The translations under genes and the position numbers were made by a program. DNA of 64,000 nucleotides from Rhizobium rosettiformans (GTDB lineage: Bacteria; Pseudomonadota; Alphaproteobacteria; Rhizobiales; Rhizobiaceae): the NCBI RefSeq assembly GCF_016806065.1, contig NZ_CP032405.1, positions 558,001-622,000 on the forward strand, in the 5' to 3' direction. Positions 1 to 64,000 of the stretch are shown in pieces; positions within the stretch are counted from its first letter, which is position 1, and each line of letters opens with the position of its first letter. Under the pieces are notes generated by a model. It ran no database searches, had not been told where the DNA came from, and saw nothing but the letters and a program-made list of their open reading frames with translations.

Positions 1-1763
<1,763 letters not shown>

Positions 1764-1805
1764 CCCTTCTCCCATCCCCTCCCAAGGGAAATCGGGATTG
1801 ACTGA

Positions 1806-1835
1806 AGACTACGCCCGCCACGATGAAAGTGTCAA
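1806..1835 (-). promoter_or_regulatory. Predicted sigma70-type promoter of bchFN
   Basis: On the minus strand a TTGACA -35 hexamer (1835-1830) is followed after 18 bases by TAGTCT (1811-1806). The -35 is part of the PpsR box. Transcription would begin near 1799, leaving a leader of about 36 bases before bchF. The same layout occurs at bchG. Confidence 0.5.
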
Positions 1836-1847
1836 CTTAGATTGACG
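1830..1847. promoter_or_regulatory. PpsR/CrtJ-type operator between bchF and ppaA
   Basis: TGTCAACTTAGATTGACG matches the PpsR/CrtJ consensus TGT-N12-ACA with one mismatch in the last base (ACG). The inner arms TCAA/TTGA are also symmetric. A weaker, two-base-overlapping candidate CGT-N12-ACA follows at 1846-1863. The box covers the -35 of the bchF promoter, as expected for repression of pigment genes under oxygen. The consensus and role are family knowledge; binding here is inferred. Confidence 0.7.
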
Positions 1848-1970
1848 TATATTTTGATTTACAGAAATGAAAACTGGGTACATGTTACTCGTGCTCGTCT
1901 GACGGGATGCCTGCCGTCCACGCCTGACGCCGCATTGAAACGGTTTCGCGGGCGGGGGGCACGGCGCGGG

Positions 1971-2924
1971 ATGATGGACGGATCACTTCAGGGAATGAAT
2001 GAGAGGCAAGATGGCACGGCTCCGTCGCATTGCGAGGGCCTGCAGCCGCTCACAAGGGTTGCCGCGGAAGGCAAGAGAGCATACCTAACCCAATGCGACG
2101 GGGACAAACTCCGCCGCCTGATTGAGGGAACGGTGGCTTCGATGACCGCCGAAAAGCTGTCGACGCGTTACGACCGAGGTCTGGAGCACGATCGCCTCTA
2201 TGAGAGGGCGCTCGCTGAGTTTCGCATGCTCGTTCTTCACCCACGCACGCGCCTGGCGTCCCTGCGCGCGTTTCTCGACCATGAACTTCCGCGCGGCCGG
2301 CCTTACTATGTCAAGGTTCTGTTCCTGGAAACCGTCGCGCGCCTGCTCGGCCGGGAATGGGTTTCGGATGATTGTGACTTCATCGACGTCACGATCGCAA
2401 CTTCGCGTCTGCAGGCCCTGGCGATCTCCCTGTCGCTCGACCTGCGGGAAGCCGACCGCACTCGCAATGCGCCCACAGCCCTGGTTCTGACGCCGTCTGG
2501 CGAGCAGCACACGCTCATGCCGCACCTGATCGGAGTGCTCTTCGACAGCCTCGGCTGGACAAGCGAGGTGTTAGAGCCTTCAGCCCTCAAGACCTCGACC
2601 TTCGCACGTGCCGTCGAAGAGGCGGATGTCGCCTGCATCGGCTGGAGCAACATCCGGCTTGCTACAGAATTCAAGACCCTGATTCAGGATGTGCGCAAGC
2701 TTCGCCCCGGGCCGCGCCTACCCCTCATCGTCGGCGGCGCAGCAGCGCTGGATTCCGTTGATTTTCTTGTAGGTTTGGGGATTGACTGCATCTGTGACAG
2801 CGTTTACTCCGCCGTGAAGATCTGCGAAAGTTACTATGAATTGGAAAGAATCAGCCAGCAGGCTAGCGCCGCTGGCCGAACGGCAGTGGTTACACCCAGC
2901 GGAATCGATTGGCTCACTCCATGA
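1971..2924 (+). CDS. ppaA: PpaA/AerR-type cobalamin-binding photosynthesis regulator
   Basis: PpaA/AerR proteins are light- and B12-responsive antirepressors that act on PpsR/CrtJ. The C-terminal two thirds look like a B12-binding (SCHIC-type) domain. The segment LLGREWVSDDCDFIDVTIATSRLQ is followed by a GEQHTL motif whose His is a likely cobalt-side ligand position, then GVLFDSLGW and LPLIVGGAAALDS. The start is uncertain. The frame opens at a TTG (1842) inside the PpsR box, which is unlikely. ATGs at 1971, 1974 and 1995 are better; I used the first, which follows a G-rich stretch. The gene overlaps ppsR by four bases (ATGA), so regulator and antiregulator are translationally coupled. Confidence 0.85.
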   Translation: MMDGSLQGMNERQDGTAPSHCEGLQPLTRVAAEGKRAYLTQCDGDKLRRLIEGTVASMTAEKLSTRYDRGLEHDRLYERALAEFRMLVLHPRTRLASLRAFLDHELPRGRPYYVKVLFLETVARLLGREWVSDDCDFIDVTIATSRLQALAISLSLDLREADRTRNAPTALVLTPSGEQHTLMPHLIGVLFDSLGWTSEVLEPSALKTSTFARAVEEADVACIGWSNIRLATEFKTLIQDVRKLRPGPRLPLIVGGAAALDSVDFLVGLGIDCICDSVYSAVKICESYYELERISQQASAAGRTAVVTPSGIDWLTP

Positions 2925-4372
2925 AGCCACTGAACGGTCATAGCGGTACAGATGGCTTCGCGGTTGCAGACAGCCTGTTGAAGACGCTCGATCCGGATTC
3001 GATAGGCTCGCTGGTGAGCCTCGGCGCAGACGTCGTTCTGCTCGTCGACCAATCCTCGATCATCTCGCAAGTCTATTTCACAAACAAAGATCTTGCAGAC
3101 TATGGCTTGTCAAAGACGGTTGGCAAGCGGCTGCAGGACTGCGTGACGATCGAGTCGGTACCGAAGATCGACTCCATGCTGTCGGCAGAGACCAGCCACC
3201 GCCCCCTGCGCGGCTACCAGGTCAACCACAAGTGCAGCGGCAAGCCCGATCTTCCGGTCGTCTACTCCGCGTACACCGCCCGAGACTTTCCCTATACTAT
3301 CGTGGTTGGCCGCGAGCTGCGTCAGCAGATGCTCGACCAGCAGCGCCTCGTGCAGACCCAGATGGAACTGGAGGCCGACTACCGCGAACTGAAGGAAGCC
3401 GAGACCCGCTATCGGACGGCTTTCAAGGTCGCAACCGTCGCCTATATCATGCTCGACGGCGAGCGGCGTACGATTCTGGATGCCAATCCGGCTGCCAGCA
3501 CGCTTCTTTCCTCGACCGGCGCCCCCCTGTCCGGCAAGTCCATCCGCGACCTCTTCGCAAAGGAAGACCGGGATCGGGTTGGAGACGCGATCAGCGAGGC
3601 ACGCCACAGTCCCAATCCGGTCAGTCTGGATGGCGTAAGCGTCGCCAAGGGCGAGCCCGTTTCGCTCACAATCCGCTCCTATCGGGAAAACGGCATCACC
3701 AATGTTCTTCTGGCGATCTGGCCAGCCGATCAGGACAAGGAAAGCAAGCGCCAGCGTACAGAGCGGCCGGTCGGCGGCACGGGGGTCGAGATTGCGGATC
3801 TGCCTGAGGCCGTCTTGCTGACGGATGCCGAAGGTGTCGTCCTCGCGGCCAATACCCTGTTTTTGGACCTCATTCATGCGCCGTCTCTGACCCAGGTTCT
3901 GGGTCGCAACATCGGCTCCTGGTTCACGAGTGCCGCCATCGATATACGCGTGCTCTACACGCGCCTTCTGGACGAGCCCTCCATTCGCGGCTTCACCTCG
4001 ACCCTGACCGATAACCTTTCCGGCGAGAGCGCCGTCAGCATCTCGGCCCGGCTCAATGCCAGGAGCAACACGATCCAGTTGATCGTGATCCCGCAGCAGA
4101 CGGGCAATGAGCGCCTGACCATTCCGTCTCCGGGCATGTCCGACCAGGCCGAGGGATTTTCCGCACTCGTGGGTAAGGTTCCGCTCAAGGATCTGATCCG
4201 GGAATCCCTCGACGTCATCGAAAAGATCTGCATCGAGGCGGCACTCGACCAAACCAGCAACAACCGCGCCTACGCAGCAGAGATCCTCGGCCTTTCGCGC
4301 CAGAGCCTCTATATCAAGCTCCGGCGCCACGGCCTTGAGGACTACCGTCCCGGCTCTGATCGTCAAGCCTGA
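2921..4372 (+). CDS. ppsR: PpsR/CrtJ transcriptional repressor of photosynthesis genes
   Basis: A 483-residue PAS-domain repressor. It has an N-terminal domain (about 25-130), a Q-rich coiled linker (RQQMLDQQRLVQTQMELEADY), PAS1 (about 160-270), PAS2 (about 285-400) and a Fis-type helix-turn-helix at the C-terminus (RAYAAEILGLSRQSLYIKLRRHGL). It binds TGT-N12-ACA boxes and represses bch, crt and puc genes in oxygen. The ATG start overlaps the ppaA stop; an upstream in-frame TTG is not needed. Its cysteines are at 74, 105 and 437. C437 in the HTH region matches the known redox cysteine, but no cysteine exists between the PAS domains where the disulfide partner of the Rhodobacter proteins lies. 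Confidence 0.95.
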   Translation: MKPLNGHSGTDGFAVADSLLKTLDPDSIGSLVSLGADVVLLVDQSSIISQVYFTNKDLADYGLSKTVGKRLQDCVTIESVPKIDSMLSAETSHRPLRGYQVNHKCSGKPDLPVVYSAYTARDFPYTIVVGRELRQQMLDQQRLVQTQMELEADYRELKEAETRYRTAFKVATVAYIMLDGERRTILDANPAASTLLSSTGAPLSGKSIRDLFAKEDRDRVGDAISEARHSPNPVSLDGVSVAKGEPVSLTIRSYRENGITNVLLAIWPADQDKESKRQRTERPVGGTGVEIADLPEAVLLTDAEGVVLAANTLFLDLIHAPSLTQVLGRNIGSWFTSAAIDIRVLYTRLLDEPSIRGFTSTLTDNLSGESAVSISARLNARSNTIQLIVIPQQTGNERLTIPSPGMSDQAEGFSALVGKVPLKDLIRESLDVIEKICIEAALDQTSNNRAYAAEILGLSRQSLYIKLRRHGLEDYRPGSDRQA

Positions 4373-4386
4373 CAGACGATCAAAAC

Positions 4387-4427
4387 CGTCAATTTCAGTT
4401 GACACATTCCGGGGTGCGGACTAGCCT
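4387..4427 (+). promoter_or_regulatory. bchG promoter with overlapping PpsR-type operator
   Basis: CGTCAATTTCAGTTGACA (4387-4404) fits the PpsR consensus with one mismatch and is nearly the mirror image of the bchF box. Its right arm contains the -35 TTGACA (4399-4404). After 17 bases comes a weak -10, TAGCCT (4422-4427). The start codon of bchG is only seven bases past this -10, and no Shine-Dalgarno sequence is present, so the transcript may be leaderless. Confidence 0.6.
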
Positions 4428-4433
4428 CCTCCC

Positions 4434-5357
4434 ATGGCTCAGATCCCTTCCCATGTCCCGGCAGCCTCCTACCCGTCGCCCAAGGCGGTGGTGCAGTTGT
4501 TGAAGCCGATTACATGGTTTCCGCCGATGTGGGCCTTTGCCTGCGGGGCGATTGCTTCGGGTGCCGGCATAGGCGACCGGTGGTTTCCGATCGCGCTCGG
4601 CGTGCTCCTTGCCGGACCGCTGCTGTGTGGCATGAGCCAGGCGGTCAACGATTGGTTCGATCGCCATGTCGATGCGATTAACGAGCCGCATAGGGTCATT
4701 CCATCGGGCCGAATGCCCGGCCAATGGGGACTGGCCATCGCCATAGCCATGTCCGTTATGTCCATGGCCGTTGCAGCATTTCTTGGGCCACTCGTCTTTG
4801 CCGCTGCCCTGGTTGGCCTCGCGCTCGCTTGGGGATACAGCGCCCCGCCCTTCCGCTTCAAGCAGAATGGCTGGATTGGCAACGGTGTGGTCGGCCTGAG
4901 CTACGAGACCCTACCCTGGATCACGGCCGCGACGGCAGCGCTCGGCCATGCGCCCTCCACGCGCACCCTGCTGATTGCACTTCTCTACGGCGTCGGCGCT
5001 CACGGCATCCTGACGCTGAATGATTTCAAATCGATCAAGGGCGACCAGCAGATGGGCGTCGACACGCTGCCGGTTCTGCACGGCGCGCAAAACGCCGCCC
5101 GGATTGCCTGCCTCGTCATGGCGATCCCGCAGGCCTGCGTCATTCTTCTGCTCGCACAAGCAGGTCTTCAGACAGGGGCAATGCTCGTCGGCGTCGTGCT
5201 TGCACTGCAGCTCCTCTGCATGATCCGTTTCCTGGGCGACCCAGAAGGCAAGGCCATCTGGTATTCGGCGCTGGGTGTGGGTCTCTATGTCACCGGAATG
5301 ATGGCGGCAGCAGTGGCGCTCGGCTCACTGACGCTGCCCGCGCCACCCCTCGGATAG
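4434..5357 (+). CDS. bchG: Bacteriochlorophyll synthase (geranylgeranyl/phytyl transferase)
   Basis: BchG attaches the geranylgeranyl or phytyl tail to bacteriochlorophyllide a in the membrane. The 307-residue UbiA-superfamily protein begins with the typical LLKPITWFPPMWAFACG. It carries the two prenyl-diphosphate/Mg binding motifs NDWFDRHVDAINEPHR and NDFKSIKGDQQMGVDTLP, with about eight membrane helices. The N-terminus agrees with known BchG proteins, supporting this ATG although no ribosome binding site precedes it (only a CCTCCTCCC tract). It heads the rightward bchG-BCD transporter-bchP-small membrane protein operon. Confidence 0.97.
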   Translation: MAQIPSHVPAASYPSPKAVVQLLKPITWFPPMWAFACGAIASGAGIGDRWFPIALGVLLAGPLLCGMSQAVNDWFDRHVDAINEPHRVIPSGRMPGQWGLAIAIAMSVMSMAVAAFLGPLVFAAALVGLALAWGYSAPPFRFKQNGWIGNGVVGLSYETLPWITAATAALGHAPSTRTLLIALLYGVGAHGILTLNDFKSIKGDQQMGVDTLPVLHGAQNAARIACLVMAIPQACVILLLAQAGLQTGAMLVGVVLALQLLCMIRFLGDPEGKAIWYSALGVGLYVTGMMAAAVALGSLTLPAPPLG

Positions 5358-5368
5358 GAAGCGCGATC

Positions 5369-6733
5369 ATGCGTCAGCTCGCCACCAAGCCCCGATCCAG
5401 CCGTCCCGCAGACAAAGGCCTAGGCTGGTTCGCGATCATCCGGCTGGGCCTTGTCCAGGCAGCACTCGGCGCAATCGTGGTGCTGACGACCTCAACCTTG
5501 AACCGGGTGATGATTGTTGAACTGGGTCTCGCCGCCGTCATCCCTGGCCTGCTGGTCGGCCTGCACTACGGTGTCCAGATCACGCGCCCGATCTGGGGCC
5601 ACAAGTCGGATACCGGCCGATCGCGAACACACTGGATCCTCGGCGGCCTTGCCCTCCTCGCCGTTTCTGGAACGGGCGCGGCTGCAACAACACTTCTCTT
5701 CGAGCAGTCGGTTCTCGCCGGCATCATGGCAGCGATTGCTGCCTACATACTGATAGGCATCGGCATTGGCGCCTCTGGAACATCTCTGCTTGCGCTGATC
5801 GCGATGAAGACCGCAGTCGAGAAACGCGCAGCAGCCGCGACGATCACCTGGATGCTGATGATCACGGGCATCATCGTGACATCCATCGTCGTTGGCGCGC
5901 AGCTTGATCCCTATTCCCACGAGCGTCTCATAGCCGTCACGGCAGCGACCGGCGTGGTTGCCTTTCTGATCGGCATCATCGGTGTGATGGGCATGGAATC
6001 CCGGCCAACGGTGGATGCATCGGAAGCGCGGCCGGCCGCGGCGAGTCTTCGCGAGAGCCTCCGAGACGTGCTCGACGATCGGGAGTCGCGGCTCTTCACA
6101 CTTTTCATCTTCCTCTCCATGCTGGCCTTCGCCACGCAGGACCTGATCCTCGAGCCCTATGCCGGCCTTCTCTTCGGCATGACGCCGGGCGAAACGACAG
6201 CCCTCTCAGGCATCCAGCATGGCGGCGTGCTGCTTGGCATGATGACGGTCGGGCTGTCGGGCGCGCTTCTCGGAAAACGCTATCCCGGTCTGCCGAGACA
6301 TTTCATCACCTGGGGCTGCTTCGGCTCGGCCGTGGCCTTGGGCGCCCTCGCACTTTCCACGCAAGCCGCGCCCATCTGGCCGCTGAAGTTCAACATCTTT
6401 CTGCTTGGCGCAGCCAACGGCGCCTTCGCGGTGGCGGCCGTCGGCACGATGATGATCCTTGCGGGACAGGGCCGTACATCCAACTACGGAATGCGGATGG
6501 GCGTCTGGGGAGCCGCACAGGCCATCGCCTTCGGGCTCGGCGGCGTCCTCGGAACGGTGGCGCTCGATCTTGGTCGCTGGCTGACGGCAAGTGATGCTCA
6601 TGCTTTCGCGGCAGTTTTTTCGATCGAGGCGGGCCTTTTCCTCGTGTCTGCCCTCGTCGCGACGCGGATCGGACGTCAAGCGATGCGATCGCCACCCCCG
6701 ATCCAAAACGCTGCAATCATGCCTGGAGAATGA
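5369..6733 (+). CDS. BCD-family MFS transporter (PucC/LhaA-like, between bchG and bchP)
   Basis: A 454-residue protein with about 12 membrane segments of the bacteriochlorophyll delivery (BCD) branch of the major facilitator superfamily. Early motifs such as RLGLVQAALGAIVVLTTSTLNRVMIVEL, LHYGVQITRPIWGHKSD and FLSMLAFATQDLILEPYAGLLFGMTPGETT are typical. Relatives (ORF428/Bch2, LhaA, PucC) assist light-harvesting complex assembly or pigment handling. The position between bchG and bchP matches the ORF428 locus of Rhodobacter. AGGAAG lies seven bases before the ATG and only 11 bases separate it from bchG. Confidence 0.9.
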   Translation: MRQLATKPRSSRPADKGLGWFAIIRLGLVQAALGAIVVLTTSTLNRVMIVELGLAAVIPGLLVGLHYGVQITRPIWGHKSDTGRSRTHWILGGLALLAVSGTGAAATTLLFEQSVLAGIMAAIAAYILIGIGIGASGTSLLALIAMKTAVEKRAAAATITWMLMITGIIVTSIVVGAQLDPYSHERLIAVTAATGVVAFLIGIIGVMGMESRPTVDASEARPAAASLRESLRDVLDDRESRLFTLFIFLSMLAFATQDLILEPYAGLLFGMTPGETTALSGIQHGGVLLGMMTVGLSGALLGKRYPGLPRHFITWGCFGSAVALGALALSTQAAPIWPLKFNIFLLGAANGAFAVAAVGTMMILAGQGRTSNYGMRMGVWGAAQAIAFGLGGVLGTVALDLGRWLTASDAHAFAAVFSIEAGLFLVSALVATRIGRQAMRSPPPIQNAAIMPGE

Positions 6734-6767
6734 ACCCTGAGGCCGGATGCCCGGCAGGGAGACGCGC

Positions 6768-7973
6768 ATGTCGAAGATCTATGACGTTGTCGTTGTCGGT
6801 GGAGGCCCTTGTGGCGCCATGGCGGCCGAGCGGCTGGCCGAAAAGGGGCATAGCGTGCTCCTCATCGACCCGGATAACCGCATCAAGCCCTGCGGCGGGG
6901 CAATCCCGTCGAGAGCGCTGGCCGATTTCGCCATTCCCGAGACCCAGCTGGTGGCGCGCACCAATGCCGCGCGGATCATCGCACCATCGGGTCGGACCGT
7001 GGACATGACGATCGGCGACATCGGTTATGTCGGCATGGTGGATCGCGCCGCCTTCGACCCTTACCTTCGTCAGCGCGCAGCCGACGCCGGGGCGGAGAGA
7101 CTTTGCGGCAAGCTCGACGAGATGACGGAAGGAGATGGCGACCTGCTCGAACTGACCGTGGAATCGACGATCAAGGATGCCGGTCCGGAACCGATCCAGA
7201 TCCGGGCCCGACGCGTCATCGGTGCAGACGGCGCCAACTCGGCCGTGCGGCGCCTGATGTTCCCGGCCTCCCGCAAGCCGCCCTATGTCTTTGCCTATCA
7301 CGAGATCGTCGAAAGCCCGCCCAACGCCGATGAGGCCGTCTTCAAGGCCGACCGCTGTGACGTCGTCTATGATGGCCGGATCTCGCCGGATTTCTACGGC
7401 TGGGTTTTCCCCCATGGCGGACAGACCAGCATCGGCACCGGCACCGCAGTCAAGGGACACAACATCCGGGGAGCAACCCGGGCCTTGAAGCTTGCCGCTG
7501 GCCTCGGCGACTGTCGGGTCATACGAAGAGAAGGGGCGCCGCTGCCGTTGAAACCGATGAAGCGCTGGGACAACGGTCGCAACGTTCTGCTGGCTGGCGA
7601 TGCCGCAGGCACCGTTGCGCCGTCATCGGGCGAAGGCATCTATTACGCCATGCTCTGCGGAAGGCTATCGGCAGACTCCGTGCACCAGTCACTGCTAACC
7701 AATAGCGGACGGGCATTGGCCGATGCGCGCCGGACCTTCATGCGCGCCCATGGCAGGGTCTTTCTGATTCTCGGTATCATGCAGACGATCTGGTATCGCA
7801 ACGACAGGCTGCGCGAGAAGTTCGTGGCCATGTGCGCCGACCCCGACGTGCAGCGACTGACCTGGGAATCCTATCTCAACAAGAAACTGGTGCGCCGTGA
7901 TCCCCTCGCCCATGTGCGGGTCTTCTTCAAAGATCTCGCCAAGCTATTCGGCATCCCTGCGGGGCAAAGATGA
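6768..7973 (+). CDS. bchP: Geranylgeranyl (bacterio)chlorophyll reductase
   Basis: BchP reduces the geranylgeranyl tail of bacteriochlorophyll to phytyl with NADPH. The 401-residue flavoprotein opens with a FAD-binding Rossmann motif (VVVGGGPCGAMAAERLAEKG). It contains CGGAIPSRAL near residue 45, IGADGANSAVRR, and the second FAD motif NVLLAGDAAGTVAPSSGEGIYYAM. The ATG with GGGAG six bases upstream was chosen over one seven codons earlier. It shares four bases with the next gene. Confidence 0.96.
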   Translation: MSKIYDVVVVGGGPCGAMAAERLAEKGHSVLLIDPDNRIKPCGGAIPSRALADFAIPETQLVARTNAARIIAPSGRTVDMTIGDIGYVGMVDRAAFDPYLRQRAADAGAERLCGKLDEMTEGDGDLLELTVESTIKDAGPEPIQIRARRVIGADGANSAVRRLMFPASRKPPYVFAYHEIVESPPNADEAVFKADRCDVVYDGRISPDFYGWVFPHGGQTSIGTGTAVKGHNIRGATRALKLAAGLGDCRVIRREGAPLPLKPMKRWDNGRNVLLAGDAAGTVAPSSGEGIYYAMLCGRLSADSVHQSLLTNSGRALADARRTFMRAHGRVFLILGIMQTIWYRNDRLREKFVAMCADPDVQRLTWESYLNKKLVRRDPLAHVRVFFKDLAKLFGIPAGQR

Positions 7974-8272
7974 CGGCACCGCTGGTCTTTCTCTTCACGT
8001 CGGGCTGGATCAGTGCCGTGGCGATCGCGATATTGTGGACAATCACTCTGGTTGTCGCCGGGCGCTCACCAGAGCCACGAGTGGCTATCGCCAATCTCGC
8101 GCCCAATGCCATCTCTGGCAGCGCGCTTCTCGCCGCTTTCGGCCTTGCCATGCGCCAGACACAGGTCCTGTGGCTGGCGCTGCTGCTGGCGGTCTCACTG
8201 GTCGCTTTCCTGATCGATCTTCGGATCAGGCTTGCGGATCAGGCCTCCGGATTAAGGCGGCGGACGGATTGA
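7970..8272 (+). CDS. Small membrane protein linked to bchP
   Basis: A 100-residue protein of unknown function with about three hydrophobic helices (approximately residues 6-30, 45-60 and 65-85) and a basic C-terminus ending RRRTD. It overlaps bchP by ATGA, so it is almost certainly translated from the bchG operon. It overlaps the tspO 3' end tail-to-tail by 34 bases. I do not recognise a named family. Its position suggests a role near the pigment-synthesis membrane, but that is context only. Confidence 0.7.
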   Translation: MTAPLVFLFTSGWISAVAIAILWTITLVVAGRSPEPRVAIANLAPNAISGSALLAAFGLAMRQTQVLWLALLLAVSLVAFLIDLRIRLADQASGLRRRTD

Positions 8273-8685
8273 TTGAGTGCGGCAGCAGCCGTCACCCAGA
8301 CAAGATAGGGAACGAACAAGGCGGAGGCGAGCGGCGCTACGGGCCAGGCAAACAGGATGAACAGCGCAATCGAAAGCCAGAGAACTGAAACATCCGCGAG
8401 CGCGAGATCCATGCGCCGCATGCCGAAGAAGAAATAAGACCAGAGCGCGTTGGCCACGATTTGCACTGACCACAGGGCCATGGGCAGCGACCAGCCGGCA
8501 ACATCCCAAATCAGCCAGCCTGCATAGCCGATCAGCACGTAAAGGATCGTCCAGACCACGGGAAAGGCCCAATTGGGCGGAGTCCAGCTCGGTTTGCGCA
8601 GATTCTCGTACCACTCACCGGGCTTGAAGACCGCGCCGCTCGAGGCGGCAGCGAGAACGATGACGAGAAAGACGACTGCGGCCAT
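8239..8685 (-). CDS. tspO: TspO/MBR family tryptophan-rich sensory protein
   Basis: TspO is a five-helix outer-membrane or membrane protein that binds tetrapyrroles. In Rhodobacter it modulates photosynthesis gene expression in response to oxygen. The 148-residue product has the signature FKPGEWYENLRKPSWTPPNWAFPVVWTILYVLIGYAGWLIW, then ANALWSYFFFGMRRMDLAL and VPYLVWVTAAAALN. I chose the ATG with GGAG seven bases upstream. In-frame ATGs 16 and 40 codons earlier would give 164 or 188 residues, longer than the usual 150-160 or without a good ribosome site. It diverges from cycA. No PpsR box was seen in the 167 bases between them. Confidence 0.93.
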   Translation of the reverse strand: MAAVVFLVIVLAAASSGAVFKPGEWYENLRKPSWTPPNWAFPVVWTILYVLIGYAGWLIWDVAGWSLPMALWSVQIVANALWSYFFFGMRRMDLALADVSVLWLSIALFILFAWPVAPLASALFVPYLVWVTAAAALNQSVRRLNPEA

Positions 8686-8852
8686 GATCCGGCTCCGGGT
8701 TGGTTTGCGTATATTGAAGCATATGGCCTGCATTCTGGTTCCAAGCTTGGCCCCAGAATGCGAGGCGAACCACCCGGCGAGCAAACCGGAATGGTCGAAT
8801 TTCATACCAGCATTACTTCTTACTTCATCCGCGATGCCATGGGAGGATACAC

Positions 8853-9239
8853 ATGTCGAGGATAATTGCAGCCGCTTGCACCGTCGCAGCCCTTTTGCTG
8901 TCTCAGAATGCTTTCGCGCAAGAAGGAGACGCGGCAGCTGGCGAAGCCGTATTCAAGAAATGCACGGCCTGTCACAACGTCGCCGACGCCAAGCACAAGG
9001 TCGGCCCTTCCCTTCAGGGTGTCGTCGGCCGTCAACCCGGTGTGGCTGAAGGCTTCAGATACTCCAAGGCAATGACGGATTTTGGCGCCGACAAGGTATG
9101 GGACGACGAACAGTTGGCTGCCTACCTCGAGAACCCCCGTGGCGTGGTCAAGGGTACGCGCATGGCCTTCGCCGGTTTGAAGGATCCGAAGGAAATCGCC
9201 GACGTCATCGCGTATATGAAAACCTTCCCGGCCCCCTGA
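8853..9239 (+). CDS. cycA: Soluble cytochrome c2 / class I cytochrome c
   Basis: A 128-residue periplasmic c-type cytochrome. A signal peptide (residues 1-22, cleaved after AFA) precedes the mature protein. The haem site CTACH occupies residues 37-41, and Met104 in VKGTRMAFAGL is the likely sixth ligand. This is the class that carries electrons from the bc1 complex to the photosynthetic reaction centre or to oxidase. GGGAGGA lies upstream of the ATG. Location inside the photosynthesis cluster supports the cytochrome c2 assignment, though a respiratory c550-type role cannot be excluded. Confidence 0.88.
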   Translation: MSRIIAAACTVAALLLSQNAFAQEGDAAAGEAVFKKCTACHNVADAKHKVGPSLQGVVGRQPGVAEGFRYSKAMTDFGADKVWDDEQLAAYLENPRGVVKGTRMAFAGLKDPKEIADVIAYMKTFPAP

Positions 9240-9253
9240 TCGTTGGGGGTTCG

Positions 9254-9281
9254 TTCCGCCGGGATGCCAATTCCGGCGGAA
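9254..9281 (+). terminator. Stem-loop after cycA
   Basis: Perfect 9-base arms TTCCGCCGG (9254-9262) and CCGGCGGAA (9273-9281) with a 10-base loop, 14 bases after the cytochrome stop codon. No T-run follows, so it is either a weak terminator or an mRNA 3'-end stabiliser. Confidence 0.45.
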
Positions 9282-9294
9282 TTCCGCTCAGAAG

Positions 9295-9336
9295 TGTAAA
9301 AAAAAGTTTACATATCGCTCGTCTTCTCCGAATATG
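9295..9336 (+). promoter_or_regulatory. dxs promoter with perfect PpsR-type operator
   Basis: TGTAAAAAAAAGTTTACA (9295-9312) is an exact TGT-N12-ACA box with 6-base symmetric arms TGTAAA/TTTACA. Its right arm TTTACA can act as a -35, with AATATG (9331-9336) 18 bases downstream. It lies about 130 bases before the dxs start and after cycA, so it should control dxs and possibly the downstream PpaA-like gene. Confidence 0.68.
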
Positions 9337-9443
9337 CAGATATTGCACCATTCTCATGCAACCGCTCACCGGATGCGCCAAGCCGGCGCTCGCAGCGACA
9401 GCGGACCCAGGAGAATTGGGCTCTTTCGTGGGAGGAGAGCGCG

Positions 9444-11333
9444 GTGGGTTTTTCTTTTGCGAATGATGTCGCCACCCCTTTGCTTGACCAGGTGTTCGTC
9501 CCTGACGACCTGAAAAGCATGGATCAGGCGGCGCTCTGTCGTCTCGCGCAGGAACTGCGCGGCGAGACCCTCCGGGTCGTGTCCGAGACGGGCGGTCACC
9601 TCGGCTCCAGTCTCGGCGTCATAGAACTGACGGTTGCGATCCACGCCTCTTTCTCGGCCCCGCACGACACGATCATCTGGGATGTGAGCCACCAGTGTTA
9701 TCCCCACAAGATCCTGACCGGACGGCGGGACCGCATGCGCAGCCTGCGCAAGAAGGACGGTCTGTCAGGCTTCACCCGCCGCGGTGAAAGCCCTTTCGAC
9801 CCCTTTGGCGCCGCTCACTCGTCCACGTCGATTTCGGCAGGCCTCGGCTTTGCCACTGCCAGGGACTTGAAGGGGGAAGACGGACACGTCGTGTGCATCA
9901 TTGGCGACGGCGCGATGTCCGCCGGCATGGCCTTCGAGGCGATGAACAATGCCGGGGCATCAGGCCGCCCGCTGATCGTCATTCTCAACGACAACGATAT
10001 GTCGATTTCTGCCTCGACTGGAGCGCTCAACCGCCACCTGTCGGACGTCCGCCGGAAAGCCGGGACGAATGTCGGCAACGTGTTCGAGAACTTCGGCTTC
10101 GACTATCGTGGACCTGTCGACGGACATGATCTCGACGTGCTGGTTCCACTTCTGGCAGAACTGCGGGACGAGAAGGATGGTCCGATCCTGTTGCATGTTA
10201 TCACGCGCAAGGGCGCCGGATACGCACCGGCCGAAGCAGCCGAGGACAAGTATCATGGCGTGAACCCGTTCGATGTGACGACGGGCAAGCAGAACAAGGC
10301 AGAAGCAAAGGCGCTGAGCTACACGCGGGTCTTCGCCGACGCCCTGATTGCGGAAGCGGAAACGGATGACCGCATTGTCGCGATCACCGCCGCCATGGCG
10401 GCCGGCACCGGTGTCGACCGCTTTGGAGCCGCCTTTCCCGATCGCACCTTCGATGTCGGCATTGCCGAACAGCATGCCGTCACCTTTGCTGCCGGTCTCG
10501 CAGCCAGCGGCATGAAACCATTCTGCGCGATTTATTCAACCTTCCTGCAGCGCGCCTATGACCAGATCGTCCATGACGTGGCCCTGCAGCAGTTGCCTGT
10601 CCGTTTCGCAATCGACAGAGCCGGGCTGGTCGGGGCTGACGGCCCGACCCATGCCGGCGCCTTCGATATTCTCTACCTTGCCAACCTGCCCGGCTTTACA
10701 GTGATGGCCGCAAGCGACGAGGCTGAACTCGTACACATGGTTGCGACGGCGGCAGCCCATGATCACGGCCCTATTGCATTTCGCTACCCGCGTGGCGAGG
10801 GCACGGGCGTCCCCCTTCCGATCCGTGGCGAAGTTCTGCCGATCGGCCGCGGTCGCATCATCGAGCAGGGAGGCCAGATCGCGCTCCTTTCGTTCGGCAC
10901 CCGGCTTGCCGACTGTCTCAAGGCCCGCCGCCTTTTGGCACTCGAAGGAATTTCCGTGACGGTCGCCGATGCGCGTTTTGCCAAGCCGCTCGATACCGCG
11001 CTTCTGGCTGAACTCGTCGACAACCATTCCATGCTGGTGACCATCGAAGAGGGAGCCACAGGTGGGTTCGGCGCACTGGTCCTTCACCACCTCGCCAATT
11101 GTGGCATGCTCGACGGACGTTGTGCCGTCCGCACCTTGACGTTACCGGACACATTCATCGCCCAGGCGAGCCCTGAAGACATGTACGAGGAAGCGAAGCT
11201 GACGGCCCGCCATATTGCGGCTGCAGCGCGCAACGGCCTTACGGTGGCAAGGCCGAACGCCGATATTCGCCGGTCCGCAAGGGCCGGACAGCAGGAACTG
11301 CCGACGCGCCTCCACCGCGCGGAGGACCGCTGA
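9444..11333 (+). CDS. dxs: 1-deoxy-D-xylulose-5-phosphate synthase
   Basis: Dxs condenses pyruvate and glyceraldehyde 3-phosphate, the entry step of the MEP isoprenoid pathway that feeds carotenoids and the bacteriochlorophyll tail. The 629-residue transketolase-like enzyme shows the ThDP fold: [35 protein letters not shown], the cofactor motif [18 protein letters not shown]...LNDNDMSIS, the catalytic [18 protein letters not shown], and the C-terminal transketolase domain. It starts with GTG behind GGGAGGAG. A dxs copy inside photosynthesis clusters is common in phototrophic alphaproteobacteria and is probably additional to a housekeeping copy. Confidence 0.96.
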
Positions 11334-11455
11334 GCTAAAACCACAGGACGACATCAGGCGTATTCGACTACGAGAGGTTTGGCGTCGGCGCAAGAATGCA
11401 CTAATATCCCATCGGGATGAGCGGATCTGCCCAAGCCGATGACCGGGAGGGTGAT

Positions 11456-12382
11456 ATGGCGGGTGAAAAGAACGGGGGACCACCCGGCGGGGCGGACGAA
11501 CCTCCGTCCAATAGCGATGGTAAGTCTGTACTATCGAAATCGGATACGCGGCTGACAAGCCTCGAGCAGCGCATTCTCGAAAGCGCGATCCGGGATGCCG
11601 TGCCGCGGCTTGTGGGAGCGAGCCATACGGATCTGGCAGCGGGTCCGCGTGTTAGCGAGATGCCGCCGGAGATCGATTTTCACCTGCATCCCGAACTGGA
11701 TCCGAAGGCGCGCGAATTGCCCGGAACCGAGAAGGCGATCACCTACCGATCCGCGCTCACTGAGGCCCTGGTCCAGGCAGATCCTCGTGGTCACCGGGAA
11801 ATCATCGAGGAATTGCAGCGCACTGACCTGCCCATGCACACGCTCGCGATCCAGCTGTTTTCGCCTGTCGCCGCGCAACTCGGGCGGCTCTGGTGCAATG
11901 ACGAAACCGATTTCATCCAGGTTGCCGTGGCCTCCACCAGACTTGGCATGATCGTCAACCATCTGTCGCAGAACCGCAGCCAGACCATTCGCGATCGCCA
12001 AAAGGCGCGCCGTGTGTTGCTGGCGCGGACCCAGGGTGCCCTGCACACCATCGGCGTATCGATCGTCGCTTCCTGTTTTCGCGACATGGGCTGGGACGTC
12101 GAAGGTGGGGCGGACCTCGAACTCAACGACAGCCTCTACATGCGCCTGTCGAACTCCTCCTACACTCTTTTGGGTATCTCGGTCGGCCGTGTCGACGAAG
12201 TGGATGAATGCGCCGCCGCAATTCGCAGGGTACAGTCCAGGCGCAGCCCGGGTCCGATGAAGATCGCGGTCGGTGGTCCGGCCGTCATGAAGGACCCGCG
12301 CGCCTTCGGCAATATCGGCGCCGATATGGTGGCGAAATCGGCACTTGAAGTCATGCATCTGGCGGACAGGATGGGTGCCTGA
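11456..12382 (+). CDS. Second PpaA/AerR-like cobalamin-binding regulator
   Basis: A 308-residue protein with the same architecture as PpaA. A variable N-terminus is followed by LGRLWCNDETDFIQVAVASTRLGM (equivalent to the W-x-DD-xDFIDVTIATSRL segment of PpaA) and a B12-binding-like domain with GALHTIGVSIVASCFRDMGWDVEGG and MKIAVGGPAVM. The His in LHT matches the cobalamin-contacting His of the family. The ATG with GGGAGG five bases upstream was chosen over one 13 codons earlier with no ribosome site. The first 80 residues are low-complexity and hydrophilic. There is no DNA-binding domain I can identify, so it probably acts through a partner such as PpsR. Confidence 0.82.
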   Translation: MAGEKNGGPPGGADEPPSNSDGKSVLSKSDTRLTSLEQRILESAIRDAVPRLVGASHTDLAAGPRVSEMPPEIDFHLHPELDPKARELPGTEKAITYRSALTEALVQADPRGHREIIEELQRTDLPMHTLAIQLFSPVAAQLGRLWCNDETDFIQVAVASTRLGMIVNHLSQNRSQTIRDRQKARRVLLARTQGALHTIGVSIVASCFRDMGWDVEGGADLELNDSLYMRLSNSSYTLLGISVGRVDEVDECAAAIRRVQSRRSPGPMKIAVGGPAVMKDPRAFGNIGADMVAKSALEVMHLADRMGA

Positions 12383-12411
12383 CCGCATTGCAAGCGGTGA
12401 GGTCTCTGGCG

Positions 12412-14181
12412 TCAGCCCGTGACACCAAAAACCAGCGACCAAGGTCCGCGAGCGTCAGTCCGGCGCTCGCCAAGTGCATAGATGATCTCAATGGGATCCA
12501 CCTCAAAAGCGGCACTGACGGAATGCGATGTGGGATTGGCGACGAGTATGTAGTGCCGTCCGTCCTCAAGCGGCCACTCGACACGGATGACGCCATTCTC
12601 GGCAGCATAACGCCCGCCCTGACGCATCCGCGCCAGCAACGGCACGACACGCTCTCGCCGAAGCGCAATGAGCTGGCGGTAGCGTTCGATCCAGGTCGAA
12701 CCATGCTTTGAACCTGCCCGCTCCCAGTCGAGGATCGCAGAGCGGAATGTCTCCAGCGATGTCGGGTCGAGCACATGGTCCCCGTCGAAACCCGGCAACT
12801 TCGAAAGCTCATTCCGCCGGCCGTCGCGTACGGCTGCGTTGAGCTCCTCGTCGAAATCGCAAAAATAAGGAAACGGCTTTTGCGAACACCACTCTTCGCC
12901 CATGAATAACATGGGAATTTGCGGTGAGAGCAGTATCAGCGAAACGGCGAAGGCGAGCGCCTGTTCGGGCAGCGCTGCCATGACCCTGTCACCCTGGGCG
13001 CGGTTGCCGATCTGGTCGTGATTGTGAAGGAAGGAAACGAAGGCGGAAGGCGTCAGATGGGCGCTCGGCCCACCGCGTCGTTCACCGCGATACGGCATCA
13101 CGTCGCCCTGATAGACAAAGCCTTCGGCGAGAGCCTTTGCGAGAGCCGCACCGACATCCCGGTAATCGGCGTAATAACCGAAGGTTTCGCCGGTCGTGGC
13201 CACATGCAAAGCGTGATGGACGTCGTCATTCCACTGAGCGTCGAACGTTTCGGTGTCGGGCTGGCCCCGCTCGAGCAGACCCGGGTCATTCTCCTCGTTC
13301 TCGACGATGAGATGAATGTGGCGATCGGCAAAACGCTCCCGCACACGCGCTGCAAGTTCGTGCAAGAAGTGCGGCTCACTGTCGTCGCGGATGGCATGCA
13401 CGGCATCGAGCCGCAGTCCATCGACATGAAATTCCTCGATCCAGAAGAGCGCGTTTTCGATCAGGAATGCGCGCACCATCTCGCTCTGCGCATCATCAAA
13501 GTTGATGCCGTCGCCCCATGGCGTCTGATGATGCGGCGAGAACAGCGGCGCATAAGCCGGCATGAAGTTTCCGGACGGGCCGAAGTGGTTGTAGACAACA
13601 TCGAGGAAGACGGAGATGCCCCTTTGATGCGCTGCCTGAACGAGAAGCGCCAGATCTTCCGGCCGCCCATACCGGCTGTCCGGCGCATAAGGCATGACGC
13701 CGTCATAGCCCCAGTTCCAACGGCCGGGAAAGTCGGAGATCGGCATCAGCTGAATGGCCGTTATCCCGAGGCTACTCAGGTGATCCAGCCGCTCGATTAC
13801 GCCTCGGAAGGTCCCCTCGCCCGTGAATGTCCCGACATGCAGCTCGTATATGACCATATCCGCCCAGGGCCGCCCTCGCCAAATGGCGTCGCGGGTCTTC
13901 TGCGTCGAAAGATCGACGACCTCGCTCGGCCCGAACACGTCCTCGGGCTGGTGCCGGCTTGCAGGATCCGGGACCAGAACGCCATCCGGCAGTCGAAACC
14001 GATAGCGGGTACCTGGCCCTGCCCCCATAACCTTGAGGTCAAACACTCCATCGGCCTGCCGGTCCATGTCCTTCGCAGGAGTGCCGTCAATTTCGAGCGT
14101 CACCGATTTGCAATGCGGCGCCCACAACCGAAACAAAACCCCGTCATCTTCAATGACGGGGCCAAAAAGATAGTCTGTCAC
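12412..14181 (-). CDS. treZ: Malto-oligosyltrehalose trehalohydrolase
   Basis: TreZ (GH13) releases trehalose from maltooligosyl-trehalose made by TreY. The 589-residue protein has an N-terminal beta domain (LFRLWAPHCKSVTLEI), the (beta/alpha)8 barrel with VIYELHVGTFTGEGTF, VYNHFGP, the nucleophile motif DGLRLDAVHAI, the acid/base region IVENEENDPGLL, FLHNHDQIGNRAQG, and MLFMGEEW. A GTG with GGAG eight bases upstream was preferred to a TTG 11 codons earlier. No treY or treX lies in the window, so this is an isolated member of the pathway here. It converges on the PpaA-like gene. Confidence 0.94.
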   Translation of the reverse strand: MTDYLFGPVIEDDGVLFRLWAPHCKSVTLEIDGTPAKDMDRQADGVFDLKVMGAGPGTRYRFRLPDGVLVPDPASRHQPEDVFGPSEVVDLSTQKTRDAIWRGRPWADMVIYELHVGTFTGEGTFRGVIERLDHLSSLGITAIQLMPISDFPGRWNWGYDGVMPYAPDSRYGRPEDLALLVQAAHQRGISVFLDVVYNHFGPSGNFMPAYAPLFSPHHQTPWGDGINFDDAQSEMVRAFLIENALFWIEEFHVDGLRLDAVHAIRDDSEPHFLHELAARVRERFADRHIHLIVENEENDPGLLERGQPDTETFDAQWNDDVHHALHVATTGETFGYYADYRDVGAALAKALAEGFVYQGDVMPYRGERRGGPSAHLTPSAFVSFLHNHDQIGNRAQGDRVMAALPEQALAFAVSLILLSPQIPMLFMGEEWCSQKPFPYFCDFDEELNAAVRDGRRNELSKLPGFDGDHVLDPTSLETFRSAILDWERAGSKHGSTWIERYRQLIALRRERVVPLLARMRQGGRYAAENGVIRVEWPLEDGRHYILVANPTSHSVSAAFEVDPIEIIYALGERRTDARGPWSLVFGVTG

Positions 14182-14273
14182 CGCTGCTTCTCCTACGCTG
14201 CCACGGGGAGGCAACGCAGTAAGCGATGAATGGTTCGCACCCCAGCGCGAAAGGTGGAAGGACGCTTATCGCG

Positions 14274-15389
14274 TCACGATGCCTTGGGTGAAAACGGCAG
14301 CGGGAAGCTGACAGCCTGACCCGTTTCCGCGGACTTTTGTGCTGCGAGCCCCATGGCCACCGCCCACCAGCCATCATCGAGCGCAACCTCGACCGGCTGC
14401 GTACCCTTCACCGCCTTCTGGAAACGCTGATGCTGATAGAAGGTCGAGCCGTTGTGGTCACCGGCTTCCAGCAGCTGCGGATCAACCGGAATTTCGACGA
14501 CGTGCGGCCCTTTGGGATCACGCGGCGAGACGATGACCTGAGCAACCGGTGGCTCGCCGAGATGTTCGGGCCAGAAGCGACCGGGGCCGGGCACCAGGCA
14601 CTCGATCTTGCCGGCGGGGCCAACTGCCGAGATTTCCTCCTGATAGCGGGCACCTTCAGCAAACATGCAGAGCTCCAGCATCGCCCGCGCGCCTGAGGCA
14701 AAGTCGACGATCACATAGGCATTGTCCCAGATGTCAGAGCGATTGCCGTCATAGACTTCGTCGACATGATTCACCGACTGCCCGCCAGACGCCATGACGC
14801 GGACCGGATTAGACTTCAGGATATGCCGCATCAGGTCGAAGAAATGGCAGCATTTCTCGACAAGGGTCCCACCTGTGTTGCGATTGAACCGGTTCCAGTC
14901 ACCGACCTTCTCGAGAAACGGAAAACGATGCTCACGGATGGTCAACATACGGATGCCACCGGTGGCCTCGTCAGCCTGTTCGATCATCCGCGCGACCGGC
15001 GGCATGTAGCGGTATTCCATGGCAACCCAGATCGGCGCCGGATAGGCAGCGCGAAGTGCTGCGAGCCGCGGAGCATCGGCAGGATCGGTGAACAGCGGCT
15101 TCTCCACCAGCACCGGCAGCGGCCGGATTGCGGCGATCTTTTCCAACTGCTCGAGATGCAGATAGTTCGGGCTTGCGATCAGCAGGCAGTTCACGGCCTC
15201 TACAGCAAGCAGTTCCTCGATCGAGCCGACCATCTTTGCCGTCGGAACCGCCTCTGCTGACAGCGCACGCATGCCGGCATCCGGCTCATAAATCGCGACC
15301 ACCGATGCATCCTGCAGAAGCGCAATGTTGCGCAGGTGCTCCTGCCCCATCATGCCGCAACCGATGATCCCGTATTGAAGTCCTGCCAC
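14274..15389 (-). CDS. Gfo/Idh/MocA-family NAD(P)-dependent oxidoreductase (possible GH188-type NAD-dependent sulfoquinovosidase)
   Basis: A 371-residue two-domain protein. The N-terminal Rossmann fold has GIIGCGMMGQEHLRNIALL and the family motif VEKPLF near residue 105. The C-terminal alpha/beta domain contains EYRYMPPVARM, REHRFPFLEKVGDWNRFNRNTGGTLVEKCCHFFDLMRH, with the usual catalytic-region HFFD. A GTG start behind GAGGAGG was chosen. It reads together with the adjacent GntR gene and diverges from the sulfonate monooxygenase operon. Known NAD-dependent sulfoquinovosidases (GH188) belong to this superfamily and sit in such operons lacking a GH31 enzyme, so this is a candidate. Substrate is inferred from context only. 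Confidence 0.75.
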   Translation of the reverse strand: MAGLQYGIIGCGMMGQEHLRNIALLQDASVVAIYEPDAGMRALSAEAVPTAKMVGSIEELLAVEAVNCLLIASPNYLHLEQLEKIAAIRPLPVLVEKPLFTDPADAPRLAALRAAYPAPIWVAMEYRYMPPVARMIEQADEATGGIRMLTIREHRFPFLEKVGDWNRFNRNTGGTLVEKCCHFFDLMRHILKSNPVRVMASGGQSVNHVDEVYDGNRSDIWDNAYVIVDFASGARAMLELCMFAEGARYQEEISAVGPAGKIECLVPGPGRFWPEHLGEPPVAQVIVSPRDPKGPHVVEIPVDPQLLEAGDHNGSTFYQHQRFQKAVKGTQPVEVALDDGWWAVAMGLAAQKSAETGQAVSFPLPFSPKAS

Positions 15390-15426
15390 GCTTTCCTCCT
15401 CAATTGAACCGCTCCTCGCGGTCATG

Positions 15427-16128
15427 TCATTTCAGCCGCGATACGTATCGGGCGACGGTGTGATCGAGCCAGGTCCGCGAGACTTCCGCACGGGCTCCCT
15501 CCTGATCCTGGCTGATGCGTTGAATATGTGTGGCGGGCGCGCGCGGCCTCAGACCGAAGCTCGCCGGTGCCCAGTCCGGCACCACGTCGAGACCGATCTG
15601 GTCCTCGGCCCTCGCAATCCAGAGCGACAGCTTGGTGCGATAGAACAGATAGAGGGATTCGGAGACCGCCTCGGGGTCAATCGTCTCGACATAGGAGCCG
15701 TCGAGCCAGATCTCCTCGAGCGCCGCCGGGCGGCCGGAAAGACGCCGCAAGCGCCGGATCCGGTGGGACTCCTCGGATGTGCCGAATGTCGGCAGTCCAT
15801 CCGGTTTCGGCAGTCGGTCGATCGACAGGATCTCTGCCGTCGGCAAGCCGCCGCCGCCCAGCAACTCCAGGCGAAACATGGCATAGACGGATTTCGGATC
15901 GGATATCGCCCGAACATAGTTGCCGGAGCCCTGAATGCGCTCCAGAAGCCCGCGATTTTGCAACTCTGCCAATGCCTTGCGCAGCGTGCCGACGGCAATG
16001 CCGAGTTCTTCGGCCATATCCCGTTCAGGGCGCAGCTTTTCACCATCGATCAGCCGCCCCGCCGCGATATCACGCACCAGAAGCTCGGTGATCTGCACAT
16101 AGATGGGAAGGCTGCCGGGCGGCTGCAT
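15427..16128 (-). CDS. GntR-family (HutC/UTRA) transcriptional regulator of the sulfonate operon
   Basis: A 233-residue regulator with an N-terminal winged helix (PIYVQITELLVRDIAAGRLIDGEKLRPERDMAEELGIAVGTLRKALAELQNRGLLERIQGSGNYV) and a C-terminal UTRA ligand-binding domain. It most likely binds a sugar-like effector and represses the divergent monooxygenase operon. A GTG 16 codons earlier is an alternative start, but it would place translation inside the inverted-repeat promoter region. The role corresponds to SmoD-like regulators of sulfoquinovose monooxygenase clusters; this is inference. Confidence 0.85.
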   Translation of the reverse strand: MQPPGSLPIYVQITELLVRDIAAGRLIDGEKLRPERDMAEELGIAVGTLRKALAELQNRGLLERIQGSGNYVRAISDPKSVYAMFRLELLGGGGLPTAEILSIDRLPKPDGLPTFGTSEESHRIRRLRRLSGRPAALEEIWLDGSYVETIDPEAVSESLYLFYRTKLSLWIARAEDQIGLDVVPDWAPASFGLRPRAPATHIQRISQDQEGARAEVSRTWLDHTVARYVSRLK

Positions 16129-16167
16129 CGTGGAGTTCTGTGGCACTTCGGTATCGCCGAGAAAAAA

Positions 16168-16192
16168 TTGATACACTATTGATCTACATCAA
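16168..16192. promoter_or_regulatory. Candidate operator in the GntR/monooxygenase divergent promoter
   Basis: TTGAT (16168-16172) and ATCAA (16188-16192) form an inverted repeat, with a further TTGAT at 16179-16183 in the middle. It is the only obvious symmetric element between the two divergent genes and is a plausible GntR site. Confidence 0.4.
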
Positions 16193-16239
16193 ATCGGGTG
16201 TTAGGCAAGAGGAAAGTTGGAGCCTTGGAGGAGACCTCA

Positions 16240-17397
16240 ATGACTGTCGTACCTGTCACATCGGCCGATATCGATGGCGCGGAAGTGTCGTGGTTCGCAG
16301 CCCTTTGCTCTGACGATTATCAGTTTCTTGGCGTGCCGGATGGAGCGCTGCGGTCGAGCTTCGAGCACTGCTCGGACATCGTGCAGAAGGCCGAGCAGCT
16401 CGGCTTCCGCAACATTCTCTGCCCGTCTTCTTATCAGGTCGGTCAGGACACGCTGAGCTTTGTTGCCGGCTGTGCGCCGATCACGTCTGACATCAACATG
16501 CTCGCCGCCATCCGCTGCGGCGAGATGCAGCCGATCATGCTGGCGCGGACCGTCGCCACCCTCGACCACATGCTCAAAGGTCGCCTGACACTCAACGTCA
16601 TCAGCTCGGATTTTCCGGGTGAAGTTGCAGACAGTGCCTTCCGCTACAAGCGCAGCCATGAGGTGGTCGAGATCCTCCGCCAGGCTTGGACCCGCGACAC
16701 GATCGATCACGAGGGCGAGGTCTACCAGTTCAAGGGTGTGTCCACCGAACCCGCTCGCCCCTATCAGCAGAACGGCGGCCCCCTTCTTTATTTCGGCGGT
16801 TACTCCCCGGACGCGCTGGAGCTCTGCGGCGCGCAATGCGACGTCTATCTGATGTGGCCCGAAAAAAAGGACCAGCTCGCCGAGCGGATGAAGGCCGTGC
16901 ATGCGCGCGCCGAAGCCCATGCCCGGACCCTCGATTACGGTCTCCGCGTCCACATGATCGTGCGCGACACCGAGAAGGAAGCCCGCGAATACGCCGAATA
17001 CATCGTCTCGAAGCTCGATGACGAATACGGCAAGCTCATCCGCGATCGCGCCCATGACTCGATCTCACTGGGTGTCGCCCATCAGGCCCGTGCCCGCGAA
17101 CTCGCCGACCAGTTCGGCTATATCGAGCCGCATATGTGGACCGGCATCGGTCGCGCCCGCTCCGGCTGTGGTGCGGCCCTTGTCGGCTCGACGGACCAGA
17201 TTCTTTCGGAACTGGAAGCCTACAGAAAGATGGGCATCCGCGCCTTCATCCTGTCCGGTTATCCGCATATCGACGAGGCGGTTCATTTCGGCACCAAGGT
17301 GCTGCCGGAATTGAAAACCGTCTCGCTCCCGCATGCCTATGGCCGCGTTCCCGCGGAAACGCCCGCCACCCCTCTCGGAAATGGAGTTCGCCGCTAA
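16240..17397 (+). CDS. smoC: LLM-class FMNH2-dependent monooxygenase, SmoC-like sulfoquinovose monooxygenase
   Basis: A 385-residue bacterial-luciferase-like TIM-barrel monooxygenase of the SsuD/alkanesulfonate group. Family features include EVSWFAALCSDDYQFLGVPDG, LCPSSYQVGQDTLSFVAGCAPITS, RTVATLDHMLKGRLTLNVISSDFPGE and LYFGGYSPDALELC. These enzymes cleave C-S bonds, releasing sulfite and an aldehyde. The immediate neighbours, an aldo-keto reductase and a flavin reductase, are the exact partners of sulfoquinovose monooxygenase SmoC, which yields 6-oxo-glucose. An alkanesulfonate SsuD role is the alternative. GGAGGAG precedes the ATG. The stop overlaps the next start (TAATG). Confidence 0.82.
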   Translation: MTVVPVTSADIDGAEVSWFAALCSDDYQFLGVPDGALRSSFEHCSDIVQKAEQLGFRNILCPSSYQVGQDTLSFVAGCAPITSDINMLAAIRCGEMQPIMLARTVATLDHMLKGRLTLNVISSDFPGEVADSAFRYKRSHEVVEILRQAWTRDTIDHEGEVYQFKGVSTEPARPYQQNGGPLLYFGGYSPDALELCGAQCDVYLMWPEKKDQLAERMKAVHARAEAHARTLDYGLRVHMIVRDTEKEAREYAEYIVSKLDDEYGKLIRDRAHDSISLGVAHQARARELADQFGYIEPHMWTGIGRARSGCGAALVGSTDQILSELEAYRKMGIRAFILSGYPHIDEAVHFGTKVLPELKTVSLPHAYGRVPAETPATPLGNGVRR

Positions 17398-18290
17398 TGC
17401 AGCGCGTCAATCTTACCCCTGACCTCACCTTCAGCCGCCTCGTTTACGGCATGTGGCGCATCGGCGACGATGCCGACACCTCGCCCAAACATGTCCAGGC
17501 CAAGATCGAGGCCTGCCTTTCCCAGGGCATCACCACCATGGACCAGGCCGACATCTATGGCGGTTATACGGCGGAAGCCGTGCTCGGCAATGCTCTGAAG
17601 GCCTCCCCCGGCCTGCGCGACAAGCTCGAAATCGTCACCAAATGTGACATTGTCGCCCCGGCCGGTCGACATTCGGCAGCCCGCGTCAAACATTATGACA
17701 CGTCGGCCGCTCACATCACCGCCTCGGTCGAAGCCTCGCTGACCGACATGGGCACCGATCATGTCGACCTGCTGCTGATCCACCGCCCCGATCCGCTGAT
17801 CGATCCTGACGAAACAGGCCCTGCTCTCGATGCGCTGGTCACCTCCGGCAAGGTCCGCGCCGTCGGCGTTTCCAACTTCCGGCCCTGGGACTTTTCGCTG
17901 CTTCAGTCGTCGATGGAGAACAATCTCGTCACCAACCAGATCGAGATGAGCCTCCTGGCGACCGATACCTTCGTCAACGGCGACCTCGCTTATCTGCAGG
18001 AGCGCATGGTGTCGCCGATGGCCTGGTCGCCGCTCGGCGGCGGTCGTCTCATGGACGGATCGAAGCCGGAACTTCTGGCTGACCTGAAGCGCATCGGCGC
18101 AGAACACGGCGTCGACGAAACGGCTGTCGCCGTCGCCTGGCTGCTGCGGCATCCCGCTGCCATCCTGCCGGTCATGGGCACCAACTCACTCGAACGTATT
18201 GCGAAGATTGCAGACGCGACGAAGGTGGAGATGGATCGCCAGACATGGTTCGAGCTTTACACGCTTGCGATCGGACGGGAGGTCGCCTGA
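17397..18290 (+). CDS. smoB: Aldo-keto reductase, SmoB-like
   Basis: A 297-residue aldo/keto reductase with the catalytic Asp and Tyr in MDQADIYGGY (about residues 48-57), the catalytic Lys in IVTKCDIV, the His in LLLIHRPDPL, and the cofactor segment VMGTNSLERI. In the sulfoquinovose monooxygenase pathway SmoB reduces 6-oxo-glucose to glucose. It overlaps the monooxygenase stop and the next start by one base each, so the three enzymes are translationally coupled. A YdhF-like oxidoreductase of another role is the generic alternative. Confidence 0.8.
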   Translation: MQRVNLTPDLTFSRLVYGMWRIGDDADTSPKHVQAKIEACLSQGITTMDQADIYGGYTAEAVLGNALKASPGLRDKLEIVTKCDIVAPAGRHSAARVKHYDTSAAHITASVEASLTDMGTDHVDLLLIHRPDPLIDPDETGPALDALVTSGKVRAVGVSNFRPWDFSLLQSSMENNLVTNQIEMSLLATDTFVNGDLAYLQERMVSPMAWSPLGGGRLMDGSKPELLADLKRIGAEHGVDETAVAVAWLLRHPAAILPVMGTNSLERIAKIADATKVEMDRQTWFELYTLAIGREVA

Positions 18291-18808
18291 TGATGGCTGC
18301 CAATGACATTCATGCGTTGGAGGCCGTCTTCGTGCCTGGCGCGGACAATCATCGGGATTTCCGCAATGCGCTGGGCAGTTTCACGACGGGTGTCACCGTG
18401 GTGACGGCGATGACACCGGACGGTCCGATCGGCATGACGGTGAATAGCTTCGCATCCGTTTCGCTCGATCCGCCTCTGGTGCTCTGGTCGCCCGCCAAGA
18501 GTTCATCGCGATATGTCGCCTTCACGGGCGCCCGGCATTTCGCGATCCACGTGCTCGGCGCGGATCAGGATCACCTGAGCGCCGCCTTCACCCGCGGCGG
18601 CAGCGGCTTCGACGGGATCGAGGTCAGGTTCAACGACGAAGGCGTTCCGGTTTTGCCCGGCACGCTGGCACGTTTCGAATGCACCGAGCAGGCGCAGCAC
18701 GACGCCGGTGATCACACGATCATCATCGGCAAGGTGTTAAGGGTTGCACATCGGCAGGGAGAACCGCTGTGCTTCTCAGGGGGACGGTTCGGACGCTTCG
18801 CCGTCTGA
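18290..18808 (+). CDS. smoA: Flavin reductase family protein, SmoA-like
   Basis: A 172-residue flavin reductase-like split-barrel protein: FRNALGSFTTGVTVVTAMTPDGPIGMTVNSFASVSLDPPLVLWSPAKSSS is the family core, and CFSGGRFGRF its C-terminal motif. It would supply FMNH2 from NAD(P)H to the monooxygenase two genes upstream. It starts one base inside the preceding gene with GGGAGG seven bases upstream. Gene content and order agree with the SmoABC set. The 193 bases after it, up to the TRAP genes, show no further gene. Confidence 0.85.
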   Translation: MMAANDIHALEAVFVPGADNHRDFRNALGSFTTGVTVVTAMTPDGPIGMTVNSFASVSLDPPLVLWSPAKSSSRYVAFTGARHFAIHVLGADQDHLSAAFTRGGSGFDGIEVRFNDEGVPVLPGTLARFECTEQAQHDAGDHTIIIGKVLRVAHRQGEPLCFSGGRFGRFAV

Positions 18809-19001
18809 GTTGAGTTTGGGAGGAGGTCGTCGGCGGCACTTTGGACATGCCGCGGCGAACGGTCAAAGACGATCAGCAACAGGTATGCGAGGAGAAATTT
18901 ACCTCTCCTCGTACGGAAACTGGAACAGCCGTGTTTGCGCGGCGGGAACAAGTCTTCGATATTTGCGCCGAATTGACCGATGACAAGAAACGGGTGGAGA
19001 C

Positions 19002-19592
19002 ATGACGGCACTTTCGAACCTGACCAATCTGCTCGGCCGGCTGAATGCCGCGGTGCTGACGGTCGGATTGTGGCTTGGGGCCGGCGCGCTCGGCATCATG
19101 CTCGTGTTCATCCTCGTTCAGGTCTTCTTTCGCTATGTTCTCGGCAATGCGCTGCCGTGGAGTGAGGAAGGGTCCCGTTTCCTAATGCTATGGATGACGG
19201 GCTTGATGGTGCCGACGGCATTCCGCCAGGGCGGCTTTGTCGCCATCACGATGATCCTCGACATCTTTCCGCGCCTGATCGGCGGCATCATCAACCTGCT
19301 TTTCCTCGTCCTGACTGCAGTCCTTCTTTACGTCGCCATGCGCATCGGCTGGGCAGAAGTGACAGGGCTCGGCGGACGGTTTGCCATGCCGGCAATTGCG
19401 GTGCCGACGTCTCTTGACCTCAGCACCTGGATGAAGGTGCCGCGTGGCTGGATGATGGCATCGCTTGCGACGGGTGTGACCATGATGTTCGTGGTCAGCA
19501 TCGAACTGATCCTGCGCAACCTGATCGAACTGACGGGACATCAGCAAAAACTCGAGCCGGTCGCCTCGCTCGCAGGACTGGGAGCCGAGTGA
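19002..19592 (+). CDS. dctQ: TRAP transporter small permease subunit
   Basis: A 196-residue DctQ-family membrane protein with four hydrophobic helices and the conserved VFFRYVLGNALPWSEEGSRFLMLWMTGLMVPTAFRQGG segment. It joins DctM in the inner membrane to form the secondary transporter. It overlaps dctM by ATGA. Its position directly after the sulfonate enzymes suggests import of their substrate. Confidence 0.92.
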   Translation: MTALSNLTNLLGRLNAAVLTVGLWLGAGALGIMLVFILVQVFFRYVLGNALPWSEEGSRFLMLWMTGLMVPTAFRQGGFVAITMILDIFPRLIGGIINLLFLVLTAVLLYVAMRIGWAEVTGLGGRFAMPAIAVPTSLDLSTWMKVPRGWMMASLATGVTMMFVVSIELILRNLIELTGHQQKLEPVASLAGLGAE

Positions 19593-20881
19593 TGCTGAGC
19601 CTCTTCCTCCCCCTTTTCATGATCCTTCTGCTGCTCGGCTTCCCGATCGTGTTCGGCCTGATCGCAGCACCCGCCATTCTCCTCTGGCTGAACGGCCAGG
19701 AGCGCGACATCGTGCTCCTCTATCGCAATGTCTATAACGGGATGGACAGCTTCCCGCTGATGGCGATCCCCTTCTTCATGCTGGCCGGGGAACTGATGAA
19801 CCGGGCCGGCATCACCATGCGCCTCGTAGAGTTCGCCCAGGCGGTGATCGGCCATCTGCGCGGAGGCCTCGCGCACGTCAACATTCTGTCCTCGATGCTG
19901 TTTGCCGGCCTCTCAGGCTCGGCCGTGGCGGACGTCTCCGCCCTTGGCTCGATGCTGATCCCGGCAATGGAAAAGCAGGGCTACAGCCGTAAATTTGCGA
20001 CCGCCGTTACGGCCGCATCCTCGATCATCGGCCCGATCATCCCACCATCAGGCATCATGATCATTTATGCCTATGTCATGGGCGAAAGCGTGGCTGCGCT
20101 TTTCCTGGCTGGCATCGTTCCGGGCGTCCTGATCGGTCTGAGCCTCATGGCGATCGTCTACCTGCTTGCCGATCGCGAGAACCTGCCGGCGGCAACCACC
20201 CGCGCAACCTGGTCCGAACGTGGGCGTGCAAGCCTCAATGCCTTCTGGCCGCTAATGACCCCAGTCATCATCATGGGTGGCATTCTCGGCGGCATCTTCA
20301 CGCCAACGGAAGCCTCCGCCATTGCTGTCGGCTACGCAATCTTTATCGGCCTCTTCGTGCTGCGCAGTCTGAAAGTCGGCGACATGCCGAGAATTCTGAT
20401 GCGCGCCGCCATGACCTCCGCAGTCGTCCTGCTGCTCGTAGGCGCGGCCATGGCCTTCAAGACGGTCGCCAGCCTGTCGCATACGCCCGAACTCCTGGCG
20501 TCGATTATCCTGAGCCTCAGCGAAAATCCGCTGGTCCTGCTGCTGCTGATCAACCTGCTGCTCTTCGTGGTCGGCATGTTCCTCGATGCAGGGCCGGCAA
20601 TCATCATTCTCGGCCCGATCCTTGGCCCGATCTTCACCCAGATGGGTGTGGATTCCGTCCACTTCGCCATCATCATGGCGGTCAACCTGACGGTTGGCCT
20701 TCTGACCCCACCGATGGGCCTGGTACTCTTCGTCTCGTCGTCCGTCTCCGGCCTCAAGGTCGAGACGATCGCCAAGGCCACACTGCCGTTCTTGGCGGCG
20801 GAAATCGTCGTGATCTTTCTGATCACCTATTTCCCCGCTTTGACGCTCACGCTCCCGCGCCTTGCGGGCTTCGTCGACTAA
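19589..20881 (+). CDS. dctM: TRAP transporter large permease subunit
   Basis: A 430-residue DctM-family protein with about 12 membrane segments. Motifs include FPLMAIPFFMLAGELMNRAGITMRLVEFAQAVIGHLRGGLAHVNI, SGSAVADVSALGSMLIPAM, IGPIIPPSGIMIIY and LTPPMGLVLF. It forms the sodium-coupled channel fed by the DctP binding protein encoded next. Confidence 0.95.
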   Translation: MMLSLFLPLFMILLLLGFPIVFGLIAAPAILLWLNGQERDIVLLYRNVYNGMDSFPLMAIPFFMLAGELMNRAGITMRLVEFAQAVIGHLRGGLAHVNILSSMLFAGLSGSAVADVSALGSMLIPAMEKQGYSRKFATAVTAASSIIGPIIPPSGIMIIYAYVMGESVAALFLAGIVPGVLIGLSLMAIVYLLADRENLPAATTRATWSERGRASLNAFWPLMTPVIIMGGILGGIFTPTEASAIAVGYAIFIGLFVLRSLKVGDMPRILMRAAMTSAVVLLLVGAAMAFKTVASLSHTPELLASIILSLSENPLVLLLLINLLLFVVGMFLDAGPAIIILGPILGPIFTQMGVDSVHFAIIMAVNLTVGLLTPPMGLVLFVSSSVSGLKVETIAKATLPFLAAEIVVIFLITYFPALTLTLPRLAGFVD

Positions 20882-20904
20882 CTTGAGAAAAGGGAGGAAC
20901 CAGA

Positions 20905-21960
20905 ATGCTCAAGTCCATGTTGAAAACCTTGGCTTTGGCTAGCGCGCTCACCATCACCGGTGTTGCGCAGGCAGCAGACATCACGCTGCGCGCCACAGCC
21001 AACTCCAACGAAAACGATGAGGACTATGATGGTCTTGTCGTCTTCAAGAACTATGTCGAAAACGCCTCGAACGGCGCGATCGCGGTCGAGCTCTTCATCG
21101 GCACCCAGCTCTGCGCCACCGGCGAGGAATGCCTGCAAGGCGTTGCCGACGGCTCGATCGACATTTACATTTCGACCTCAGGCGGCGCCGCCGGTCTCTT
21201 CCCGTACATCCAGGTCCTCGACCTGCCCTACCTGATGAGCGACGACCGCGTGGCAGAGACCGTGCTGACCGGCGACTTCACGCGCAAGCTGCGCGAGAAG
21301 GCCTTGGCAGACAGCGACAACAAGATCCGCCTGATGACCATCGGCAACACCGGCGGCTGGCGCAACTACGCCAACACCAAGCAGACGGTGAAGTCGCCCG
21401 ATGATCTGAAAGGTCTGAAGATGCGCACCGTACCGGCCGATCTGCCGCAGCAGGTAGCGACCGCCGTGGGAGCAGCCCCGACCCCGATCCCGTGGCCGGA
21501 ACTTTTCACTTCGCTGCAGACGGGCGTCGTGGAAGGTACCGCCAACGGCATCACCGACATCATGTCGATGAAGTTTCCGGATGCCGGCCTCAAATACCTG
21601 ACGCTCGATGGCCACAGCTACATGGGCGCCTTCTGGTGGATGTCGAATGACCGCTTCACCGGCCTGACACCGGAGCAGAAACAGGTCGTCGTCGATGGCT
21701 TTGCCGCCCTCCAGCAGGCGACCTTCGCCTCGCCGAAGCGCAAGGAAATCGCAGCCTATCAGGACTTCGCTAAGGCCGGCGGTGAGATCTACGTGCCGAC
21801 GGCCGAGGAGAAGGAAGCCTTCAAGGCGGCCGTCTCGCCCGTCTTCGACTGGTTCAAGGCCAATGTCACCGGCGGCGCCGAAGTGTTCGACCAGTTCACG
21901 GCAGCGGTCGCCGACGCCCAGACAAAGGTTGACGCCGAGCGCGCAGCGGATCTGAACTGA
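20905..21960 (+). CDS. dctP: TRAP transporter substrate-binding protein
   Basis: A 351-residue periplasmic DctP-family protein with a signal peptide ending VAQAAD at about residue 26. Motifs include GEECLQGVADGSIDIYISTSGGAAGLFPYIQVLDLPYLM, the Arg-containing GLKMRTVPADLPQQVATAVGAAPTPIPWPELFTSLQTGVVEGTANGI typical of TRAP ligand carboxylate contacts, and SYMGAFWWMSNDRF. A sulfonate or sulfo-sugar ligand is inferred from the operon. GGGAGGA precedes the ATG. Confidence 0.93.
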   Translation: MLKSMLKTLALASALTITGVAQAADITLRATANSNENDEDYDGLVVFKNYVENASNGAIAVELFIGTQLCATGEECLQGVADGSIDIYISTSGGAAGLFPYIQVLDLPYLMSDDRVAETVLTGDFTRKLREKALADSDNKIRLMTIGNTGGWRNYANTKQTVKSPDDLKGLKMRTVPADLPQQVATAVGAAPTPIPWPELFTSLQTGVVEGTANGITDIMSMKFPDAGLKYLTLDGHSYMGAFWWMSNDRFTGLTPEQKQVVVDGFAALQQATFASPKRKEIAAYQDFAKAGGEIYVPTAEEKEAFKAAVSPVFDWFKANVTGGAEVFDQFTAAVADAQTKVDAERAADLN

Positions 21961-21968
21961 CGACATTA

Positions 21969-22001
21969 GGGATGCGCGGTATGCCGCGCATCCCTTCATT
22001 T
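21969..22001 (+). terminator. Terminator-like hairpin after dctP
   Basis: Perfect 11-base arms GGGATGCGCGG (21969-21979) and CCGCGCATCCC (21984-21994), a 4-base loop, and a T-rich tail TTCATTT. It lies nine bases after the dctP stop. Confidence 0.65.
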
Positions 22002-22057
22002 CGCCCTCCGCATCATCCGATGCCACCATGCACAGGGCGCTCTACCAGAGGTGATCC

Positions 22058-23104
22058 ATGCCAGAACCGTCGACCGCCTCGCCCGATCCGGAACGAGACC
22101 GCCACTCTGCGACTTTGAGCGAGCGATGGCAGAAGCTTTTCCCTGGCCTCTCCGTGACCGTGTTGATCGCTCTCGCATCCGCCTTCCTGTCTGAACATTA
22201 CGGCGCACCGGCCATGCTGCTGGCGATCCTGATCGGGCTGGCCTTGCACTTCCTTGCAGAAGACCCGAAGACGGCTGCCGGCTTGGACTTCGCTTCACGC
22301 ACGGTGCTGCGGCTTGGCATCGCGCTGCTCGGCCTGAGAGTCAGTGTCGCCATGTTTGCCGAGCTGGGTGCGGCCGTGATCGCCATGATCGTCGGTGCAG
22401 TCCTGCTCACCATCCTCTTCGGCATCCTCGCCTCGCGCCTTACTGGCCAGGGTACCCAGTTCGGCGTACTCACCGGCGGCGCGGTCGCCATCTGCGGCGC
22501 CTCGGCAGCCCTTGCGATCTCCGCCACCCTTGGAAACCGCAGCAAGGAAGCCGACCAGCAGATGGTCTTCACCGTCATCGGTGTGACCATGCTGTCCACG
22601 CTCGCCATGATCTTCTACCCGATCCTCGCAAGTCTCGCAGGGTTGGACGATCACCAGACCGGCATCTTCCTCGGCGCGACAATCCATGATGTCGCTCAGG
22701 TCGCAGGCGCAGGTTTCTCGGTCTCCGTGCCCGCAGGCGAAACCGCCGTCTTCGTCAAGCTCATCCGCGTGACCATGCTGGCGCCGGTAGTCCTCGTGGC
22801 AGCACTCGCCTTTAGAAGCACGATTTCCGGCGATGTGAAGCGCCCGCCGCTGCTGCCGAGCTTCGTGGTCGCCTTCCTGTTGCTGGCGGCACTGAATTCG
22901 CTTGTGACTATCCCCACCGTGGTGGCCGATTGGGCAGGCATTGTCTCGCGCTGGGCCCTCCTCGTCGCCATTGCTGCCGTCGGCGTAAAGACCTCGCTGC
23001 CGGAAGTCTTCAAGATCGGCGGACGCGCGATTGGCGTTCTGGTCGCCGATACCGCCTTCCTTGCACTGATCGTACTCGCAGTCCTCGTTTTTGTTGGACT
23101 GTGA
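22058..23104 (+). CDS. YeiH/UPF0324-family putative sulfate/sulfite exporter
   Basis: A 348-residue membrane protein with about 10 hydrophobic segments. Family motifs are LRLGIALLGLRVS, FGVLTGGAVAICGASAALAISA, and GIFLGATIHDVAQVAGAGFSVS. Members are annotated as putative sulfate exporters and are often found beside sulfonate-degrading genes, where they may export the sulfite or sulfate released by desulfonation. That fits here, since it follows the desulfonating monooxygenase and TRAP genes. A hairpin separates it from dctP, so it may be transcribed partly on its own. Confidence 0.85.
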   Translation: MPEPSTASPDPERDRHSATLSERWQKLFPGLSVTVLIALASAFLSEHYGAPAMLLAILIGLALHFLAEDPKTAAGLDFASRTVLRLGIALLGLRVSVAMFAELGAAVIAMIVGAVLLTILFGILASRLTGQGTQFGVLTGGAVAICGASAALAISATLGNRSKEADQQMVFTVIGVTMLSTLAMIFYPILASLAGLDDHQTGIFLGATIHDVAQVAGAGFSVSVPAGETAVFVKLIRVTMLAPVVLVAALAFRSTISGDVKRPPLLPSFVVAFLLLAALNSLVTIPTVVADWAGIVSRWALLVAIAAVGVKTSLPEVFKIGGRAIGVLVADTAFLALIVLAVLVFVGL

Positions 23105-23157
23105 CGGAACGACCGGCACCATTGGGCAGGCGCTGAAAATCCGCTAGAGGATCATGA

Positions 23158-23171
23158 GCCGGCATGCCGGC
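23158..23171. repeat. 14-base perfect palindrome upstream of the XRE regulator
   Basis: GCCGGCATGCCGGC lies 19 bases before the regulator start. It could be an autoregulatory site or simple chance in GC-rich DNA. Confidence 0.3.
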
Positions 23172-23189
23172 GAAACATGAGGAGGATCC

Positions 23190-23849
23190 ATGGCCAAGAC
23201 AACCAAGAAAGCGACGAGCACTCCGAAGCCGGCGCTGTCGCAGGATCCCCATGCCGTGCGCGAGCCCCGCGCCAACAATCTCGAAATGGCGATTGGCCAT
23301 GAGGTCCGCACCTATCGCAAGAAACTGGGCATAACGGTCGCCGATCTCGCCGCGGCCACCGGCATGTCGGTCGGCATGCTCTCGAAGATCGAGAACGGCA
23401 ATATCTCGCCTTCGCTGACCACGCTTCAGGCGCTGTCGAAGGCGCTGGGCATGCCGATCACAGCCTTCTTCAAGGGCTTCGAGGAGCCGAAGTCGGCGAG
23501 CTTCGTCAAGGCAGGCGAAGGCGTGAACTTGGAGCGCCGTGGAACCCGGGCCGGCCATCACTACAGCCTGCTAGGCCACATCGAAAACAACACCTCCGGC
23601 GTCGTCGTCGAGCCCTATCTGATCACACTGAACGCCGAGTCCGACATATTCCCGACATTCCAGCATGAGGGCATGGAATTTCTCTACATGCTGGAGGGCG
23701 AAGTAGTCTATCGCCATGGGGACAGCCTCTACCGGATGCAAGCTGGCGATAGTCTCTTCTTTGACGCCGATGCACCACATGGCCCTGAAGAACTCGTAAG
23801 CCTGCCCGCACGATACATCTCGATCATCTCCTATCCCCAACGTCGATAG
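23190..23849 (+). CDS. XRE-family transcriptional regulator with C-terminal cupin domain
   Basis: A 219-residue regulator. A basic N-terminal tail is followed by a helix-turn-helix (EVRTYRKKLGITVADLAAATGMSVGMLSKIENGNISPSLTTLQALSKAL, residues about 38-87). A double-stranded beta-helix cupin (about 145-210) contains HEGMEFLYMLEGEVVYRHG and GDSLFFDADAPHGP. Such regulators sense small metabolites. It directly precedes and is codirectional with glxBCD-glnT, and a long inverted repeat sits between them. GAGGAGG precedes the ATG. Confidence 0.92.
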   Translation: MAKTTKKATSTPKPALSQDPHAVREPRANNLEMAIGHEVRTYRKKLGITVADLAAATGMSVGMLSKIENGNISPSLTTLQALSKALGMPITAFFKGFEEPKSASFVKAGEGVNLERRGTRAGHHYSLLGHIENNTSGVVVEPYLITLNAESDIFPTFQHEGMEFLYMLEGEVVYRHGDSLYRMQAGDSLFFDADAPHGPEELVSLPARYISIISYPQRR

Positions 23850-23856
23850 TTGCCCA

Positions 23857-23893
23857 CCAAGAAAACTTTATTCCTTTTGATTGATTTTCTTGG
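23857..23893. promoter_or_regulatory. Inverted repeat in the glxB promoter region
   Basis: Perfect 9-base arms CCAAGAAAA (23857-23865) and TTTTCTTGG (23885-23893) are separated by 19 AT-rich bases. They lie between the XRE regulator and glxB, in the most AT-rich patch nearby, so an operator/promoter for the glx genes is likely. Confidence 0.5.
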
Positions 23894-23938
23894 ATGCCGC
23901 TGCTAGCCCTTTCTCCAGAGACATTGGAGGGCGTGGCC

Positions 23939-24844
23939 ATGTGCGGAATTGTCGGTCTGTTTCTCAAGGACAAGGCGCTGGAGCCCCGGCTCGGCGATCT
24001 TCTCTCCGACATGCTGATCACCATGACCGACCGAGGACCGGACTCGGCCGGCATCGCCATCTATGGCGGCGTCGACGGCAAGACCGCCAAGGTCACCATC
24101 CAGTCGGCCGACCCGGAAAGTGATTTTACAGGTCTCGCGGAAGATCTGGCCAAAGCAGGCATAGACTCCGAAATCGAATTGAAGAGTACCCATGCGGTCA
24201 TCTCGATCGCTGCGAGCAAGCTGCCCGAGATCCGGGCAGCCCTTGCCGAAATCCGCCCCAATGTCCGCATCATGGGCTCCGGGGAAAGCGTCGAAATCTT
24301 CAAGGAAGTCGGTCTTCCCAAGGACGTCGTCCAGCGCTTCGGCGTCCGCGCCATGGGCGGCACCCACGGTATCGGCCATACCCGCATGGCGACCGAGAGC
24401 GCAGTCACCACGCTCGGCGCTCACCCCTTTTCGACAGGTGCCGACCAGTGCCTCGTGCACAATGGCTCGCTGTCAAACCACAACAACCTGCGCCGTGAAC
24501 TCATCCGCGAAGGCATGGCCTTCGAGACCCAGAACGACTCGGAAGTCGCCGCCGCCTATCTCACGGCGGAAATGGCCAAGGGCAAGGATCTGGGGCAAGC
24601 GCTGACCGGCGCGCTCGACGATCTCGACGGATTCTTCACCTTCGTCGTCGGGACCAAGACCGGCTTCGGCGTGGTGCGCGACCCGATCGCCTGCAAGCCC
24701 GCCGTCATGGCCGAGACAGACCAGTATGTCGCCTTCGGCTCCGAATACCGCGCGCTGGTCAACCTGCCCGGTATCGAGACCGCCCGGGTCTGGGAGCCGG
24801 AGCCGGCGACCGTCTACTTCTGGGACCACGAAAAGGCCGCCTGA
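23939..24844 (+). CDS. glxB: Class II glutamine amidotransferase, GlxB/MgsA-like
   Basis: A 301-residue Ntn-type glutaminase. The mature nucleophile is Cys2 of MCGIVGLF. Other motifs are DRGPDSAGIAIYG, GHTRMATESAVTTLGAHPFS and HNGSLSNHNNLRRELIREG. It would release ammonia from glutamine for the neighbouring synthase subunits. Rhizobial glxB and the A subunit of N-methylglutamate synthase have this form. GGAGGG precedes the ATG, which was chosen because the Cys must follow Met directly. Confidence 0.9.
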   Translation: MCGIVGLFLKDKALEPRLGDLLSDMLITMTDRGPDSAGIAIYGGVDGKTAKVTIQSADPESDFTGLAEDLAKAGIDSEIELKSTHAVISIAASKLPEIRAALAEIRPNVRIMGSGESVEIFKEVGLPKDVVQRFGVRAMGGTHGIGHTRMATESAVTTLGAHPFSTGADQCLVHNGSLSNHNNLRRELIREGMAFETQNDSEVAAAYLTAEMAKGKDLGQALTGALDDLDGFFTFVVGTKTGFGVVRDPIACKPAVMAETDQYVAFGSEYRALVNLPGIETARVWEPEPATVYFWDHEKAA

Positions 24845-24873
24845 AACCTCTCCCTTTCGAGAAAGCTTGCCGA

Positions 24874-25560
24874 ATGCCCGTCTTCGACCTCTCCCACACC
24901 CCGCTTCGTGAGCTCAACAGCGCGCTGCACACACTCGGCGCCGGCTCGAACGACGCCCTCTTCGAAGTGGTCAATCCACGCGGTCACCACGCGGTCGCCG
25001 TCGGCATCGATGCACCCGTCACCGTCGAGGTGAAGGGATCGGTCGGCTATTACTGCGCTGGCATGAATGATGGCGGCACAGTCACCATCCATGGTTCTGC
25101 CGGTCCCGGTGTGGCCGAAAACATGATGTCCGGCACGGTGGTGATCGAGGGCGACGCATCGCAATATGCCGGCGCCACCGGTCGAGGCGGCCTGCTCGTC
25201 ATCAAGGGCAATGCCGCCTCCCGCTGCGGCATCTCGATGAAGGGCATCGACATCGTCGTGCACGGCTCGATCGGCCACATGTCGGCCTTTATGGGCCAGT
25301 CCGGCCACCTCGTCGTCTGCGGCGACGCGGGCGAAGCTTTGGGCGACAGCATTTACGAAGCGAAGCTCTTCGTGCGCGGCTCGGTGAAGAGCCTCGGCGC
25401 CGATTGCATCGAAAAGGAGATGCGCCCGGAACACCTCGAAAAGCTGGCCGAACTGCTGGCCAAGGCCGGCGTGACGCATGCCAAGCCCGAGGAGTTCAAG
25501 CGCTACGGCTCGGCCCGCAAGCTCTACAATTTCAACATCGACAATGCCGATGCGTATTGA
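24874..25560 (+). CDS. glxC: Glutamate synthase GXGXG-domain protein, GlxC/MgsB-like
   Basis: A 228-residue single-domain protein equal to the C-terminal beta-helix (GXGXG) domain of glutamate synthase large subunit. Repeated Gly turns are visible in GSVGYYCAGMNDGGTVTIHGSAGPGVAENMMSG and QYAGATGRGGLLVIKGNAASRCG. It is the structural middle piece of the split glutamate/N-methylglutamate synthase encoded by glxBCD (mgsABC). Confidence 0.9.
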   Translation: MPVFDLSHTPLRELNSALHTLGAGSNDALFEVVNPRGHHAVAVGIDAPVTVEVKGSVGYYCAGMNDGGTVTIHGSAGPGVAENMMSGTVVIEGDASQYAGATGRGGLLVIKGNAASRCGISMKGIDIVVHGSIGHMSAFMGQSGHLVVCGDAGEALGDSIYEAKLFVRGSVKSLGADCIEKEMRPEHLEKLAELLAKAGVTHAKPEEFKRYGSARKLYNFNIDNADAY

Positions 25561-25575
25561 GGCGAGGAAAAGCTG

Positions 25576-26904
25576 ATGAGCTACCACAACCCGTTTACCC
25601 CGCCGCGCAAGTCTGCCACCTTCGATGACCATACGCTCGCTGAAATCCGTCGAGCAGCAGCCACCGGCATCTACGATATCAGAGGCGGCGGCACGAAGCG
25701 CAAGGTGCCGCATTTCGACGACCTGCTCTTCCTCGGCGCCTCGATCTCCCGCTATCCACTCGAAGGCTATCGCGAGAAATGCGACACTTCGGTGGTCCTC
25801 GGCACGCGTTTTGCCAAGAAGCCGATCGAGCTGAAGATCCCGATCACCATCGCCGGCATGAGCTTCGGCGCCCTCTCGGGCAATGCCAAGGAAGCGCTCG
25901 GGCGCGGCGCGACGCTGGCAGGCACCTCGACCACGACGGGCGACGGCGGCATGACCGATGAGGAACGCGGCCATTCGGAAAAGCTGGTCTATCAGTACCT
26001 CCCCTCTCGTTACGGCATGAACCCCAGGGATCTGCGCCGCGCCGATGCGATCGAGATCGTGGTCGGTCAGGGCGCAAAGCCCGGCGGCGGCGGCATGCTG
26101 CTCGGCCAGAAGATCTCCGACCGCGTCGCCCAGATGCGCAACCTGCCGATGGGCATCGACCAGCGCTCCGCCTGCCGCCACCCCGACTGGACCGGCCCCG
26201 ATGATCTCGAGATCAAGATCCTCGAACTGCGCGAAATTACTGACTGGGAAAAGCCGATCTACGTGAAAGTCGGCGGCGCCCGTCCCTATTATGACACCGC
26301 TCTTGCCGTGAAGGCCGGCGCCGATGTCGTCGTGCTCGACGGCATGCAGGGTGGAACGGCGGCCACCCAGGACGTGTTCATCGAGAATGTGGGCATGCCG
26401 ACGCTCGCCTGCATCCGTCCCGCCGTCCAGGCCCTGCAGGACCTCGGCATGCATCGCAAGGTGCAGCTGGTGATCTCGGGCGGCATCCGCTCGGGAGCCG
26501 ATGTGGCCAAAGCTCTGGCGCTCGGCGCCGACGTCGTCTCGATCGGCACGGCAGCCCTCGTTGCCATCGGCGATAATGATCCGAAATGGGAAGAGGAATA
26601 CCAGAAGCTTGGCACCACAGCCGGGGCCTATGACGACTGGCACGAGGGCAAGGACCCCGCCGGCATCACCACGCAGGATCCCGAGCTTGCCGCCCGCCTC
26701 GACCCGGTCGCCGCCGGTCGCAGGCTCGCCAACTATCTCAAGGTCATGACGCTGGAGGCGCAGACCATTGCCCGCGCCTGCGGCAAGAACAAGCTCACCA
26801 ACCTGGAGCCGGAAGATCTCTGCGCACTAACGATGGAGGCCGCCGCCATGGCGCAGGTGCCTCTTGCCGGCACCAGCTGGTATCCCGGCAAGGGAGGTTT
26901 CTAA
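25576..26904 (+). CDS. glxD: FMN-binding glutamate synthase-domain protein, GlxD/MgsC-like
   Basis: A 442-residue protein matching the FMN/Fe-S synthase domain of glutamate synthase. Motifs are ITIAGMSFGALSGNAKEALGRGATLAGTSTTTGDGG, VGQGAKPGGGGMLLGQKIS, YVKVGGARPYYDTALAVKAGADVVVLDGMQGGTAATQDVFIENVG and VISGGIRSGADVAKALALGADVVSIGTAAL. It would condense ammonia or methylamine with 2-oxoglutarate. Spacing to glxC is 15 bases, so glxBCD form one transcript ending at the terminator that follows. Confidence 0.92.
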   Translation: MSYHNPFTPPRKSATFDDHTLAEIRRAAATGIYDIRGGGTKRKVPHFDDLLFLGASISRYPLEGYREKCDTSVVLGTRFAKKPIELKIPITIAGMSFGALSGNAKEALGRGATLAGTSTTTGDGGMTDEERGHSEKLVYQYLPSRYGMNPRDLRRADAIEIVVGQGAKPGGGGMLLGQKISDRVAQMRNLPMGIDQRSACRHPDWTGPDDLEIKILELREITDWEKPIYVKVGGARPYYDTALAVKAGADVVVLDGMQGGTAATQDVFIENVGMPTLACIRPAVQALQDLGMHRKVQLVISGGIRSGADVAKALALGADVVSIGTAALVAIGDNDPKWEEEYQKLGTTAGAYDDWHEGKDPAGITTQDPELAARLDPVAAGRRLANYLKVMTLEAQTIARACGKNKLTNLEPEDLCALTMEAAAMAQVPLAGTSWYPGKGGF

Positions 26905-26910
26905 CGTTAA

Positions 26911-26950
26911 AATGGCCGCATCTGATCCCACGGATGCGGCCATTCTTTTT
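26911..26950 (+). terminator. Rho-independent terminator after glxD
   Basis: Perfect 12-base arms AATGGCCGCATC (26911-26922) and GATGCGGCCATT (26933-26944), a 10-base loop, and CTTTTT directly after. It starts seven bases after the glxD stop and should set glnT expression apart from glxBCD. Confidence 0.85.
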
Positions 26951-26989
26951 CAACACATGTGTCTCAATCCATAAAAACAGGGGAACGAC

Positions 26990-28297
26990 GTGACACAGGA
27001 TCTGGCAGGCTTCGCGAAGGAGCGAGGCATCAAATATTTCATGATCAGCTACACGGACCTCTTCGGCGCCCAGCGTGCCAAGCTGGTCCCGTCTCAGGCG
27101 ATCGCCGAGATGCAGAAGGACGGCGCGGGCTTTGCCGGCTTTGCCACCTGGCTCGACCTGACGCCCGCCCATCCCGACCTCTTCGCCATCCCTGACGCCT
27201 CCTCGGTCATCCAACTCCCGTGGAAGCCTGAGGTCGCCTGGGTGGCCGCCGACTGCATGATGGACGACCAGCCTGTCGCCCAGGCCCCCCGTGTCGTTCT
27301 GAAGAAACTGGTGGCAGAGGCCGCGGAGCATGGCCTGCACGTCAAGACCGGCGTCGAAGCGGAATTCTTCCTTATCTCGGCTGACGGCGAGGCGATCTCT
27401 GACCAGTACGACACAGCGGAAAAGCCCTGCTACGACCAGCAGGCGCTGATGCGCCGCTACGACGTGATCGCCGAGATCTGCGACCACATGCTGGCACTCG
27501 GCTGGAAGCCCTACCAGAACGACCATGAGGACGCGAACGGCCAGTTCGAGATGAACTGGGAATTCGACGATGCCCTTGTTACCGCCGACAAACATTCCTT
27601 CTTCAAGTTCATGGTGAAGTCAGTCGCCGAAAAACACGGACTGCGCGCCACCTTCATGCCGAAACCCTTCAAGGGGCTCACCGGCAACGGCTGCCATGCG
27701 CATATCTCGGTCTGGGATATCGATGGCAAGGTCAACGCTTTTGCCGACAAGGACATGCCCTTCGGCCTCTCGACGAAGGGCAAGACCTTCCTCGGCGGCA
27801 TCATGAAGCACGCCTCGGCACTCGCCGCGATCACCAACCCGACGGTCAATTCCTACAAGCGCATCAACGCCCCACGCACTGTCTCCGGCGCCACCTGGGC
27901 ACCGAACACGGTCACCTGGACCGGCAACAACCGCACCCATATGGTCCGCGTGCCCGGCCCCGGCCGCTTCGAACTCCGCCTTCCCGATGGCGCCGTGAAC
28001 CCCTACCTGTTGCAGGCGATCATCATCGCGGCAGGCTTGAGCGGCCTGAAGAGCAATGCCGATCCCGGCCCGCATCACGACATCGACATGTACCGCGACG
28101 GCCACACAGTGAAGGATGCGCCCCGGCTGCCGCTGAACCTCCTCGACGCGCTGCGCGCCTTCGAACAGGATGAAGTCCTGAAAGCCGCTCTCGGATCGGA
28201 TTTCTCAGACGCCTACATCAAGCTCAAGCACGATGAGTGGAACAGCTTTTGTGGGCACTTCACGGCCTGGGAACGCCAGATGACACTGGACATCTGA
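26990..28297 (+). CDS. glnT: Type III glutamine synthetase / gamma-glutamylmethylamide synthetase-like
   Basis: A 435-residue glutamine synthetase fold enzyme. It shows the catalytic motifs GVEAEFFL, NDHEDANGQFEMNW, NGCHAHISVWD and NNRTHMVRVPGPGRFELRLPDGAVNPYLLQA. In rhizobia glnT lies beside glxBCD; close relatives make gamma-glutamylmethylamide from methylamine. It starts at GTG behind AGGGGAA. A terminator separates it from glxD, so it probably has its own or read-through transcription. Ammonia versus methylamine as substrate cannot be told from sequence alone. Confidence 0.9.
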   Translation: MTQDLAGFAKERGIKYFMISYTDLFGAQRAKLVPSQAIAEMQKDGAGFAGFATWLDLTPAHPDLFAIPDASSVIQLPWKPEVAWVAADCMMDDQPVAQAPRVVLKKLVAEAAEHGLHVKTGVEAEFFLISADGEAISDQYDTAEKPCYDQQALMRRYDVIAEICDHMLALGWKPYQNDHEDANGQFEMNWEFDDALVTADKHSFFKFMVKSVAEKHGLRATFMPKPFKGLTGNGCHAHISVWDIDGKVNAFADKDMPFGLSTKGKTFLGGIMKHASALAAITNPTVNSYKRINAPRTVSGATWAPNTVTWTGNNRTHMVRVPGPGRFELRLPDGAVNPYLLQAIIIAAGLSGLKSNADPGPHHDIDMYRDGHTVKDAPRLPLNLLDALRAFEQDEVLKAALGSDFSDAYIKLKHDEWNSFCGHFTAWERQMTLDI

Positions 28298-28311
28298 CGC
28301 CTTCCGTTTGG

Positions 28312-29391
28312 TCAGCTCGCGATCTCGATCCGCTGTTCGCTGTCTGCATCGAAGAGATGCAGATGCGCCGGATCGAAGCCGAGCGATACCATCTCTCCAT
28401 GTCTCAGCGACTGCCGCTCGGAAACGACCACGTTGATCTCCGGCTGGCTGGCCGAGGTGATGTAGGTCATCGACCCCGTGCTCTCGACGACACCGACCGG
28501 CAGGCGGATTTTTGCTTCTTCATCCGGCACGAGCCGCAGATGCTCGGGCCGCAGCCCGACGGTCAGATTGGAGGCCGCAGGAACAGGTCGATCGAGGGCG
28601 ATGACCTGGCGGCTGCCGAGATCGAGCACCAACGACTTGCCATCAGTCCCCACCGTTGCCGGAATGAAATTCATGGCCGGCGAACCGATGAAGCCTGCGA
28701 CGAACTTGTTGACCGGGCGGTCGTAGAGCTCGAGCGGCGCGCCCTGCTGCTCGATCACGCCTTGCCGCATGACGACGACATGATCGGCCATGGTCATCGC
28801 CTCGATCTGGTCATGGGTGACATAAACGGAGGTCGCGCCGAGCCGGTCATGCAGAGAGCGGATCTCCTTGCGCATGTGGACGCGAAGTGCTGCGTCGAGA
28901 TTGGACAGCGGTTCGTCGAACAGGAAGGCCTTGGGATGCCGGATGATCGCCCGGCTCATCGCTACGCGCTGACGCTGACCGCCGGAGAGTTCGCGCGGAT
29001 AGCGATGCAGCAGATTGGACAAGCCAGTCGTTGCCGCCACTTCTTCCGCAGCCTTCTTGGCTTCCGCTTTCTTCACCCCGCGAATGCGCAGCGAATAGGT
29101 GAGGTTCTGCTCAACCGTCATATGCGGATAGAGCGCATAGGACTGGAAGACCATGGCAAGGTCACGCTTGCGCGGCGGCACCCCGTTCATCTTCTCGCCG
29201 GCAATGATCAGATCACCCGCCGAGATGCTTTCGAGCCCGGCCAGTGACCGCAGAAGCGTGGACTTGCCACAGCCGGACGGTCCGACCAGCGCCACGAAGG
29301 CGCCCTTCTTGATCTTGAGGTCGATGTCGCGCAGCGCGTGATAGGCACCGTAGTATTTGTTGACGCCGGACAGTTCGATCTGATGGGTCAT
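28312..29391 (-). CDS. Sugar ABC transporter ATP-binding protein (UgpC/MsmK type)
   Basis: A 359-residue ATPase with Walker A GPSGCGKSTLL (about residue 36), the signature LSGGQRQRVAMSRAI, Walker B AFLFDEPLSNLDA, the switch His in VYVTHDQ, and a C-terminal TOBE/OB regulatory domain typical of carbohydrate importers. The start ATG overlaps the stop of the upstream permease by four bases. It ends 14 bases from the convergent glnT stop. Confidence 0.94.
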   Translation of the reverse strand: MTHQIELSGVNKYYGAYHALRDIDLKIKKGAFVALVGPSGCGKSTLLRSLAGLESISAGDLIIAGEKMNGVPPRKRDLAMVFQSYALYPHMTVEQNLTYSLRIRGVKKAEAKKAAEEVAATTGLSNLLHRYPRELSGGQRQRVAMSRAIIRHPKAFLFDEPLSNLDAALRVHMRKEIRSLHDRLGATSVYVTHDQIEAMTMADHVVVMRQGVIEQQGAPLELYDRPVNKFVAGFIGSPAMNFIPATVGTDGKSLVLDLGSRQVIALDRPVPAASNLTVGLRPEHLRLVPDEEAKIRLPVGVVESTGSMTYITSASQPEINVVVSERQSLRHGEMVSLGFDPAHLHLFDADSEQRIEIAS

Positions 29392-30215
29392 TTGAGAGCT
29401 CCAGACGTGAGCCCGGAGACGATCCGGCGCTGCAGAAGGACGAAGGCCGCCAGGATCGGCGTCACATAGATCGCGGCAAAAGCCATGATGTTGTTCCACT
29501 CGTTGGTGTTCGGCCCCATGAAGGAATTGAGCCCCACGCTCGCGGGCTGCAGGTCAGCGTTCTGGATCATCGACTTCGAATAGACGAATTCGCCGAAGGC
29601 CTGCATGAAGATCAGGATGGCTGCGACCAGTATGCCGTTGCGGGCAAGCGGCAGCACGATGTTGAAAAAGGCCCCGATCCGCGAATTGCCGTCGACGAGC
29701 GCTGCTTCCTCCAGCTCCATCGGCACGCTCATGAATGTGGCCCTGACGAGTACCACGAAGAACGGCATGCTCTTGGCGGCAATCGCGATGATGACCGACA
29801 GTCTGGGATAGTCGAGCATTCCGAGCTGCGAGAAACCGACGAAGATCGGCGTGATCATCAGTGAGGCTGGCAGGACCTGCAGCATGAGGATCAGGAAGAG
29901 CCCGACATCGATCCAGCGGTTGCGATAGCGGGCGAGCACATAGGCACATCCCGTGCCGAGCACCGTGATCAGCGCTACGGCGCCAACGGCAATGACGAGC
30001 GAATTCCACATGTAGCGGGCGAGATTGCGGCTCTCCCAGACATAGGCATAGGTCGACCATTGCGGATCGGACGGCCAGAAACTGGGCGGCGTGGCAAACA
30101 TCGCCGAGCCGCTTTTCAGCGTGGTGATATACATCCAGTAGAGCGGGAAGAGGTAGATGGCGGCGAGCACGAGCGCAATCGCCAGCATCAGCCGGTTTCG
30201 AGTGGTCTCGCTCAT
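29388..30215 (-). CDS. Sugar ABC transporter permease (MalG type)
   Basis: A 275-residue inner-membrane permease with six helices. The EAA loop is ELEEAALVDGNSRIGAFFNIVLPLARNGI. It starts four bases inside the preceding permease gene and overlaps the ATPase gene, forming a tightly coupled importer operon. Confidence 0.94.
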   Translation of the reverse strand: MSETTRNRLMLAIALVLAAIYLFPLYWMYITTLKSGSAMFATPPSFWPSDPQWSTYAYVWESRNLARYMWNSLVIAVGAVALITVLGTGCAYVLARYRNRWIDVGLFLILMLQVLPASLMITPIFVGFSQLGMLDYPRLSVIIAIAAKSMPFFVVLVRATFMSVPMELEEAALVDGNSRIGAFFNIVLPLARNGILVAAILIFMQAFGEFVYSKSMIQNADLQPASVGLNSFMGPNTNEWNNIMAFAAIYVTPILAAFVLLQRRIVSGLTSGALK

Positions 30216-31114
30216 CCGCGCACCTCGTGTCGTGTTGACCGCACATAGACGACAGACGCGAACATCACGAAGACGATCATGATGACGGAGATCGTCGCCC
30301 CCTGCGCGAAGTCGTATTGCCGGAAAGACAGGTCCCAGGCCCAGTATTGCGTGACGTTGGACGAATTGTTGGGTCCGCCCGAGGTGATGGCGGCAAAGAG
30401 GTCGAACTGCTGCAGCGTGAAGATCAGCCCCAGCGAAATGATCGCCCCGATGGTCGAGCGCATCATCGGCAGCGTGATCGTCCAGAAGCGCTGCCAGACA
30501 TTGGCACCATCCAGCTCCGCTGCCTCGTAGAGATCCTTGGGGATGCCGGACAGACCAACCGACAGAAGGATCATGTTGAAGGAGGTGCCGAGCCAGATAT
30601 TGGCGATGATGACGGCCCAGAGCGAGAAATTGGGATCCGAGCGCCAGAAAATGTTGCTGGATATGATGCCGGTCTCCCGCAGCATGTAATTGAGCACTCC
30701 GAAGTCACCGGACAGGATCCAGTTCCAGATCGCGCCGACGACGAGACCCGGCATCACCCAGGAAACGAGGAAGAGACCGCGGAGCCAGGATGCCCCCGGA
30801 AAGTTGACCCAGAAAAACAGAGCCAGCGAGAAACCGATGACGAACTGGCCGACAATCGACGCGACGACGAATAGAGCGGTGTTGCCGAGGATCGGCCATG
30901 TTTCGGGTTGCGAAAACAGCGTCTGGTAATTCTTGAAGCCGACGAACGGCCGCATGAAACTACCCAGCGAGAACATGTCGACTTCCTGGAAGCTCATCAG
31001 CACATTGTAGATGAGCGGCAGGCCGGACAGCAGGAATAGGAAGCCGAGCGGCAATGTGACAAGGCCGATATCAAAGCCTCGTCCGTCCGTCAGACTGGTC
31101 AGGATCTTGCGCAT
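30212..31114 (-). CDS. Sugar ABC transporter permease (MalF type)
   Basis: A 300-residue permease with about six helices and the EAA loop PKDLYEAAELDGANVWQRFWTITLPMMRSTI. It is the first permease after the binding-protein gene. A strong stem-loop in the 120-base intergenic space likely separates expression levels of the two. Confidence 0.94.
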   Translation of the reverse strand: MRKILTSLTDGRGFDIGLVTLPLGFLFLLSGLPLIYNVLMSFQEVDMFSLGSFMRPFVGFKNYQTLFSQPETWPILGNTALFVVASIVGQFVIGFSLALFFWVNFPGASWLRGLFLVSWVMPGLVVGAIWNWILSGDFGVLNYMLRETGIISSNIFWRSDPNFSLWAVIIANIWLGTSFNMILLSVGLSGIPKDLYEAAELDGANVWQRFWTITLPMMRSTIGAIISLGLIFTLQQFDLFAAITSGGPNNSSNVTQYWAWDLSFRQYDFAQGATISVIMIVFVMFASVVYVRSTRHEVRG

Positions 31115-31200
31115 GGATGTCTCCGCACTGCCTTAATGCTCGTCCGGTCTGGCCGCCCCCCGATCGAAAACGAGGGACGGCCTTCCGGGAGGGTCTGAAG

Positions 31201-31228
31201 GGCAGGCGCAGCAGTCGCGGCGCCTGCC
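31201..31228 (-). other. Intercistronic stem-loop between binding-protein and permease genes
   Basis: Perfect 9-base arms GGCAGGCGC (31201-31209) and GCGCCTGCC (31220-31228) with no T-run on the coding side. Such loops commonly protect the abundant binding-protein mRNA and reduce read-through to the permeases. Confidence 0.55.
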
Positions 31229-31234
31229 AAGTGA

Positions 31235-32467
31235 TCAGCCGAGCACGGCGCTGATTTTCTCGGCCGCCTGGTCGAGCGCTTCCTTAGGCGTCATCTGGCC
31301 CGTCAGGGCTGCCTGGATGGCATCCTGCACCGCCTTCGAGATCTTCGGCCACTCAGGATGCGGTCCGCGCGGCTGGGCATATTGCAGCTGCTCGATGAAG
31401 ACCTTCAGGCCAGCATCCTTGAGCGCCTCGCCAGTCGGCGGGATGGTGATGTCGGACCGCGGCGGCAGCTGTCCGAAGTCCTTGAACATGCGGTCGTCCT
31501 GCGAGACGAAGTATTCGAGCACCTTGAAGGCTTCGTCGGGATGTTCCGTGTTGGAGAAGATCGCCCAGTTGAAGTCGCCCATAGCCGACGAGCGCTGAGC
31601 ACCCTCTTCCGGCACCGGCAGAAGTGCTACGCCCCAGTCGAACTTGGCTTCTTTCAGCATCCGGTCGAGTTCCCAGGGACCGGAGATTGCCATCCCGGCA
31701 TTGCCGGAATTGAAGGTGCCGGTCGAATCCCACTGGCTGCGCGTGAGCGTGTCGGGAGAAGCGAGCCTCTCGTCGATGATGGTTTTCCAGGTTTCGAGCG
31801 CCTTCACCGCACCTTCGGCATTGATCTTGTCGTAACCGCCACCGCCCATCTGAGCCCAGGGCAGGAATTGGAAGGTCCCCTCCTCATTGGCCTTGGCGGA
31901 GAAAGTCAGACCATAGACATTCTTGGAGGGATCGGTGAGCGTGCGCGCGGCCTCCACCATTTCCGCCCAGGTCTGCGGCGGCTTGTCCGGGTCGAGACCT
32001 TTTTCCCGGAACATGTCCTTGTTGTAGTAGAGCGCGATCGTGTTGGTCGCCTTAGGGATACCGAAATACTTCTCGTCCCACATGACCGACTTCAGCGGAC
32101 CGGGATAGTAGTTCTCGGGCTTCACGACCTCGGAGGCCGCGATCCTGTCCGTGAGATCGAGGAACGCACCGCGGGACGCAAAAAGCGCATGCTCGGGATT
32201 GTCGATCGCGATGATATCGGGCGCCTGCCCGGTCGAATAGGCGCGCATCGCCTCGCTGACGACGTCGTCGAACTGGATCTGGCGGTATTCGACGGTGATG
32301 CCGTTACCGAGCGCGTTGAAGTCCTTGATCAGGTTGGGTGCCGGCTGGATGTCTCGGTCGAGCGACCAGACGGTGATCTTCACATCCTCTGCCTGGGCGG
32401 GAAGCCCGAACAGGGAGACACTGGCCAGCGCCCAGGCGCCGAAGACGATATGCTTGCGAATACCCAT
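31235..32467 (-). CDS. Sugar ABC transporter substrate-binding protein
   Basis: A 410-residue family 1 solute-binding protein. The signal peptide ends [11 protein letters not shown] at about residue 28. Motifs include [86 protein letters not shown] and [23 protein letters not shown] chose the ATG with GAGGAGG upstream. The sugar is not identifiable. It belongs to the LacI-controlled operon with an isomerase and an oxidoreductase. Confidence 0.93.
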
Positions 32468-32530
32468 GGTTTCCTCCTCTTGGGTTTCTGCATGGGTCTT
32501 GTCCTCCACAAGACCCATATTTCCGAAAGC

Positions 32531-33433
32531 TCACACCGGATCGATGACGAAGTCCCCGCCCCGGCAATTCTTCAAGTAATTCAGGCCATGCACCTGGCCG
32601 GTCATTTCCAGCGCATCGCGATAGACCGGGTCGTGCCAGCCCTCGATATCGATCGAGCCGGACCAACCGGCGAGCCGAAGCTCCGAGATCACATCGGTCC
32701 AGTTGGTGTCGCCGAAGCCCGGCGTGCGCATGAAGACGAAGGGATGTTTGCCGAAGACGCCATGCTCGCGGATCACGTCCCAGCGGATGGTCGCGTCCTT
32801 GCCATGCACGTGGAAGAACTTGTGCGCCCATTTGCGAATCTGCGGGATCGGGTCGATGAGATAGACCATCTGGTGGCAGGGCTCCCATTCGAGCCCGATA
32901 TGCTCGTCCGGTGTCTCGTTGAAGATCAGCTCCCAGGCATCCGGATTGTGCGCGATGTTCCAGTCGCCGGTCTGCCAGTTGCCATCCATGGCGCAGTTTT
33001 CAAAGGCAATCTTCACGCCCTTGTCGGCTGCCCGCTTGGCAAGTTCGCTCCAGATCTCGCGATACCGCGGCAAGCTGTCAGTAAGTGGCTTATTACGAAC
33101 GCGCCCCGTGAACCCCGCAACGCAGGTCGCGCCGAAATGATGGGCATTGTCGATGCAGTCCTTCCAGCCCTGCAGGGTCTGAAGGTCCATGTCGGTCTCT
33201 TCCAGCGGATTGCCGAACATGCCGAGCGTCGAGATGGTGATGTCGCGGTCACCGATCGCCTCGACGCAGCGCTTGCCGAGATCCGCGAGATCCTGGCCGT
33301 TGGTGGTCTGCCAGAAGAAAGGCTCGAAGCTTTCGAAGCCCATGTCGGCGATCTGGCCGATCCTCTCGGCCGCCTTGCCGCCGCTGGCGCTGACCATGGT
33401 TCCGATACGGATGGAATTTGCGGGATTGCTCAC
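32531..33433 (-). CDS. TIM-barrel sugar isomerase/epimerase (AP endonuclease family 2)
   Basis: A 300-residue xylose-isomerase-like TIM barrel. Metal-ligand regions are visible in VKIAFENCAMDG, GLEWEPCHQMVYLIDP, KFFHVHGKDA and SIDIEGWHDPVYRD. Such enzymes isomerise or epimerise sugars or keto-inositols. It starts at a GTG four bases after the oxidoreductase stop, with AAGGA upstream; in-frame upstream codons overlap that gene. Together with the Gfo/Idh enzyme it may process a 3-keto-sugar, which is inference. Confidence 0.85.
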   Translation of the reverse strand: MSNPANSIRIGTMVSASGGKAAERIGQIADMGFESFEPFFWQTTNGQDLADLGKRCVEAIGDRDITISTLGMFGNPLEETDMDLQTLQGWKDCIDNAHHFGATCVAGFTGRVRNKPLTDSLPRYREIWSELAKRAADKGVKIAFENCAMDGNWQTGDWNIAHNPDAWELIFNETPDEHIGLEWEPCHQMVYLIDPIPQIRKWAHKFFHVHGKDATIRWDVIREHGVFGKHPFVFMRTPGFGDTNWTDVISELRLAGWSGSIDIEGWHDPVYRDALEMTGQVHGLNYLKNCRGGDFVIDPV

Positions 33434-33437
33434 GGGC

Positions 33438-34481
33438 TTAATGTCCTTCGACTGAAATGCTAACGGGAAGTCCGGTTCGGGCGCTTTCGATCGCGCCAAG
33501 AACCATGGAAAGGCTCTTGATGTTGTCGTCGCTCACCGTCTCGGGCTTCCGCCCGGACTTCACCGCGTCGATAAATTCGGCGAGTACGCTCTGATGTCCG
33601 TGGGTCTCGTCCTCATTGGGCGCCGACGGCACCGGGACCACCTGCTGGCCGCGCAACAGCCCCGGCTCGTTCCCGGCGACCGTGGCCTCAAAGCTTTCCT
33701 CGCCGTCCCATGTGATCATGCCCTTGGAGCCGACCAGCCTCCAAGCGCTCTCCCAGCTGGTGCGCCTCCCCTCGGCGCACCAGGAGCCGCGATAGGTGAA
33801 GACAGCATCGCCTGAGAGCTTGAAAATCGCGTTCGCCGACGCGCCATGGGCATACCAGGAGCCGGACGGATTGCTCTCCACGCAATAGACCGAAAGCGGC
33901 TGCTTGCCGGAGACGAAGCGGGCGGCATCGAACGTGTGGATCGCCATGTCGAGGAGCAAGACATTGTCCATTTCTTCTCGAAAGCCGCCGAAATGCGGAC
34001 CCAGGAAGAAGTCGCAATGGATACCGGAGAGCTCCCCGATCAAGCCGTCCTCGACGGCGCGGCGCAGGCGGCGGACACCGGAAATGAAACGGCGGTTTTG
34101 CACCACGGCATGCACTCGGCCAGTCTCGGCAGCGAGCGCAAGCAGCGCCTTGGCCTCATCCATGGACGTGGCGAGCGGCTTTTCCGACAGCACATGGCAG
34201 CCGAGATTGAGCGCTGTGGAGACGACGGCGAAGCGCGCGGATGGCACCACGACATCGAACACCATATTCGCCCGCGTCGCTTCGATGACCGACGCGAGGT
34301 CCGTACCGATGATAACGTCGTCCAGCGCGAATTCAGCCGCGAGCGCCTTCGCCGTCGTCAGGTCAAGGTCGACGAGCCCGACGATCTCGACTTCTCGGCT
34401 CAGATCGGAAGCAGACTGAAGTGCTCGAAGCCAGCCTTTGGCCATAGCTCCGCACCCGCACAAAACGGCTCTTGATGTCAC
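33438..34481 (-). CDS. Gfo/Idh/MocA-family oxidoreductase
   Basis: A 347-residue sugar dehydrogenase-like protein. The Rossmann motif is VLCGCGAMAKGWLRAL, the conserved Lys lies in HVLSEKPLATSMDEAK, and NVLLLDMAIHTFDAARF gives the active-site His. GTG start behind GGGAGG. It is the first gene of the leftward sugar operon and diverges from the LacI gene across two operators. Confidence 0.9.
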   Translation of the reverse strand: MTSRAVLCGCGAMAKGWLRALQSASDLSREVEIVGLVDLDLTTAKALAAEFALDDVIIGTDLASVIEATRANMVFDVVVPSARFAVVSTALNLGCHVLSEKPLATSMDEAKALLALAAETGRVHAVVQNRRFISGVRRLRRAVEDGLIGELSGIHCDFFLGPHFGGFREEMDNVLLLDMAIHTFDAARFVSGKQPLSVYCVESNPSGSWYAHGASANAIFKLSGDAVFTYRGSWCAEGRRTSWESAWRLVGSKGMITWDGEESFEATVAGNEPGLLRGQQVVPVPSAPNEDETHGHQSVLAEFIDAVKSGRKPETVSDDNIKSLSMVLGAIESARTGLPVSISVEGH

Positions 34482-34526
34482 TGATATCCTCCCAAAGGAT
34501 GAGCGGAACTCCTCTTCCGCACACCC

Positions 34527-34540
34527 CGTAAACGTTTACG
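34527..34540. promoter_or_regulatory. LacI-family operator 1
   Basis: CGTAAACGTTTACG is a perfect 14-base palindrome with the central CG typical of LacI/GalR operators. It lies 46 bases upstream of the leftward oxidoreductase gene. Confidence 0.75.
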
Positions 34541-34578
34541 ACACTATGAACGAGACTTCGCATGTGTCAATAGTCTTT

Positions 34579-34592
34579 CGTAAACGATTACG
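34579..34592. promoter_or_regulatory. LacI-family operator 2
   Basis: CGTAAACGATTACG repeats operator 1 with one change and is centred 52 bases from it. It lies 22 bases before the regulator start, suggesting autoregulation and looping or cooperative binding. Confidence 0.7.
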
Positions 34593-34614
34593 GGCCATCG
34601 TTTGGGGAGGGGAA

Positions 34615-35631
34615 ATGACAGGCATTCGCGAACTGGCCGAACATCTCGACATCTCGATCGGGACAGTGTCGCGTGCGCTGAACGGCAAGCCCGACGTCAA
34701 TGAAGAGACGCGCCGGCGCGTGCTGGAAGCCGCCGAGAAGCTGGGTTACGTGGCGAACCAGGCCGGCCGATCGCTGCGCAAGGGTGCCACCGGCATCATC
34801 GGCTTCATGATGCAGACCGGCCACGACATTACCGGCCAGGGAGATACCTTCTTCATGCGCGTCTTCGACGGCATGCAGACGGTGCTTGCCCGCCACAAGC
34901 TCGACCTCGTCGCCCTGCTCTGCTCATCGGAAGAAGATCCGGACGCTTACCTGAAGCGCATCGTCGCACGCGGCTTCGCCGACGGCATCATCCTGTCGGC
35001 CACACGCTATCAGGATCCGCGCTTCGAACTCCTGCACAAGACGAAGATCCCCTTCATCACGCTTGGCCGAAGCCAGACCGATGTCGGCCAGCCCTGGTAC
35101 GATCTGGATTTCGAGGGCATGGCGGAAGACGCGATCGAACGTCTGGTGGCGCGCGGCCACACGCGAATTGCCATCAGTCGCCCCCATGGCGACATCAACC
35201 TCGGCCACGTCTTCGAGAACCACTGCCGCGTCGTGCTCGCCCGCCACGGGCTCGAACTCGACCCGGCCAATGTCTATCGCTCCGGCCCGAATGAACCGGG
35301 CGGCTATCACGTCGCCCAGCAGGTGATGAAATCACGCGACCGTCCCACAGCGATCATCCTCCTCAACGAGGCGACCGTGGTAGGCTTCTATCGCGGCCTG
35401 CAGGAGGTAGGATTGAAGCCCGGCAAGGATATTGCCGTGATCGGGCAATACAGCCCGCAGGCGCAGTTCTTGAACCCGGTTCTCACCTGCTTTCGCCCCG
35501 ACTTGCGGGCGCTCGGCATCGCGCTCGCCGAAAGCCTTCTCGCGACGATGCCGGACTTCGCGCAGCACTATCCGGATGCCGCTCGCAGGCGCCTGTGGCC
35601 GATGATCCTGATCGAGGGTGAGAGCGACTGA
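34615..35631 (+). CDS. LacI-family transcriptional regulator
   Basis: A 338-residue regulator. The N-terminal LacI helix-turn-helix is GIRELAEHLDISIGTVSRALNGKPDVNEETRRRVLEAAEKLGYVANQAGRSLRKG. The periplasmic-binding-like effector domain contains GRSQTDVGQPWYDLDFEGMAEDAIERLVARGHTRIA. It should repress the divergent sugar operon and itself through the two CGTAAACG-type operators. ATG chosen for GGGGAGGGG upstream and for HTH alignment. Confidence 0.94.
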   Translation: MTGIRELAEHLDISIGTVSRALNGKPDVNEETRRRVLEAAEKLGYVANQAGRSLRKGATGIIGFMMQTGHDITGQGDTFFMRVFDGMQTVLARHKLDLVALLCSSEEDPDAYLKRIVARGFADGIILSATRYQDPRFELLHKTKIPFITLGRSQTDVGQPWYDLDFEGMAEDAIERLVARGHTRIAISRPHGDINLGHVFENHCRVVLARHGLELDPANVYRSGPNEPGGYHVAQQVMKSRDRPTAIILLNEATVVGFYRGLQEVGLKPGKDIAVIGQYSPQAQFLNPVLTCFRPDLRALGIALAESLLATMPDFAQHYPDAARRRLWPMILIEGESD

Positions 35632-35644
35632 TGCAACTGCGGGC

Positions 35645-36628
35645 TCAGGCCCGCAATGCCTCCTGCCGATAACCGGTGTCGATCGTCACGCTTCCTCCGA
35701 CGGCACGCGAGACACAGGCGCACATCTTCTCACCCTCGTGCCGCTCTTCCGGGGAAAAGAACACGTCACGATGATCGATCGGCGTGGATGCGTCGACGAT
35801 GCTGACCGCACACAATCCACATTCACCGCGGCGACAGTCATAGACCATGTCGATGCCCGCCTCCATCAGCGCATCGAGCATGGTCTGGTCCGCACGCACC
35901 TCGACGGTTCGGCCGTATTGCGGAACGGTGACCGAGAAAGGCTGCTCCGCAAAACGCCCGCTGTCGCCGAAAACCTCGAAGCGCAACCGACTCATCGACC
36001 GGCCGCTCTCGCGCCAGGTATTGCGTGCCGCTTCCAGAAGCCCATGCGGACCGCAGATATAGGCCTCGCCATCGACAGGAAGCGCGGCAAATTCGGCAGT
36101 GAGATCGAAGGCCGCACCCTCATCCTGCACGAAGACCTCGAGACCATCCCCCAGCAAAGCCTGCAACTCATCGACAAAAGCCATCTGCGCCCGGCTTTTC
36201 GCCCCATAGATGAGCCGCACGGAATGACCGCGCGCGACCAGCGCCTTCGCCATGCCGTAGATCGGCGTGATCCCGATACCGCCGGCGATCAGGAGATAGC
36301 GAGATGCCCGCCAGGAGAGTTCGAAACGGTTCTCCGGCTCGGTCATCTCCGTCTCGTCGCCAACATCCATGTTCCAGACGAAGGCTGAGCCACCTCGGCT
36401 ATTGGGATGCAGCTTGACCGCGATTTTCAGCGTGCCCGACGCACTCGGCAGCACCGTGTAGGTCCGGATCGCCGGCTCGCCCCGGATGACAACCTTGATA
36501 TTGGTATGCGAGCCCGGATCAAACGACTGCCGCAACCCCTCGACCGCGAATGTCACGGCCCGGACATCCTCTGCCGGGGTTTCGATCGATACGACGCGCG
36601 CTGCACGCCACTCCAGCTTGGAACGCAT
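35645..36628 (-). CDS. vanB: VanB-like oxygenase reductase (FNR domain plus plant-type 2Fe-2S ferredoxin)
   Basis: A 327-residue class IA reductase. It has an N-terminal flavin/NAD reductase part (GSHTNIKV, AIRTYTVLPS, LIAGGIGITPIYGMAKAL, YICGPHGLLEAAR) and a C-terminal [2Fe-2S] domain with CRRGECGLCAV and a final Cys in KMCACVSRA. It passes electrons from NADH to the Rieske oxygenase encoded nearby. Its order in the leftward transcript is third, after the oxygenase and a GntR gene. GGGAGG precedes the ATG. Confidence 0.88.
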   Translation of the reverse strand: MRSKLEWRAARVVSIETPAEDVRAVTFAVEGLRQSFDPGSHTNIKVVIRGEPAIRTYTVLPSASGTLKIAVKLHPNSRGGSAFVWNMDVGDETEMTEPENRFELSWRASRYLLIAGGIGITPIYGMAKALVARGHSVRLIYGAKSRAQMAFVDELQALLGDGLEVFVQDEGAAFDLTAEFAALPVDGEAYICGPHGLLEAARNTWRESGRSMSRLRFEVFGDSGRFAEQPFSVTVPQYGRTVEVRADQTMLDALMEAGIDMVYDCRRGECGLCAVSIVDASTPIDHRDVFFSPEERHEGEKMCACVSRAVGGSVTIDTGYRQEALRA

Positions 36629-36660
36629 GAAATCCTCCCAGATAATCTATTGTCGACCGC

Positions 36661-37404
36661 TCAGCCCGCCATCAGGGCAAGCGCCAGAACCTTGCGGCGC
36701 AGATCGGGCTGCTCCTCCAGCACGAAGTCGAGGTTTTGACGGGCAAGCCGGGCATGCTCCCGCGCCAGCGCCTCGGCGCGCGCGCCCTCCCGCAATTCGA
36801 TGGCCGATACGATTGCCTTGTGCTGCGCCTGTGCGACGACGAGCGTCCTGTAAAAGGCCGGCGCCTCGGACTCCGTGTTGACGAAGGCATTCGGGCTGGC
36901 AAAGGGCAGGCTCGTCATTCGCTCGATCTCGCGACGCAGAACCTCGCTCCCCGCGAGATCCCAGAGCAGGCGATGGAACTTGCCGTTCAGAGCCTCGTAG
37001 CGCTCGAAATCCATAGCAGACGCATCGACCAGCAGCACCTCATCGAGTTGCGCGACCACGTCGCGAATGGCCTTCATCCGGGCCGGTGTCGCACCGCGTT
37101 CGGCAGCAAGCCGCGCGGCGGTGCCTTCCAGCACACCCCGCAACTCGATGGCATCGATCACCTCCTGCCGGCTGAACGAACGCACGGCGTAACCGCCGGA
37201 CGGGATGAGCGCGACCAGGCCCTCTTGTTCGAGCCGCTGCAAGGCGGCCCGAAGCGGTGTGCGCGATACCGAAAGACGCTCGGCGAGAGCGACTTCCGAC
37301 AGCCGCTCGCCCGGCTCGATCTCACCCGTCAGGATGAGGTCACGCAGACCGAGCAGCGCCTTGGCTGTCTGCTGCTTCGGCGCGCGTTCGTTATCAGCCG
37401 TCAT
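36661..37404 (-). CDS. GntR/FadR-family regulator (VanR-like)
   Basis: A 247-residue regulator. The winged helix is LGLRDLILTGEIEPGERLSEVALAERLSVSRTPLRAALQRLEQEGLVALIPSGGYAV, followed by an all-helical FCD ligand domain with metal/acid-binding positions around FHRLLWDLAGSEVL and AIELREGARAEALAREHARLARQN. The start ATG follows the oxygenase stop by four bases. It likely controls the operon through the TGTATACA elements upstream of the oxygenase. Confidence 0.9.
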   Translation of the reverse strand: MTADNERAPKQQTAKALLGLRDLILTGEIEPGERLSEVALAERLSVSRTPLRAALQRLEQEGLVALIPSGGYAVRSFSRQEVIDAIELRGVLEGTAARLAAERGATPARMKAIRDVVAQLDEVLLVDASAMDFERYEALNGKFHRLLWDLAGSEVLRREIERMTSLPFASPNAFVNTESEAPAFYRTLVVAQAQHKAIVSAIELREGARAEALAREHARLARQNLDFVLEEQPDLRRKVLALALMAG

Positions 37405-37408
37405 CCGA

Positions 37409-38470
37409 TCACTCCGCAGCGACCGCATGAGGCCCGGCCTGCGGCTTCGTCTCGGCATCGATCATCCGGTCGATCAGCTTGCGCGCCCACATCGATCCGG
37501 CATCGATGTTGAGGTTGTAGAACTGGTGATCGGGATTGGCATCGATCGCCCGCTGCTGGGCTTCGAGCACCTCTTCGTCCTCACGGAAGACACCGGCGAC
37601 GCCCTCGCGCAGCTCATGTGTGCGCGCCTGATTGCCGAGGTCGTAATTGCGCGCAAAGGCCCAGAAGTAGAGACAGGTCTTGTCCGTTGACGGCGTGATC
37701 GTGTTCAGAACATAGCCGTTAACACCCTTGGAACGATCGCCCTGCTTGGCACCCGTACCCGCTTCGGCCACGCCGACGTCGATGGTGACAGTGCAAGGTG
37801 CTTCGAAGCGGATGATCTGCCAGCGATCGACCTTGCCCGGACGACCAAACTGCTTGCGCCAGAAGGGCGGCGGGTCGATGTCTTCCATCCAGCGAGTTAT
37901 GTAAGCGAAACGATCCGAATGGCTCGCTTCAAACGGCGCCTCGGCGACGGCGCGATTGCCGATCGAGGAGCCGTGCACGAAGGTCTCGTGGGTGAGATCC
38001 ATCAGATTGTCGACGACCAGACGATAATCGCACTTCACCTCGATGAGCTTGCCATCGGCGGCCCAGTCGGGATCCTGGTTCCAGTGCATGTCGGGGATGA
38101 GTGCGGGATCGGCCAGCGCCGGATCGCCCGGCCAGATCCAGATGAAGCGATGCTTCTCGGCGATCGGATAGGACTTCACGCAGGCCGACGGATTGATCGT
38201 GTCTTGAGACGGCATGTATACACAGCGCCCCGTCTCGTCGAATTCGAGACCATGATAGCCACAGATGACATTGTCGCCTTCCAACCGTCCGAGCGACAGC
38301 GGCACAAGCCTGTGCCAACAGGCATCGGCGAGCGCGACAGGCGTGCCATTTTCCTTGCGGTACAGGACAACCGGCTTGTTGCAGATCGTCCGCGGCAAAA
38401 GCTGACGCTTCAATTCGACGTCATAGGCCGCAGCATACCAGGCATTCAGCGGAAACGTGGGTTTGGACAT
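37409..38470 (-). CDS. vanA: Rieske non-haem iron oxygenase, vanillate O-demethylase oxygenase-like
   Basis: A 353-residue oxygenase of the VanA type. The Rieske centre ligands are in ACWHRLVPLSLG and VICGYHGLEF (CxH...CxxH). The mononuclear iron region is CDYRLVVDNLMDLTHETFVHGSSIG, with the bridging Asp and two His. The C-terminal KLNIDAGSMWARKLIDRM also matches. It would demethylate vanillate or a similar methoxy aromatic to a catechol plus formaldehyde. ATG chosen for GAGGAGG upstream and for alignment of FPLNAWYAAAYD with the family N-terminus. Vanillate itself is not proven. Confidence 0.87.
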   Translation of the reverse strand: MSKPTFPLNAWYAAAYDVELKRQLLPRTICNKPVVLYRKENGTPVALADACWHRLVPLSLGRLEGDNVICGYHGLEFDETGRCVYMPSQDTINPSACVKSYPIAEKHRFIWIWPGDPALADPALIPDMHWNQDPDWAADGKLIEVKCDYRLVVDNLMDLTHETFVHGSSIGNRAVAEAPFEASHSDRFAYITRWMEDIDPPPFWRKQFGRPGKVDRWQIIRFEAPCTVTIDVGVAEAGTGAKQGDRSKGVNGYVLNTITPSTDKTCLYFWAFARNYDLGNQARTHELREGVAGVFREDEEVLEAQQRAIDANPDHQFYNLNIDAGSMWARKLIDRMIDAETKPQAGPHAVAAE

Positions 38471-38506
38471 GACAGCTCCTCCTCTATCGAGCATTAGAGA
38501 GCCATA

Positions 38507-38516
38507 CTGTATACAG
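38507..38516. promoter_or_regulatory. TGTATACA operator upstream of vanA
   Basis: CTGTATACAG, a perfect palindrome centred about 41 bases before the oxygenase start. Its core TGTATACA is shared with a second site 72 bases away; such cores are common for FCD-type GntR regulators. Confidence 0.6.
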
Positions 38517-38578
38517 GATGTCAATAACAGCGAGCGAACCGCACTTAAATCGCCACGACTCCCGCCCAAATGGCGCGG

Positions 38579-38590
38579 GATGTATACATC
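38579..38590. promoter_or_regulatory. Second TGTATACA operator in the vanA/ArsR intergenic region
   Basis: GATGTATACATC, a perfect 12-base palindrome with the same TGTATACA core as the site near vanA. It lies in the 246-base divergent region, which otherwise shows no gene. Confidence 0.55.
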
Positions 38591-38716
38591 AATCTCAAGC
38601 GGATGACCTTGCTGCAGACCTAGGAATATCCCCGCCTCGGCCACCTCCCGCACTCTTCTCATACTTGTTTTCATCAGAATTTCTGATACGCATTGAGAAA
38701 TGCAGGGAGACCAAAT

Positions 38717-39637
38717 TTGAGCAGCCGCTTTCTCATGATCACGCCGGAAGACGGCAAGGATGTCCTTAAGAGTCTCGCCGCGCCGGCACGGTTGGCGATC
38801 CTGGAACTGCTTCACGCCAGAGGCCCCCTCAACGTCAACGAGATTGCCGAAGTGCTGGAACTGCCGCAATCGACCACATCCACACATCTTAACCAGATGG
38901 AAGACGCGGGCCTCATCCGCACCGAGGTTCAGAAGGCACGCAAGGGCAGCCAGAAGATCTGCCATGCCGTTCACGACGAGATCGTCCTGACGTTCACGCG
39001 CCCGAATGAAGCTACAGACGAGGCAATCGAGGTCTCCATGCCGGTCGGCCTCTACAGCGGTTACGACATCTACGCCCCCTGCGGCATGTGCGGTCCAGAC
39101 GCGATCATTGGTTATCTTGATAGCCCCGATACCTTCCTCTCTCCGGACCGGATGAAAGCCGGGCTGCTCTGGTTCACAAGGGGCTATGTCGACTATCAGT
39201 TTCCCAACAACGCCAGGATCAAGGGCGCACCCATCCGGGAACTCGAGCTGCTCATGGAGCTCTCCTCGGAAGTGCCTGGCACCTCCGAAAACTGGCCGTC
39301 CGACATCACCATCTCGATCAATGGCAAGGCGGTCGCGATCTGGACCTCGCCCGGCGATTTCGGCGATCGGCGGGGCAAGTTCACGCCGGATTGGTGGAAG
39401 CTGCGCGGCAGCCAATATGGCGTTTTGAAAAGCTTCCGGGTGACGGACAACGGCACCTTCATCGATGGCATGCGGGTCTCCGAGACGACACTCGGCGACC
39501 TCGAATTGCTCGACCACCGCTCGATCCGCGTTCGTATCGAAGTGCCAGAAACGGCTGAACATCCCGGCGGAATCAATATCTTCGGCCGCGGGTTCGGCAA
39601 TTACGACCAGGACATCGTCCTGCGCATCAAGACCTGA
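38717..39637 (+). CDS. ArsR-type HTH regulator with a large C-terminal domain
   Basis: A 306-residue protein. An N-terminal winged helix (DVLKSLAAPARLAILELLHARGPLNVNEIAEVLELPQSTTSTHLNQMEDAGLIRTEVQKARKGSQKI) is followed by about 210 residues rich in beta-strand character. That part contains YAPCGMCGPDAIIGYLDSPDTFLSPDRMKAGLLWFTRGYVDYQFPNN and GINIFGRGFGNYDQDIVLRI, which I cannot assign to a named fold. It probably senses a sugar and controls the arabinofuranosidase operon directly downstream. TTG start with GGGAG seven bases upstream; an ATG six codons later is the alternative. Confidence 0.82.
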   Translation: MSSRFLMITPEDGKDVLKSLAAPARLAILELLHARGPLNVNEIAEVLELPQSTTSTHLNQMEDAGLIRTEVQKARKGSQKICHAVHDEIVLTFTRPNEATDEAIEVSMPVGLYSGYDIYAPCGMCGPDAIIGYLDSPDTFLSPDRMKAGLLWFTRGYVDYQFPNNARIKGAPIRELELLMELSSEVPGTSENWPSDITISINGKAVAIWTSPGDFGDRRGKFTPDWWKLRGSQYGVLKSFRVTDNGTFIDGMRVSETTLGDLELLDHRSIRVRIEVPETAEHPGGINIFGRGFGNYDQDIVLRIKT

Positions 39638-39691
39638 TCACAATTGATTTTCCCGTCGATTTTGCCGGATTGACCTCCGGTCGATCCCGTG

Positions 39692-39713
39692 TATCATATC
39701 CTCAATTATGATA
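39692..39713. promoter_or_regulatory. Inverted repeat upstream of the arabinofuranosidase gene
   Basis: Arms TATCATA (39692-39698) and TATGATA (39707-39713), perfect complements with an 8-base spacer. It is a candidate operator in the AT-rich promoter of the arabinoside operon. Confidence 0.45.
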
Positions 39714-39714
39714 G

Positions 39715-39733
39715 ATATCCGAAAAACGGATAT
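39715..39733. promoter_or_regulatory. Adjacent inverted repeat before the arabinofuranosidase ribosome site
   Basis: ATATCCG (39715-39721) and CGGATAT (39727-39733) flank AAAAA. It starts two bases after the previous repeat. It may be a second operator or an mRNA hairpin near the ribosome site. Confidence 0.45.
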
Positions 39734-39750
39734 ATTTGGAGGAAATGCAC

Positions 39751-41259
39751 ATGCGGGCTGTCGGCACCGTTCACCGCGATTACAAGATCAGCACGATCGA
39801 TCCACGCCTGTATGGCTCCTTCGTTGAGCATCTCGGTCGCGCGGTCTACACCGGCATCTATGAGCCCGATCATCCGACCGCCGACGAAAACGGTATGCGT
39901 CAGGACGTGATCGATCTGGTGCGTGAGCTGGATGTGCCCGTCGTACGCTATCCCGGCGGCAACTTCGTCTCGGCCTACAACTGGGAAGACGGCATCGGAC
40001 CGAAGGAAGAACGCCCTGTTCGCCTCGACCTCGCCTGGCACACCTCGGAATCCAACCAGGTTGGCATTCACGAATTTGCCGACTGGGCCAAGGCCGCCAA
40101 TACCGAGATGATGCTTGCCGTCAATCTCGGATCTCGCGGGCTGGATGAAGCCCGCGCCTTCCTCGAATATGTGAACCACCCCGGCGGCAGCTACTGGTCG
40201 GATCTGCGCCGCAAGAACGGTCGCGAAGAGCCATGGAACGTCAAGCTGTGGTGCCTCGGCAACGAGATGGATGGTCCCTGGCAGATCGGTCAGAAGACCG
40301 CCGAGGAATATGGTCGGGTCGCCTTCGAGACCGCCAAGGCCATGCGCGCTTTCGACAAGTCGATCGAGCTCGTCGTCTGCGGCTCCTCTTCCCCGAAGAT
40401 GCCGACCTATCCGGCCTGGGAAGCGACTGTCCTCGACTACACCTATGACAGCGTCGACTACATCAGCCTGCACATGTATTTCGAGAACCATGCCGGCGAC
40501 ACCGCCGCCTATCTGGCGCAGAACGCCCGCCTCGACGACTACATCGAGACCATCGCTTCCGTGATCAAGGTGACCAAGGCCAAGAAGCGCTCGAAGAAGG
40601 ATGTCTATATCAGCTTCGACGAGTGGAACGTTTGGTATCATTCCAACGAGGCTGACCGGAAGGTTCTTGAGGGCCGTGATGGCTGGCCGCATGCACCGGA
40701 ACTCTTGGAAGACATCTACAATTTCGAGGACGTGCTGCAGGTCGGCTGCATCCTCAACACCTTCATTCGCCGCGCAGACGTGGTGAAGGTCGGCTGCCTC
40801 GCGCAGCTGGTCAACGTCATCGCCCCGATCATGACCGTGCCCGGTGGCCCTGCCTGGCGCCAGACGACCTACTACCCCTACCTGTTTGCCTCGCGCTACG
40901 GCCGCGGCACCTCCTACCAGCTGTCGATCGACTGCCCGACATACGCAACCGACTTTGCCGAGGCCGTTCCCTATCTCGACGTCTCGGCTGTCGAAAGCGA
41001 CACCGACGGCGCGCTGACCCTCTTCATCGTCAACCGCCACGAGACCGACGCCATCGCTCTCGATGTCGCGCTCGAAGGCTTCGGCGACCGGAAGGTGATC
41101 ATGGACAAGGTGATCGCAGGCCACGCGCTGAAGGCGGTGAACGGTCCGGAGCAGCAACCCGTTGCGCCTGTGGACGGCAGCGGGGTCACCATTAAAAGCG
41201 GACGCCTCACGGGAGAGATCGCGCCGCTCAGCTACCGGATGATCCGGCTGGGCCAGTAA
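39751..41259 (+). CDS. abfA: Alpha-L-arabinofuranosidase (GH51)
   Basis: A 502-residue intracellular GH51 glycosidase that releases arabinose from arabino-oligosaccharides. Motifs are ISTIDPRLYGSFVEHLGRAVYTGIYEP, VRYPGGNFVSAYNWEDGIGP, the acid/base Glu in WCLGNEMDGPWQIG, and the nucleophile Glu in ISFDEWNVWYH. No signal peptide, so transported oligosaccharides are the likely substrate. ATG chosen with GGAGG eight bases upstream. It heads the operon whose next genes encode the importer. Confidence 0.96.
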   Translation: MRAVGTVHRDYKISTIDPRLYGSFVEHLGRAVYTGIYEPDHPTADENGMRQDVIDLVRELDVPVVRYPGGNFVSAYNWEDGIGPKEERPVRLDLAWHTSESNQVGIHEFADWAKAANTEMMLAVNLGSRGLDEARAFLEYVNHPGGSYWSDLRRKNGREEPWNVKLWCLGNEMDGPWQIGQKTAEEYGRVAFETAKAMRAFDKSIELVVCGSSSPKMPTYPAWEATVLDYTYDSVDYISLHMYFENHAGDTAAYLAQNARLDDYIETIASVIKVTKAKKRSKKDVYISFDEWNVWYHSNEADRKVLEGRDGWPHAPELLEDIYNFEDVLQVGCILNTFIRRADVVKVGCLAQLVNVIAPIMTVPGGPAWRQTTYYPYLFASRYGRGTSYQLSIDCPTYATDFAEAVPYLDVSAVESDTDGALTLFIVNRHETDAIALDVALEGFGDRKVIMDKVIAGHALKAVNGPEQQPVAPVDGSGVTIKSGRLTGEIAPLSYRMIRLGQ

Positions 41260-41285
41260 CCAATCGACGACGGGGAGGAGAAACC

Positions 41286-42383
41286 ATGTCGGCTTCGATT
41301 GAAATTGACAACGTCACCAAGCGCTACGGCGCACTGACCGTGCTTGAGGACATTTCGCTGTCCATCGAGGCCGGTGAATTCGTGGTCTTCCTGGGCCCTT
41401 CGGGTTGCGGCAAGTCGACCCTGCTCCGCATGATCGCGGGCCTGGAAGACGTCACAGGCGGCACCATCTCGGTGGCTGGCCAGCGCGTCGACACCCTGCC
41501 GCCAGGCAAACGCGGGGTCGCCATGGTCTTCCAGTCTTATGCGCTCTACCCGCATATGACCGTGAAGCAGAACATGTCCTTCGGGCTCGAGAACATCGGC
41601 ATGTCCAAGGGCGAGATCGAAAGCCGCGTGCTCGCCGCCGCCGAGACGCTCGAAATCGGCCACCTGCTCGACCGAAAGCCGCAGAAGCTCTCAGGTGGCC
41701 AACGCCAGCGCGTCGCCATCGGCCGCGCCATCGTCAAGGAACCCAAGGCCTTCCTGTTCGACGAGCCATTGTCGAACCTCGACGCTGCCTTGCGTGGCCG
41801 CACACGTCTCGAGCTTGCGCAACTGCACCACCGCCTGGGCTCGACGATGATCTTCGTGACCCACGACCAGGTTGAAGCAATGACGCTTGCCGACCGGATC
41901 GTCATCATGAATGCGCGCAAGATCGAGCAGATCGGCACGCCGATGGATGTCTATCAGCGTCCGGCAAGCAAGTTCGTCGCAAGTTTCATCGGCTCTCCGG
42001 CCATGAACTTCCTGCCCGTTACCGCCTGGCAGAAGAGCGCGACGGGCCTTGCCGTGAGCACGGCAGGCCTTGGAACGGTGGAAACAGGCTTCCACATGCC
42101 CCTTGGCACCAGTTCAGAGGGCGCAACGCTCGGCATCCGTGCCGAGGATATCCGCGTGGTGACCGACGGGACCGCCGGTGAACCGCTGACGGCCGAGGTG
42201 GTCGAGCGTCTTGGCGATCGAACCCTCGTCTATGGCGTGCTCGACGACGGCAGCAAGCTTGTCGTGGAAGCAGATGGCCGCTCCCTGATCAAGGCCGGAG
42301 ACCGGGTGATGGTCTCGGCCGATCCGAATGCCTTCCACCTCTTCGGCGCCGACGGCGGCGCTTATCGCCGGGAGGGGGAGTGA
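41286..42383 (+). CDS. Sugar ABC transporter ATP-binding protein (UgpC/MsmK type), arabinoside operon
   Basis: A 365-residue ATPase with Walker A GPSGCGKSTLLRM, signature LSGGQRQRVAIGRAI, Walker B AFLFDEPLSNLDA, IFVTHDQVEAMTLADR, and a C-terminal TOBE domain. GGGGAGGAG precedes the ATG. It powers the importer formed with the two permeases that follow, and lies 26 bases after the arabinofuranosidase. Confidence 0.95.
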   Translation: MSASIEIDNVTKRYGALTVLEDISLSIEAGEFVVFLGPSGCGKSTLLRMIAGLEDVTGGTISVAGQRVDTLPPGKRGVAMVFQSYALYPHMTVKQNMSFGLENIGMSKGEIESRVLAAAETLEIGHLLDRKPQKLSGGQRQRVAIGRAIVKEPKAFLFDEPLSNLDAALRGRTRLELAQLHHRLGSTMIFVTHDQVEAMTLADRIVIMNARKIEQIGTPMDVYQRPASKFVASFIGSPAMNFLPVTAWQKSATGLAVSTAGLGTVETGFHMPLGTSSEGATLGIRAEDIRVVTDGTAGEPLTAEVVERLGDRTLVYGVLDDGSKLVVEADGRSLIKAGDRVMVSADPNAFHLFGADGGAYRREGE

Positions 42384-42384
42384 C

Positions 42385-43266
42385 ATGGCCGAAAGCTATC
42401 GCCGCAGCCAGTGGAGCCATGGGCTCTTCATCCTGCCTTATCTGCTGGTCTTCCTCGCCCTTCTCGTGTTTCCCCTTTTCTGGGGCATGTGGCTCAGCCT
42501 GCACAAGGTGGACCTCTTCGGTCCGGGTCGCTTCGTCGGCCTGACCAATTACTTCCGGGTCGCCGGCGACGCCGTTTTCCTGCAGGCCCTGCGCAATACC
42601 ATCGTCTTCGTGCTGGTCAGCGTGCCGACACTCGTGGCGCTCGGCCTATTTCTGGCGCTCGCGCTCAACAGGACGACGCGCACCACCAGTTTCTTCCGAG
42701 GCCTCTTCTTCTCCTCCTCGGTGCTATCGGTCACGATCGTGACCCTGATCTGGCGCTTCGTCTTCATCCCCGGAGATGGCTTGCTGTCCGTACTCTTCAC
42801 GGAGGCGGGCATCGACCAGATCAACTTCATCTCGACCAGGGGCTGGTCGCTGTTCGCCGTCGGTGTCGCGACCGTCTGGTGGTGCGTCGGCCTGCCGATG
42901 ATGCTTTTTCTGGCAGCACTGCAGCAGGTCCCGAAGGATCTCTATGAAGCAGCTGCCCTCGACAATGCCGGACCCTGGCGGGTCCTGACACGGATCACCC
43001 TGCCGTCGATAGCACGCACCATCATGCTGGTCACAATCATCCAGATCGTCTTCCAGTTCCAGCTTTTCGGACAGGCGCAGCTGATGACGAATGGCGGCCC
43101 GAACGGATCCTCGCGTCCGCTGGTCATGTACATCTACGAGGTCGGCTTCGTCCGCTGGGATGTCGGTCGTGCGGCGGCAGCGTCGCAATACCTCTTCCTG
43201 ATCATCCTCGTGGCCGCGATGGCGCAATACATCGTGTCCTCGCGCAAGACGGAGGACGGCGCATGA
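42385..43266 (+). CDS. Sugar ABC transporter permease 1 (MalF type), arabinoside operon
   Basis: A 293-residue permease with six helices and the EAA loop VPKDLYEAAALDNAGPWRVLTRITLPSIARTI. ATG one base after the ATPase stop with GGGAGGGGG upstream; it overlaps the next permease by four bases. Confidence 0.95.
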   Translation: MAESYRRSQWSHGLFILPYLLVFLALLVFPLFWGMWLSLHKVDLFGPGRFVGLTNYFRVAGDAVFLQALRNTIVFVLVSVPTLVALGLFLALALNRTTRTTSFFRGLFFSSSVLSVTIVTLIWRFVFIPGDGLLSVLFTEAGIDQINFISTRGWSLFAVGVATVWWCVGLPMMLFLAALQQVPKDLYEAAALDNAGPWRVLTRITLPSIARTIMLVTIIQIVFQFQLFGQAQLMTNGGPNGSSRPLVMYIYEVGFVRWDVGRAAAASQYLFLIILVAAMAQYIVSSRKTEDGA

Positions 43267-44114
43267 CCGCCCGAGACGACACCTACAAGCCGGAAGTGCT
43301 GACTACCTACCGGCCGTTGCTTTGGGGCGCAGCCCTCCTCTCGGTCGTCATGATGGCGCCGGTGGCCTGGCTGATCGGCCTCTCGATCAAGAGCAACCAG
43401 GAACTGATGGTCGGCACGGACTCGGTTTTCCGTGCGCCCTACACGATCGCCAACTACCTGAACATCTGGCATTCATCCCAGGTCTTCGGCTGGTTCTTCA
43501 ACAGCCTTGTCGTGGCCAGCGGTCAGACCCTGCTGGTTCTGGTGCTGTCATCGCTTGCCGGCTACGGATTTGCGCGGCTGGAATTCCCCTTCCGCCGGAC
43601 GCTGTTCATCATCGTCCTTTTCGGTCTCGCTGTACCCGAACAAGCGGTCATCATCGCCCGCCATCAGATGTTCAACTGGTTCGGCCTGCACAACACCTAT
43701 CTCGGCCTGATGCTGCCGGGCCTGTCCGGCGCCTTCGGTGTCTTCCTGATGACGCAGTTCTTCCGGGCGATCCCCAAGGAGATCGACGAGGCGGCCTTGC
43801 TCGACAATGCCTCGCAATGGCGGATCTTCTGGAAGGTCATGCTGCCGCAGACCCTGCCTGCACAGGCAACGCTCGGCATCTTCACCTTCCTCGGCGGCTG
43901 GAACGACTATTGGTGGCCCCTGATCTCCGCGACCAAGAAGGAAATGTACACCCTGACGGTCGGGCTTGCTTCGTCGCAATCCAATTTTGCCCAGAGCGAG
44001 GGCTTGGGCTTTCTCGCGGCCCAGGCAGTCTTCGCCAGCGTCCCGGCGCTGATCGTCTACATCATCTTCCAGAAACACATCGTGACGGCCGTTTCCGGCG
44101 GTGCGGTGAAGTGA
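43263..44114 (+). CDS. Sugar ABC transporter permease 2 (MalG type), arabinoside operon
   Basis: A 283-residue permease with six helices; EAA loop IPKEIDEAALLDNASQWRIFWKVMLPQTLPAQ. Sequence and order fit AraPQ-like importers of arabino-oligosaccharides. Confidence 0.95.
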   Translation: MTARDDTYKPEVLTTYRPLLWGAALLSVVMMAPVAWLIGLSIKSNQELMVGTDSVFRAPYTIANYLNIWHSSQVFGWFFNSLVVASGQTLLVLVLSSLAGYGFARLEFPFRRTLFIIVLFGLAVPEQAVIIARHQMFNWFGLHNTYLGLMLPGLSGAFGVFLMTQFFRAIPKEIDEAALLDNASQWRIFWKVMLPQTLPAQATLGIFTFLGGWNDYWWPLISATKKEMYTLTVGLASSQSNFAQSEGLGFLAAQAVFASVPALIVYIIFQKHIVTAVSGGAVK

Positions 44115-44191
44115 AGCCTACCCGGTCGGAGAGGAGCCGGCCGGCTTTAGTCCAACAGGGCCAAGAGCCCGACACAAGGGAGTGAGACACG

Positions 44192-45502
44192 ATGAAACAG
44201 TTTCTGATGACCACCGTTGCGATCGCCGCGCTGGGCTACGGCGCCTCCGCGCAGGCACAGACAAAGATTGAGCTGCAACGCTTCTTCGGCGCCTGCGAGG
44301 CGGAATACGGCAACGTAACCGACGTATCGGCCGCTGTCGGCGAATGCGGCATCATCACAGCGCTCGTCAACAAGTTCGAAGCCGACAATCCGGATATCGA
44401 CGTCAACGTCACGACGGTCGAATGGCCGGGCTACGACCAGCTGAACGCACAGCTCGCGTCCGGTGCAGCACCCGACGTCGTCTCCATGCATTACTCGGCA
44501 ATCTCCGACTACCAGAGCCGCGGCCTCATCGAGCCGATCGACGAAGTGCTGGCCGCTCAGGGCGTGTCGCCGGAGAACTTCACCGATGCCGGCCGCAACG
44601 GCGTCACCAAGGACGGCCAGCTGTTCGGGCTGCCCTTCGACAACTGGACCATGCTCTTCCACGTCAACCTGAACCTGATGAAGGAAGCAGGCCTCGTCAA
44701 TGCAGACGGCACCCCGATGCTGCCGACATCGGCGGAAGAACTGATCTCGCAGGGCAAGCAGTTCACCGAGAAAACCGGCAAGCCCTATCTCATCCAGATC
44801 ATGGCCAACGAGACGGCGTCCTATGCCCGCATTCTCTACACCCTGCTGCAGCAGCAGAACTCCGACTTCTTCTCCGATCCGACTGCCATCAAGCTGAACA
44901 CACCGGAAGCCAAGGCCGCCGTCGAGCTGATGAAGGCGACCAAGGATGAAGGCATCTCAACCACCGGCCTCGACTATGCAGCCGCCGTCTCCGGCTTCGC
45001 CAACGGGGCGGGCGGGATTGCCGTTAACGGCACCTGGCTGATCGGCGATTATGTTGCCCAGTCCGAAAAGGAAGGCACGGCGCTCTCGAATGGCTACACG
45101 GTCTATCCCGTTCCGCAGCTCTTCCCGGCACAGGACAGCACCTATGCAGACGGCCACAGCTGGGTGATGCCGAAAAAGGACCGCACACCAGAGCAGGTGG
45201 ATGCGATCGGCAAGCTCTTCAAGTTCCTGTCTGACAACGACTTCCAGTGGGCCCGCACCGGCCACCTGCCGGCTTCCAAGGCAGTCTTCGATATGGACGA
45301 GTTCAAGTCCCTGCCGCATCGCGAAAACATCGCGAAGATCGCCGACACCGGCCGCTCGCTGCCGGCCGAAGTCCAGCGCCAGTTCCCGATCCAGGACATC
45401 ATCGGTGAGGAAATCGGTGCTGCCGTGAATGGCGACAATTCGGTCGACGAAGCGCTCGCTTCGGCAGAAAGCCGCGTAAACGAACTGCTCGGCGACCTCT
45501 GA
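44192..45502 (+). CDS. Sugar ABC transporter substrate-binding protein, arabinoside operon
   Basis: A 436-residue periplasmic binding protein. The signal peptide ends GASAQAQTK at about residue 23. The mature part shows VEWPGYDQLNAQLASGAAPDVVSMHYSAISDYQSRGLIEPID, FGLPFDNWTMLFHVNLNLMKEAGL, and GGIAVNGTWLIGDYV. Two cysteines near the mature N-terminus (FGACEAEYG and VGECGII) could pair. It is last in the operon and followed by a terminator. Confidence 0.94.
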   Translation: MKQFLMTTVAIAALGYGASAQAQTKIELQRFFGACEAEYGNVTDVSAAVGECGIITALVNKFEADNPDIDVNVTTVEWPGYDQLNAQLASGAAPDVVSMHYSAISDYQSRGLIEPIDEVLAAQGVSPENFTDAGRNGVTKDGQLFGLPFDNWTMLFHVNLNLMKEAGLVNADGTPMLPTSAEELISQGKQFTEKTGKPYLIQIMANETASYARILYTLLQQQNSDFFSDPTAIKLNTPEAKAAVELMKATKDEGISTTGLDYAAAVSGFANGAGGIAVNGTWLIGDYVAQSEKEGTALSNGYTVYPVPQLFPAQDSTYADGHSWVMPKKDRTPEQVDAIGKLFKFLSDNDFQWARTGHLPASKAVFDMDEFKSLPHRENIAKIADTGRSLPAEVQRQFPIQDIIGEEIGAAVNGDNSVDEALASAESRVNELLGDL

Positions 45503-45535
45503 TCCCTGCCCAACTCCCCAAGGCCTCCCTGGCCT

Positions 45536-45567
45536 GCCTCGCGCACTCCGGTGTGCGGGGCCTTTTT
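45536..45567 (+). terminator. Rho-independent terminator after the arabinoside operon
   Basis: GCCTCGCGCAC (45536-45546) pairs with GTGTGCGGGGC (45551-45561) with G-U wobbles, a 4-base loop and a TTTTT tail. It sits between two convergent operons. Confidence 0.7.
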
Positions 45568-45607
45568 GCGACCAAAACAGTCCATCTCCAGGGGATGAAG
45601 TGCGTGA

Positions 45608-46720
45608 TCACATGTCCCGTTTGTAGCGCTGCATGAAACCTCGGTCGATCCGGTCCTTCCAGCGGGCAACCCAGCGCCCCACAAGGGCAAGCTCCCACTT
45701 ATCGGCAATCGCCCGGCCGTTCGGCAGCGATATCAGCACCAACCAGAACCGCTGCGGGCGATAGGCTTGAAGCGCCTCCCCCTTCAGACTTCGATGGATG
45801 TTGTCCGCAAGGACGGGGCCTTGACGGACCGCGAAGACACCCGCCTTGGGACGTGGGTCAGCCAGAGATGCCACGTCGCCGGCGGCGAAGATATCCGGAT
45901 GCGACAGGGAGCGAAGGTTTTCATCGACCCGAATGAAGCCTCCGGCATCGAGCAGAAGCCCGGTCTCTCGAAGAAACTCTTGGGAACCGCTCGAGGTCGT
46001 CCAGATGACCTCGTCGGCGACAAGCCTCCGGCCATCCCGCGCGACGAGCTCACCCTCTCGGAAATCAACCACGTCGAAAATCGGATGATGGGCGATCCCC
46101 ATCGCTGCCAATTCCTTCTCCAGCAGGCGCCGTGCTCGAACGCTGCGCTCCGGCACCAGCCCCGCAGACCGTCCGATCAGCGCGATCTGCACATCCCGGC
46201 CGGCAAATCTCTGCTTCAGGGCGAAAGCGATCTCGACCCCCGCCACCCCCTGCCCCACCACTGCGAGCCTCACGCGCTCGCCCGCAGCGATGAGAGCGTC
46301 GAGTCGTCCGAGGCGATCGGTGAAGCTTGAAATCGGTTTGACGGAAATGCCGGCTGATATACCCAGCGGCAGCGACGGCGTGGATCCAATGTCGACGGAA
46401 AGGTAGCGGTAGCCAACAGAGCCGCCCTCTGCGAGACGCACGATCCGTTCATCGGGATCGATGTGCGTGGCAGATGTTTCAAGAAAGGTCACACCGAAGT
46501 GCAAGCACAATGCGGCCAGATCGATATGAAAGTCGTCAAAGCTGTAGACGCCGGCAATGTAGCCCGGGAGCATGCCGGAATAGGGCGCATACCGGCCGGG
46601 GGAGACAAGCGTCATTCTGGTACCGAGACCCGATTGGCCCAGCCGCCGGATCACTTCAACATGCGCGTGGCCACCACCGAGCAGCAGGATAGCCGCGTGG
46701 ATGCCGGCGTCTTCATCCAT
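45608..46720 (-). CDS. FAD/NAD(P)-binding oxidoreductase related to the N-terminal half of SelD fusion proteins
   Basis: A 370-residue two-dinucleotide-binding flavoprotein. The FAD motif is LLLGGGHAHVEVIRRLG, the SelD-fusion-type hallmark is YAPYSGMLPGYIAGVYSFDDFHIDLAALC, the NAD motif is LAVVGQGVAGVEIAFAL, and the C-terminal FAD contact is PDIFAAGDVASL. Relatives occur fused to selenide-water dikinase or alone beside YnjBCD-like importers. It overlaps the ATPase gene by eight bases, so it is part of that operon; AGGAG lies seven bases upstream of the ATG. Function unknown; a redox step on an imported ion or sulfur/selenium compound is a guess. Confidence 0.82.
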   Translation of the reverse strand: MDEDAGIHAAILLLGGGHAHVEVIRRLGQSGLGTRMTLVSPGRYAPYSGMLPGYIAGVYSFDDFHIDLAALCLHFGVTFLETSATHIDPDERIVRLAEGGSVGYRYLSVDIGSTPSLPLGISAGISVKPISSFTDRLGRLDALIAAGERVRLAVVGQGVAGVEIAFALKQRFAGRDVQIALIGRSAGLVPERSVRARRLLEKELAAMGIAHHPIFDVVDFREGELVARDGRRLVADEVIWTTSSGSQEFLRETGLLLDAGGFIRVDENLRSLSHPDIFAAGDVASLADPRPKAGVFAVRQGPVLADNIHRSLKGEALQAYRPQRFWLVLISLPNGRAIADKWELALVGRWVARWKDRIDRGFMQRYKRDM

Positions 46721-47387
46721 GGTCGTTCTCCTGATCTCCAAGCCTATGCACCGGCCCGCCCGCCGCCTCCGCATCGGCCTCGTCATGCGTGACAAGAATG
46801 ACCGGCAGACCGGCGCTGCGAGCGCGGTCAAAGACGAGTGCGCGCATCTGGTTGCGAAGCGCCATGTCGAGTTTCGAGAAGGGCTCGTCGAGCAACAGCA
46901 GGCGAGGCTGCGAGACGAGGACACGGGCGAGCGCCACGCGCGCCTTCTGACCACCCGAAAGCGTCGCCGGATCGCGATCCTCAAAGCCTGAGAGCTCCAT
47001 CTCGCGGAGGATATCAGCCGCCATCCGCCATCTGAGCTTCCGGTCCGAAATTGCTCCCGGAATGGCGAAGGCAACATTGGCGCCGACGGACATATGTGGA
47101 AAGAGCAACGGATCCTGGAAGAGAATGCCAGCCCGTCGCTGCTCCGGCGCGAGAGCCAGGAGATCAACACCACCAATGGAGACGCCACCCTCCGCATGAA
47201 AGGCAGGCTCGAGAAAACCGCCGATGAAGGAAAGCAGTGTCGATTTCCCCGAGCCCGAAGGGCCCATCACCGTGAAGACCGAGCCGGAAGGCACCTCTGC
47301 ATCGAGCGCAATCAGAAGATTGTCTTCAAGGCGGATCTCGATCTTGGAGAGGCAAAGACCTGTGTCGACCTGTCTTGGCAGCACCAT
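46713..47387 (-). CDS. ynjD: ABC transporter ATP-binding protein, YnjD-like
   Basis: A 224-residue ATPase with Walker A GPSGSGKSTLLSFIGG, the Q-loop ILFQDPLLFPHMSVGANVAFAIP, signature LSGGQKARVALARV, Walker B LLLLDEPFSKLDMALR, and VILVTHDEADA. Short form without a regulatory domain, like ThiQ/YnjD. It starts at TGATG, one base overlapping the permease stop, with GAGGG upstream. Confidence 0.9.
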   Translation of the reverse strand: MVLPRQVDTGLCLSKIEIRLEDNLLIALDAEVPSGSVFTVMGPSGSGKSTLLSFIGGFLEPAFHAEGGVSIGGVDLLALAPEQRRAGILFQDPLLFPHMSVGANVAFAIPGAISDRKLRWRMAADILREMELSGFEDRDPATLSGGQKARVALARVLVSQPRLLLLDEPFSKLDMALRNQMRALVFDRARSAGLPVILVTHDEADAEAAGGPVHRLGDQENDHG

Positions 47388-49111
47388 CAGACCCTCATCT
47401 CACGACGATTGCGATGAAGAACAGCCGGCAAGAATGCGGCGAGCGCGAAGGCGAGGAAGGGAAGAATGGTCTGCAACAGGGCATAAACTCCGATGACGCG
47501 GCGATTGTTTCCGGAGGCGAGTGCGACAGCTTCCGTGGTGATGGTCGTCAGCCGTCCCTCCCCGATCAGCAGCGTCGGCAGATACTGCCCGACCGAGACT
47601 GCGAAGCCGACAGCAAGAGCGGTCAGAATAGGGCGGATCAGCATCGGCAGGCGGATCGACAGGAGCACAGAGAGGCGTGAGCGGCCGAGCGCGGTAGCGA
47701 TGATTTCATAGCGGCGATCGAGCGCCCGCCACGGATCGGCAAGTGACAGGAATACGTAAGGCAGAACGAACGCAAGATGCACCAGGATGAGAGCGGTGAG
47801 GCGTTGATCACTGCCGCTACCGACAAAGAGCAGCTGAAGACCGAAAACGAAGGCGATCTGGGGCACGATGAGCGGCAGATAGAGAAGTAGCAGGCTCCTG
47901 TCACCGCCCCGTCGCCCCGTCTGGATTTCGCGCTCGAGGCAGCCGACCGTCAGCACCACCGCGATCAGTGTCGAGGCGAGCCCCGCGATCAGCGTCGTCA
48001 CGAGAGGATCGCCGATACGCGGAAGAGTGGTCATCCAGCTGCGCAGGGTGAAATCGCGCGGCAGAAGATCTGGAAACTGCCAGAGGCCGGCGAGCGACCA
48101 GAGCCCGAGGAGGAAAAGACCCGCGAACACGCTTGCGCCTATGATGGTGACTGCGATCATCGCGAGCCTGCGGACCGTCAGGTCATGCACGAAACGATAG
48201 CCGTGATCGCCGAACGATCTCAGCAGCATGGCGCCGATCCGTTCCAGACAGAACCACGCAAGCAGTGCAGTTAGGGTGACGCCGAGCTGCAAGACGGCAC
48301 CGGCCGACGCGAGAAACCGCACGGAAAGGTCAGGGTCGTTCATCCACTGGACGAGGCGCGTGGCAAGCGTGCCAGGCAGATTGGGACCAAGGATCACGGC
48401 GACATCCACGACCGAGGACGAGTAGGCAATGACGGCATAAACAGCGAAACGAATTTGCCGGTAGAGCGCTGGCCAGAGCAGATAGACAAAGCCCGCAATC
48501 CGCCCATAGCCGAAAGAGGCTGCGAGCCTGCGGGCAGCAGTAAGGTCGACCTGCGGCAGAGCCGCCAAGGTCACAAGGAACAGGAAGGGCGTTTCCTTGA
48601 TCACGAGGCCGGCGATCATGGCCAGCCCCCAGGGATCATGCGGAATGAGAATGTCGGGCGGGCGCTCCATTCCGAAAAGCGGCGCCACGAGCCGAATGAG
48701 AAAGCCGGAGGGCGCGATGAGGAAGGCGAGCCCGAAGGCAGCGGCAGCATGCGGCACCGCAAGAAGCGGTGAGATGATGTGCTGGATGCGCGCAAGAACG
48801 GGTGTCCCGGCGAAACCCGCTACAAATAACAGTGTTATACCGAGTGAGAGGATAGTGGCGACAAGTCCAGTAACCAGACTGAGAACGGCGGCCGGAACAA
48901 GCCCCGGCGTTGCAAAGAGGGCTCTGAAAGGATCAAGGCTGAGTGCCACACCGCCGAGCGCCGGCAGGTAGCCCAAGGCTGGCAGGAGCGTTCCGAAAAG
49001 GCCGAAGGCGATTGGCAAAAGCAACAGGCCGAGCGTCAGCAAGACCGCGCCTCTGGGAAGAAGCGCGGTCAAGCGATCGACAAAACTGCGAGCCTTCAGA
49101 CTTCCCTGCAC
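47387..49111 (-). CDS. ynjC: ABC transporter double-length permease, YnjC-like
   Basis: A 574-residue fused permease with about 12 helices and two transport domains, as in ThiP/FbpB/YnjC. Segments include PVLARIQHIISPLLAVPHAAAAFGLAFLIAPSGFLIR and the second-half LIVPQIAFVFGLQLLF. The EAA-like loops are ARRLAASFGYGRIAGFVYLLWPALYRQ and ALGRSRLSVLLSIRLPMLIRPI. It begins four bases after the binding-protein stop. Confidence 0.9.
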   Translation of the reverse strand: MQGSLKARSFVDRLTALLPRGAVLLTLGLLLLPIAFGLFGTLLPALGYLPALGGVALSLDPFRALFATPGLVPAAVLSLVTGLVATILSLGITLLFVAGFAGTPVLARIQHIISPLLAVPHAAAAFGLAFLIAPSGFLIRLVAPLFGMERPPDILIPHDPWGLAMIAGLVIKETPFLFLVTLAALPQVDLTAARRLAASFGYGRIAGFVYLLWPALYRQIRFAVYAVIAYSSSVVDVAVILGPNLPGTLATRLVQWMNDPDLSVRFLASAGAVLQLGVTLTALLAWFCLERIGAMLLRSFGDHGYRFVHDLTVRRLAMIAVTIIGASVFAGLFLLGLWSLAGLWQFPDLLPRDFTLRSWMTTLPRIGDPLVTTLIAGLASTLIAVVLTVGCLEREIQTGRRGGDRSLLLLYLPLIVPQIAFVFGLQLLFVGSGSDQRLTALILVHLAFVLPYVFLSLADPWRALDRRYEIIATALGRSRLSVLLSIRLPMLIRPILTALAVGFAVSVGQYLPTLLIGEGRLTTITTEAVALASGNNRRVIGVYALLQTILPFLAFALAAFLPAVLHRNRREMRV

Positions 49112-49114
49112 GGC

Positions 49115-50344
49115 TCAATTGCCGCTGGCATAGCGCCGACGCCACTCGACTTCGATCCGCTCCATCCAGCTGGCATGCGGCTCGGCGATGACCGGCCCGA
49201 GTTTGTCCGGCGAAAGCGTCGCAACGCCGAGATCGAGTGCGGCAAAGGCAGAACGATCGGCGTCCGGGAGCTTCGCCATCGAAAGGACGGTCGGGTCACC
49301 CCAGTAGGTCGGATCCTGCTTGCGCAGCTGCGCCTCCGGTGAAATCAGGAAATTCGCCGTCAGCAGCGCCCCTTCCTTGGCATTGGCATTGTAAGGAATT
49401 GCGACGAAATGAGTATTGCCGAGCGTGCCACGAGAGAAGGTGAAGGATCGCACCGTGTCGGGAAGCTCCCCCGCCTTGATGCCGGCCGAAGCTTCCGACG
49501 GATTGAAGGCGAAGATGATGTCGAGTTCGCCATCGGCAAGCTTCTGCTTCATGTCCGGATAGTTTTGCGGAAAGGCCTTGCCCGACCGCCATGCAACATC
49601 ATGAAGCTGGTCGAGATAGGCAAACAGCGGCTCGACATCACTCTCGAAGCTTGCCTCGTTCACCGGCGCTGCAAGCTTGCCCGGATCGTCGATCACTTCA
49701 CTCAGCACCTGCTTGAGGAAGGATGACCCGATGAAGTCAGGCGGGGCCGGATAGGAGAAGCGCCCGGGGTTCTTCTTTGCCCAGTCGAGCAGCTGCGCCG
49801 CATTGTCAGGCAGGCTCGAGGCCTCGGTCCGGGCGCTGTCATGGAAGAAGACCATCTTCGCGCCGCCCCAGGGGCTTTCCAAGCCCTCGGTCGGCTCGGT
49901 AAAATCGGTGAGGATTGTCGGCTGATTCTCGACATCAACATAACGCCAGTTCGGCAAGGACGTCGCCCAGCCCGGTGTCAGAAGCAGCTCCTGCTGCTTC
50001 ATCGACACGAAGTTCTCGCCGTTGATCCAGATGAGATCGACCGAGCCGCCCGAGTCCTTGCCGGCGGCTTTTTCGGCAATCACCTTGGCGACGGCACTCG
50101 CGGTGTCATCAAGCTTCACCTGAACGACGGTCACGCCATAGCGTGACTGCATCTCAGCGCCGACCCATTCGAGATAGCCGTTGATGTCTTCCGACCCGCC
50201 CCAAGCATTGAAATAAACCGTCTGGCCGGAAGCGCTCTTCTCGATGGCAGCCCAGTCGGAAAGATCCGGGCCGGACGCAAGTGCTGGCAAACCGCTGGCG
50301 GCCGCGATGAAGCCTGCGGCGAAAATACCTGTCATTGATCGCAT
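49115..50344 (-). CDS. ynjB: ABC transporter substrate-binding protein, YnjB-like
   Basis: A 409-residue periplasmic binding protein; signal peptide ending GLPALASGP at about residue 25. The family block is VYFNAWGGSEDINGYLEWVGAEMQSRYGVTVVQVKLDD, followed by VDLIWINGENFVSMKQQELL and FIGSSFLKQVLSEV. The E. coli YnjB ligand is unknown; thiamine-like or metal-complex ligands have been suggested only by fold. GGGAGAAGGG precedes the ATG. Confidence 0.9.
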   Translation of the reverse strand: MRSMTGIFAAGFIAAASGLPALASGPDLSDWAAIEKSASGQTVYFNAWGGSEDINGYLEWVGAEMQSRYGVTVVQVKLDDTASAVAKVIAEKAAGKDSGGSVDLIWINGENFVSMKQQELLLTPGWATSLPNWRYVDVENQPTILTDFTEPTEGLESPWGGAKMVFFHDSARTEASSLPDNAAQLLDWAKKNPGRFSYPAPPDFIGSSFLKQVLSEVIDDPGKLAAPVNEASFESDVEPLFAYLDQLHDVAWRSGKAFPQNYPDMKQKLADGELDIIFAFNPSEASAGIKAGELPDTVRSFTFSRGTLGNTHFVAIPYNANAKEGALLTANFLISPEAQLRKQDPTYWGDPTVLSMAKLPDADRSAFAALDLGVATLSPDKLGPVIAEPHASWMERIEVEWRRRYASGN

Positions 50345-50433
50345 GATCTACCCTTCTCCCTGAAATTGACCGTGTGGCATTGGAGCACATTGGCTCTGTT
50401 TTCTGAAACTACGCTCGCGATGTCCGACGGATC

Positions 50434-50679
50434 TCATGATGGTCTTCCAGACTGGATCCGTCGTCTGGCCAGCGCAGCCTCGATCTCGGCACTCGGCAGC
50501 GGATCCTGTGCTGCCCCAGCCAGTGCGGCAAGATCGCGGGTTATCCGCATCTGCCCGACGAAAGCTCGGCATCCCCGGCACATCGCCAGATGCAGCCGAA
50601 TGTTCCATCGTGGCCACAAGCCCAGTTCGCCATCAATCAGAGCGCTCGCGCGTTCGGCGACTTCGCTGCATCGAAACAA
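50434..50679 (-). CDS. Zinc-finger anti-sigma factor (ZAS-type)
   Basis: An 81-residue protein with the anti-sigma zinc motif H-x3-C-x2-C (His30, Cys34, Cys37 in RLHLAMCRGCRAF) preceded by SALIDGELG, the usual start of such domains, and an extra Cys4. It starts at TTG with GGAGG eight bases upstream. It lacks a membrane helix, so it is a soluble redox- or metal-sensing type. The likely partner is the ECF sigma factor encoded divergently about 1 kb away, across the TVP38 gene. Confidence 0.82.
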   Translation of the reverse strand: MFRCSEVAERASALIDGELGLWPRWNIRLHLAMCRGCRAFVGQMRITRDLAALAGAAQDPLPSAEIEAALARRRIQSGRPS

Positions 50680-50714
50680 GGCTCAAACCTCCACCGACAG
50701 TTTGATTTCACGGT

Positions 50715-51509
50715 TCATCGCGAAGCACTCCGCTTACGGATCTGCCGCACCACGGTCGGGATCAGCGCGACAAGTGCCAGCGCGAAAAAGGCGAGCGTGA
50801 TTTCCGGGGTGACGAGATCCGAGATCTTTGCTTCCTGGCCGCTCTCCTGTGCGGCCACAAGCACGCTGTCGACACCCTGCCCGAGATAAGCATAGGCAAA
50901 GGTGCCGGGCAGGATGCCAAAAAACGTCGCCGCGAAAAAACGGCCAAGGCTGATGTCGAACAGAGCCGCGGCAATGTTCACCACGAAGAAAGGAAAGACT
51001 GGCGCTAGACGGATGACGAAGAGGTAGCCGAAAGCGTTCTCGCGGAAGCCGTCGGCAAGCTTCTTGACGACACCGTCGACGCGGTGGCGAAGGAAACTGC
51101 CAAACGCCGATCGCGTCGCAAGGAAGAGGATCGAGGCCCCGATCGTGGCACCGACAGCCACGAGTGCGCCGCCGATCATCCAGCCGAACAGAAAGCCGCC
51201 GAAGATGGTCAACACCGAAGCGGCCGGGAATGAGAAGGCGACGGCGGCGATGTAGATCCCGAGGAACAGCATTGCCGACCAGAGAAAATTGGCGTCGACA
51301 TAGGCCCTCAGAGCCTGCCTCTGTTCAGCGAGAAACGCCAGACTGAGATAGTCCTGCAGGCCAAAGGCATAGCCGAGAGCGAGGCCAGCAAGGACGATGA
51401 TCACCGGCGTAAACCGCCAGATTTTGCTTCTGCGGGGCGCGACTGGTGAGGCGGTCTCGTTCGCATCCGGCGAAAGATGGCCGGGGCGAGACGCGTTGCG
51501 TTCAGTCAT
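50715..51509 (-). CDS. TVP38/TMEM64-family membrane protein (YdjX/YdjZ-like)
   Basis: A 264-residue SNARE-associated (VTT-domain) membrane protein. Core motifs are FLGIYIAAVAFSFPAASVLTIFGGFLFGWMIGGALVAVGATIGASILFLATRSAFGSFL and GYLFVIRLAPVFPFFVVNIAAALFDISLGRFFAATFFGILPGTFAYAYLGQG. In E. coli ydjX/ydjZ lie next to ynjABCD, and the same association appears here. ATG with GGGAG six bases upstream chosen; the open frame extends 24 codons further. It is first in the leftward operon. Confidence 0.9.
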   Translation of the reverse strand: MTERNASRPGHLSPDANETASPVAPRRSKIWRFTPVIIVLAGLALGYAFGLQDYLSLAFLAEQRQALRAYVDANFLWSAMLFLGIYIAAVAFSFPAASVLTIFGGFLFGWMIGGALVAVGATIGASILFLATRSAFGSFLRHRVDGVVKKLADGFRENAFGYLFVIRLAPVFPFFVVNIAAALFDISLGRFFAATFFGILPGTFAYAYLGQGVDSVLVAAQESGQEAKISDLVTPEITLAFFALALVALIPTVVRQIRKRSASR

Positions 51510-51663
51510 GGACAACTCCCGAAAAGCAGTCGACGCGCTGTAAGACCGCACCGCTCGCGACGACAGACACGGCATGGTCACTATGACTTGATGGGGGCGA
51601 ATGCGGCTGGACTTTATAGATGATTGTTTCGCTAATGGCCGCCGGGTTGATGTGAGGGGCGGC

Positions 51664-52275
51664 GTGACGCAGGTCGAAGGGGATGATGATCAGGCTCTGG
51701 TTCTGCGCCTGGTGGATGGCGATGCTGCGGCTTTCGACATTCTTTATCGGCGCCACAATGCCGCGCTTATCCGTTTCTGTACCGGCATCGTCCAGCACCG
51801 GCACCTGGCCGAGGAGGTCGTTCAGGATACCTGGATCGCCGTGCTTGGTCGTATCGATCTTTTCGAGGGACGCAGCTCGCTTGCCAGCTGGATCTACACC
51901 ATCCTCATCAATAAGGCGCGCAGCCGTGCTCGCCGCGAAGGACGCACCGTCTTCTTTGACGATCACCCCAGTGGCGACAGCCTGGCAGACGCGTTTGACG
52001 GCCGCGGCCACTGGCGCCAGATCCCGGAACTCTGGGAGAACCTGACCCCGGAGCGTCACATCGAGGGTCGAAGCGTCCTGCAGCACGTCGAGGAGGCAAT
52101 TGACACGCTGCCAACGGCGCAACGAGCGGTGCTCATTCTTCGCGGCCAGCAGGAACTCGCCCCCAGCGAGGTCTGCGCATTGCTCAACATCAGCGAAGGC
52201 AACATGCGTGTACTTCTGCATCGCGCTCGGCTCGCGGTGCGCAACGCACTTGACCGTTTGAACGCGGCCGGCTGA
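51664..52275 (+). CDS. ECF-family RNA polymerase sigma factor
   Basis: A 203-residue extracytoplasmic-function sigma factor. Region 2 is AAFDILYRRHNAALIRFCTGIVQHRHLAEEVVQDTWIAVLGRIDLFEGRSSLASWIYTILINKARSRAR. Region 4 is HVEEAIDTLPTAQRAVLILRGQQELAPSEVCALLNISEGNMRVLLHRARLAVRNAL. A GTG with AGGGG upstream gives the standard family N-terminus; an ATG at 51601 would add 21 residues. It is divergent from the TVP38-antisigma-YnjBCD operon, which it probably transcribes. Confidence 0.9.
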   Translation: MTQVEGDDDQALVLRLVDGDAAAFDILYRRHNAALIRFCTGIVQHRHLAEEVVQDTWIAVLGRIDLFEGRSSLASWIYTILINKARSRARREGRTVFFDDHPSGDSLADAFDGRGHWRQIPELWENLTPERHIEGRSVLQHVEEAIDTLPTAQRAVLILRGQQELAPSEVCALLNISEGNMRVLLHRARLAVRNALDRLNAAG

Positions 52276-52292
52276 AACGGCGTGTCGAGCCT

Positions 52293-52910
52293 TCACCGTG
52301 ATTCCTCCGAAAAGGCGACCCATCCCTGACGCCAGCGAATGACAGTGGTCAACGCACAAAGCGCGGCAAAACCGTAGGCAATCACGGCGAAGCTCTCGGG
52401 GAAAAGGCACATGGCAACGAAGACAGCGATCGTCTCGAAACCTTCCGCCAGACCGCCGGCATAATAGATGCCCTTGGTCGGAAATTCTGGTGCCTTGCGG
52501 CCAAGCTTTGCGGCGACCGCCGAAAAGGCAAGGAAGGACGATCCCGTGCCGACGAAGGAAACGATGAGTATAGCTGCCGGCAGAGCGTTCACCTCAGGCG
52601 AGGCGATCGCAAAGCCGAGTGGGATCAAGGCGTAGAAGACCATGTCGAATGCGATATCGAGATAGGCACCGCGATCCGTCGGTCCTTGGATACGGGCGAC
52701 CGCGCCGTCGAGGCCGTCAAAGCCGCGATTGGCGAGGATCAACAGAAGTGCTGCTAGCCAGTATCCAAAGCAGAGCGCCACGAAGGCTCCAAGCCCGGCG
52801 ATAAAACCGACAACGCTGATCTGATCCGCCCGCACACCACGACTGGCAAGAAACTCGGCTATTGGCTGGAGCGCCGCCTTTTGCAGGGGCAGGATCTTTG
52901 CATCGATCAT
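52293..52910 (-). CDS. CDP-alcohol phosphatidyltransferase family protein (YnjF-like)
   Basis: A 205-residue membrane enzyme with the CDP-alcohol transferase motif D-G-x2-A-R-x8-G-x3-D-x3-D, seen as GFDGLDGAVARIQGPTDRGAYLDIAFDMVFY. About five to six helices follow. The substrate alcohol is unknown. YnjF lies beside YnjBCD in E. coli, so the association is conserved. It overlaps the upstream disulfide reductase gene by ATGA and converges on the sigma factor. Confidence 0.88.
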   Translation of the reverse strand: MIDAKILPLQKAALQPIAEFLASRGVRADQISVVGFIAGLGAFVALCFGYWLAALLLILANRGFDGLDGAVARIQGPTDRGAYLDIAFDMVFYALIPLGFAIASPEVNALPAAILIVSFVGTGSSFLAFSAVAAKLGRKAPEFPTKGIYYAGGLAEGFETIAVFVAMCLFPESFAVIAYGFAALCALTTVIRWRQGWVAFSEESR

Positions 52911-54418
52911 CCGCGTCTCCAGGTCTGGAAGCGCTCAAGCAGCGAGAGCAGAAAACCATTGATATGCGCCCGCCGCCACTGGCCGGCCACCATCTTGTTT
53001 GCTTCGGCCAGCGTCGGATAGATGTGGATCGTGCCAAGGATCTTTCCGAGCCCATGGCCATGCTTCATGGCGAAGACGAATTCCGCGAGCAGATCGCCCG
53101 CATGTTCGCCGACGATTGTGACGCCGAGGATCTTGTCCTTGCCCGGCACGGTCAGCACCTTGACGAAGCCATGTGCCGAGCTGTCGGCAATCGCCCGATC
53201 GAGATCATCGATGCCGAAGCGCGTCACCTCGTAGGGGATATTATTCTCCTTGGCTTCCGTTTCAGAGAGACCGACGCGCGCCACTTCCGGGTCCGTAAAG
53301 GTCGCCCAGGGGATGACCGAGTAGTCGGCCTTGAAGCGCTTGAGATCACCGAAGAGTGCGTTGATCGCCGCGAACCAGGCCTGATGCCCCGCGACATGGG
53401 TGAACTGATAGGGGCCGGCCACGTCACCCGCAGCCAAGATGTTCGGGTAGAGCGTCTGAAGATATTCGTTGGTCTCTACGACACGATCGACCTTGATACC
53501 GAGTTCCTCGAGCCCGAAGCCCTTCAGGCGCGGCGCACGCCCCACGGCGACGATGATTTCGTCAAAGACAATACGGTCCCGGCCGCCGTCATGCTCCACC
53601 TCAATCCATTTGTCGTCGCCATCCGTGCCGCAGGCCACGGCCTTGTGCCCAGTCAGTACCTGCACACCATCGGCCTTCAGCGACGCCTCGACAAAGCCGG
53701 CCGCGTCCGGATCCTCGCGCATCATAACACGCGGTGCCATCTCGATCTGAGCGACCTGCGAGCCTAGCCGGGCAAAACTCTGCGCGAGCTCGCAGCCGAT
53801 CGGCCCGCCGCCGAGAACGACGAGACGACGCGGCACCTCCGGCCGGTCCCGCAGACGTTCCCAAAGCGTGTCGGATGTGAGGTAGCCCACATCGGCAAGT
53901 CCCGGGATCGGAGGCACGAAGGGTTGCGCCCCGGTCGCGATTACGATCGCCCGCGTTGTCAGCCGCTGCGTGCCGCCGCCACTCAGCGCAATCTCCACCG
54001 TCCAGGGATCGACCAGCTTCGCATAGCCCTGCAACACCTCCACGCCGAGACCCGTATAGCGCTCGACGCTGTCATGCGGCTCGATCTCGGCAATGACCTT
54101 GTGAACCCGTTCCATCACGGCCGAGAAGGGAACCTTGGGCTCGACTGCTTCGAGGCCGTACCGATCCGCATGGCGCATTTGATGCGCCACCTTGGCACTC
54201 TTGATCAGAGCCTTGGACGGAACACAGCCGAAGTTCAGGCAATCGCCACCCATCTTGTTGGCTTCAACGAGCGTCACCTTCGCCTTGGCGGCGGCGGCGA
54301 TATAGGCCGAGACGAGCCCGGCAGACCCCGCACCGATGACGACAAGGTTGCGATCGAAGCGCTTGGGCTTTGTCCACTGCGCATCTGCGGCGCCTGGCAT
54401 TTGTTTCATACTGCTCAT
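52907..54418 (-). CDS. FAD-dependent pyridine nucleotide-disulfide oxidoreductase (mercuric reductase/dihydrolipoamide dehydrogenase-like)
   Basis: A 503-residue class I flavoprotein disulfide reductase. FAD motif VIGAGSAGLVSAYIAAA, redox disulfide GGDCLNFGCVPSKALI, NAD motif VVLGGGPIGCELAQSFARLG, second FAD motif YPNILAAGDVAGPYQFTHVAGHQAW, and dimer domain ending HIYPTLAEANKMVAGQW. No N-terminal heavy-metal domain or C-terminal vicinal Cys pair, so it is probably not a true mercuric reductase. Relatives are often paired with or fused to TVP38 proteins. The ATG is one of several (alternatives at 54436 GTG and 54409); no clear ribosome site. Confidence 0.9.
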   Translation of the reverse strand: MSSMKQMPGAADAQWTKPKRFDRNLVVIGAGSAGLVSAYIAAAAKAKVTLVEANKMGGDCLNFGCVPSKALIKSAKVAHQMRHADRYGLEAVEPKVPFSAVMERVHKVIAEIEPHDSVERYTGLGVEVLQGYAKLVDPWTVEIALSGGGTQRLTTRAIVIATGAQPFVPPIPGLADVGYLTSDTLWERLRDRPEVPRRLVVLGGGPIGCELAQSFARLGSQVAQIEMAPRVMMREDPDAAGFVEASLKADGVQVLTGHKAVACGTDGDDKWIEVEHDGGRDRIVFDEIIVAVGRAPRLKGFGLEELGIKVDRVVETNEYLQTLYPNILAAGDVAGPYQFTHVAGHQAWFAAINALFGDLKRFKADYSVIPWATFTDPEVARVGLSETEAKENNIPYEVTRFGIDDLDRAIADSSAHGFVKVLTVPGKDKILGVTIVGEHAGDLLAEFVFAMKHGHGLGKILGTIHIYPTLAEANKMVAGQWRRAHINGFLLSLLERFQTWRRG

Positions 54419-54530
54419 CAACAGTCCCGTACGCACAATGGGGTTTCACGGATTAGACGGCGCAAACTGCGTTTCGTTACAGTCTTCAGAACATTTTTTC
54501 TTAGATACCGAGGATAGGCTCGGGAATGGC

Positions 54531-55508
54531 TCAGCGATCACGTTCGGGCAGGAATGGCCCCTCACCCCAGACGATCGATCTCTCGTGACGCTCGATCACC
54601 TTCTTCAGGTCGGTGAATTCCCGGACAATATGATCCTGAAACTTGCGACAGGCCGGGTTCGGATAGGTCTTGCGCTTGGTAATGATGCCCAGCGTGCGCT
54701 CCGGCTGCGGGATATCGACGGGCACGATGGAGATCTTGTTCTCACCCTTGAAGGAAAAGACCACCGAATGCGGCAGGATCGCCAGCGCGTCGGTCGAGGC
54801 GATGTAGTTGACGACGGACAGAAGCGATCCACCGGAATAGCGGACCTGTAGCTCGCTGATCCCGAGCGTGATCAGAATGTTGTGCAGATCCAGCACCAAG
54901 GGAGAGCCCGGCAGCGGCGCCACCCAGGGATAGGTCATGATATCTTCGATGCTGAGCCGCCGCTTCCTCAGCAGCGGGTGCCCTACCGCACAGGTCAGCA
55001 CATTGCGCCCCGGCAGGATAGACTGGAACTCGAAATCGCTCTTCAGGTCCGCGCTTCCGATCGGCGTGATCGCCATATCGATCTGACTGGAATCGAGCTC
55101 GGTCAGCAGATCCGGCAGGTTGCCGTAGGACTGCTCGACGAGAATATCGCGTTCGCGAAGCTGGAAGGTCGCGATCATCTGCGAGATGACGGCATCCATG
55201 AAGAAGGGAACCCCACCCACCTTGATCCGGCCTGCCGTGCCTGACTGAAAGCTTCTGACGATCTCGACCGCCTTGCGCGATGCGGCCAGGATGGAACGGC
55301 CCTGGATGGCCAGTTGCTGGCCGAGCGGCGTGAGTTGCAGCGGCCGCTTGCCGGGCGTGAAGAGTGGCTCGCCCACCCTGCGCTCCAGCATGGACAAGGT
55401 TCGCGAGACGGCCGGCTGGGTCATGCCAAGCATGGCAGCGCCTTCCGTGACACCACCGGTTTCGGCGACGGCAGCAAGCTGGACGAGGTGGCGCTCATCG
55501 ATCTTCAT
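54531..55508 (-). CDS. LysR-family regulator of the first aromatic module
   Basis: A 325-residue LysR protein: HTH HLVQLAAVAETGGVTEGAAMLGMTQPAVSRTLSMLERRVGEPLF, then the effector domain with KVGGVPFFMDAVISQMIATFQ and YPWVAPLPGSPL. It is a clear paralogue of the LysR gene about 4 kb to the right (shared GGVTEGAA-LG-QPAVSRTLSMLE, YPDL/F-x-DLL, SGGSL-SVVNY). It is divergent from the VOC dioxygenase gene, which it probably activates. Confidence 0.93.
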   Translation of the reverse strand: MKIDERHLVQLAAVAETGGVTEGAAMLGMTQPAVSRTLSMLERRVGEPLFTPGKRPLQLTPLGQQLAIQGRSILAASRKAVEIVRSFQSGTAGRIKVGGVPFFMDAVISQMIATFQLRERDILVEQSYGNLPDLLTELDSSQIDMAITPIGSADLKSDFEFQSILPGRNVLTCAVGHPLLRKRRLSIEDIMTYPWVAPLPGSPLVLDLHNILITLGISELQVRYSGGSLLSVVNYIASTDALAILPHSVVFSFKGENKISIVPVDIPQPERTLGIITKRKTYPNPACRKFQDHIVREFTDLKKVIERHERSIVWGEGPFLPERDR

Positions 55509-55521
55509 AGCAATCTGCTAT
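55507..55521. promoter_or_regulatory. LysR-type operator overlapping the regulator start codon (module 1)
   Basis: ATAGCAATCTGCTAT is a perfect ATAGC-N5-GCTAT palindrome and contains the T-N11-A LysR motif. It overlaps the last two bases of the start codon of the leftward regulator. A site of the same shape and position occurs at the second LysR gene. Confidence 0.65.
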
Positions 55522-55693
55522 ATCGGTCATAAGCAATTTTATCAACAGACGGCCTTGCGCCCTCTATAGTCCGACAATTGGAGCAGATCCGCTCCGACAC
55601 GAAGAGAACGGGTGCGGCATGGTCAGCCGCTGGAGGGCCCGTGTGTCGGGATCGGCGCGATCCGTGCATTTGCATTTCTGGAGGAGAAGAAGC

Positions 55694-56650
55694 ATGTCGT
55701 TCATCTCGGGTTATCATCACCTCACGCTGAGCACCGACGGTGCGCAAGAGGACTACGATTTCTATACGAAGACATTGGGCCTGCATTCCATCAAGCGCAC
55801 AGTGCTCTTCGATGGCACGATCCCGGTCTACCATCTCTACTACGGCGCCAAGAGCGGCGATCCCTCGACCATCGTCACCACCTTCCCCTTCAAGAAGCCC
55901 GGCATCTATGGCAAGCGCGGCACCAACCAGTCGAAGATCATCCAGTTGGCGATTCCCGTCGGCTCAGCCGATTTCTGGGTCGACAGGCTGAACGAGCGCG
56001 GGATCCCCGCCACCAAGATCAGCCGCTTCGGCATCACCCGCGTCGCACTCGCCCATCCCTGCGGCATCGACCACGAACTGGTTGAAAGCCCGGCCGACAC
56101 CCGCCCGCCGATCACCAACGAAGCCCAGGGCATTGGTGAGGCACACGGCATCCGCGGCATTTATGGCGCCGCGATCGCTGTCTTCGACCGCACCTCGATG
56201 GACGACTTCCTGACGATTGGCATGGGCATGAAGAAGGAAGCAGACAGCGACGAGGGCCTGATGTTCTCCGTCCCAAACAACGGTGGACCGTCGAGCATGG
56301 TCGAGGTGCTGCACCAGCCGAGCGGACCTCAGGGCACCTGGACCCTGTCGGGTGGCACCATCCATCACCTTGCCCTCAACACTGTCAACGAAGAGAACCA
56401 GCTGAAACTCAAGGCGCATATCGAAGGCCTCGGCTTCACTGACGTCTCCGACCAGAAGGACCGCAACTACTTCAAGTCCTGCTACGTCCGCTCGCCGGGC
56501 GGCGCGCTCTTCGAGATCGCGTGGTCGGTAGAAGGTGGATGGGCGCTGGATGAGCCAGCCGATGCGATTGGCTCGACATTGGTCTTCCCGCCCTGGTTCG
56601 AGGATCGCCGCGAGGAACTGATCGCCGGCCTCGAACCCGCAAACTTCTGA
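55694..56650 (+). CDS. VOC-family ring-cleaving dioxygenase (MhqO/LinE-like)
   Basis: A 318-residue two-module glyoxalase/extradiol-type protein. Metal-ligand positions are suggested by FISGYHHLTLSTDGAQEDYDFYTKTLGLHSIKRTV (His), GTIHHLALNT (His), and GGALFEIAWSVEG (Glu). Relatives cleave hydroquinones or catechols. GAGGAG precedes the ATG. It pairs with the hydrolase 14 bases downstream, as in mhq operons. Confidence 0.88.
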   Translation: MSFISGYHHLTLSTDGAQEDYDFYTKTLGLHSIKRTVLFDGTIPVYHLYYGAKSGDPSTIVTTFPFKKPGIYGKRGTNQSKIIQLAIPVGSADFWVDRLNERGIPATKISRFGITRVALAHPCGIDHELVESPADTRPPITNEAQGIGEAHGIRGIYGAAIAVFDRTSMDDFLTIGMGMKKEADSDEGLMFSVPNNGGPSSMVEVLHQPSGPQGTWTLSGGTIHHLALNTVNEENQLKLKAHIEGLGFTDVSDQKDRNYFKSCYVRSPGGALFEIAWSVEGGWALDEPADAIGSTLVFPPWFEDRREELIAGLEPANF

Positions 56651-56663
56651 TCCGGAGGCGATC

Positions 56664-57326
56664 ATGGCCATTCATGGCGAACCGCTGTCCGCAGGTGTCG
56701 CACCGGCGGAAGCCGATGTTCTTTGCGTGTTCATCCACGGGCGAACCCAATCGCCCGAGGACATGATCGAGCAGGTTGTCGGCCGGCTAGTCGTTCCGGG
56801 CGTCGCCTATTGCCTTCCACGAGCAACCGGCAACTCCTGGTATGCAGCGCGCGCCACGGACGCACTGACGGACCCGACACGCAAAGAATTGACGGCATCA
56901 CTCGACTATATCAGCGGGCTGGCGGGGGCCCTGCGACAGGCGGGCGGCGCGGAAAAGCCCCTCCTCATCGGTGGCTTCAGCCAAGGCGCCTGTCTGTCGC
57001 TTGAATATGCGATGGCCTTCGGGCCGTGGAACGGCGCGATGGTCAATCTCACCGGCTGCCGGGTCGGCCAGCCCCTTGACGATCGTCCGACCCGCGATCT
57101 TGACGGCATGCCGGTCTATCTCACCGGCTCAGATCAGGATCCCTGGATCCCGGTCTCGGCTTTTGCGGAAGCCTCCGAAGCGCTTGGGAGGGCGCGGGCG
57201 AGACTTCGCTGCGAACTATTTCCGGGGCGGACACACCAGGCCTCTGACATGGAGGTGAAAGCGCTCGAAGCCATGCTTCGGGATCTTGCGGAGGGAAGCA
57301 GACCATTTCGCCGCGTCGCGGCCTAG
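56664..57326 (+). CDS. Alpha/beta hydrolase, phospholipase/carboxylesterase type (MhqD-like)
   Basis: A 220-residue hydrolase with nucleophile motif GGFSQGACLSLEYA, HGRTQSPEDM near the oxyanion hole, acid residue in LTGSDQDPWIPVSAF, and catalytic His in FPGRTHQASDMEVKAL. Co-occurrence with a VOC dioxygenase recalls the quinone-responsive MhqO-MhqD pair. It may hydrolyse the ring-cleavage product; this is inference. Confidence 0.88.
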   Translation: MAIHGEPLSAGVAPAEADVLCVFIHGRTQSPEDMIEQVVGRLVVPGVAYCLPRATGNSWYAARATDALTDPTRKELTASLDYISGLAGALRQAGGAEKPLLIGGFSQGACLSLEYAMAFGPWNGAMVNLTGCRVGQPLDDRPTRDLDGMPVYLTGSDQDPWIPVSAFAEASEALGRARARLRCELFPGRTHQASDMEVKALEAMLRDLAEGSRPFRRVAA

Positions 57327-57356
57327 TTTCAAACAAACAACTGGGAGGAGGACAGC

Positions 57357-58631
57357 ATGATTACGCGCAGAAAACTGCTGAAGGCGGGTGCCGCGACCGG
57401 TCTCGCCTATGGGCTTGGCGGCCTTGCCGCACCCGCGATCGCTCAGGGAGCCAAGATCAAGCTCGGCTATGTGAGCCCGCAGACGGGACCGCTGGCAAGC
57501 TTCGGCGAGAGCGACGCCTATAACATCGCCTCTTTCCTCGCGACCGAGGCAGGCAAGAACTTCGAGATCATCGTCAAGGACAGCCAGTCCAACCCGAACC
57601 GGGCAGCGGATGTGGCGAAGGAACTCATCCTCTCCGACGAAATCAATCTGATGCTGGTCGCCTCGACCCCTGAGAACACCAATCCGGTGGCGACAACCTG
57701 CGAGGCCGAGGGCATACCCTGTATTTCCACCAAGGCGCCCTGGCAGCCCTGGTTCATCGGCCAGCAGGGCAATCCAGGTGATCCTGAGAGCTGGAAGCCG
57801 TTCGACTTCGCTTACCATTACTTCTGGGGCCTGGAAGACGTCATCGCCGTCTTCACCAACATGTGGAGCCAGCTTGATACCAACAAGAAGGTTGGCGGCC
57901 TCTTCCCCAATGATGCAGACGGCAATGCCTGGGGCGATCCGAATGTCGGCCTGAAGCCGGGCCTCGCCCAGGCGGGCTTCGAGTTGCTGGACCCGGGCCG
58001 CTACCAGAACCTGACCGACGACTTCACCGCCCAGGTCAATGCATTCAAGGACGGCCAGTGCGCCATCATCACCGGCGTTGTCATCCCGCCTGACTTCACC
58101 ACCTTCTGGAACCAGGCCAAGCAACAGGGCTTCAATCCGAAGGCCGTTACCGTCGCCAAGGCGATCCTCTTCCCGCAATCGGTCGAGACGCTGGGGGCCG
58201 CAGGCCACAACCTCTCCTCGGAGGTCTGGTGGTCGGCGCAGCATCCGTTCAAGTCGTCCGTGACGGGCCAGAGTGCGGGCGAACTCGCCGCCGACTTCAC
58301 CGCCAAGACCGGCCGTCCCTGGACACAGCCGATCGGTTTCATCCACTCGCTGTTCGAGATGGCAACCAATGTCATGGGTCGCGTCGACGACGTGACGGAT
58401 GCCGAAGCCGTGGCAGCGGCAATCGCCTCCTCCAAGGTCGACACCATCGTCGGTCGCGTCGAGTGGAACGGCAAGGGTGTGCCGCCCTTTGCGGCGAAGA
58501 ACGTCACAAAAACGCCGCTGGTCAGCGGTCAGTGGCGGCGCAAGGACGATGGCACCTTCGACCTCGTCATCGTCGACAACAAGACGGCACCGAACATTCC
58601 GACCGCCGGCAATATGGAAGCGCTGGCCTGA
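57357..58631 (+). CDS. LivK-type ABC substrate-binding protein, module 1
   Basis: A 424-residue branched-chain-amino-acid-type binding protein. The N-terminus MITRRKLLKAGAATGLAYGLGGLAAPAIAQ suggests a Tat-like signal with RR near residue 4. The mature part shows IKLGYVSPQTGPLASFGESD, SQSNPNRAADVAKELI, and TAPWQPWFIGQQGNPGDPESWKPF-like blocks. It is a paralogue of the binding protein in module 2 (very similar throughout), implying duplicated uptake of related aromatic acids. No permease follows it here; it may use the LivHMGF set of module 2. Confidence 0.92.
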   Translation: MITRRKLLKAGAATGLAYGLGGLAAPAIAQGAKIKLGYVSPQTGPLASFGESDAYNIASFLATEAGKNFEIIVKDSQSNPNRAADVAKELILSDEINLMLVASTPENTNPVATTCEAEGIPCISTKAPWQPWFIGQQGNPGDPESWKPFDFAYHYFWGLEDVIAVFTNMWSQLDTNKKVGGLFPNDADGNAWGDPNVGLKPGLAQAGFELLDPGRYQNLTDDFTAQVNAFKDGQCAIITGVVIPPDFTTFWNQAKQQGFNPKAVTVAKAILFPQSVETLGAAGHNLSSEVWWSAQHPFKSSVTGQSAGELAADFTAKTGRPWTQPIGFIHSLFEMATNVMGRVDDVTDAEAVAAAIASSKVDTIVGRVEWNGKGVPPFAAKNVTKTPLVSGQWRRKDDGTFDLVIVDNKTAPNIPTAGNMEALA

Positions 58632-58645
58632 GTACGCCACCTTGG

Positions 58646-58667
58646 CGGGCCCGCTCGAGCGGGCCCG
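58646..58667. terminator. 22-base perfect palindrome between convergent genes
   Basis: Arms CGGGCCCGCTC and GAGCGGGCCCG are fully complementary. The element occupies almost the entire 36-base gap between the binding-protein stop and the LysR stop. No T-run is present, so a factor-dependent or bidirectional end is likely. Confidence 0.5.
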
Positions 58668-59618
58668 TCAGCTTCCCCAGACGACCGCCTCTTCATGACG
58701 CTTGATCAGGTGGCGCAGGTTTTCGAAGCTCGACCGCACGAAGGATGAAAACTGCTCGACCGCCGGAGACCGCGGCGCATCGACCCGCCTGAGGATGGCC
58801 AGCGCACGCTCCGGATGCGGAATATTGATCGGCAGCGCCGTGATCGTCTTTTCCTTGCGCTGTGCAAAGACCACGCTATGCGGCATCACGGTCAGCGCAT
58901 CGGCACCCTTCAGATAGTTTACGACACTCGCCAGCGACCCGCCGGAATAGCGGATGCGGATTTCCGTCGCCCCGAAGGAGAGGAGCAGTGCTCTGAGGTC
59001 GGCTAAAAGCGGACTGCCCGGCGGCGGCGCCACCCAGGAATAGTCGAGAAGATGGGACGGCTGCACGCGGCGCTTCAACAGAAGCGGATGGGTTACGCGG
59101 CATGCAATGACATTGCGACCGGGTAGGATCTGCTGGAAGGCAAGTCCCGAGCCCTCGTCGAGAATGTCGATCGGGCAGATCGCCAGATCGATCTGGTCGG
59201 CCTTCAGAGCAGCACGCAAATCCGGGAAGTAGCCATAGGACTGGTCGATCCGCACATCCGGATGCGTCGCCTGGAATTCGGCGCACATTCCGGCGATCAA
59301 CGAGTCCATGAAGAAGGGACTGCCGCCGACCCGGACGACCCCGCTTTTGCCGACCCGGAAGCTTTCCATCAGGTCTGAGGCCTTGCGCGAGGCAGCCAGC
59401 ATGGCAAGACCATGTTCGGCGAGCGCAATCCCGAGTGGCGTCGGCTGCATTGGGCGCCTACCCTTGATGAAGAGCGGCTCGCCAATTCTCTTTTCCAGCA
59501 TCGACAAAGTGCGCGACACAGCCGGCTGCGCCAGCCCCAGCAGGGCTGCGCCTTCGGTGACACCGCCGGTTTTGACCACGGCAGCCAGCTGGATGAGGTG
59601 TCGCTCGTCGAACTTCAT
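58668..59618 (-). CDS. LysR-family regulator of the hydroxyquinol module
   Basis: A 316-residue LysR protein: HTH HLIQLAAVVKTGGVTEGAALLGLAQPAVSRTLSMLEKRIGEPLF; effector domain with RVGGSPFFMDSLIAGMCAEFQ and DYSWVAPPPGSPL. It is a paralogue of the regulator of module 1. It is divergent from the intradiol dioxygenase gene and likely activates it in response to a pathway intermediate. Confidence 0.93.
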   Translation of the reverse strand: MKFDERHLIQLAAVVKTGGVTEGAALLGLAQPAVSRTLSMLEKRIGEPLFIKGRRPMQPTPLGIALAEHGLAMLAASRKASDLMESFRVGKSGVVRVGGSPFFMDSLIAGMCAEFQATHPDVRIDQSYGYFPDLRAALKADQIDLAICPIDILDEGSGLAFQQILPGRNVIACRVTHPLLLKRRVQPSHLLDYSWVAPPPGSPLLADLRALLLSFGATEIRIRYSGGSLASVVNYLKGADALTVMPHSVVFAQRKEKTITALPINIPHPERALAILRRVDAPRSPAVEQFSSFVRSSFENLRHLIKRHEEAVVWGS

Positions 59619-59631
59619 AACGGATTGTTAT
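59617..59631. promoter_or_regulatory. LysR-type operator overlapping the regulator start codon (module 2)
   Basis: ATAACGGATTGTTAT, a perfect ATAAC-N5-GTTAT palindrome with T-N11-A, again overlapping the regulator start codon and followed by TAT or ATAT. Its match in shape and position to the module 1 site supports a real binding site. Confidence 0.65.
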
Positions 59632-59716
59632 ATTGGCTCCCAAACAAATCATCAATCTTGCATGCGAGCCCTGCTAGTTTCCTTTCGACCAGCAATGCGG
59701 ATTTGGGAGGAGATGC

Positions 59717-60589
59717 ATGTCGCGGGCCGCAGACCTCATCACCTTCAATGAAGCGACCTCTGCCGAGGCTTTCACGAGCCGCTTCGGCACGACCGATGAC
59801 GCAACCGCGCGCCTGCTCTCTGCCGTGGTCTGCCATGTCCACGATCTCGTCAAGGAGTTCCGCCCGACACCAGAGCAATGGCGCAAGGTTCTCGACTTCC
59901 TGACCGAAGTGGGCCATGCCTCGGACGAACGCCGCCAGGAATGGGTTCTGTTCTCCGATCTCGTCGGCGCCTCTGCACTTGTCGAAGAGATCAATTCACG
60001 CCGCCCGCCCGGCGCAACGCCCAACACCATCCGCGGGCCGTTCTTCCGGACCGACACCCCCGAGCGGGCGCTTGGCAGTTCCATCTCGCTCGACGGTGCA
60101 GGCGAACCGCTGCTGGTCGAGGGCCGGGTCGAGGATCTCGACGGCCTGCCGATCACGACGGCCGAAATCATCACATGGCAGGCGAACGCAGAAGGCTACT
60201 ACGAAAACCAGCAGCCGGATCTTCAGCCGGAATTCAATCTGCGGGGTCTGTTTCGCCCTGACCAGGACGGCAAATTCCACTACCGTACGGTCCGGCCGGC
60301 CGGCTACGGCGTCCCCGGTGACGGGCCCGTGGGGCGGCTGTTTGCTCAGGCAGGCTATCCGCTGCACCGTCCCGCGCATCTGCATTTCGTCGTGCGCGCG
60401 CCCGGGTTCAAGACGATCACCACACATATCTACGACGCAGAGGATCCGAGGCTCGGTGAAGACGCACTGTTCGGCGTTCGGCCAGAGCTGGTGCATCCCT
60501 TCGAGCAGACTGTGATCGACGGCAAGCCTGCGTCGCGCGTCCACGTCAAATTCGTCATGGTCCGCGCGCGTCCCGGGAGAAACAAATGA
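59717..60589 (+). CDS. Intradiol ring-cleavage dioxygenase, probable hydroxyquinol 1,2-dioxygenase
   Basis: A 290-residue Fe(III) intradiol dioxygenase. An N-terminal helical domain (VCHVHDLVKEFRPTPEQWRKVLDFLTEVGHASDERRQEW) precedes the catalytic beta domain. Likely iron ligands are Tyr in EGYYENQQPD, Tyr in PAGYGVPGDGPVG, and two His in HRPAHLHFVV. The next gene encodes maleylacetate reductase, which marks hydroxyquinol as the substrate rather than catechol (product: maleylacetate). GGGAGGAG precedes the ATG. Confidence 0.92.
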   Translation: MSRAADLITFNEATSAEAFTSRFGTTDDATARLLSAVVCHVHDLVKEFRPTPEQWRKVLDFLTEVGHASDERRQEWVLFSDLVGASALVEEINSRRPPGATPNTIRGPFFRTDTPERALGSSISLDGAGEPLLVEGRVEDLDGLPITTAEIITWQANAEGYYENQQPDLQPEFNLRGLFRPDQDGKFHYRTVRPAGYGVPGDGPVGRLFAQAGYPLHRPAHLHFVVRAPGFKTITTHIYDAEDPRLGEDALFGVRPELVHPFEQTVIDGKPASRVHVKFVMVRARPGRNK

Positions 60590-61641
60590 AGAGCTTTACC
60601 TATGCCGGCAACCCGGCCCGCATTCTCTTCGGTTCCGGCCGCATCGCAGACGTCCGTAGCGCCGTTGAGACCCTGGGCTGCACCCGCGCGCTGGTGTTGT
60701 CGACGCCGCATCAGACGGCGGATGCCCAAGCCTTGTCGGACCGCCTGGGTGCCCTGTCCGTCGGCGTCTTCCCCGGTGCCGTCATGCACACGCCCGTCGA
60801 TGTGACAGAGAAAGCGCTGGAGGTCGTGAAAGATAAGGCAGCCGACTGTGTCGTCTCGCTTGGCGGCGGCTCCACCACCGGTCTCGGCAAGGCAATCGCC
60901 TATCGTACCGATCTGCCGCAGGTCGTCATTCCCACGACTTATGCCGGCTCCGAAGTCACCCCGATCCTCGGGCAAACCGAAGGCGGTCGAAAGACAACAG
61001 TGCGGAATGCGAGCATCCTGCCGGAAGTGGTCATCTACGATCCGGACCTCACCCTTCGCCTGCCGGTCGGCATGAGCGTCACGAGTGGCCTGAATGCCAT
61101 GGCTCACGCAGTCGAGGGACTTTATGCGCAAGATCGCAACCCGGTTTCGACGCTGATGGCACTCGATGGATTGCGCGCTTTCAGGGATAGCCTTCCGGTT
61201 CTTGTGAAGAGCCCTGATGACCCAGATGCGCGGGCGGAAGCGCTTTACGGCGCCTGGCTTTGCGGCACTGTGCTCGGCACAGTCGGCATGGCGCTGCACC
61301 ACAAGATCTGCCACACGCTGGGCGGCTCTTTCGATACCCCGCATGCCGAAACCCATGCGGTCATGCTGCCGCACACGGCCGCATTCAACGCCGAGGCTGC
61401 CAAGGAAGAACTCGCGGCAGCCGCCGAACTCTTCGGCGGCTCCATAGGCGGCGGTCTCTGGGACTTTGCCAAGTCGATCGGCGCGCCGTTGTCGCTCAAG
61501 GATTTCGGGATTGTCGAAGCCGATCTGGATCGCGCGGCCGATATCGCCACCGAAAACCCCTACTGGAACCCGCGTCCGATCGACCGGGTGTCGATCCGCA
61601 CACTTCTGCAACAGGCCTGGGAGGGCGTCAGGCCCGACTGA
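60586..61641 (+). CDS. Maleylacetate reductase
   Basis: A 351-residue iron-containing-alcohol-dehydrogenase-fold enzyme that reduces maleylacetate to 3-oxoadipate with NAD(P)H. Motifs are VVSLGGGSTTGLGKAIAYRTDLPQVVIPTTYAGSEVTPILGQTEGG, MAHAVEGLYA and HKICHTLGGSFDTPHAETHAVMLPH. It overlaps the dioxygenase stop by ATGA. Confidence 0.95.
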   Translation: MKSFTYAGNPARILFGSGRIADVRSAVETLGCTRALVLSTPHQTADAQALSDRLGALSVGVFPGAVMHTPVDVTEKALEVVKDKAADCVVSLGGGSTTGLGKAIAYRTDLPQVVIPTTYAGSEVTPILGQTEGGRKTTVRNASILPEVVIYDPDLTLRLPVGMSVTSGLNAMAHAVEGLYAQDRNPVSTLMALDGLRAFRDSLPVLVKSPDDPDARAEALYGAWLCGTVLGTVGMALHHKICHTLGGSFDTPHAETHAVMLPHTAAFNAEAAKEELAAAAELFGGSIGGGLWDFAKSIGAPLSLKDFGIVEADLDRAADIATENPYWNPRPIDRVSIRTLLQQAWEGVRPD

Positions 61642-61702
61642 CCGAGACGACATCCCGCGCTTGGCGCACTCTTTGGGAGGAGAGACGATGATGGGAGGAA
61701 AC

Positions 61703-62983
61703 ATGTTCACAAGACGCAAATTCCTGCAGACGACCGCAGCCGGCGGCGCCGTACTGGCAACATCGGGCCTTGCGGCACCTGCGATTGCGCAGTCAGCAGC
61801 CGTGAAGCTCGGCTATGTCAGCCCGCAGACGGGCCCGCTTGCCGCCTTCGGTGAAGCCGACAAGTTCGTCATCGACAGCTTCCTCGCCACGACGAAGAAG
61901 ATGGGCCTGAACTACGAAGTTATCGTCAAAGACAGCCAGTCCAATCCGAACCGCGCCGCCGAAGTTGCCAAGGAACTGATCGTCGCCGACGAAATCAACC
62001 TGATGCTCGTCTCCTCGACGCCGGAAACCACCAATCCGGTGTCCACCACCTGCGAAGTAGAACAAATCCCCTGCCTGTCGACGGTCGCGCCCTGGCAGCC
62101 CTGGTTCATCGGACAGCAGGGCAATCCCGGCGATCCAGCCAGCTGGCAGCCGTTCAACTACGCCTACCACTTCTTCTGGGGGCTTGAGGACATTATCGCC
62201 GTCTTCACCGGCATGTGGAGCCAGATCGAGACCAACAAGAAAGTGGCCGGTCTCTTCCCGAACGACGGCGACGGCAATGCCTGGGGCGACAAGGTCGTCG
62301 GCTTCCCGCCGGTGCTTGAAAAGCTCGGCTATGGCCTGACCGACACTGGTCGCTATCAGAACCTGACGGATGATTTCTCCGCCCAGATCAACGCGTTCAA
62401 GCAGGCCGAGACCGAGATCCTCACCGGCGTGATGATCCCGCCTGACCTCACCACCTTCTGGAACCAGGCCAAGCAGCAGGGCCTCAAACCAAAGATCGCC
62501 TCGATCGGCAAGGCGCTGCTCTTCCCGCAGACCGTAGAAGCCCTGGGAGATGCCGGCCATAACCTCTCGACCGAAGTCTGGTGGACGCCATCCCACCCCT
62601 TCAAGTCGTCGCTGACAGGCGAGACCGCGGCCGATGTGGCAACCGCCTTCACCACGGCAACCGGCCGCCCGTGGACACAGCCGATCGGCTTTGCCCATGC
62701 GCTCTTCGAACTGGCCGTCGACGTCATGAAGCGGGCGGAAGACGTGACGGATGGCGATGCCGTGGCCAAGGCCATCGGCGAAACCAAGCTCGACACGCTG
62801 GTCGGCCCCATCGCCTGGAACAACGCCAACCTGCCGCCCTTCGCCCAGAAGAATGTCGCCAAGACCCCGCTCGTCGGTGGCCAGTGGCGCCTGAAATCCG
62901 GCGGCGGTTACGATCTGGTGGTCGTCGAAAACGGCCAGGCACCGAACATTCCTCTCGGCGGCAAGATGGAAGCGCTCAGCTGA
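61703..62983 (+). CDS. LivK-type ABC substrate-binding protein, module 2
   Basis: A 426-residue binding protein beginning MFTRRKFLQTTAAGGAVLATSGLAAPAIAQ, a Tat-like signal with RR near residue 4. It shares long identical stretches with the module 1 protein (KLGYVSPQTGPLA, VKDSQSNPNRAA, WQPWFIGQQGNPGDP). Of three ATGs the one after GGGAGGAAAC aligns with the paralogue. It precedes livG and livF, so it belongs to a branched-chain-type importer, probably for an aromatic acid. Confidence 0.92.
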   Translation: MFTRRKFLQTTAAGGAVLATSGLAAPAIAQSAAVKLGYVSPQTGPLAAFGEADKFVIDSFLATTKKMGLNYEVIVKDSQSNPNRAAEVAKELIVADEINLMLVSSTPETTNPVSTTCEVEQIPCLSTVAPWQPWFIGQQGNPGDPASWQPFNYAYHFFWGLEDIIAVFTGMWSQIETNKKVAGLFPNDGDGNAWGDKVVGFPPVLEKLGYGLTDTGRYQNLTDDFSAQINAFKQAETEILTGVMIPPDLTTFWNQAKQQGLKPKIASIGKALLFPQTVEALGDAGHNLSTEVWWTPSHPFKSSLTGETAADVATAFTTATGRPWTQPIGFAHALFELAVDVMKRAEDVTDGDAVAKAIGETKLDTLVGPIAWNNANLPPFAQKNVAKTPLVGGQWRLKSGGGYDLVVVENGQAPNIPLGGKMEALS

Positions 62984-63002
62984 ACGCTGTGAACCCATGG
63001 CA

Positions 63003-63029
63003 GCGGCGTCCCGATCATCGGGCCGCCGC
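63003..63029 (+). other. Intercistronic stem-loop between binding protein and livG
   Basis: Arms GCGGCG/CGCCGC and CCCGAT/ATCGGG around a single mismatch form a hairpin in the 67-base gap, with no T-run. As at the sugar operon, this may stabilise binding-protein mRNA. Confidence 0.45.
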
Positions 63030-63050
63030 CAGCTTGACTGAGGAGTGTCC

Positions 63051-63770
63051 ATGCCAATCCTGGAACTGAATGGTGTCTCGAAAGCCTTTGGGGCCCTCGT
63101 GGTCGCCGAAGACATCGCTTTTTCCGTGGAAGCAGGCGAAGCGCTCGGTGTCATCGGACCGAACGGCGCCGGCAAGTCGACGCTGTTCAACCTGATCACC
63201 GGCAACCTATCCGTCGCCAAAGGGACTGTTCATTTCGATGGTCGCGACGTGACGAATGTCCCGCCCATGCAGCGCTGCTTTGCCGGCATGGGCCGCACTT
63301 TCCAGATCCCGCAGCCTTTCGAGCGGCTGACGGTCTATGAGAACCTGCTCGTTGCCGGCGCCTTCGGCAGTGAAAGCAGCGAGGCCGAGGTCGCCGAGTT
63401 CTGTGCCGAGATCCTGGTCGAGACCGGCCTGATCACCAAGGCGAACCGACCGGCCGGCAGCCTCACTTTGCTCGAGCGCAAACGGTTGGAACTCGCCCGT
63501 GCATTGGCCACGAAGCCGAAGCTGTTGCTGCTCGACGAGATCGCCGGTGGCCTGACCGAAGGCGAGTGCCGGCAATTGGTCGCGACGATCAAGCGCGTCC
63601 ACCAGCGCGGCATGACAATCATCTGGATCGAGCACGTCCTGCACGCCTTGAACGCGGTTGCCGAGAAGATCCTGGTCCTCAACTTCGGGCGCATGATCGG
63701 CCATGGCGATCCGCAGACCATTATGAATTCGCGCGAAGTGCGCGAAATCTATCTGGGCATGGAGGTCTGA
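63051..63770 (+). CDS. livG: Branched-chain-type ABC transporter ATP-binding protein LivG
   Basis: A 239-residue ATPase: LELNGVSKAFGALVVAEDIAFSVEAGEALGVIGPNGAGKSTLFNLITG (Walker A GPNGAGKST), LTLLERKRLELARALATKPKLLLLDEIAGGL and TIIWIEHVLHALNAVAEKILVLNFG. LivG-specific GMGRTFQIPQPFERLTVYENLLV is present. The signature is LTLLERKR rather than LSGGQ, a divergence common in this family. ATG chosen with GAGGAG five bases upstream; a GTG two codons earlier is possible. Confidence 0.95.
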   Translation: MPILELNGVSKAFGALVVAEDIAFSVEAGEALGVIGPNGAGKSTLFNLITGNLSVAKGTVHFDGRDVTNVPPMQRCFAGMGRTFQIPQPFERLTVYENLLVAGAFGSESSEAEVAEFCAEILVETGLITKANRPAGSLTLLERKRLELARALATKPKLLLLDEIAGGLTEGECRQLVATIKRVHQRGMTIIWIEHVLHALNAVAEKILVLNFGRMIGHGDPQTIMNSREVREIYLGMEV

Positions 63771-63773
63771 CAG

Positions 63774-64000
63774 ATGAGCCTTATCGAAACGAAGAACCTC
63801 ACCGCCTTCTACGGCGACTTCCAGGCCCTGTTCGGCGTCGATCTCGTCCTCAATCCCCGCGAGACGATTGCGGTCATCGGTGCAAATGGTGCCGGCAAAT
63901 CGACACTGATGCGCTCGATAGCAGGCGTGCTGCGCAACGAACCCACAGCCATCCTGCATCGGGGCGAGCCGATCGGCGCGCTCGCCGCACCCGATGTCAT
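63774..64000 (+). CDS. livF: Branched-chain-type ABC transporter ATP-binding protein LivF (partial, cut by window edge)
   Basis: The first 75 codons begin MSLIETKNLTAFYGDFQALFGVDL and reach Walker A AVIGANGAGKSTLMRSIAGVL, identifying LivF. The ATG is three bases after the livG stop. The permeases livH and livM are probably further right. Confidence 0.93.
   Translation, partial: MSLIETKNLTAFYGDFQALFGVDLVLNPRETIAVIGANGAGKSTLMRSIAGVLRNEPTAILHRGEPIGALAAPDV

What the first reader, a model, noticed from the sequence alone, without database searches (positions are those of the whole stretch)
14274..23104. Oxidative sulfonate-sugar operon with a TRAP transporter in place of the usual ABC importer
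The ordered, overlapping trio of LLM monooxygenase, aldo-keto reductase and flavin reductase matches the SmoC-SmoB-SmoA enzymes of oxidative sulfoquinovose degradation. Here it is joined to a GntR/UTRA regulator, a Gfo/Idh/MocA protein, a complete DctQMP TRAP transporter and a YeiH-family exporter. The Agrobacterium system uses an ABC importer and a GH31 sulfoquinovosidase, neither of which is here. If right, this is a variant with sodium-driven uptake, a built-in sulfite/sulfate exit and a different glycosidase step.
Basis: partly seen in the sequence, partly recalled or inferred. Interest (0 to 1): 0.75.

Follow-up and report, generated by a model that had tools for sequence, protein, structure and literature searches.

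The report
Sulfolipid-sugar operon with TRAP importer
This bacterium carries a gene set to take up and oxidise the sulfur-containing sugar of plant membrane lipids, a known pathway, but with an import pump of a different type from the one in the best-studied example.

Summary
The LLM protein is SmoC (797 bits, gapless, to PDB 7olf against 199 to SsuD), followed by SmoB and SmoA: a sulfo-SMO locus. What was missed: the Gfo/Idh/MocA protein is the glycosidase, a GH188 NAD+-dependent sulfoquinovosidase with nine of nine checked residues conserved. GH188 replacing GH31 in sulfo-SMO clusters is published (PMC10755693). In the 80 closest SmoC loci GH188 is in 44, GH31 in 34, both in 0; the TRAP trio is in 23, none with GH31 or SmoF. 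No SmoI-like GH31 or close SmoF was found in the own genome. New support for the TRAP: DctP homologues of at least 65% identity, sought without regard to SmoC, lie in sulfo-SMO (11) or sulfoglycolysis-like (7) clusters in 18 of 21 contexts read. So DctQMP is very probably a sulfosugar importer shared by several pathways; ligand and ion are untested. Searches of the held library found no paper linking a TRAP to SQ uptake, but key papers were not held. New variant of a known kind.

The parts
14277..15425 (-). GH188 NAD+-dependent sulfoquinovosidase (SqgA-like; Gfo/Idh/MocA fold), no evident signal peptide by eye
   Evidence: PDB 8zn9 547 bits, 8qc3 389, 8qc2 385, next 56; 192 of 365 aligned residues identical to 8qc2, and K109, Y138, E165, R167, L171, K173, E190, H194, H324 all present
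15430..16176 (-). GntR/UTRA regulator (true start probably the ATG at about 16128)
   Evidence: PF00392 + PF07702; a homologue lies beside smoC in 79 of the 80 loci, all but L059
16167..16188 (+). probable operator ATTGATACACTATTGATCTACA in the divergent gntR-smoC promoter
   Evidence: recognisable in 34 of 35 aligned SMO upstream regions, window included, with mismatches in some; only match with up to 3 mismatches in the whole genome and in the window
16240..17394 (+). SmoC, FMNH2-dependent sulfoquinovose monooxygenase
   Evidence: 7olf 797 bits and 7oh2 783 bits over 384 residues; SsuD 1nqk 199 bits
17391..18287 (+). SmoB, aldo-keto reductase (6-oxo-glucose to glucose)
   Evidence: 7bbz 533 bits, 7bby 531 bits; next best 242 bits
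18290..18805 (+). SmoA, flavin reductase
   Evidence: PF01613; best PDB match 4xhy 183 bits
19002..19589 (+). DctQ, TRAP small membrane subunit
   Evidence: PF04290 72.6 bits
19589..20878 (+). DctM, TRAP large membrane subunit
   Evidence: PF06808 399 bits; TIGR00786 above cut-off
20905..21957 (+). DctP, TRAP solute-binding protein of a family that tracks sulfosugar gene clusters
   Evidence: PF03480 194 bits; contexts of homologues; model pLDDT 88.8 with the TRAP SBP fold
22058..23101 (+). PF03601 (Cons_hypoth698 / YeiH-like) membrane protein, candidate sulfite/sulfate exporter
   Evidence: PF03601 211 bits; TIGR00698 below cut-off; homologue in 16 of 80 SmoC loci

Best explanation
A complete sulfo-SMO (oxidative sulfoquinovose) utilisation locus of the GH188 + TRAP type. 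Proposed working: sulfoquinovosyl glycerol (SQGro) and/or sulfoquinovose (SQ) is caught in the periplasm by DctP and carried in by DctQM, driven by an ion gradient (inferred). In the cytoplasm the GH188 enzyme frees SQ from SQGro by transient NAD+ oxidation at C3. SmoC, fed FMNH2 by SmoA, uses O2 to split the C-S bond to sulfite and 6-oxo-glucose; SmoB reduces that to glucose. The PF03601 protein probably exports sulfite or sulfate. The divergent GntR/UTRA protein controls both arms from one operator (16167-16188; inferred). Shown here: family membership of SmoC, SmoB and GH188 and conserved GH188 residues, the lack of a close ABC/GH31 alternative in the genome, the conserved element upstream of smoC, and the association of this DctP family with sulfosugar clusters. 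Inferred: the substrate of DctP, the ion, the substrate and direction of the exporter, and a common transcript.
For: SmoC, SmoB and GH188 matches to solved structures; active-site residues. 80-locus survey: GH188 44, GH31 34, both 0, neither 2 (L008, L045, both at contig edges); TRAP trio 23, of which 22 with GH188 and 1 (L008) on a contig cut before that gene, 0 with GH31, 0 with SmoF; SmoF 25, of which 24 with GH31 and 1 with GH188. No match to SmoI and only a 29% identical SmoF relative in the own genome. DctP-centred search: in 297 genomes of the order, full-length DctP of 65% identity or more in 6 of the 15 genomes with SmoC of 72% or more, and in 7 others, plus one partial hit; 10 further genomes besides the own among 385 of the class. 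21 of these 23 contexts were read: 11 with SmoC (661 bits or more) and GH188, 7 with a FucI-like isomerase and a PfkB kinase and/or PF01791 aldolase (3 of these with GH188), 3 with neither. GH188 residues are intact in all 13 further GH188 proteins aligned, four of them from loci without SmoC. Element upstream of smoC conserved and unique in the genome.
Against: Nothing here measures ligand binding. The closest solved DctPs are at most 29% identical and bind varied ligands. The TRAP-GH188 link is not shown to be independent of descent: only 2 pairs on well-supported branches, sign test p = 1. The 3 loci L083, L085, L124 carry this DctP without any recognised SQ gene (L124 ends with its contig). 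Four of the 7 sulfoglycolysis-like loci have no clear sulfoquinovosidase in the stretch read. smoA-dctQ is a 193-base gap, so a separate transcript is possible. 21 of 44 GH188 loci have neither this TRAP nor SmoF by my thresholds, so other importers also serve.
Confidence: 0.85

Rival explanations
1. The sulfo-SMO locus is real, but the TRAP transporter and PF03601 protein form a neighbouring unit for another substrate (a C4 acid, sugar acid or short sulfonate such as isethionate).
For: 193-base gap with a predicted stem-loop before dctQ; nearest solved SBPs include isethionate, sugar-acid and sialic-acid binders; three homologous TRAPs without recognised SQ genes.
Against: The gap is only 23-54 bases in six relatives (L017, L023, L049, L064, L069, L072), taking my frame starts; 18 of 21 contexts of this DctP are sulfo-SMO or sulfoglycolysis-like; no close relative of the known SQ importer's binding protein in the genome.
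Confidence: 0.1
2. The locus serves a related sulfosugar or sulfoglycoside rather than SQ/SQGro itself.
For: Substrate is inferred from homology only; sulfofucose catabolism is reported in a Paracoccus (PMC12421959, start of abstract in the search listing).
Against: SmoC, SmoB and GH188 are nearest to enzymes of the SQ pathway, and the GH188 residues that hold SQ are present.
Confidence: 0.06
3. A sulfur-scavenging (SsuD-type) alkanesulfonate operon misread as SMO.
For: LLM monooxygenase + flavin reductase is also the SsuDE plan (PMC9594981 passages).
Against: SmoC structures score four times SsuD; SmoB and GH188 lie beside it.
Confidence: 0.02

Closest known systems
Sulfo-SMO (sulfo-ASMO) pathway of Agrobacterium tumefaciens (SmoA-SmoI)
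   Same: SmoC, SmoB, SmoA, divergent GntR/UTRA regulator, shared upstream element
   Different: No SmoI-type GH31 and no SmoEFGH ABC importer; GH188 and DctQMP instead; PF03601 protein added
GH188-bearing sulfo-SMO clusters, as in Roseobacter-clade bacteria (Kaur 2023)
   Same: GH188 in place of GH31 beside SmoC; relatives fetched here, Rhodobacteraceae records among them, also have this TRAP
   Different: The word 'transport' does not occur in that paper's main text. The window lacks the MauG-like gene found in 8 of the 10 sulfo-SMO loci (but in only 2 of the 23 TRAP loci of the 80-locus set)
IseP isethionate TRAP transporter (PDB 8t9t, 8te9)
   Same: TRAP SBP fold, sulfonate ligand class (Foldseek rank 2)
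   Different: 26% identity; C2 sulfonate, not a sulfosugar
Sulfo-EMP-like clusters with FucI-like isomerase, PfkB kinase, PF01791 aldolase
   Same: 7 of the 21 contexts share this DctQMP family; 3 have GH188; L081 also has a PF03601 gene
   Different: Sulfoglycolytic-type enzymes instead of SmoABC

Membership tests
Sulfo-SMO pathway | SmoC and SmoB encoded together (criterion of PMC13372026 for sulfo-SMO-positive genomes; SmoA is listed as a further enzyme; passages) | tested here: met
   adjacent at 16240-18805
Sulfo-SMO pathway | Monooxygenase nearer to SmoC than to SsuD | tested here: met
   797 against 199 bits. That 7olf, 7oh2, 7bby and 7bbz are SmoC and SmoB structures is recalled; the depositors' names differ
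Sulfo-SMO pathway | SQ oxidised to sulfite and glucose | not testable with these tools
   needs enzyme assay
GH188 sulfoquinovosidase | Catalytic/ligand residues K107, Y136, E189, H193, H321 and sulfonate triad R166, L170, K172 (ArSqgA numbering) | tested here: met
   All present. The paper's Glu163 falls on a Val of 8qc2 in my numbering; the Glu at 164 is conserved
GH31 sulfoquinovosidase (SmoI/YihQ type) | SmoI-like GH31 in locus or genome | tested here: not met
   No match to SmoI in own genome (no positive control in that call); only a 30.7-bit PF01055 hit elsewhere
SmoEFGH ABC importer | SmoF-like binding protein | tested here: not met
   Best own-genome match 29% identity, 80.6 bits, against 449-924 bits in the 25 loci counted as SmoF
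TRAP transporter (DctQMP) | DctQ, DctM and DctP all present | tested here: met
   Pfam, all above cut-off; DctP model has the TRAP SBP fold
Sulfosugar-specific TRAP SBP | Binds SQ or SQGro | not testable with these tools
   Only genomic association
YeiH-type sulfate exporter (TIGR00698) | Score above curated cut-off | tested here: not met
   126.4 against 232.6 bits; Pfam PF03601 is met

The most novel reading that the evidence does not exclude
DctQMP here belongs to a dedicated sulfosugar TRAP family of Alphaproteobacteria, not yet described as such, that serves both C-S-cleaving (sulfo-SMO) and C-C-cleaving (isomerase/kinase/aldolase) clusters, often with a MauG-like di-haem protein near dctP, and that takes up SQGro whole for the cytoplasmic GH188 enzyme.
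Probability: 0.5. Interest if true: 0.55.

Novelty: new variant of a known kind. Interest (0 to 1): 0.42.

Why it matters
[quoted passage not shown] If this DctP family binds SQ or SQGro, it gives a marker for sulfosugar uptake that does not depend on the catabolic route, would let uptake be read from metagenomes, and explains how bacteria without the ABC importer feed the cytoplasmic GH188 enzyme.

Tried and rejected
Tree of DctP with other DctPs of the own genome as outgroup: some outgroup rows were probably wrong frames (L100, L103, L105 flagged for letter make-up) and branches very long, so I use only the inner pattern (sulfo-SMO and sulfoglycolysis-type DctPs intermixed). Test of TRAP-GH188 linkage independent of descent: too few pairs, no significance; fewest changes on the SmoC tree were 3 for the glycosidase and 9 for the importer. 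Rfam scan of the window: nothing at gathering thresholds. smoA-dctQ gap fold: z -1.09, 24 of 200 shuffles as stable, not significant. Ligand from fold: Foldseek and VIA-align give TRAP SBPs of many ligands, not informative. PF03404 (Mo-co_dimer, sulfite oxidase type) in own genome: none, so the fate of sulfite stays open. A recalled sulfoquinovosidase motif searched in GH31 proteins gave nothing usable, not even in SmoI; dropped. Literature: searches found no paper in the held library that ties a TRAP transporter to SQ uptake; hits of 15, 16, 33 and 34 were judged from the listing alone, the two by passages and are unrelated. Sharma 2022 and Liu 2023, the primary sulfo-SMO papers, are not held, and Ma 2025 was not looked up, so a prior report of the TRAP cannot be excluded.

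Rows dropped before counts: DctP hits G115 (not fetched), G267 (partial frame) and G487 (3.2 kb contig) have no context read. Of 17 places at 38-52% identity only 6 contexts were read (L087-L091, L127); they are not in the 18 of 21. The 80 loci are the best 80 of at least 582 SmoC relatives. The operator alignment used 35 of 81 upstream regions, picked by me for spread. In one search some SmoB/SmoA frames are not printed because overlapping frames were left out; loci are classed by SmoC and GH188.
Full report
Observation. smoC-smoB-smoA overlap or touch; gntR and the Gfo/Idh/MocA gene run divergently. The window lies at C1:558001-622000 of a 5.14 Mb genome, 99.99% complete. The nearest SmoC loci are from Rhizobiaceae such as Agrobacterium albertimagni AOL15 and Rhizobium sp. 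RU33A.

Enzymes. The LLM protein matches 7olf and 7oh2 with 797 and 783 bits over 384 residues, SsuD with 199. The aldo-keto reductase matches 7bbz/7bby with 533/531 bits, next best 242. That these entries are the SmoC and SmoB structures of the Agrobacterium pathway paper is recalled; independent support is that Agrobacterium loci with the ABC-GH31 cluster carry SmoC at 87-89% identity to the window's. The Gfo/Idh/MocA protein matches 8zn9 (547 bits) and 8qc3/8qc2 (389/385 bits), the next being 56 bits. 8QC2 is named as a GH188 structure in PMC11465081 (part 1 of 2 read). PMC10755693 (parts 1-2 of 4 read) states that GH188 occurs in sulfo-SMO clusters lacking GH31 and is near-universal in the Roseobacter ones.

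Modularity. In the 80 best SmoC loci (each with up to 10 kb on either side), scored by homology to window and Agrobacterium (L021) proteins at fixed bit thresholds: GH188 44, GH31 34, both 0, neither 2 (L008, L045, both contig edges). Full DctQMP 23: 22 with GH188, 1 (L008) cut before it. SmoF-type ABC 25: 24 with GH31, 1 (L077) with GH188. TRAP with GH31 0, TRAP with SmoF 0. PF03601 gene 16. The remaining 32 have neither this TRAP nor SmoF by these thresholds (21 with GH188, 10 with GH31, 1 with neither); several show other ABC parts. On the SmoC tree the glycosidase type needs at least 3 changes and the importer 9, so the importer seems to turn over faster. The TRAP-GH188 pairing itself is not shown to be independent of descent (same call: 2 pairs, p = 1).

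Is the TRAP the SQ importer? In the own genome there is no match to SmoI and no close SmoF (29%, 80.6 bits). I then searched with DctP alone. Among 297 genomes of the order, SmoC at 72% identity or more is in 15 (a 16th hit is 50%) and full-length DctP at 65% or more in 13: 6 of the 15 with SmoC and 7 of the rest, plus one partial hit. Among 385 genomes of the class there are 10 more besides the own. Neighbourhoods were read for 21 of these 23: 11 with SmoC and GH188 (G000, G116, G051, G271, G237, G286, G566, G507, G449, G624, G546); 7 with a FucI-like isomerase and a PfkB kinase and/or PF01791 aldolase (G093, G040, G145, G080, G318, G516, G412), of which 3 (G093, G516, G412) also have GH188; 3 with neither (G029, G205, G603). 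Four of the seven lack a clear SQase in the stretch read; GH31 proteins in three of them score only 136-139 bits to SmoI. At about 50% identity, 4 of 6 contexts read (L088, L090, L091, L127) carry SQ-type genes and 2 (L087, L089) do not; 11 further places of that kind were not read. The GH188 residues are intact in all 13 further GH188 proteins aligned, including L081, L091, L122 and L123 from loci without SmoC. L081 adds a mutarotase, an aldehyde dehydrogenase, a PF04295/PF20629 protein (the family of sulfolactate lyase SuyAB according to PMC9594981) and a PF03601 gene. A transporter that stays while the catabolic enzymes change is best explained by a common substrate, SQ or SQGro. The GH188 protein shows no signal peptide by eye, so SQGro would have to be imported whole (inference).

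Regulation. A 22-base element, ATTGATACANYATTGATYTACA, is recognisable upstream of smoC in 34 of 35 aligned loci irrespective of importer (absent in L067, with mismatches in for example L070, L076, L077, L079 and L080) and occurs once in the own genome at up to 3 mismatches. The TRAP genes have no copy of their own, so they are either read through from smoCBA or controlled otherwise. The smoA-dctQ gap is 193 bases in the window and 23-54 in six relatives, taking my frame starts.

Structure. The DctP model (pLDDT 88.8) is a TRAP SBP; high-ranking solved chains include the isethionate protein IseP and the sugar-acid protein DctPAm, at 25-27% identity. This does not decide the ligand.

Known or new. 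Sulfo-SMO and GH188-SMO are known. I found no paper in the held library that describes a TRAP transporter for SQ (word searches in the main texts of PMC9594981, PMC13372026, PMC12890257 and PMC10755693 gave no TRAP hit). The primary sulfo-SMO papers (Sharma 2022; Liu 2023) are not held, so priority is open. I rate it a new variant of a known kind, moderately interesting mainly for the cross-pathway transporter family.

Noticed in passing
window 2909-12379: A photosynthesis gene cluster lies directly left of the sulfo-SMO locus: PpsR, BchG, PucC, BchP, Dxs, B12-binding protein. A Dxs homologue precedes the locus on the same strand in 8 of the 80 SmoC loci, all close relatives. The organism is probably an aerobic anoxygenic phototroph.
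   Followed up: partly
L081 9993-11723, L083 5076-6806, L085 14049-15404, L093 6349-8112, L095 12904-14823, L118-L126, L128: A MauG-like di-haem protein (PF03150; two CXXCH motifs in each of three checked; TIGR03981 below cut-off in the two scanned) lies next to or near dctP in 15 of the 26 loci, in sulfo-SMO and sulfoglycolysis-like clusters alike, with short fragments in 2 more; but in only 2 of 23 TRAP loci of the 80-locus set (L079, L080). Its role is unknown.
   Followed up: partly
L083 and L085: Two loci pair this TRAP family with an AraC regulator, a PhyH-type dioxygenase and the MauG-like gene but no known SQ gene; possibly another oxidative sulfonate route.
   Followed up: no
L022, L024, L026, L028, L032, L035-L037, L039: GH188 sulfo-SMO loci with a different ABC transporter (SmoE-like ATPase 356-369 bits, no SmoF-like SBP), so at least a third importer type is likely.
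   Followed up: no
window 18886-18913: Predicted stem-loop in the smoA-dctQ gap; a similar GGAGGA..TCC hairpin seems to recur in L001-L011 with altered stems. The whole gap does not fold better than shuffles, and covariation was not tested.
   Followed up: no
window 23190-28294: HTH-cupin regulator followed by glutamine amidotransferase-, GXGXG- and glutamate synthase-like genes (names recalled from the translations) and a type III glutamine synthetase, resembling an N-methylglutamate (methylamine) operon; that reading is recalled.
   Followed up: no
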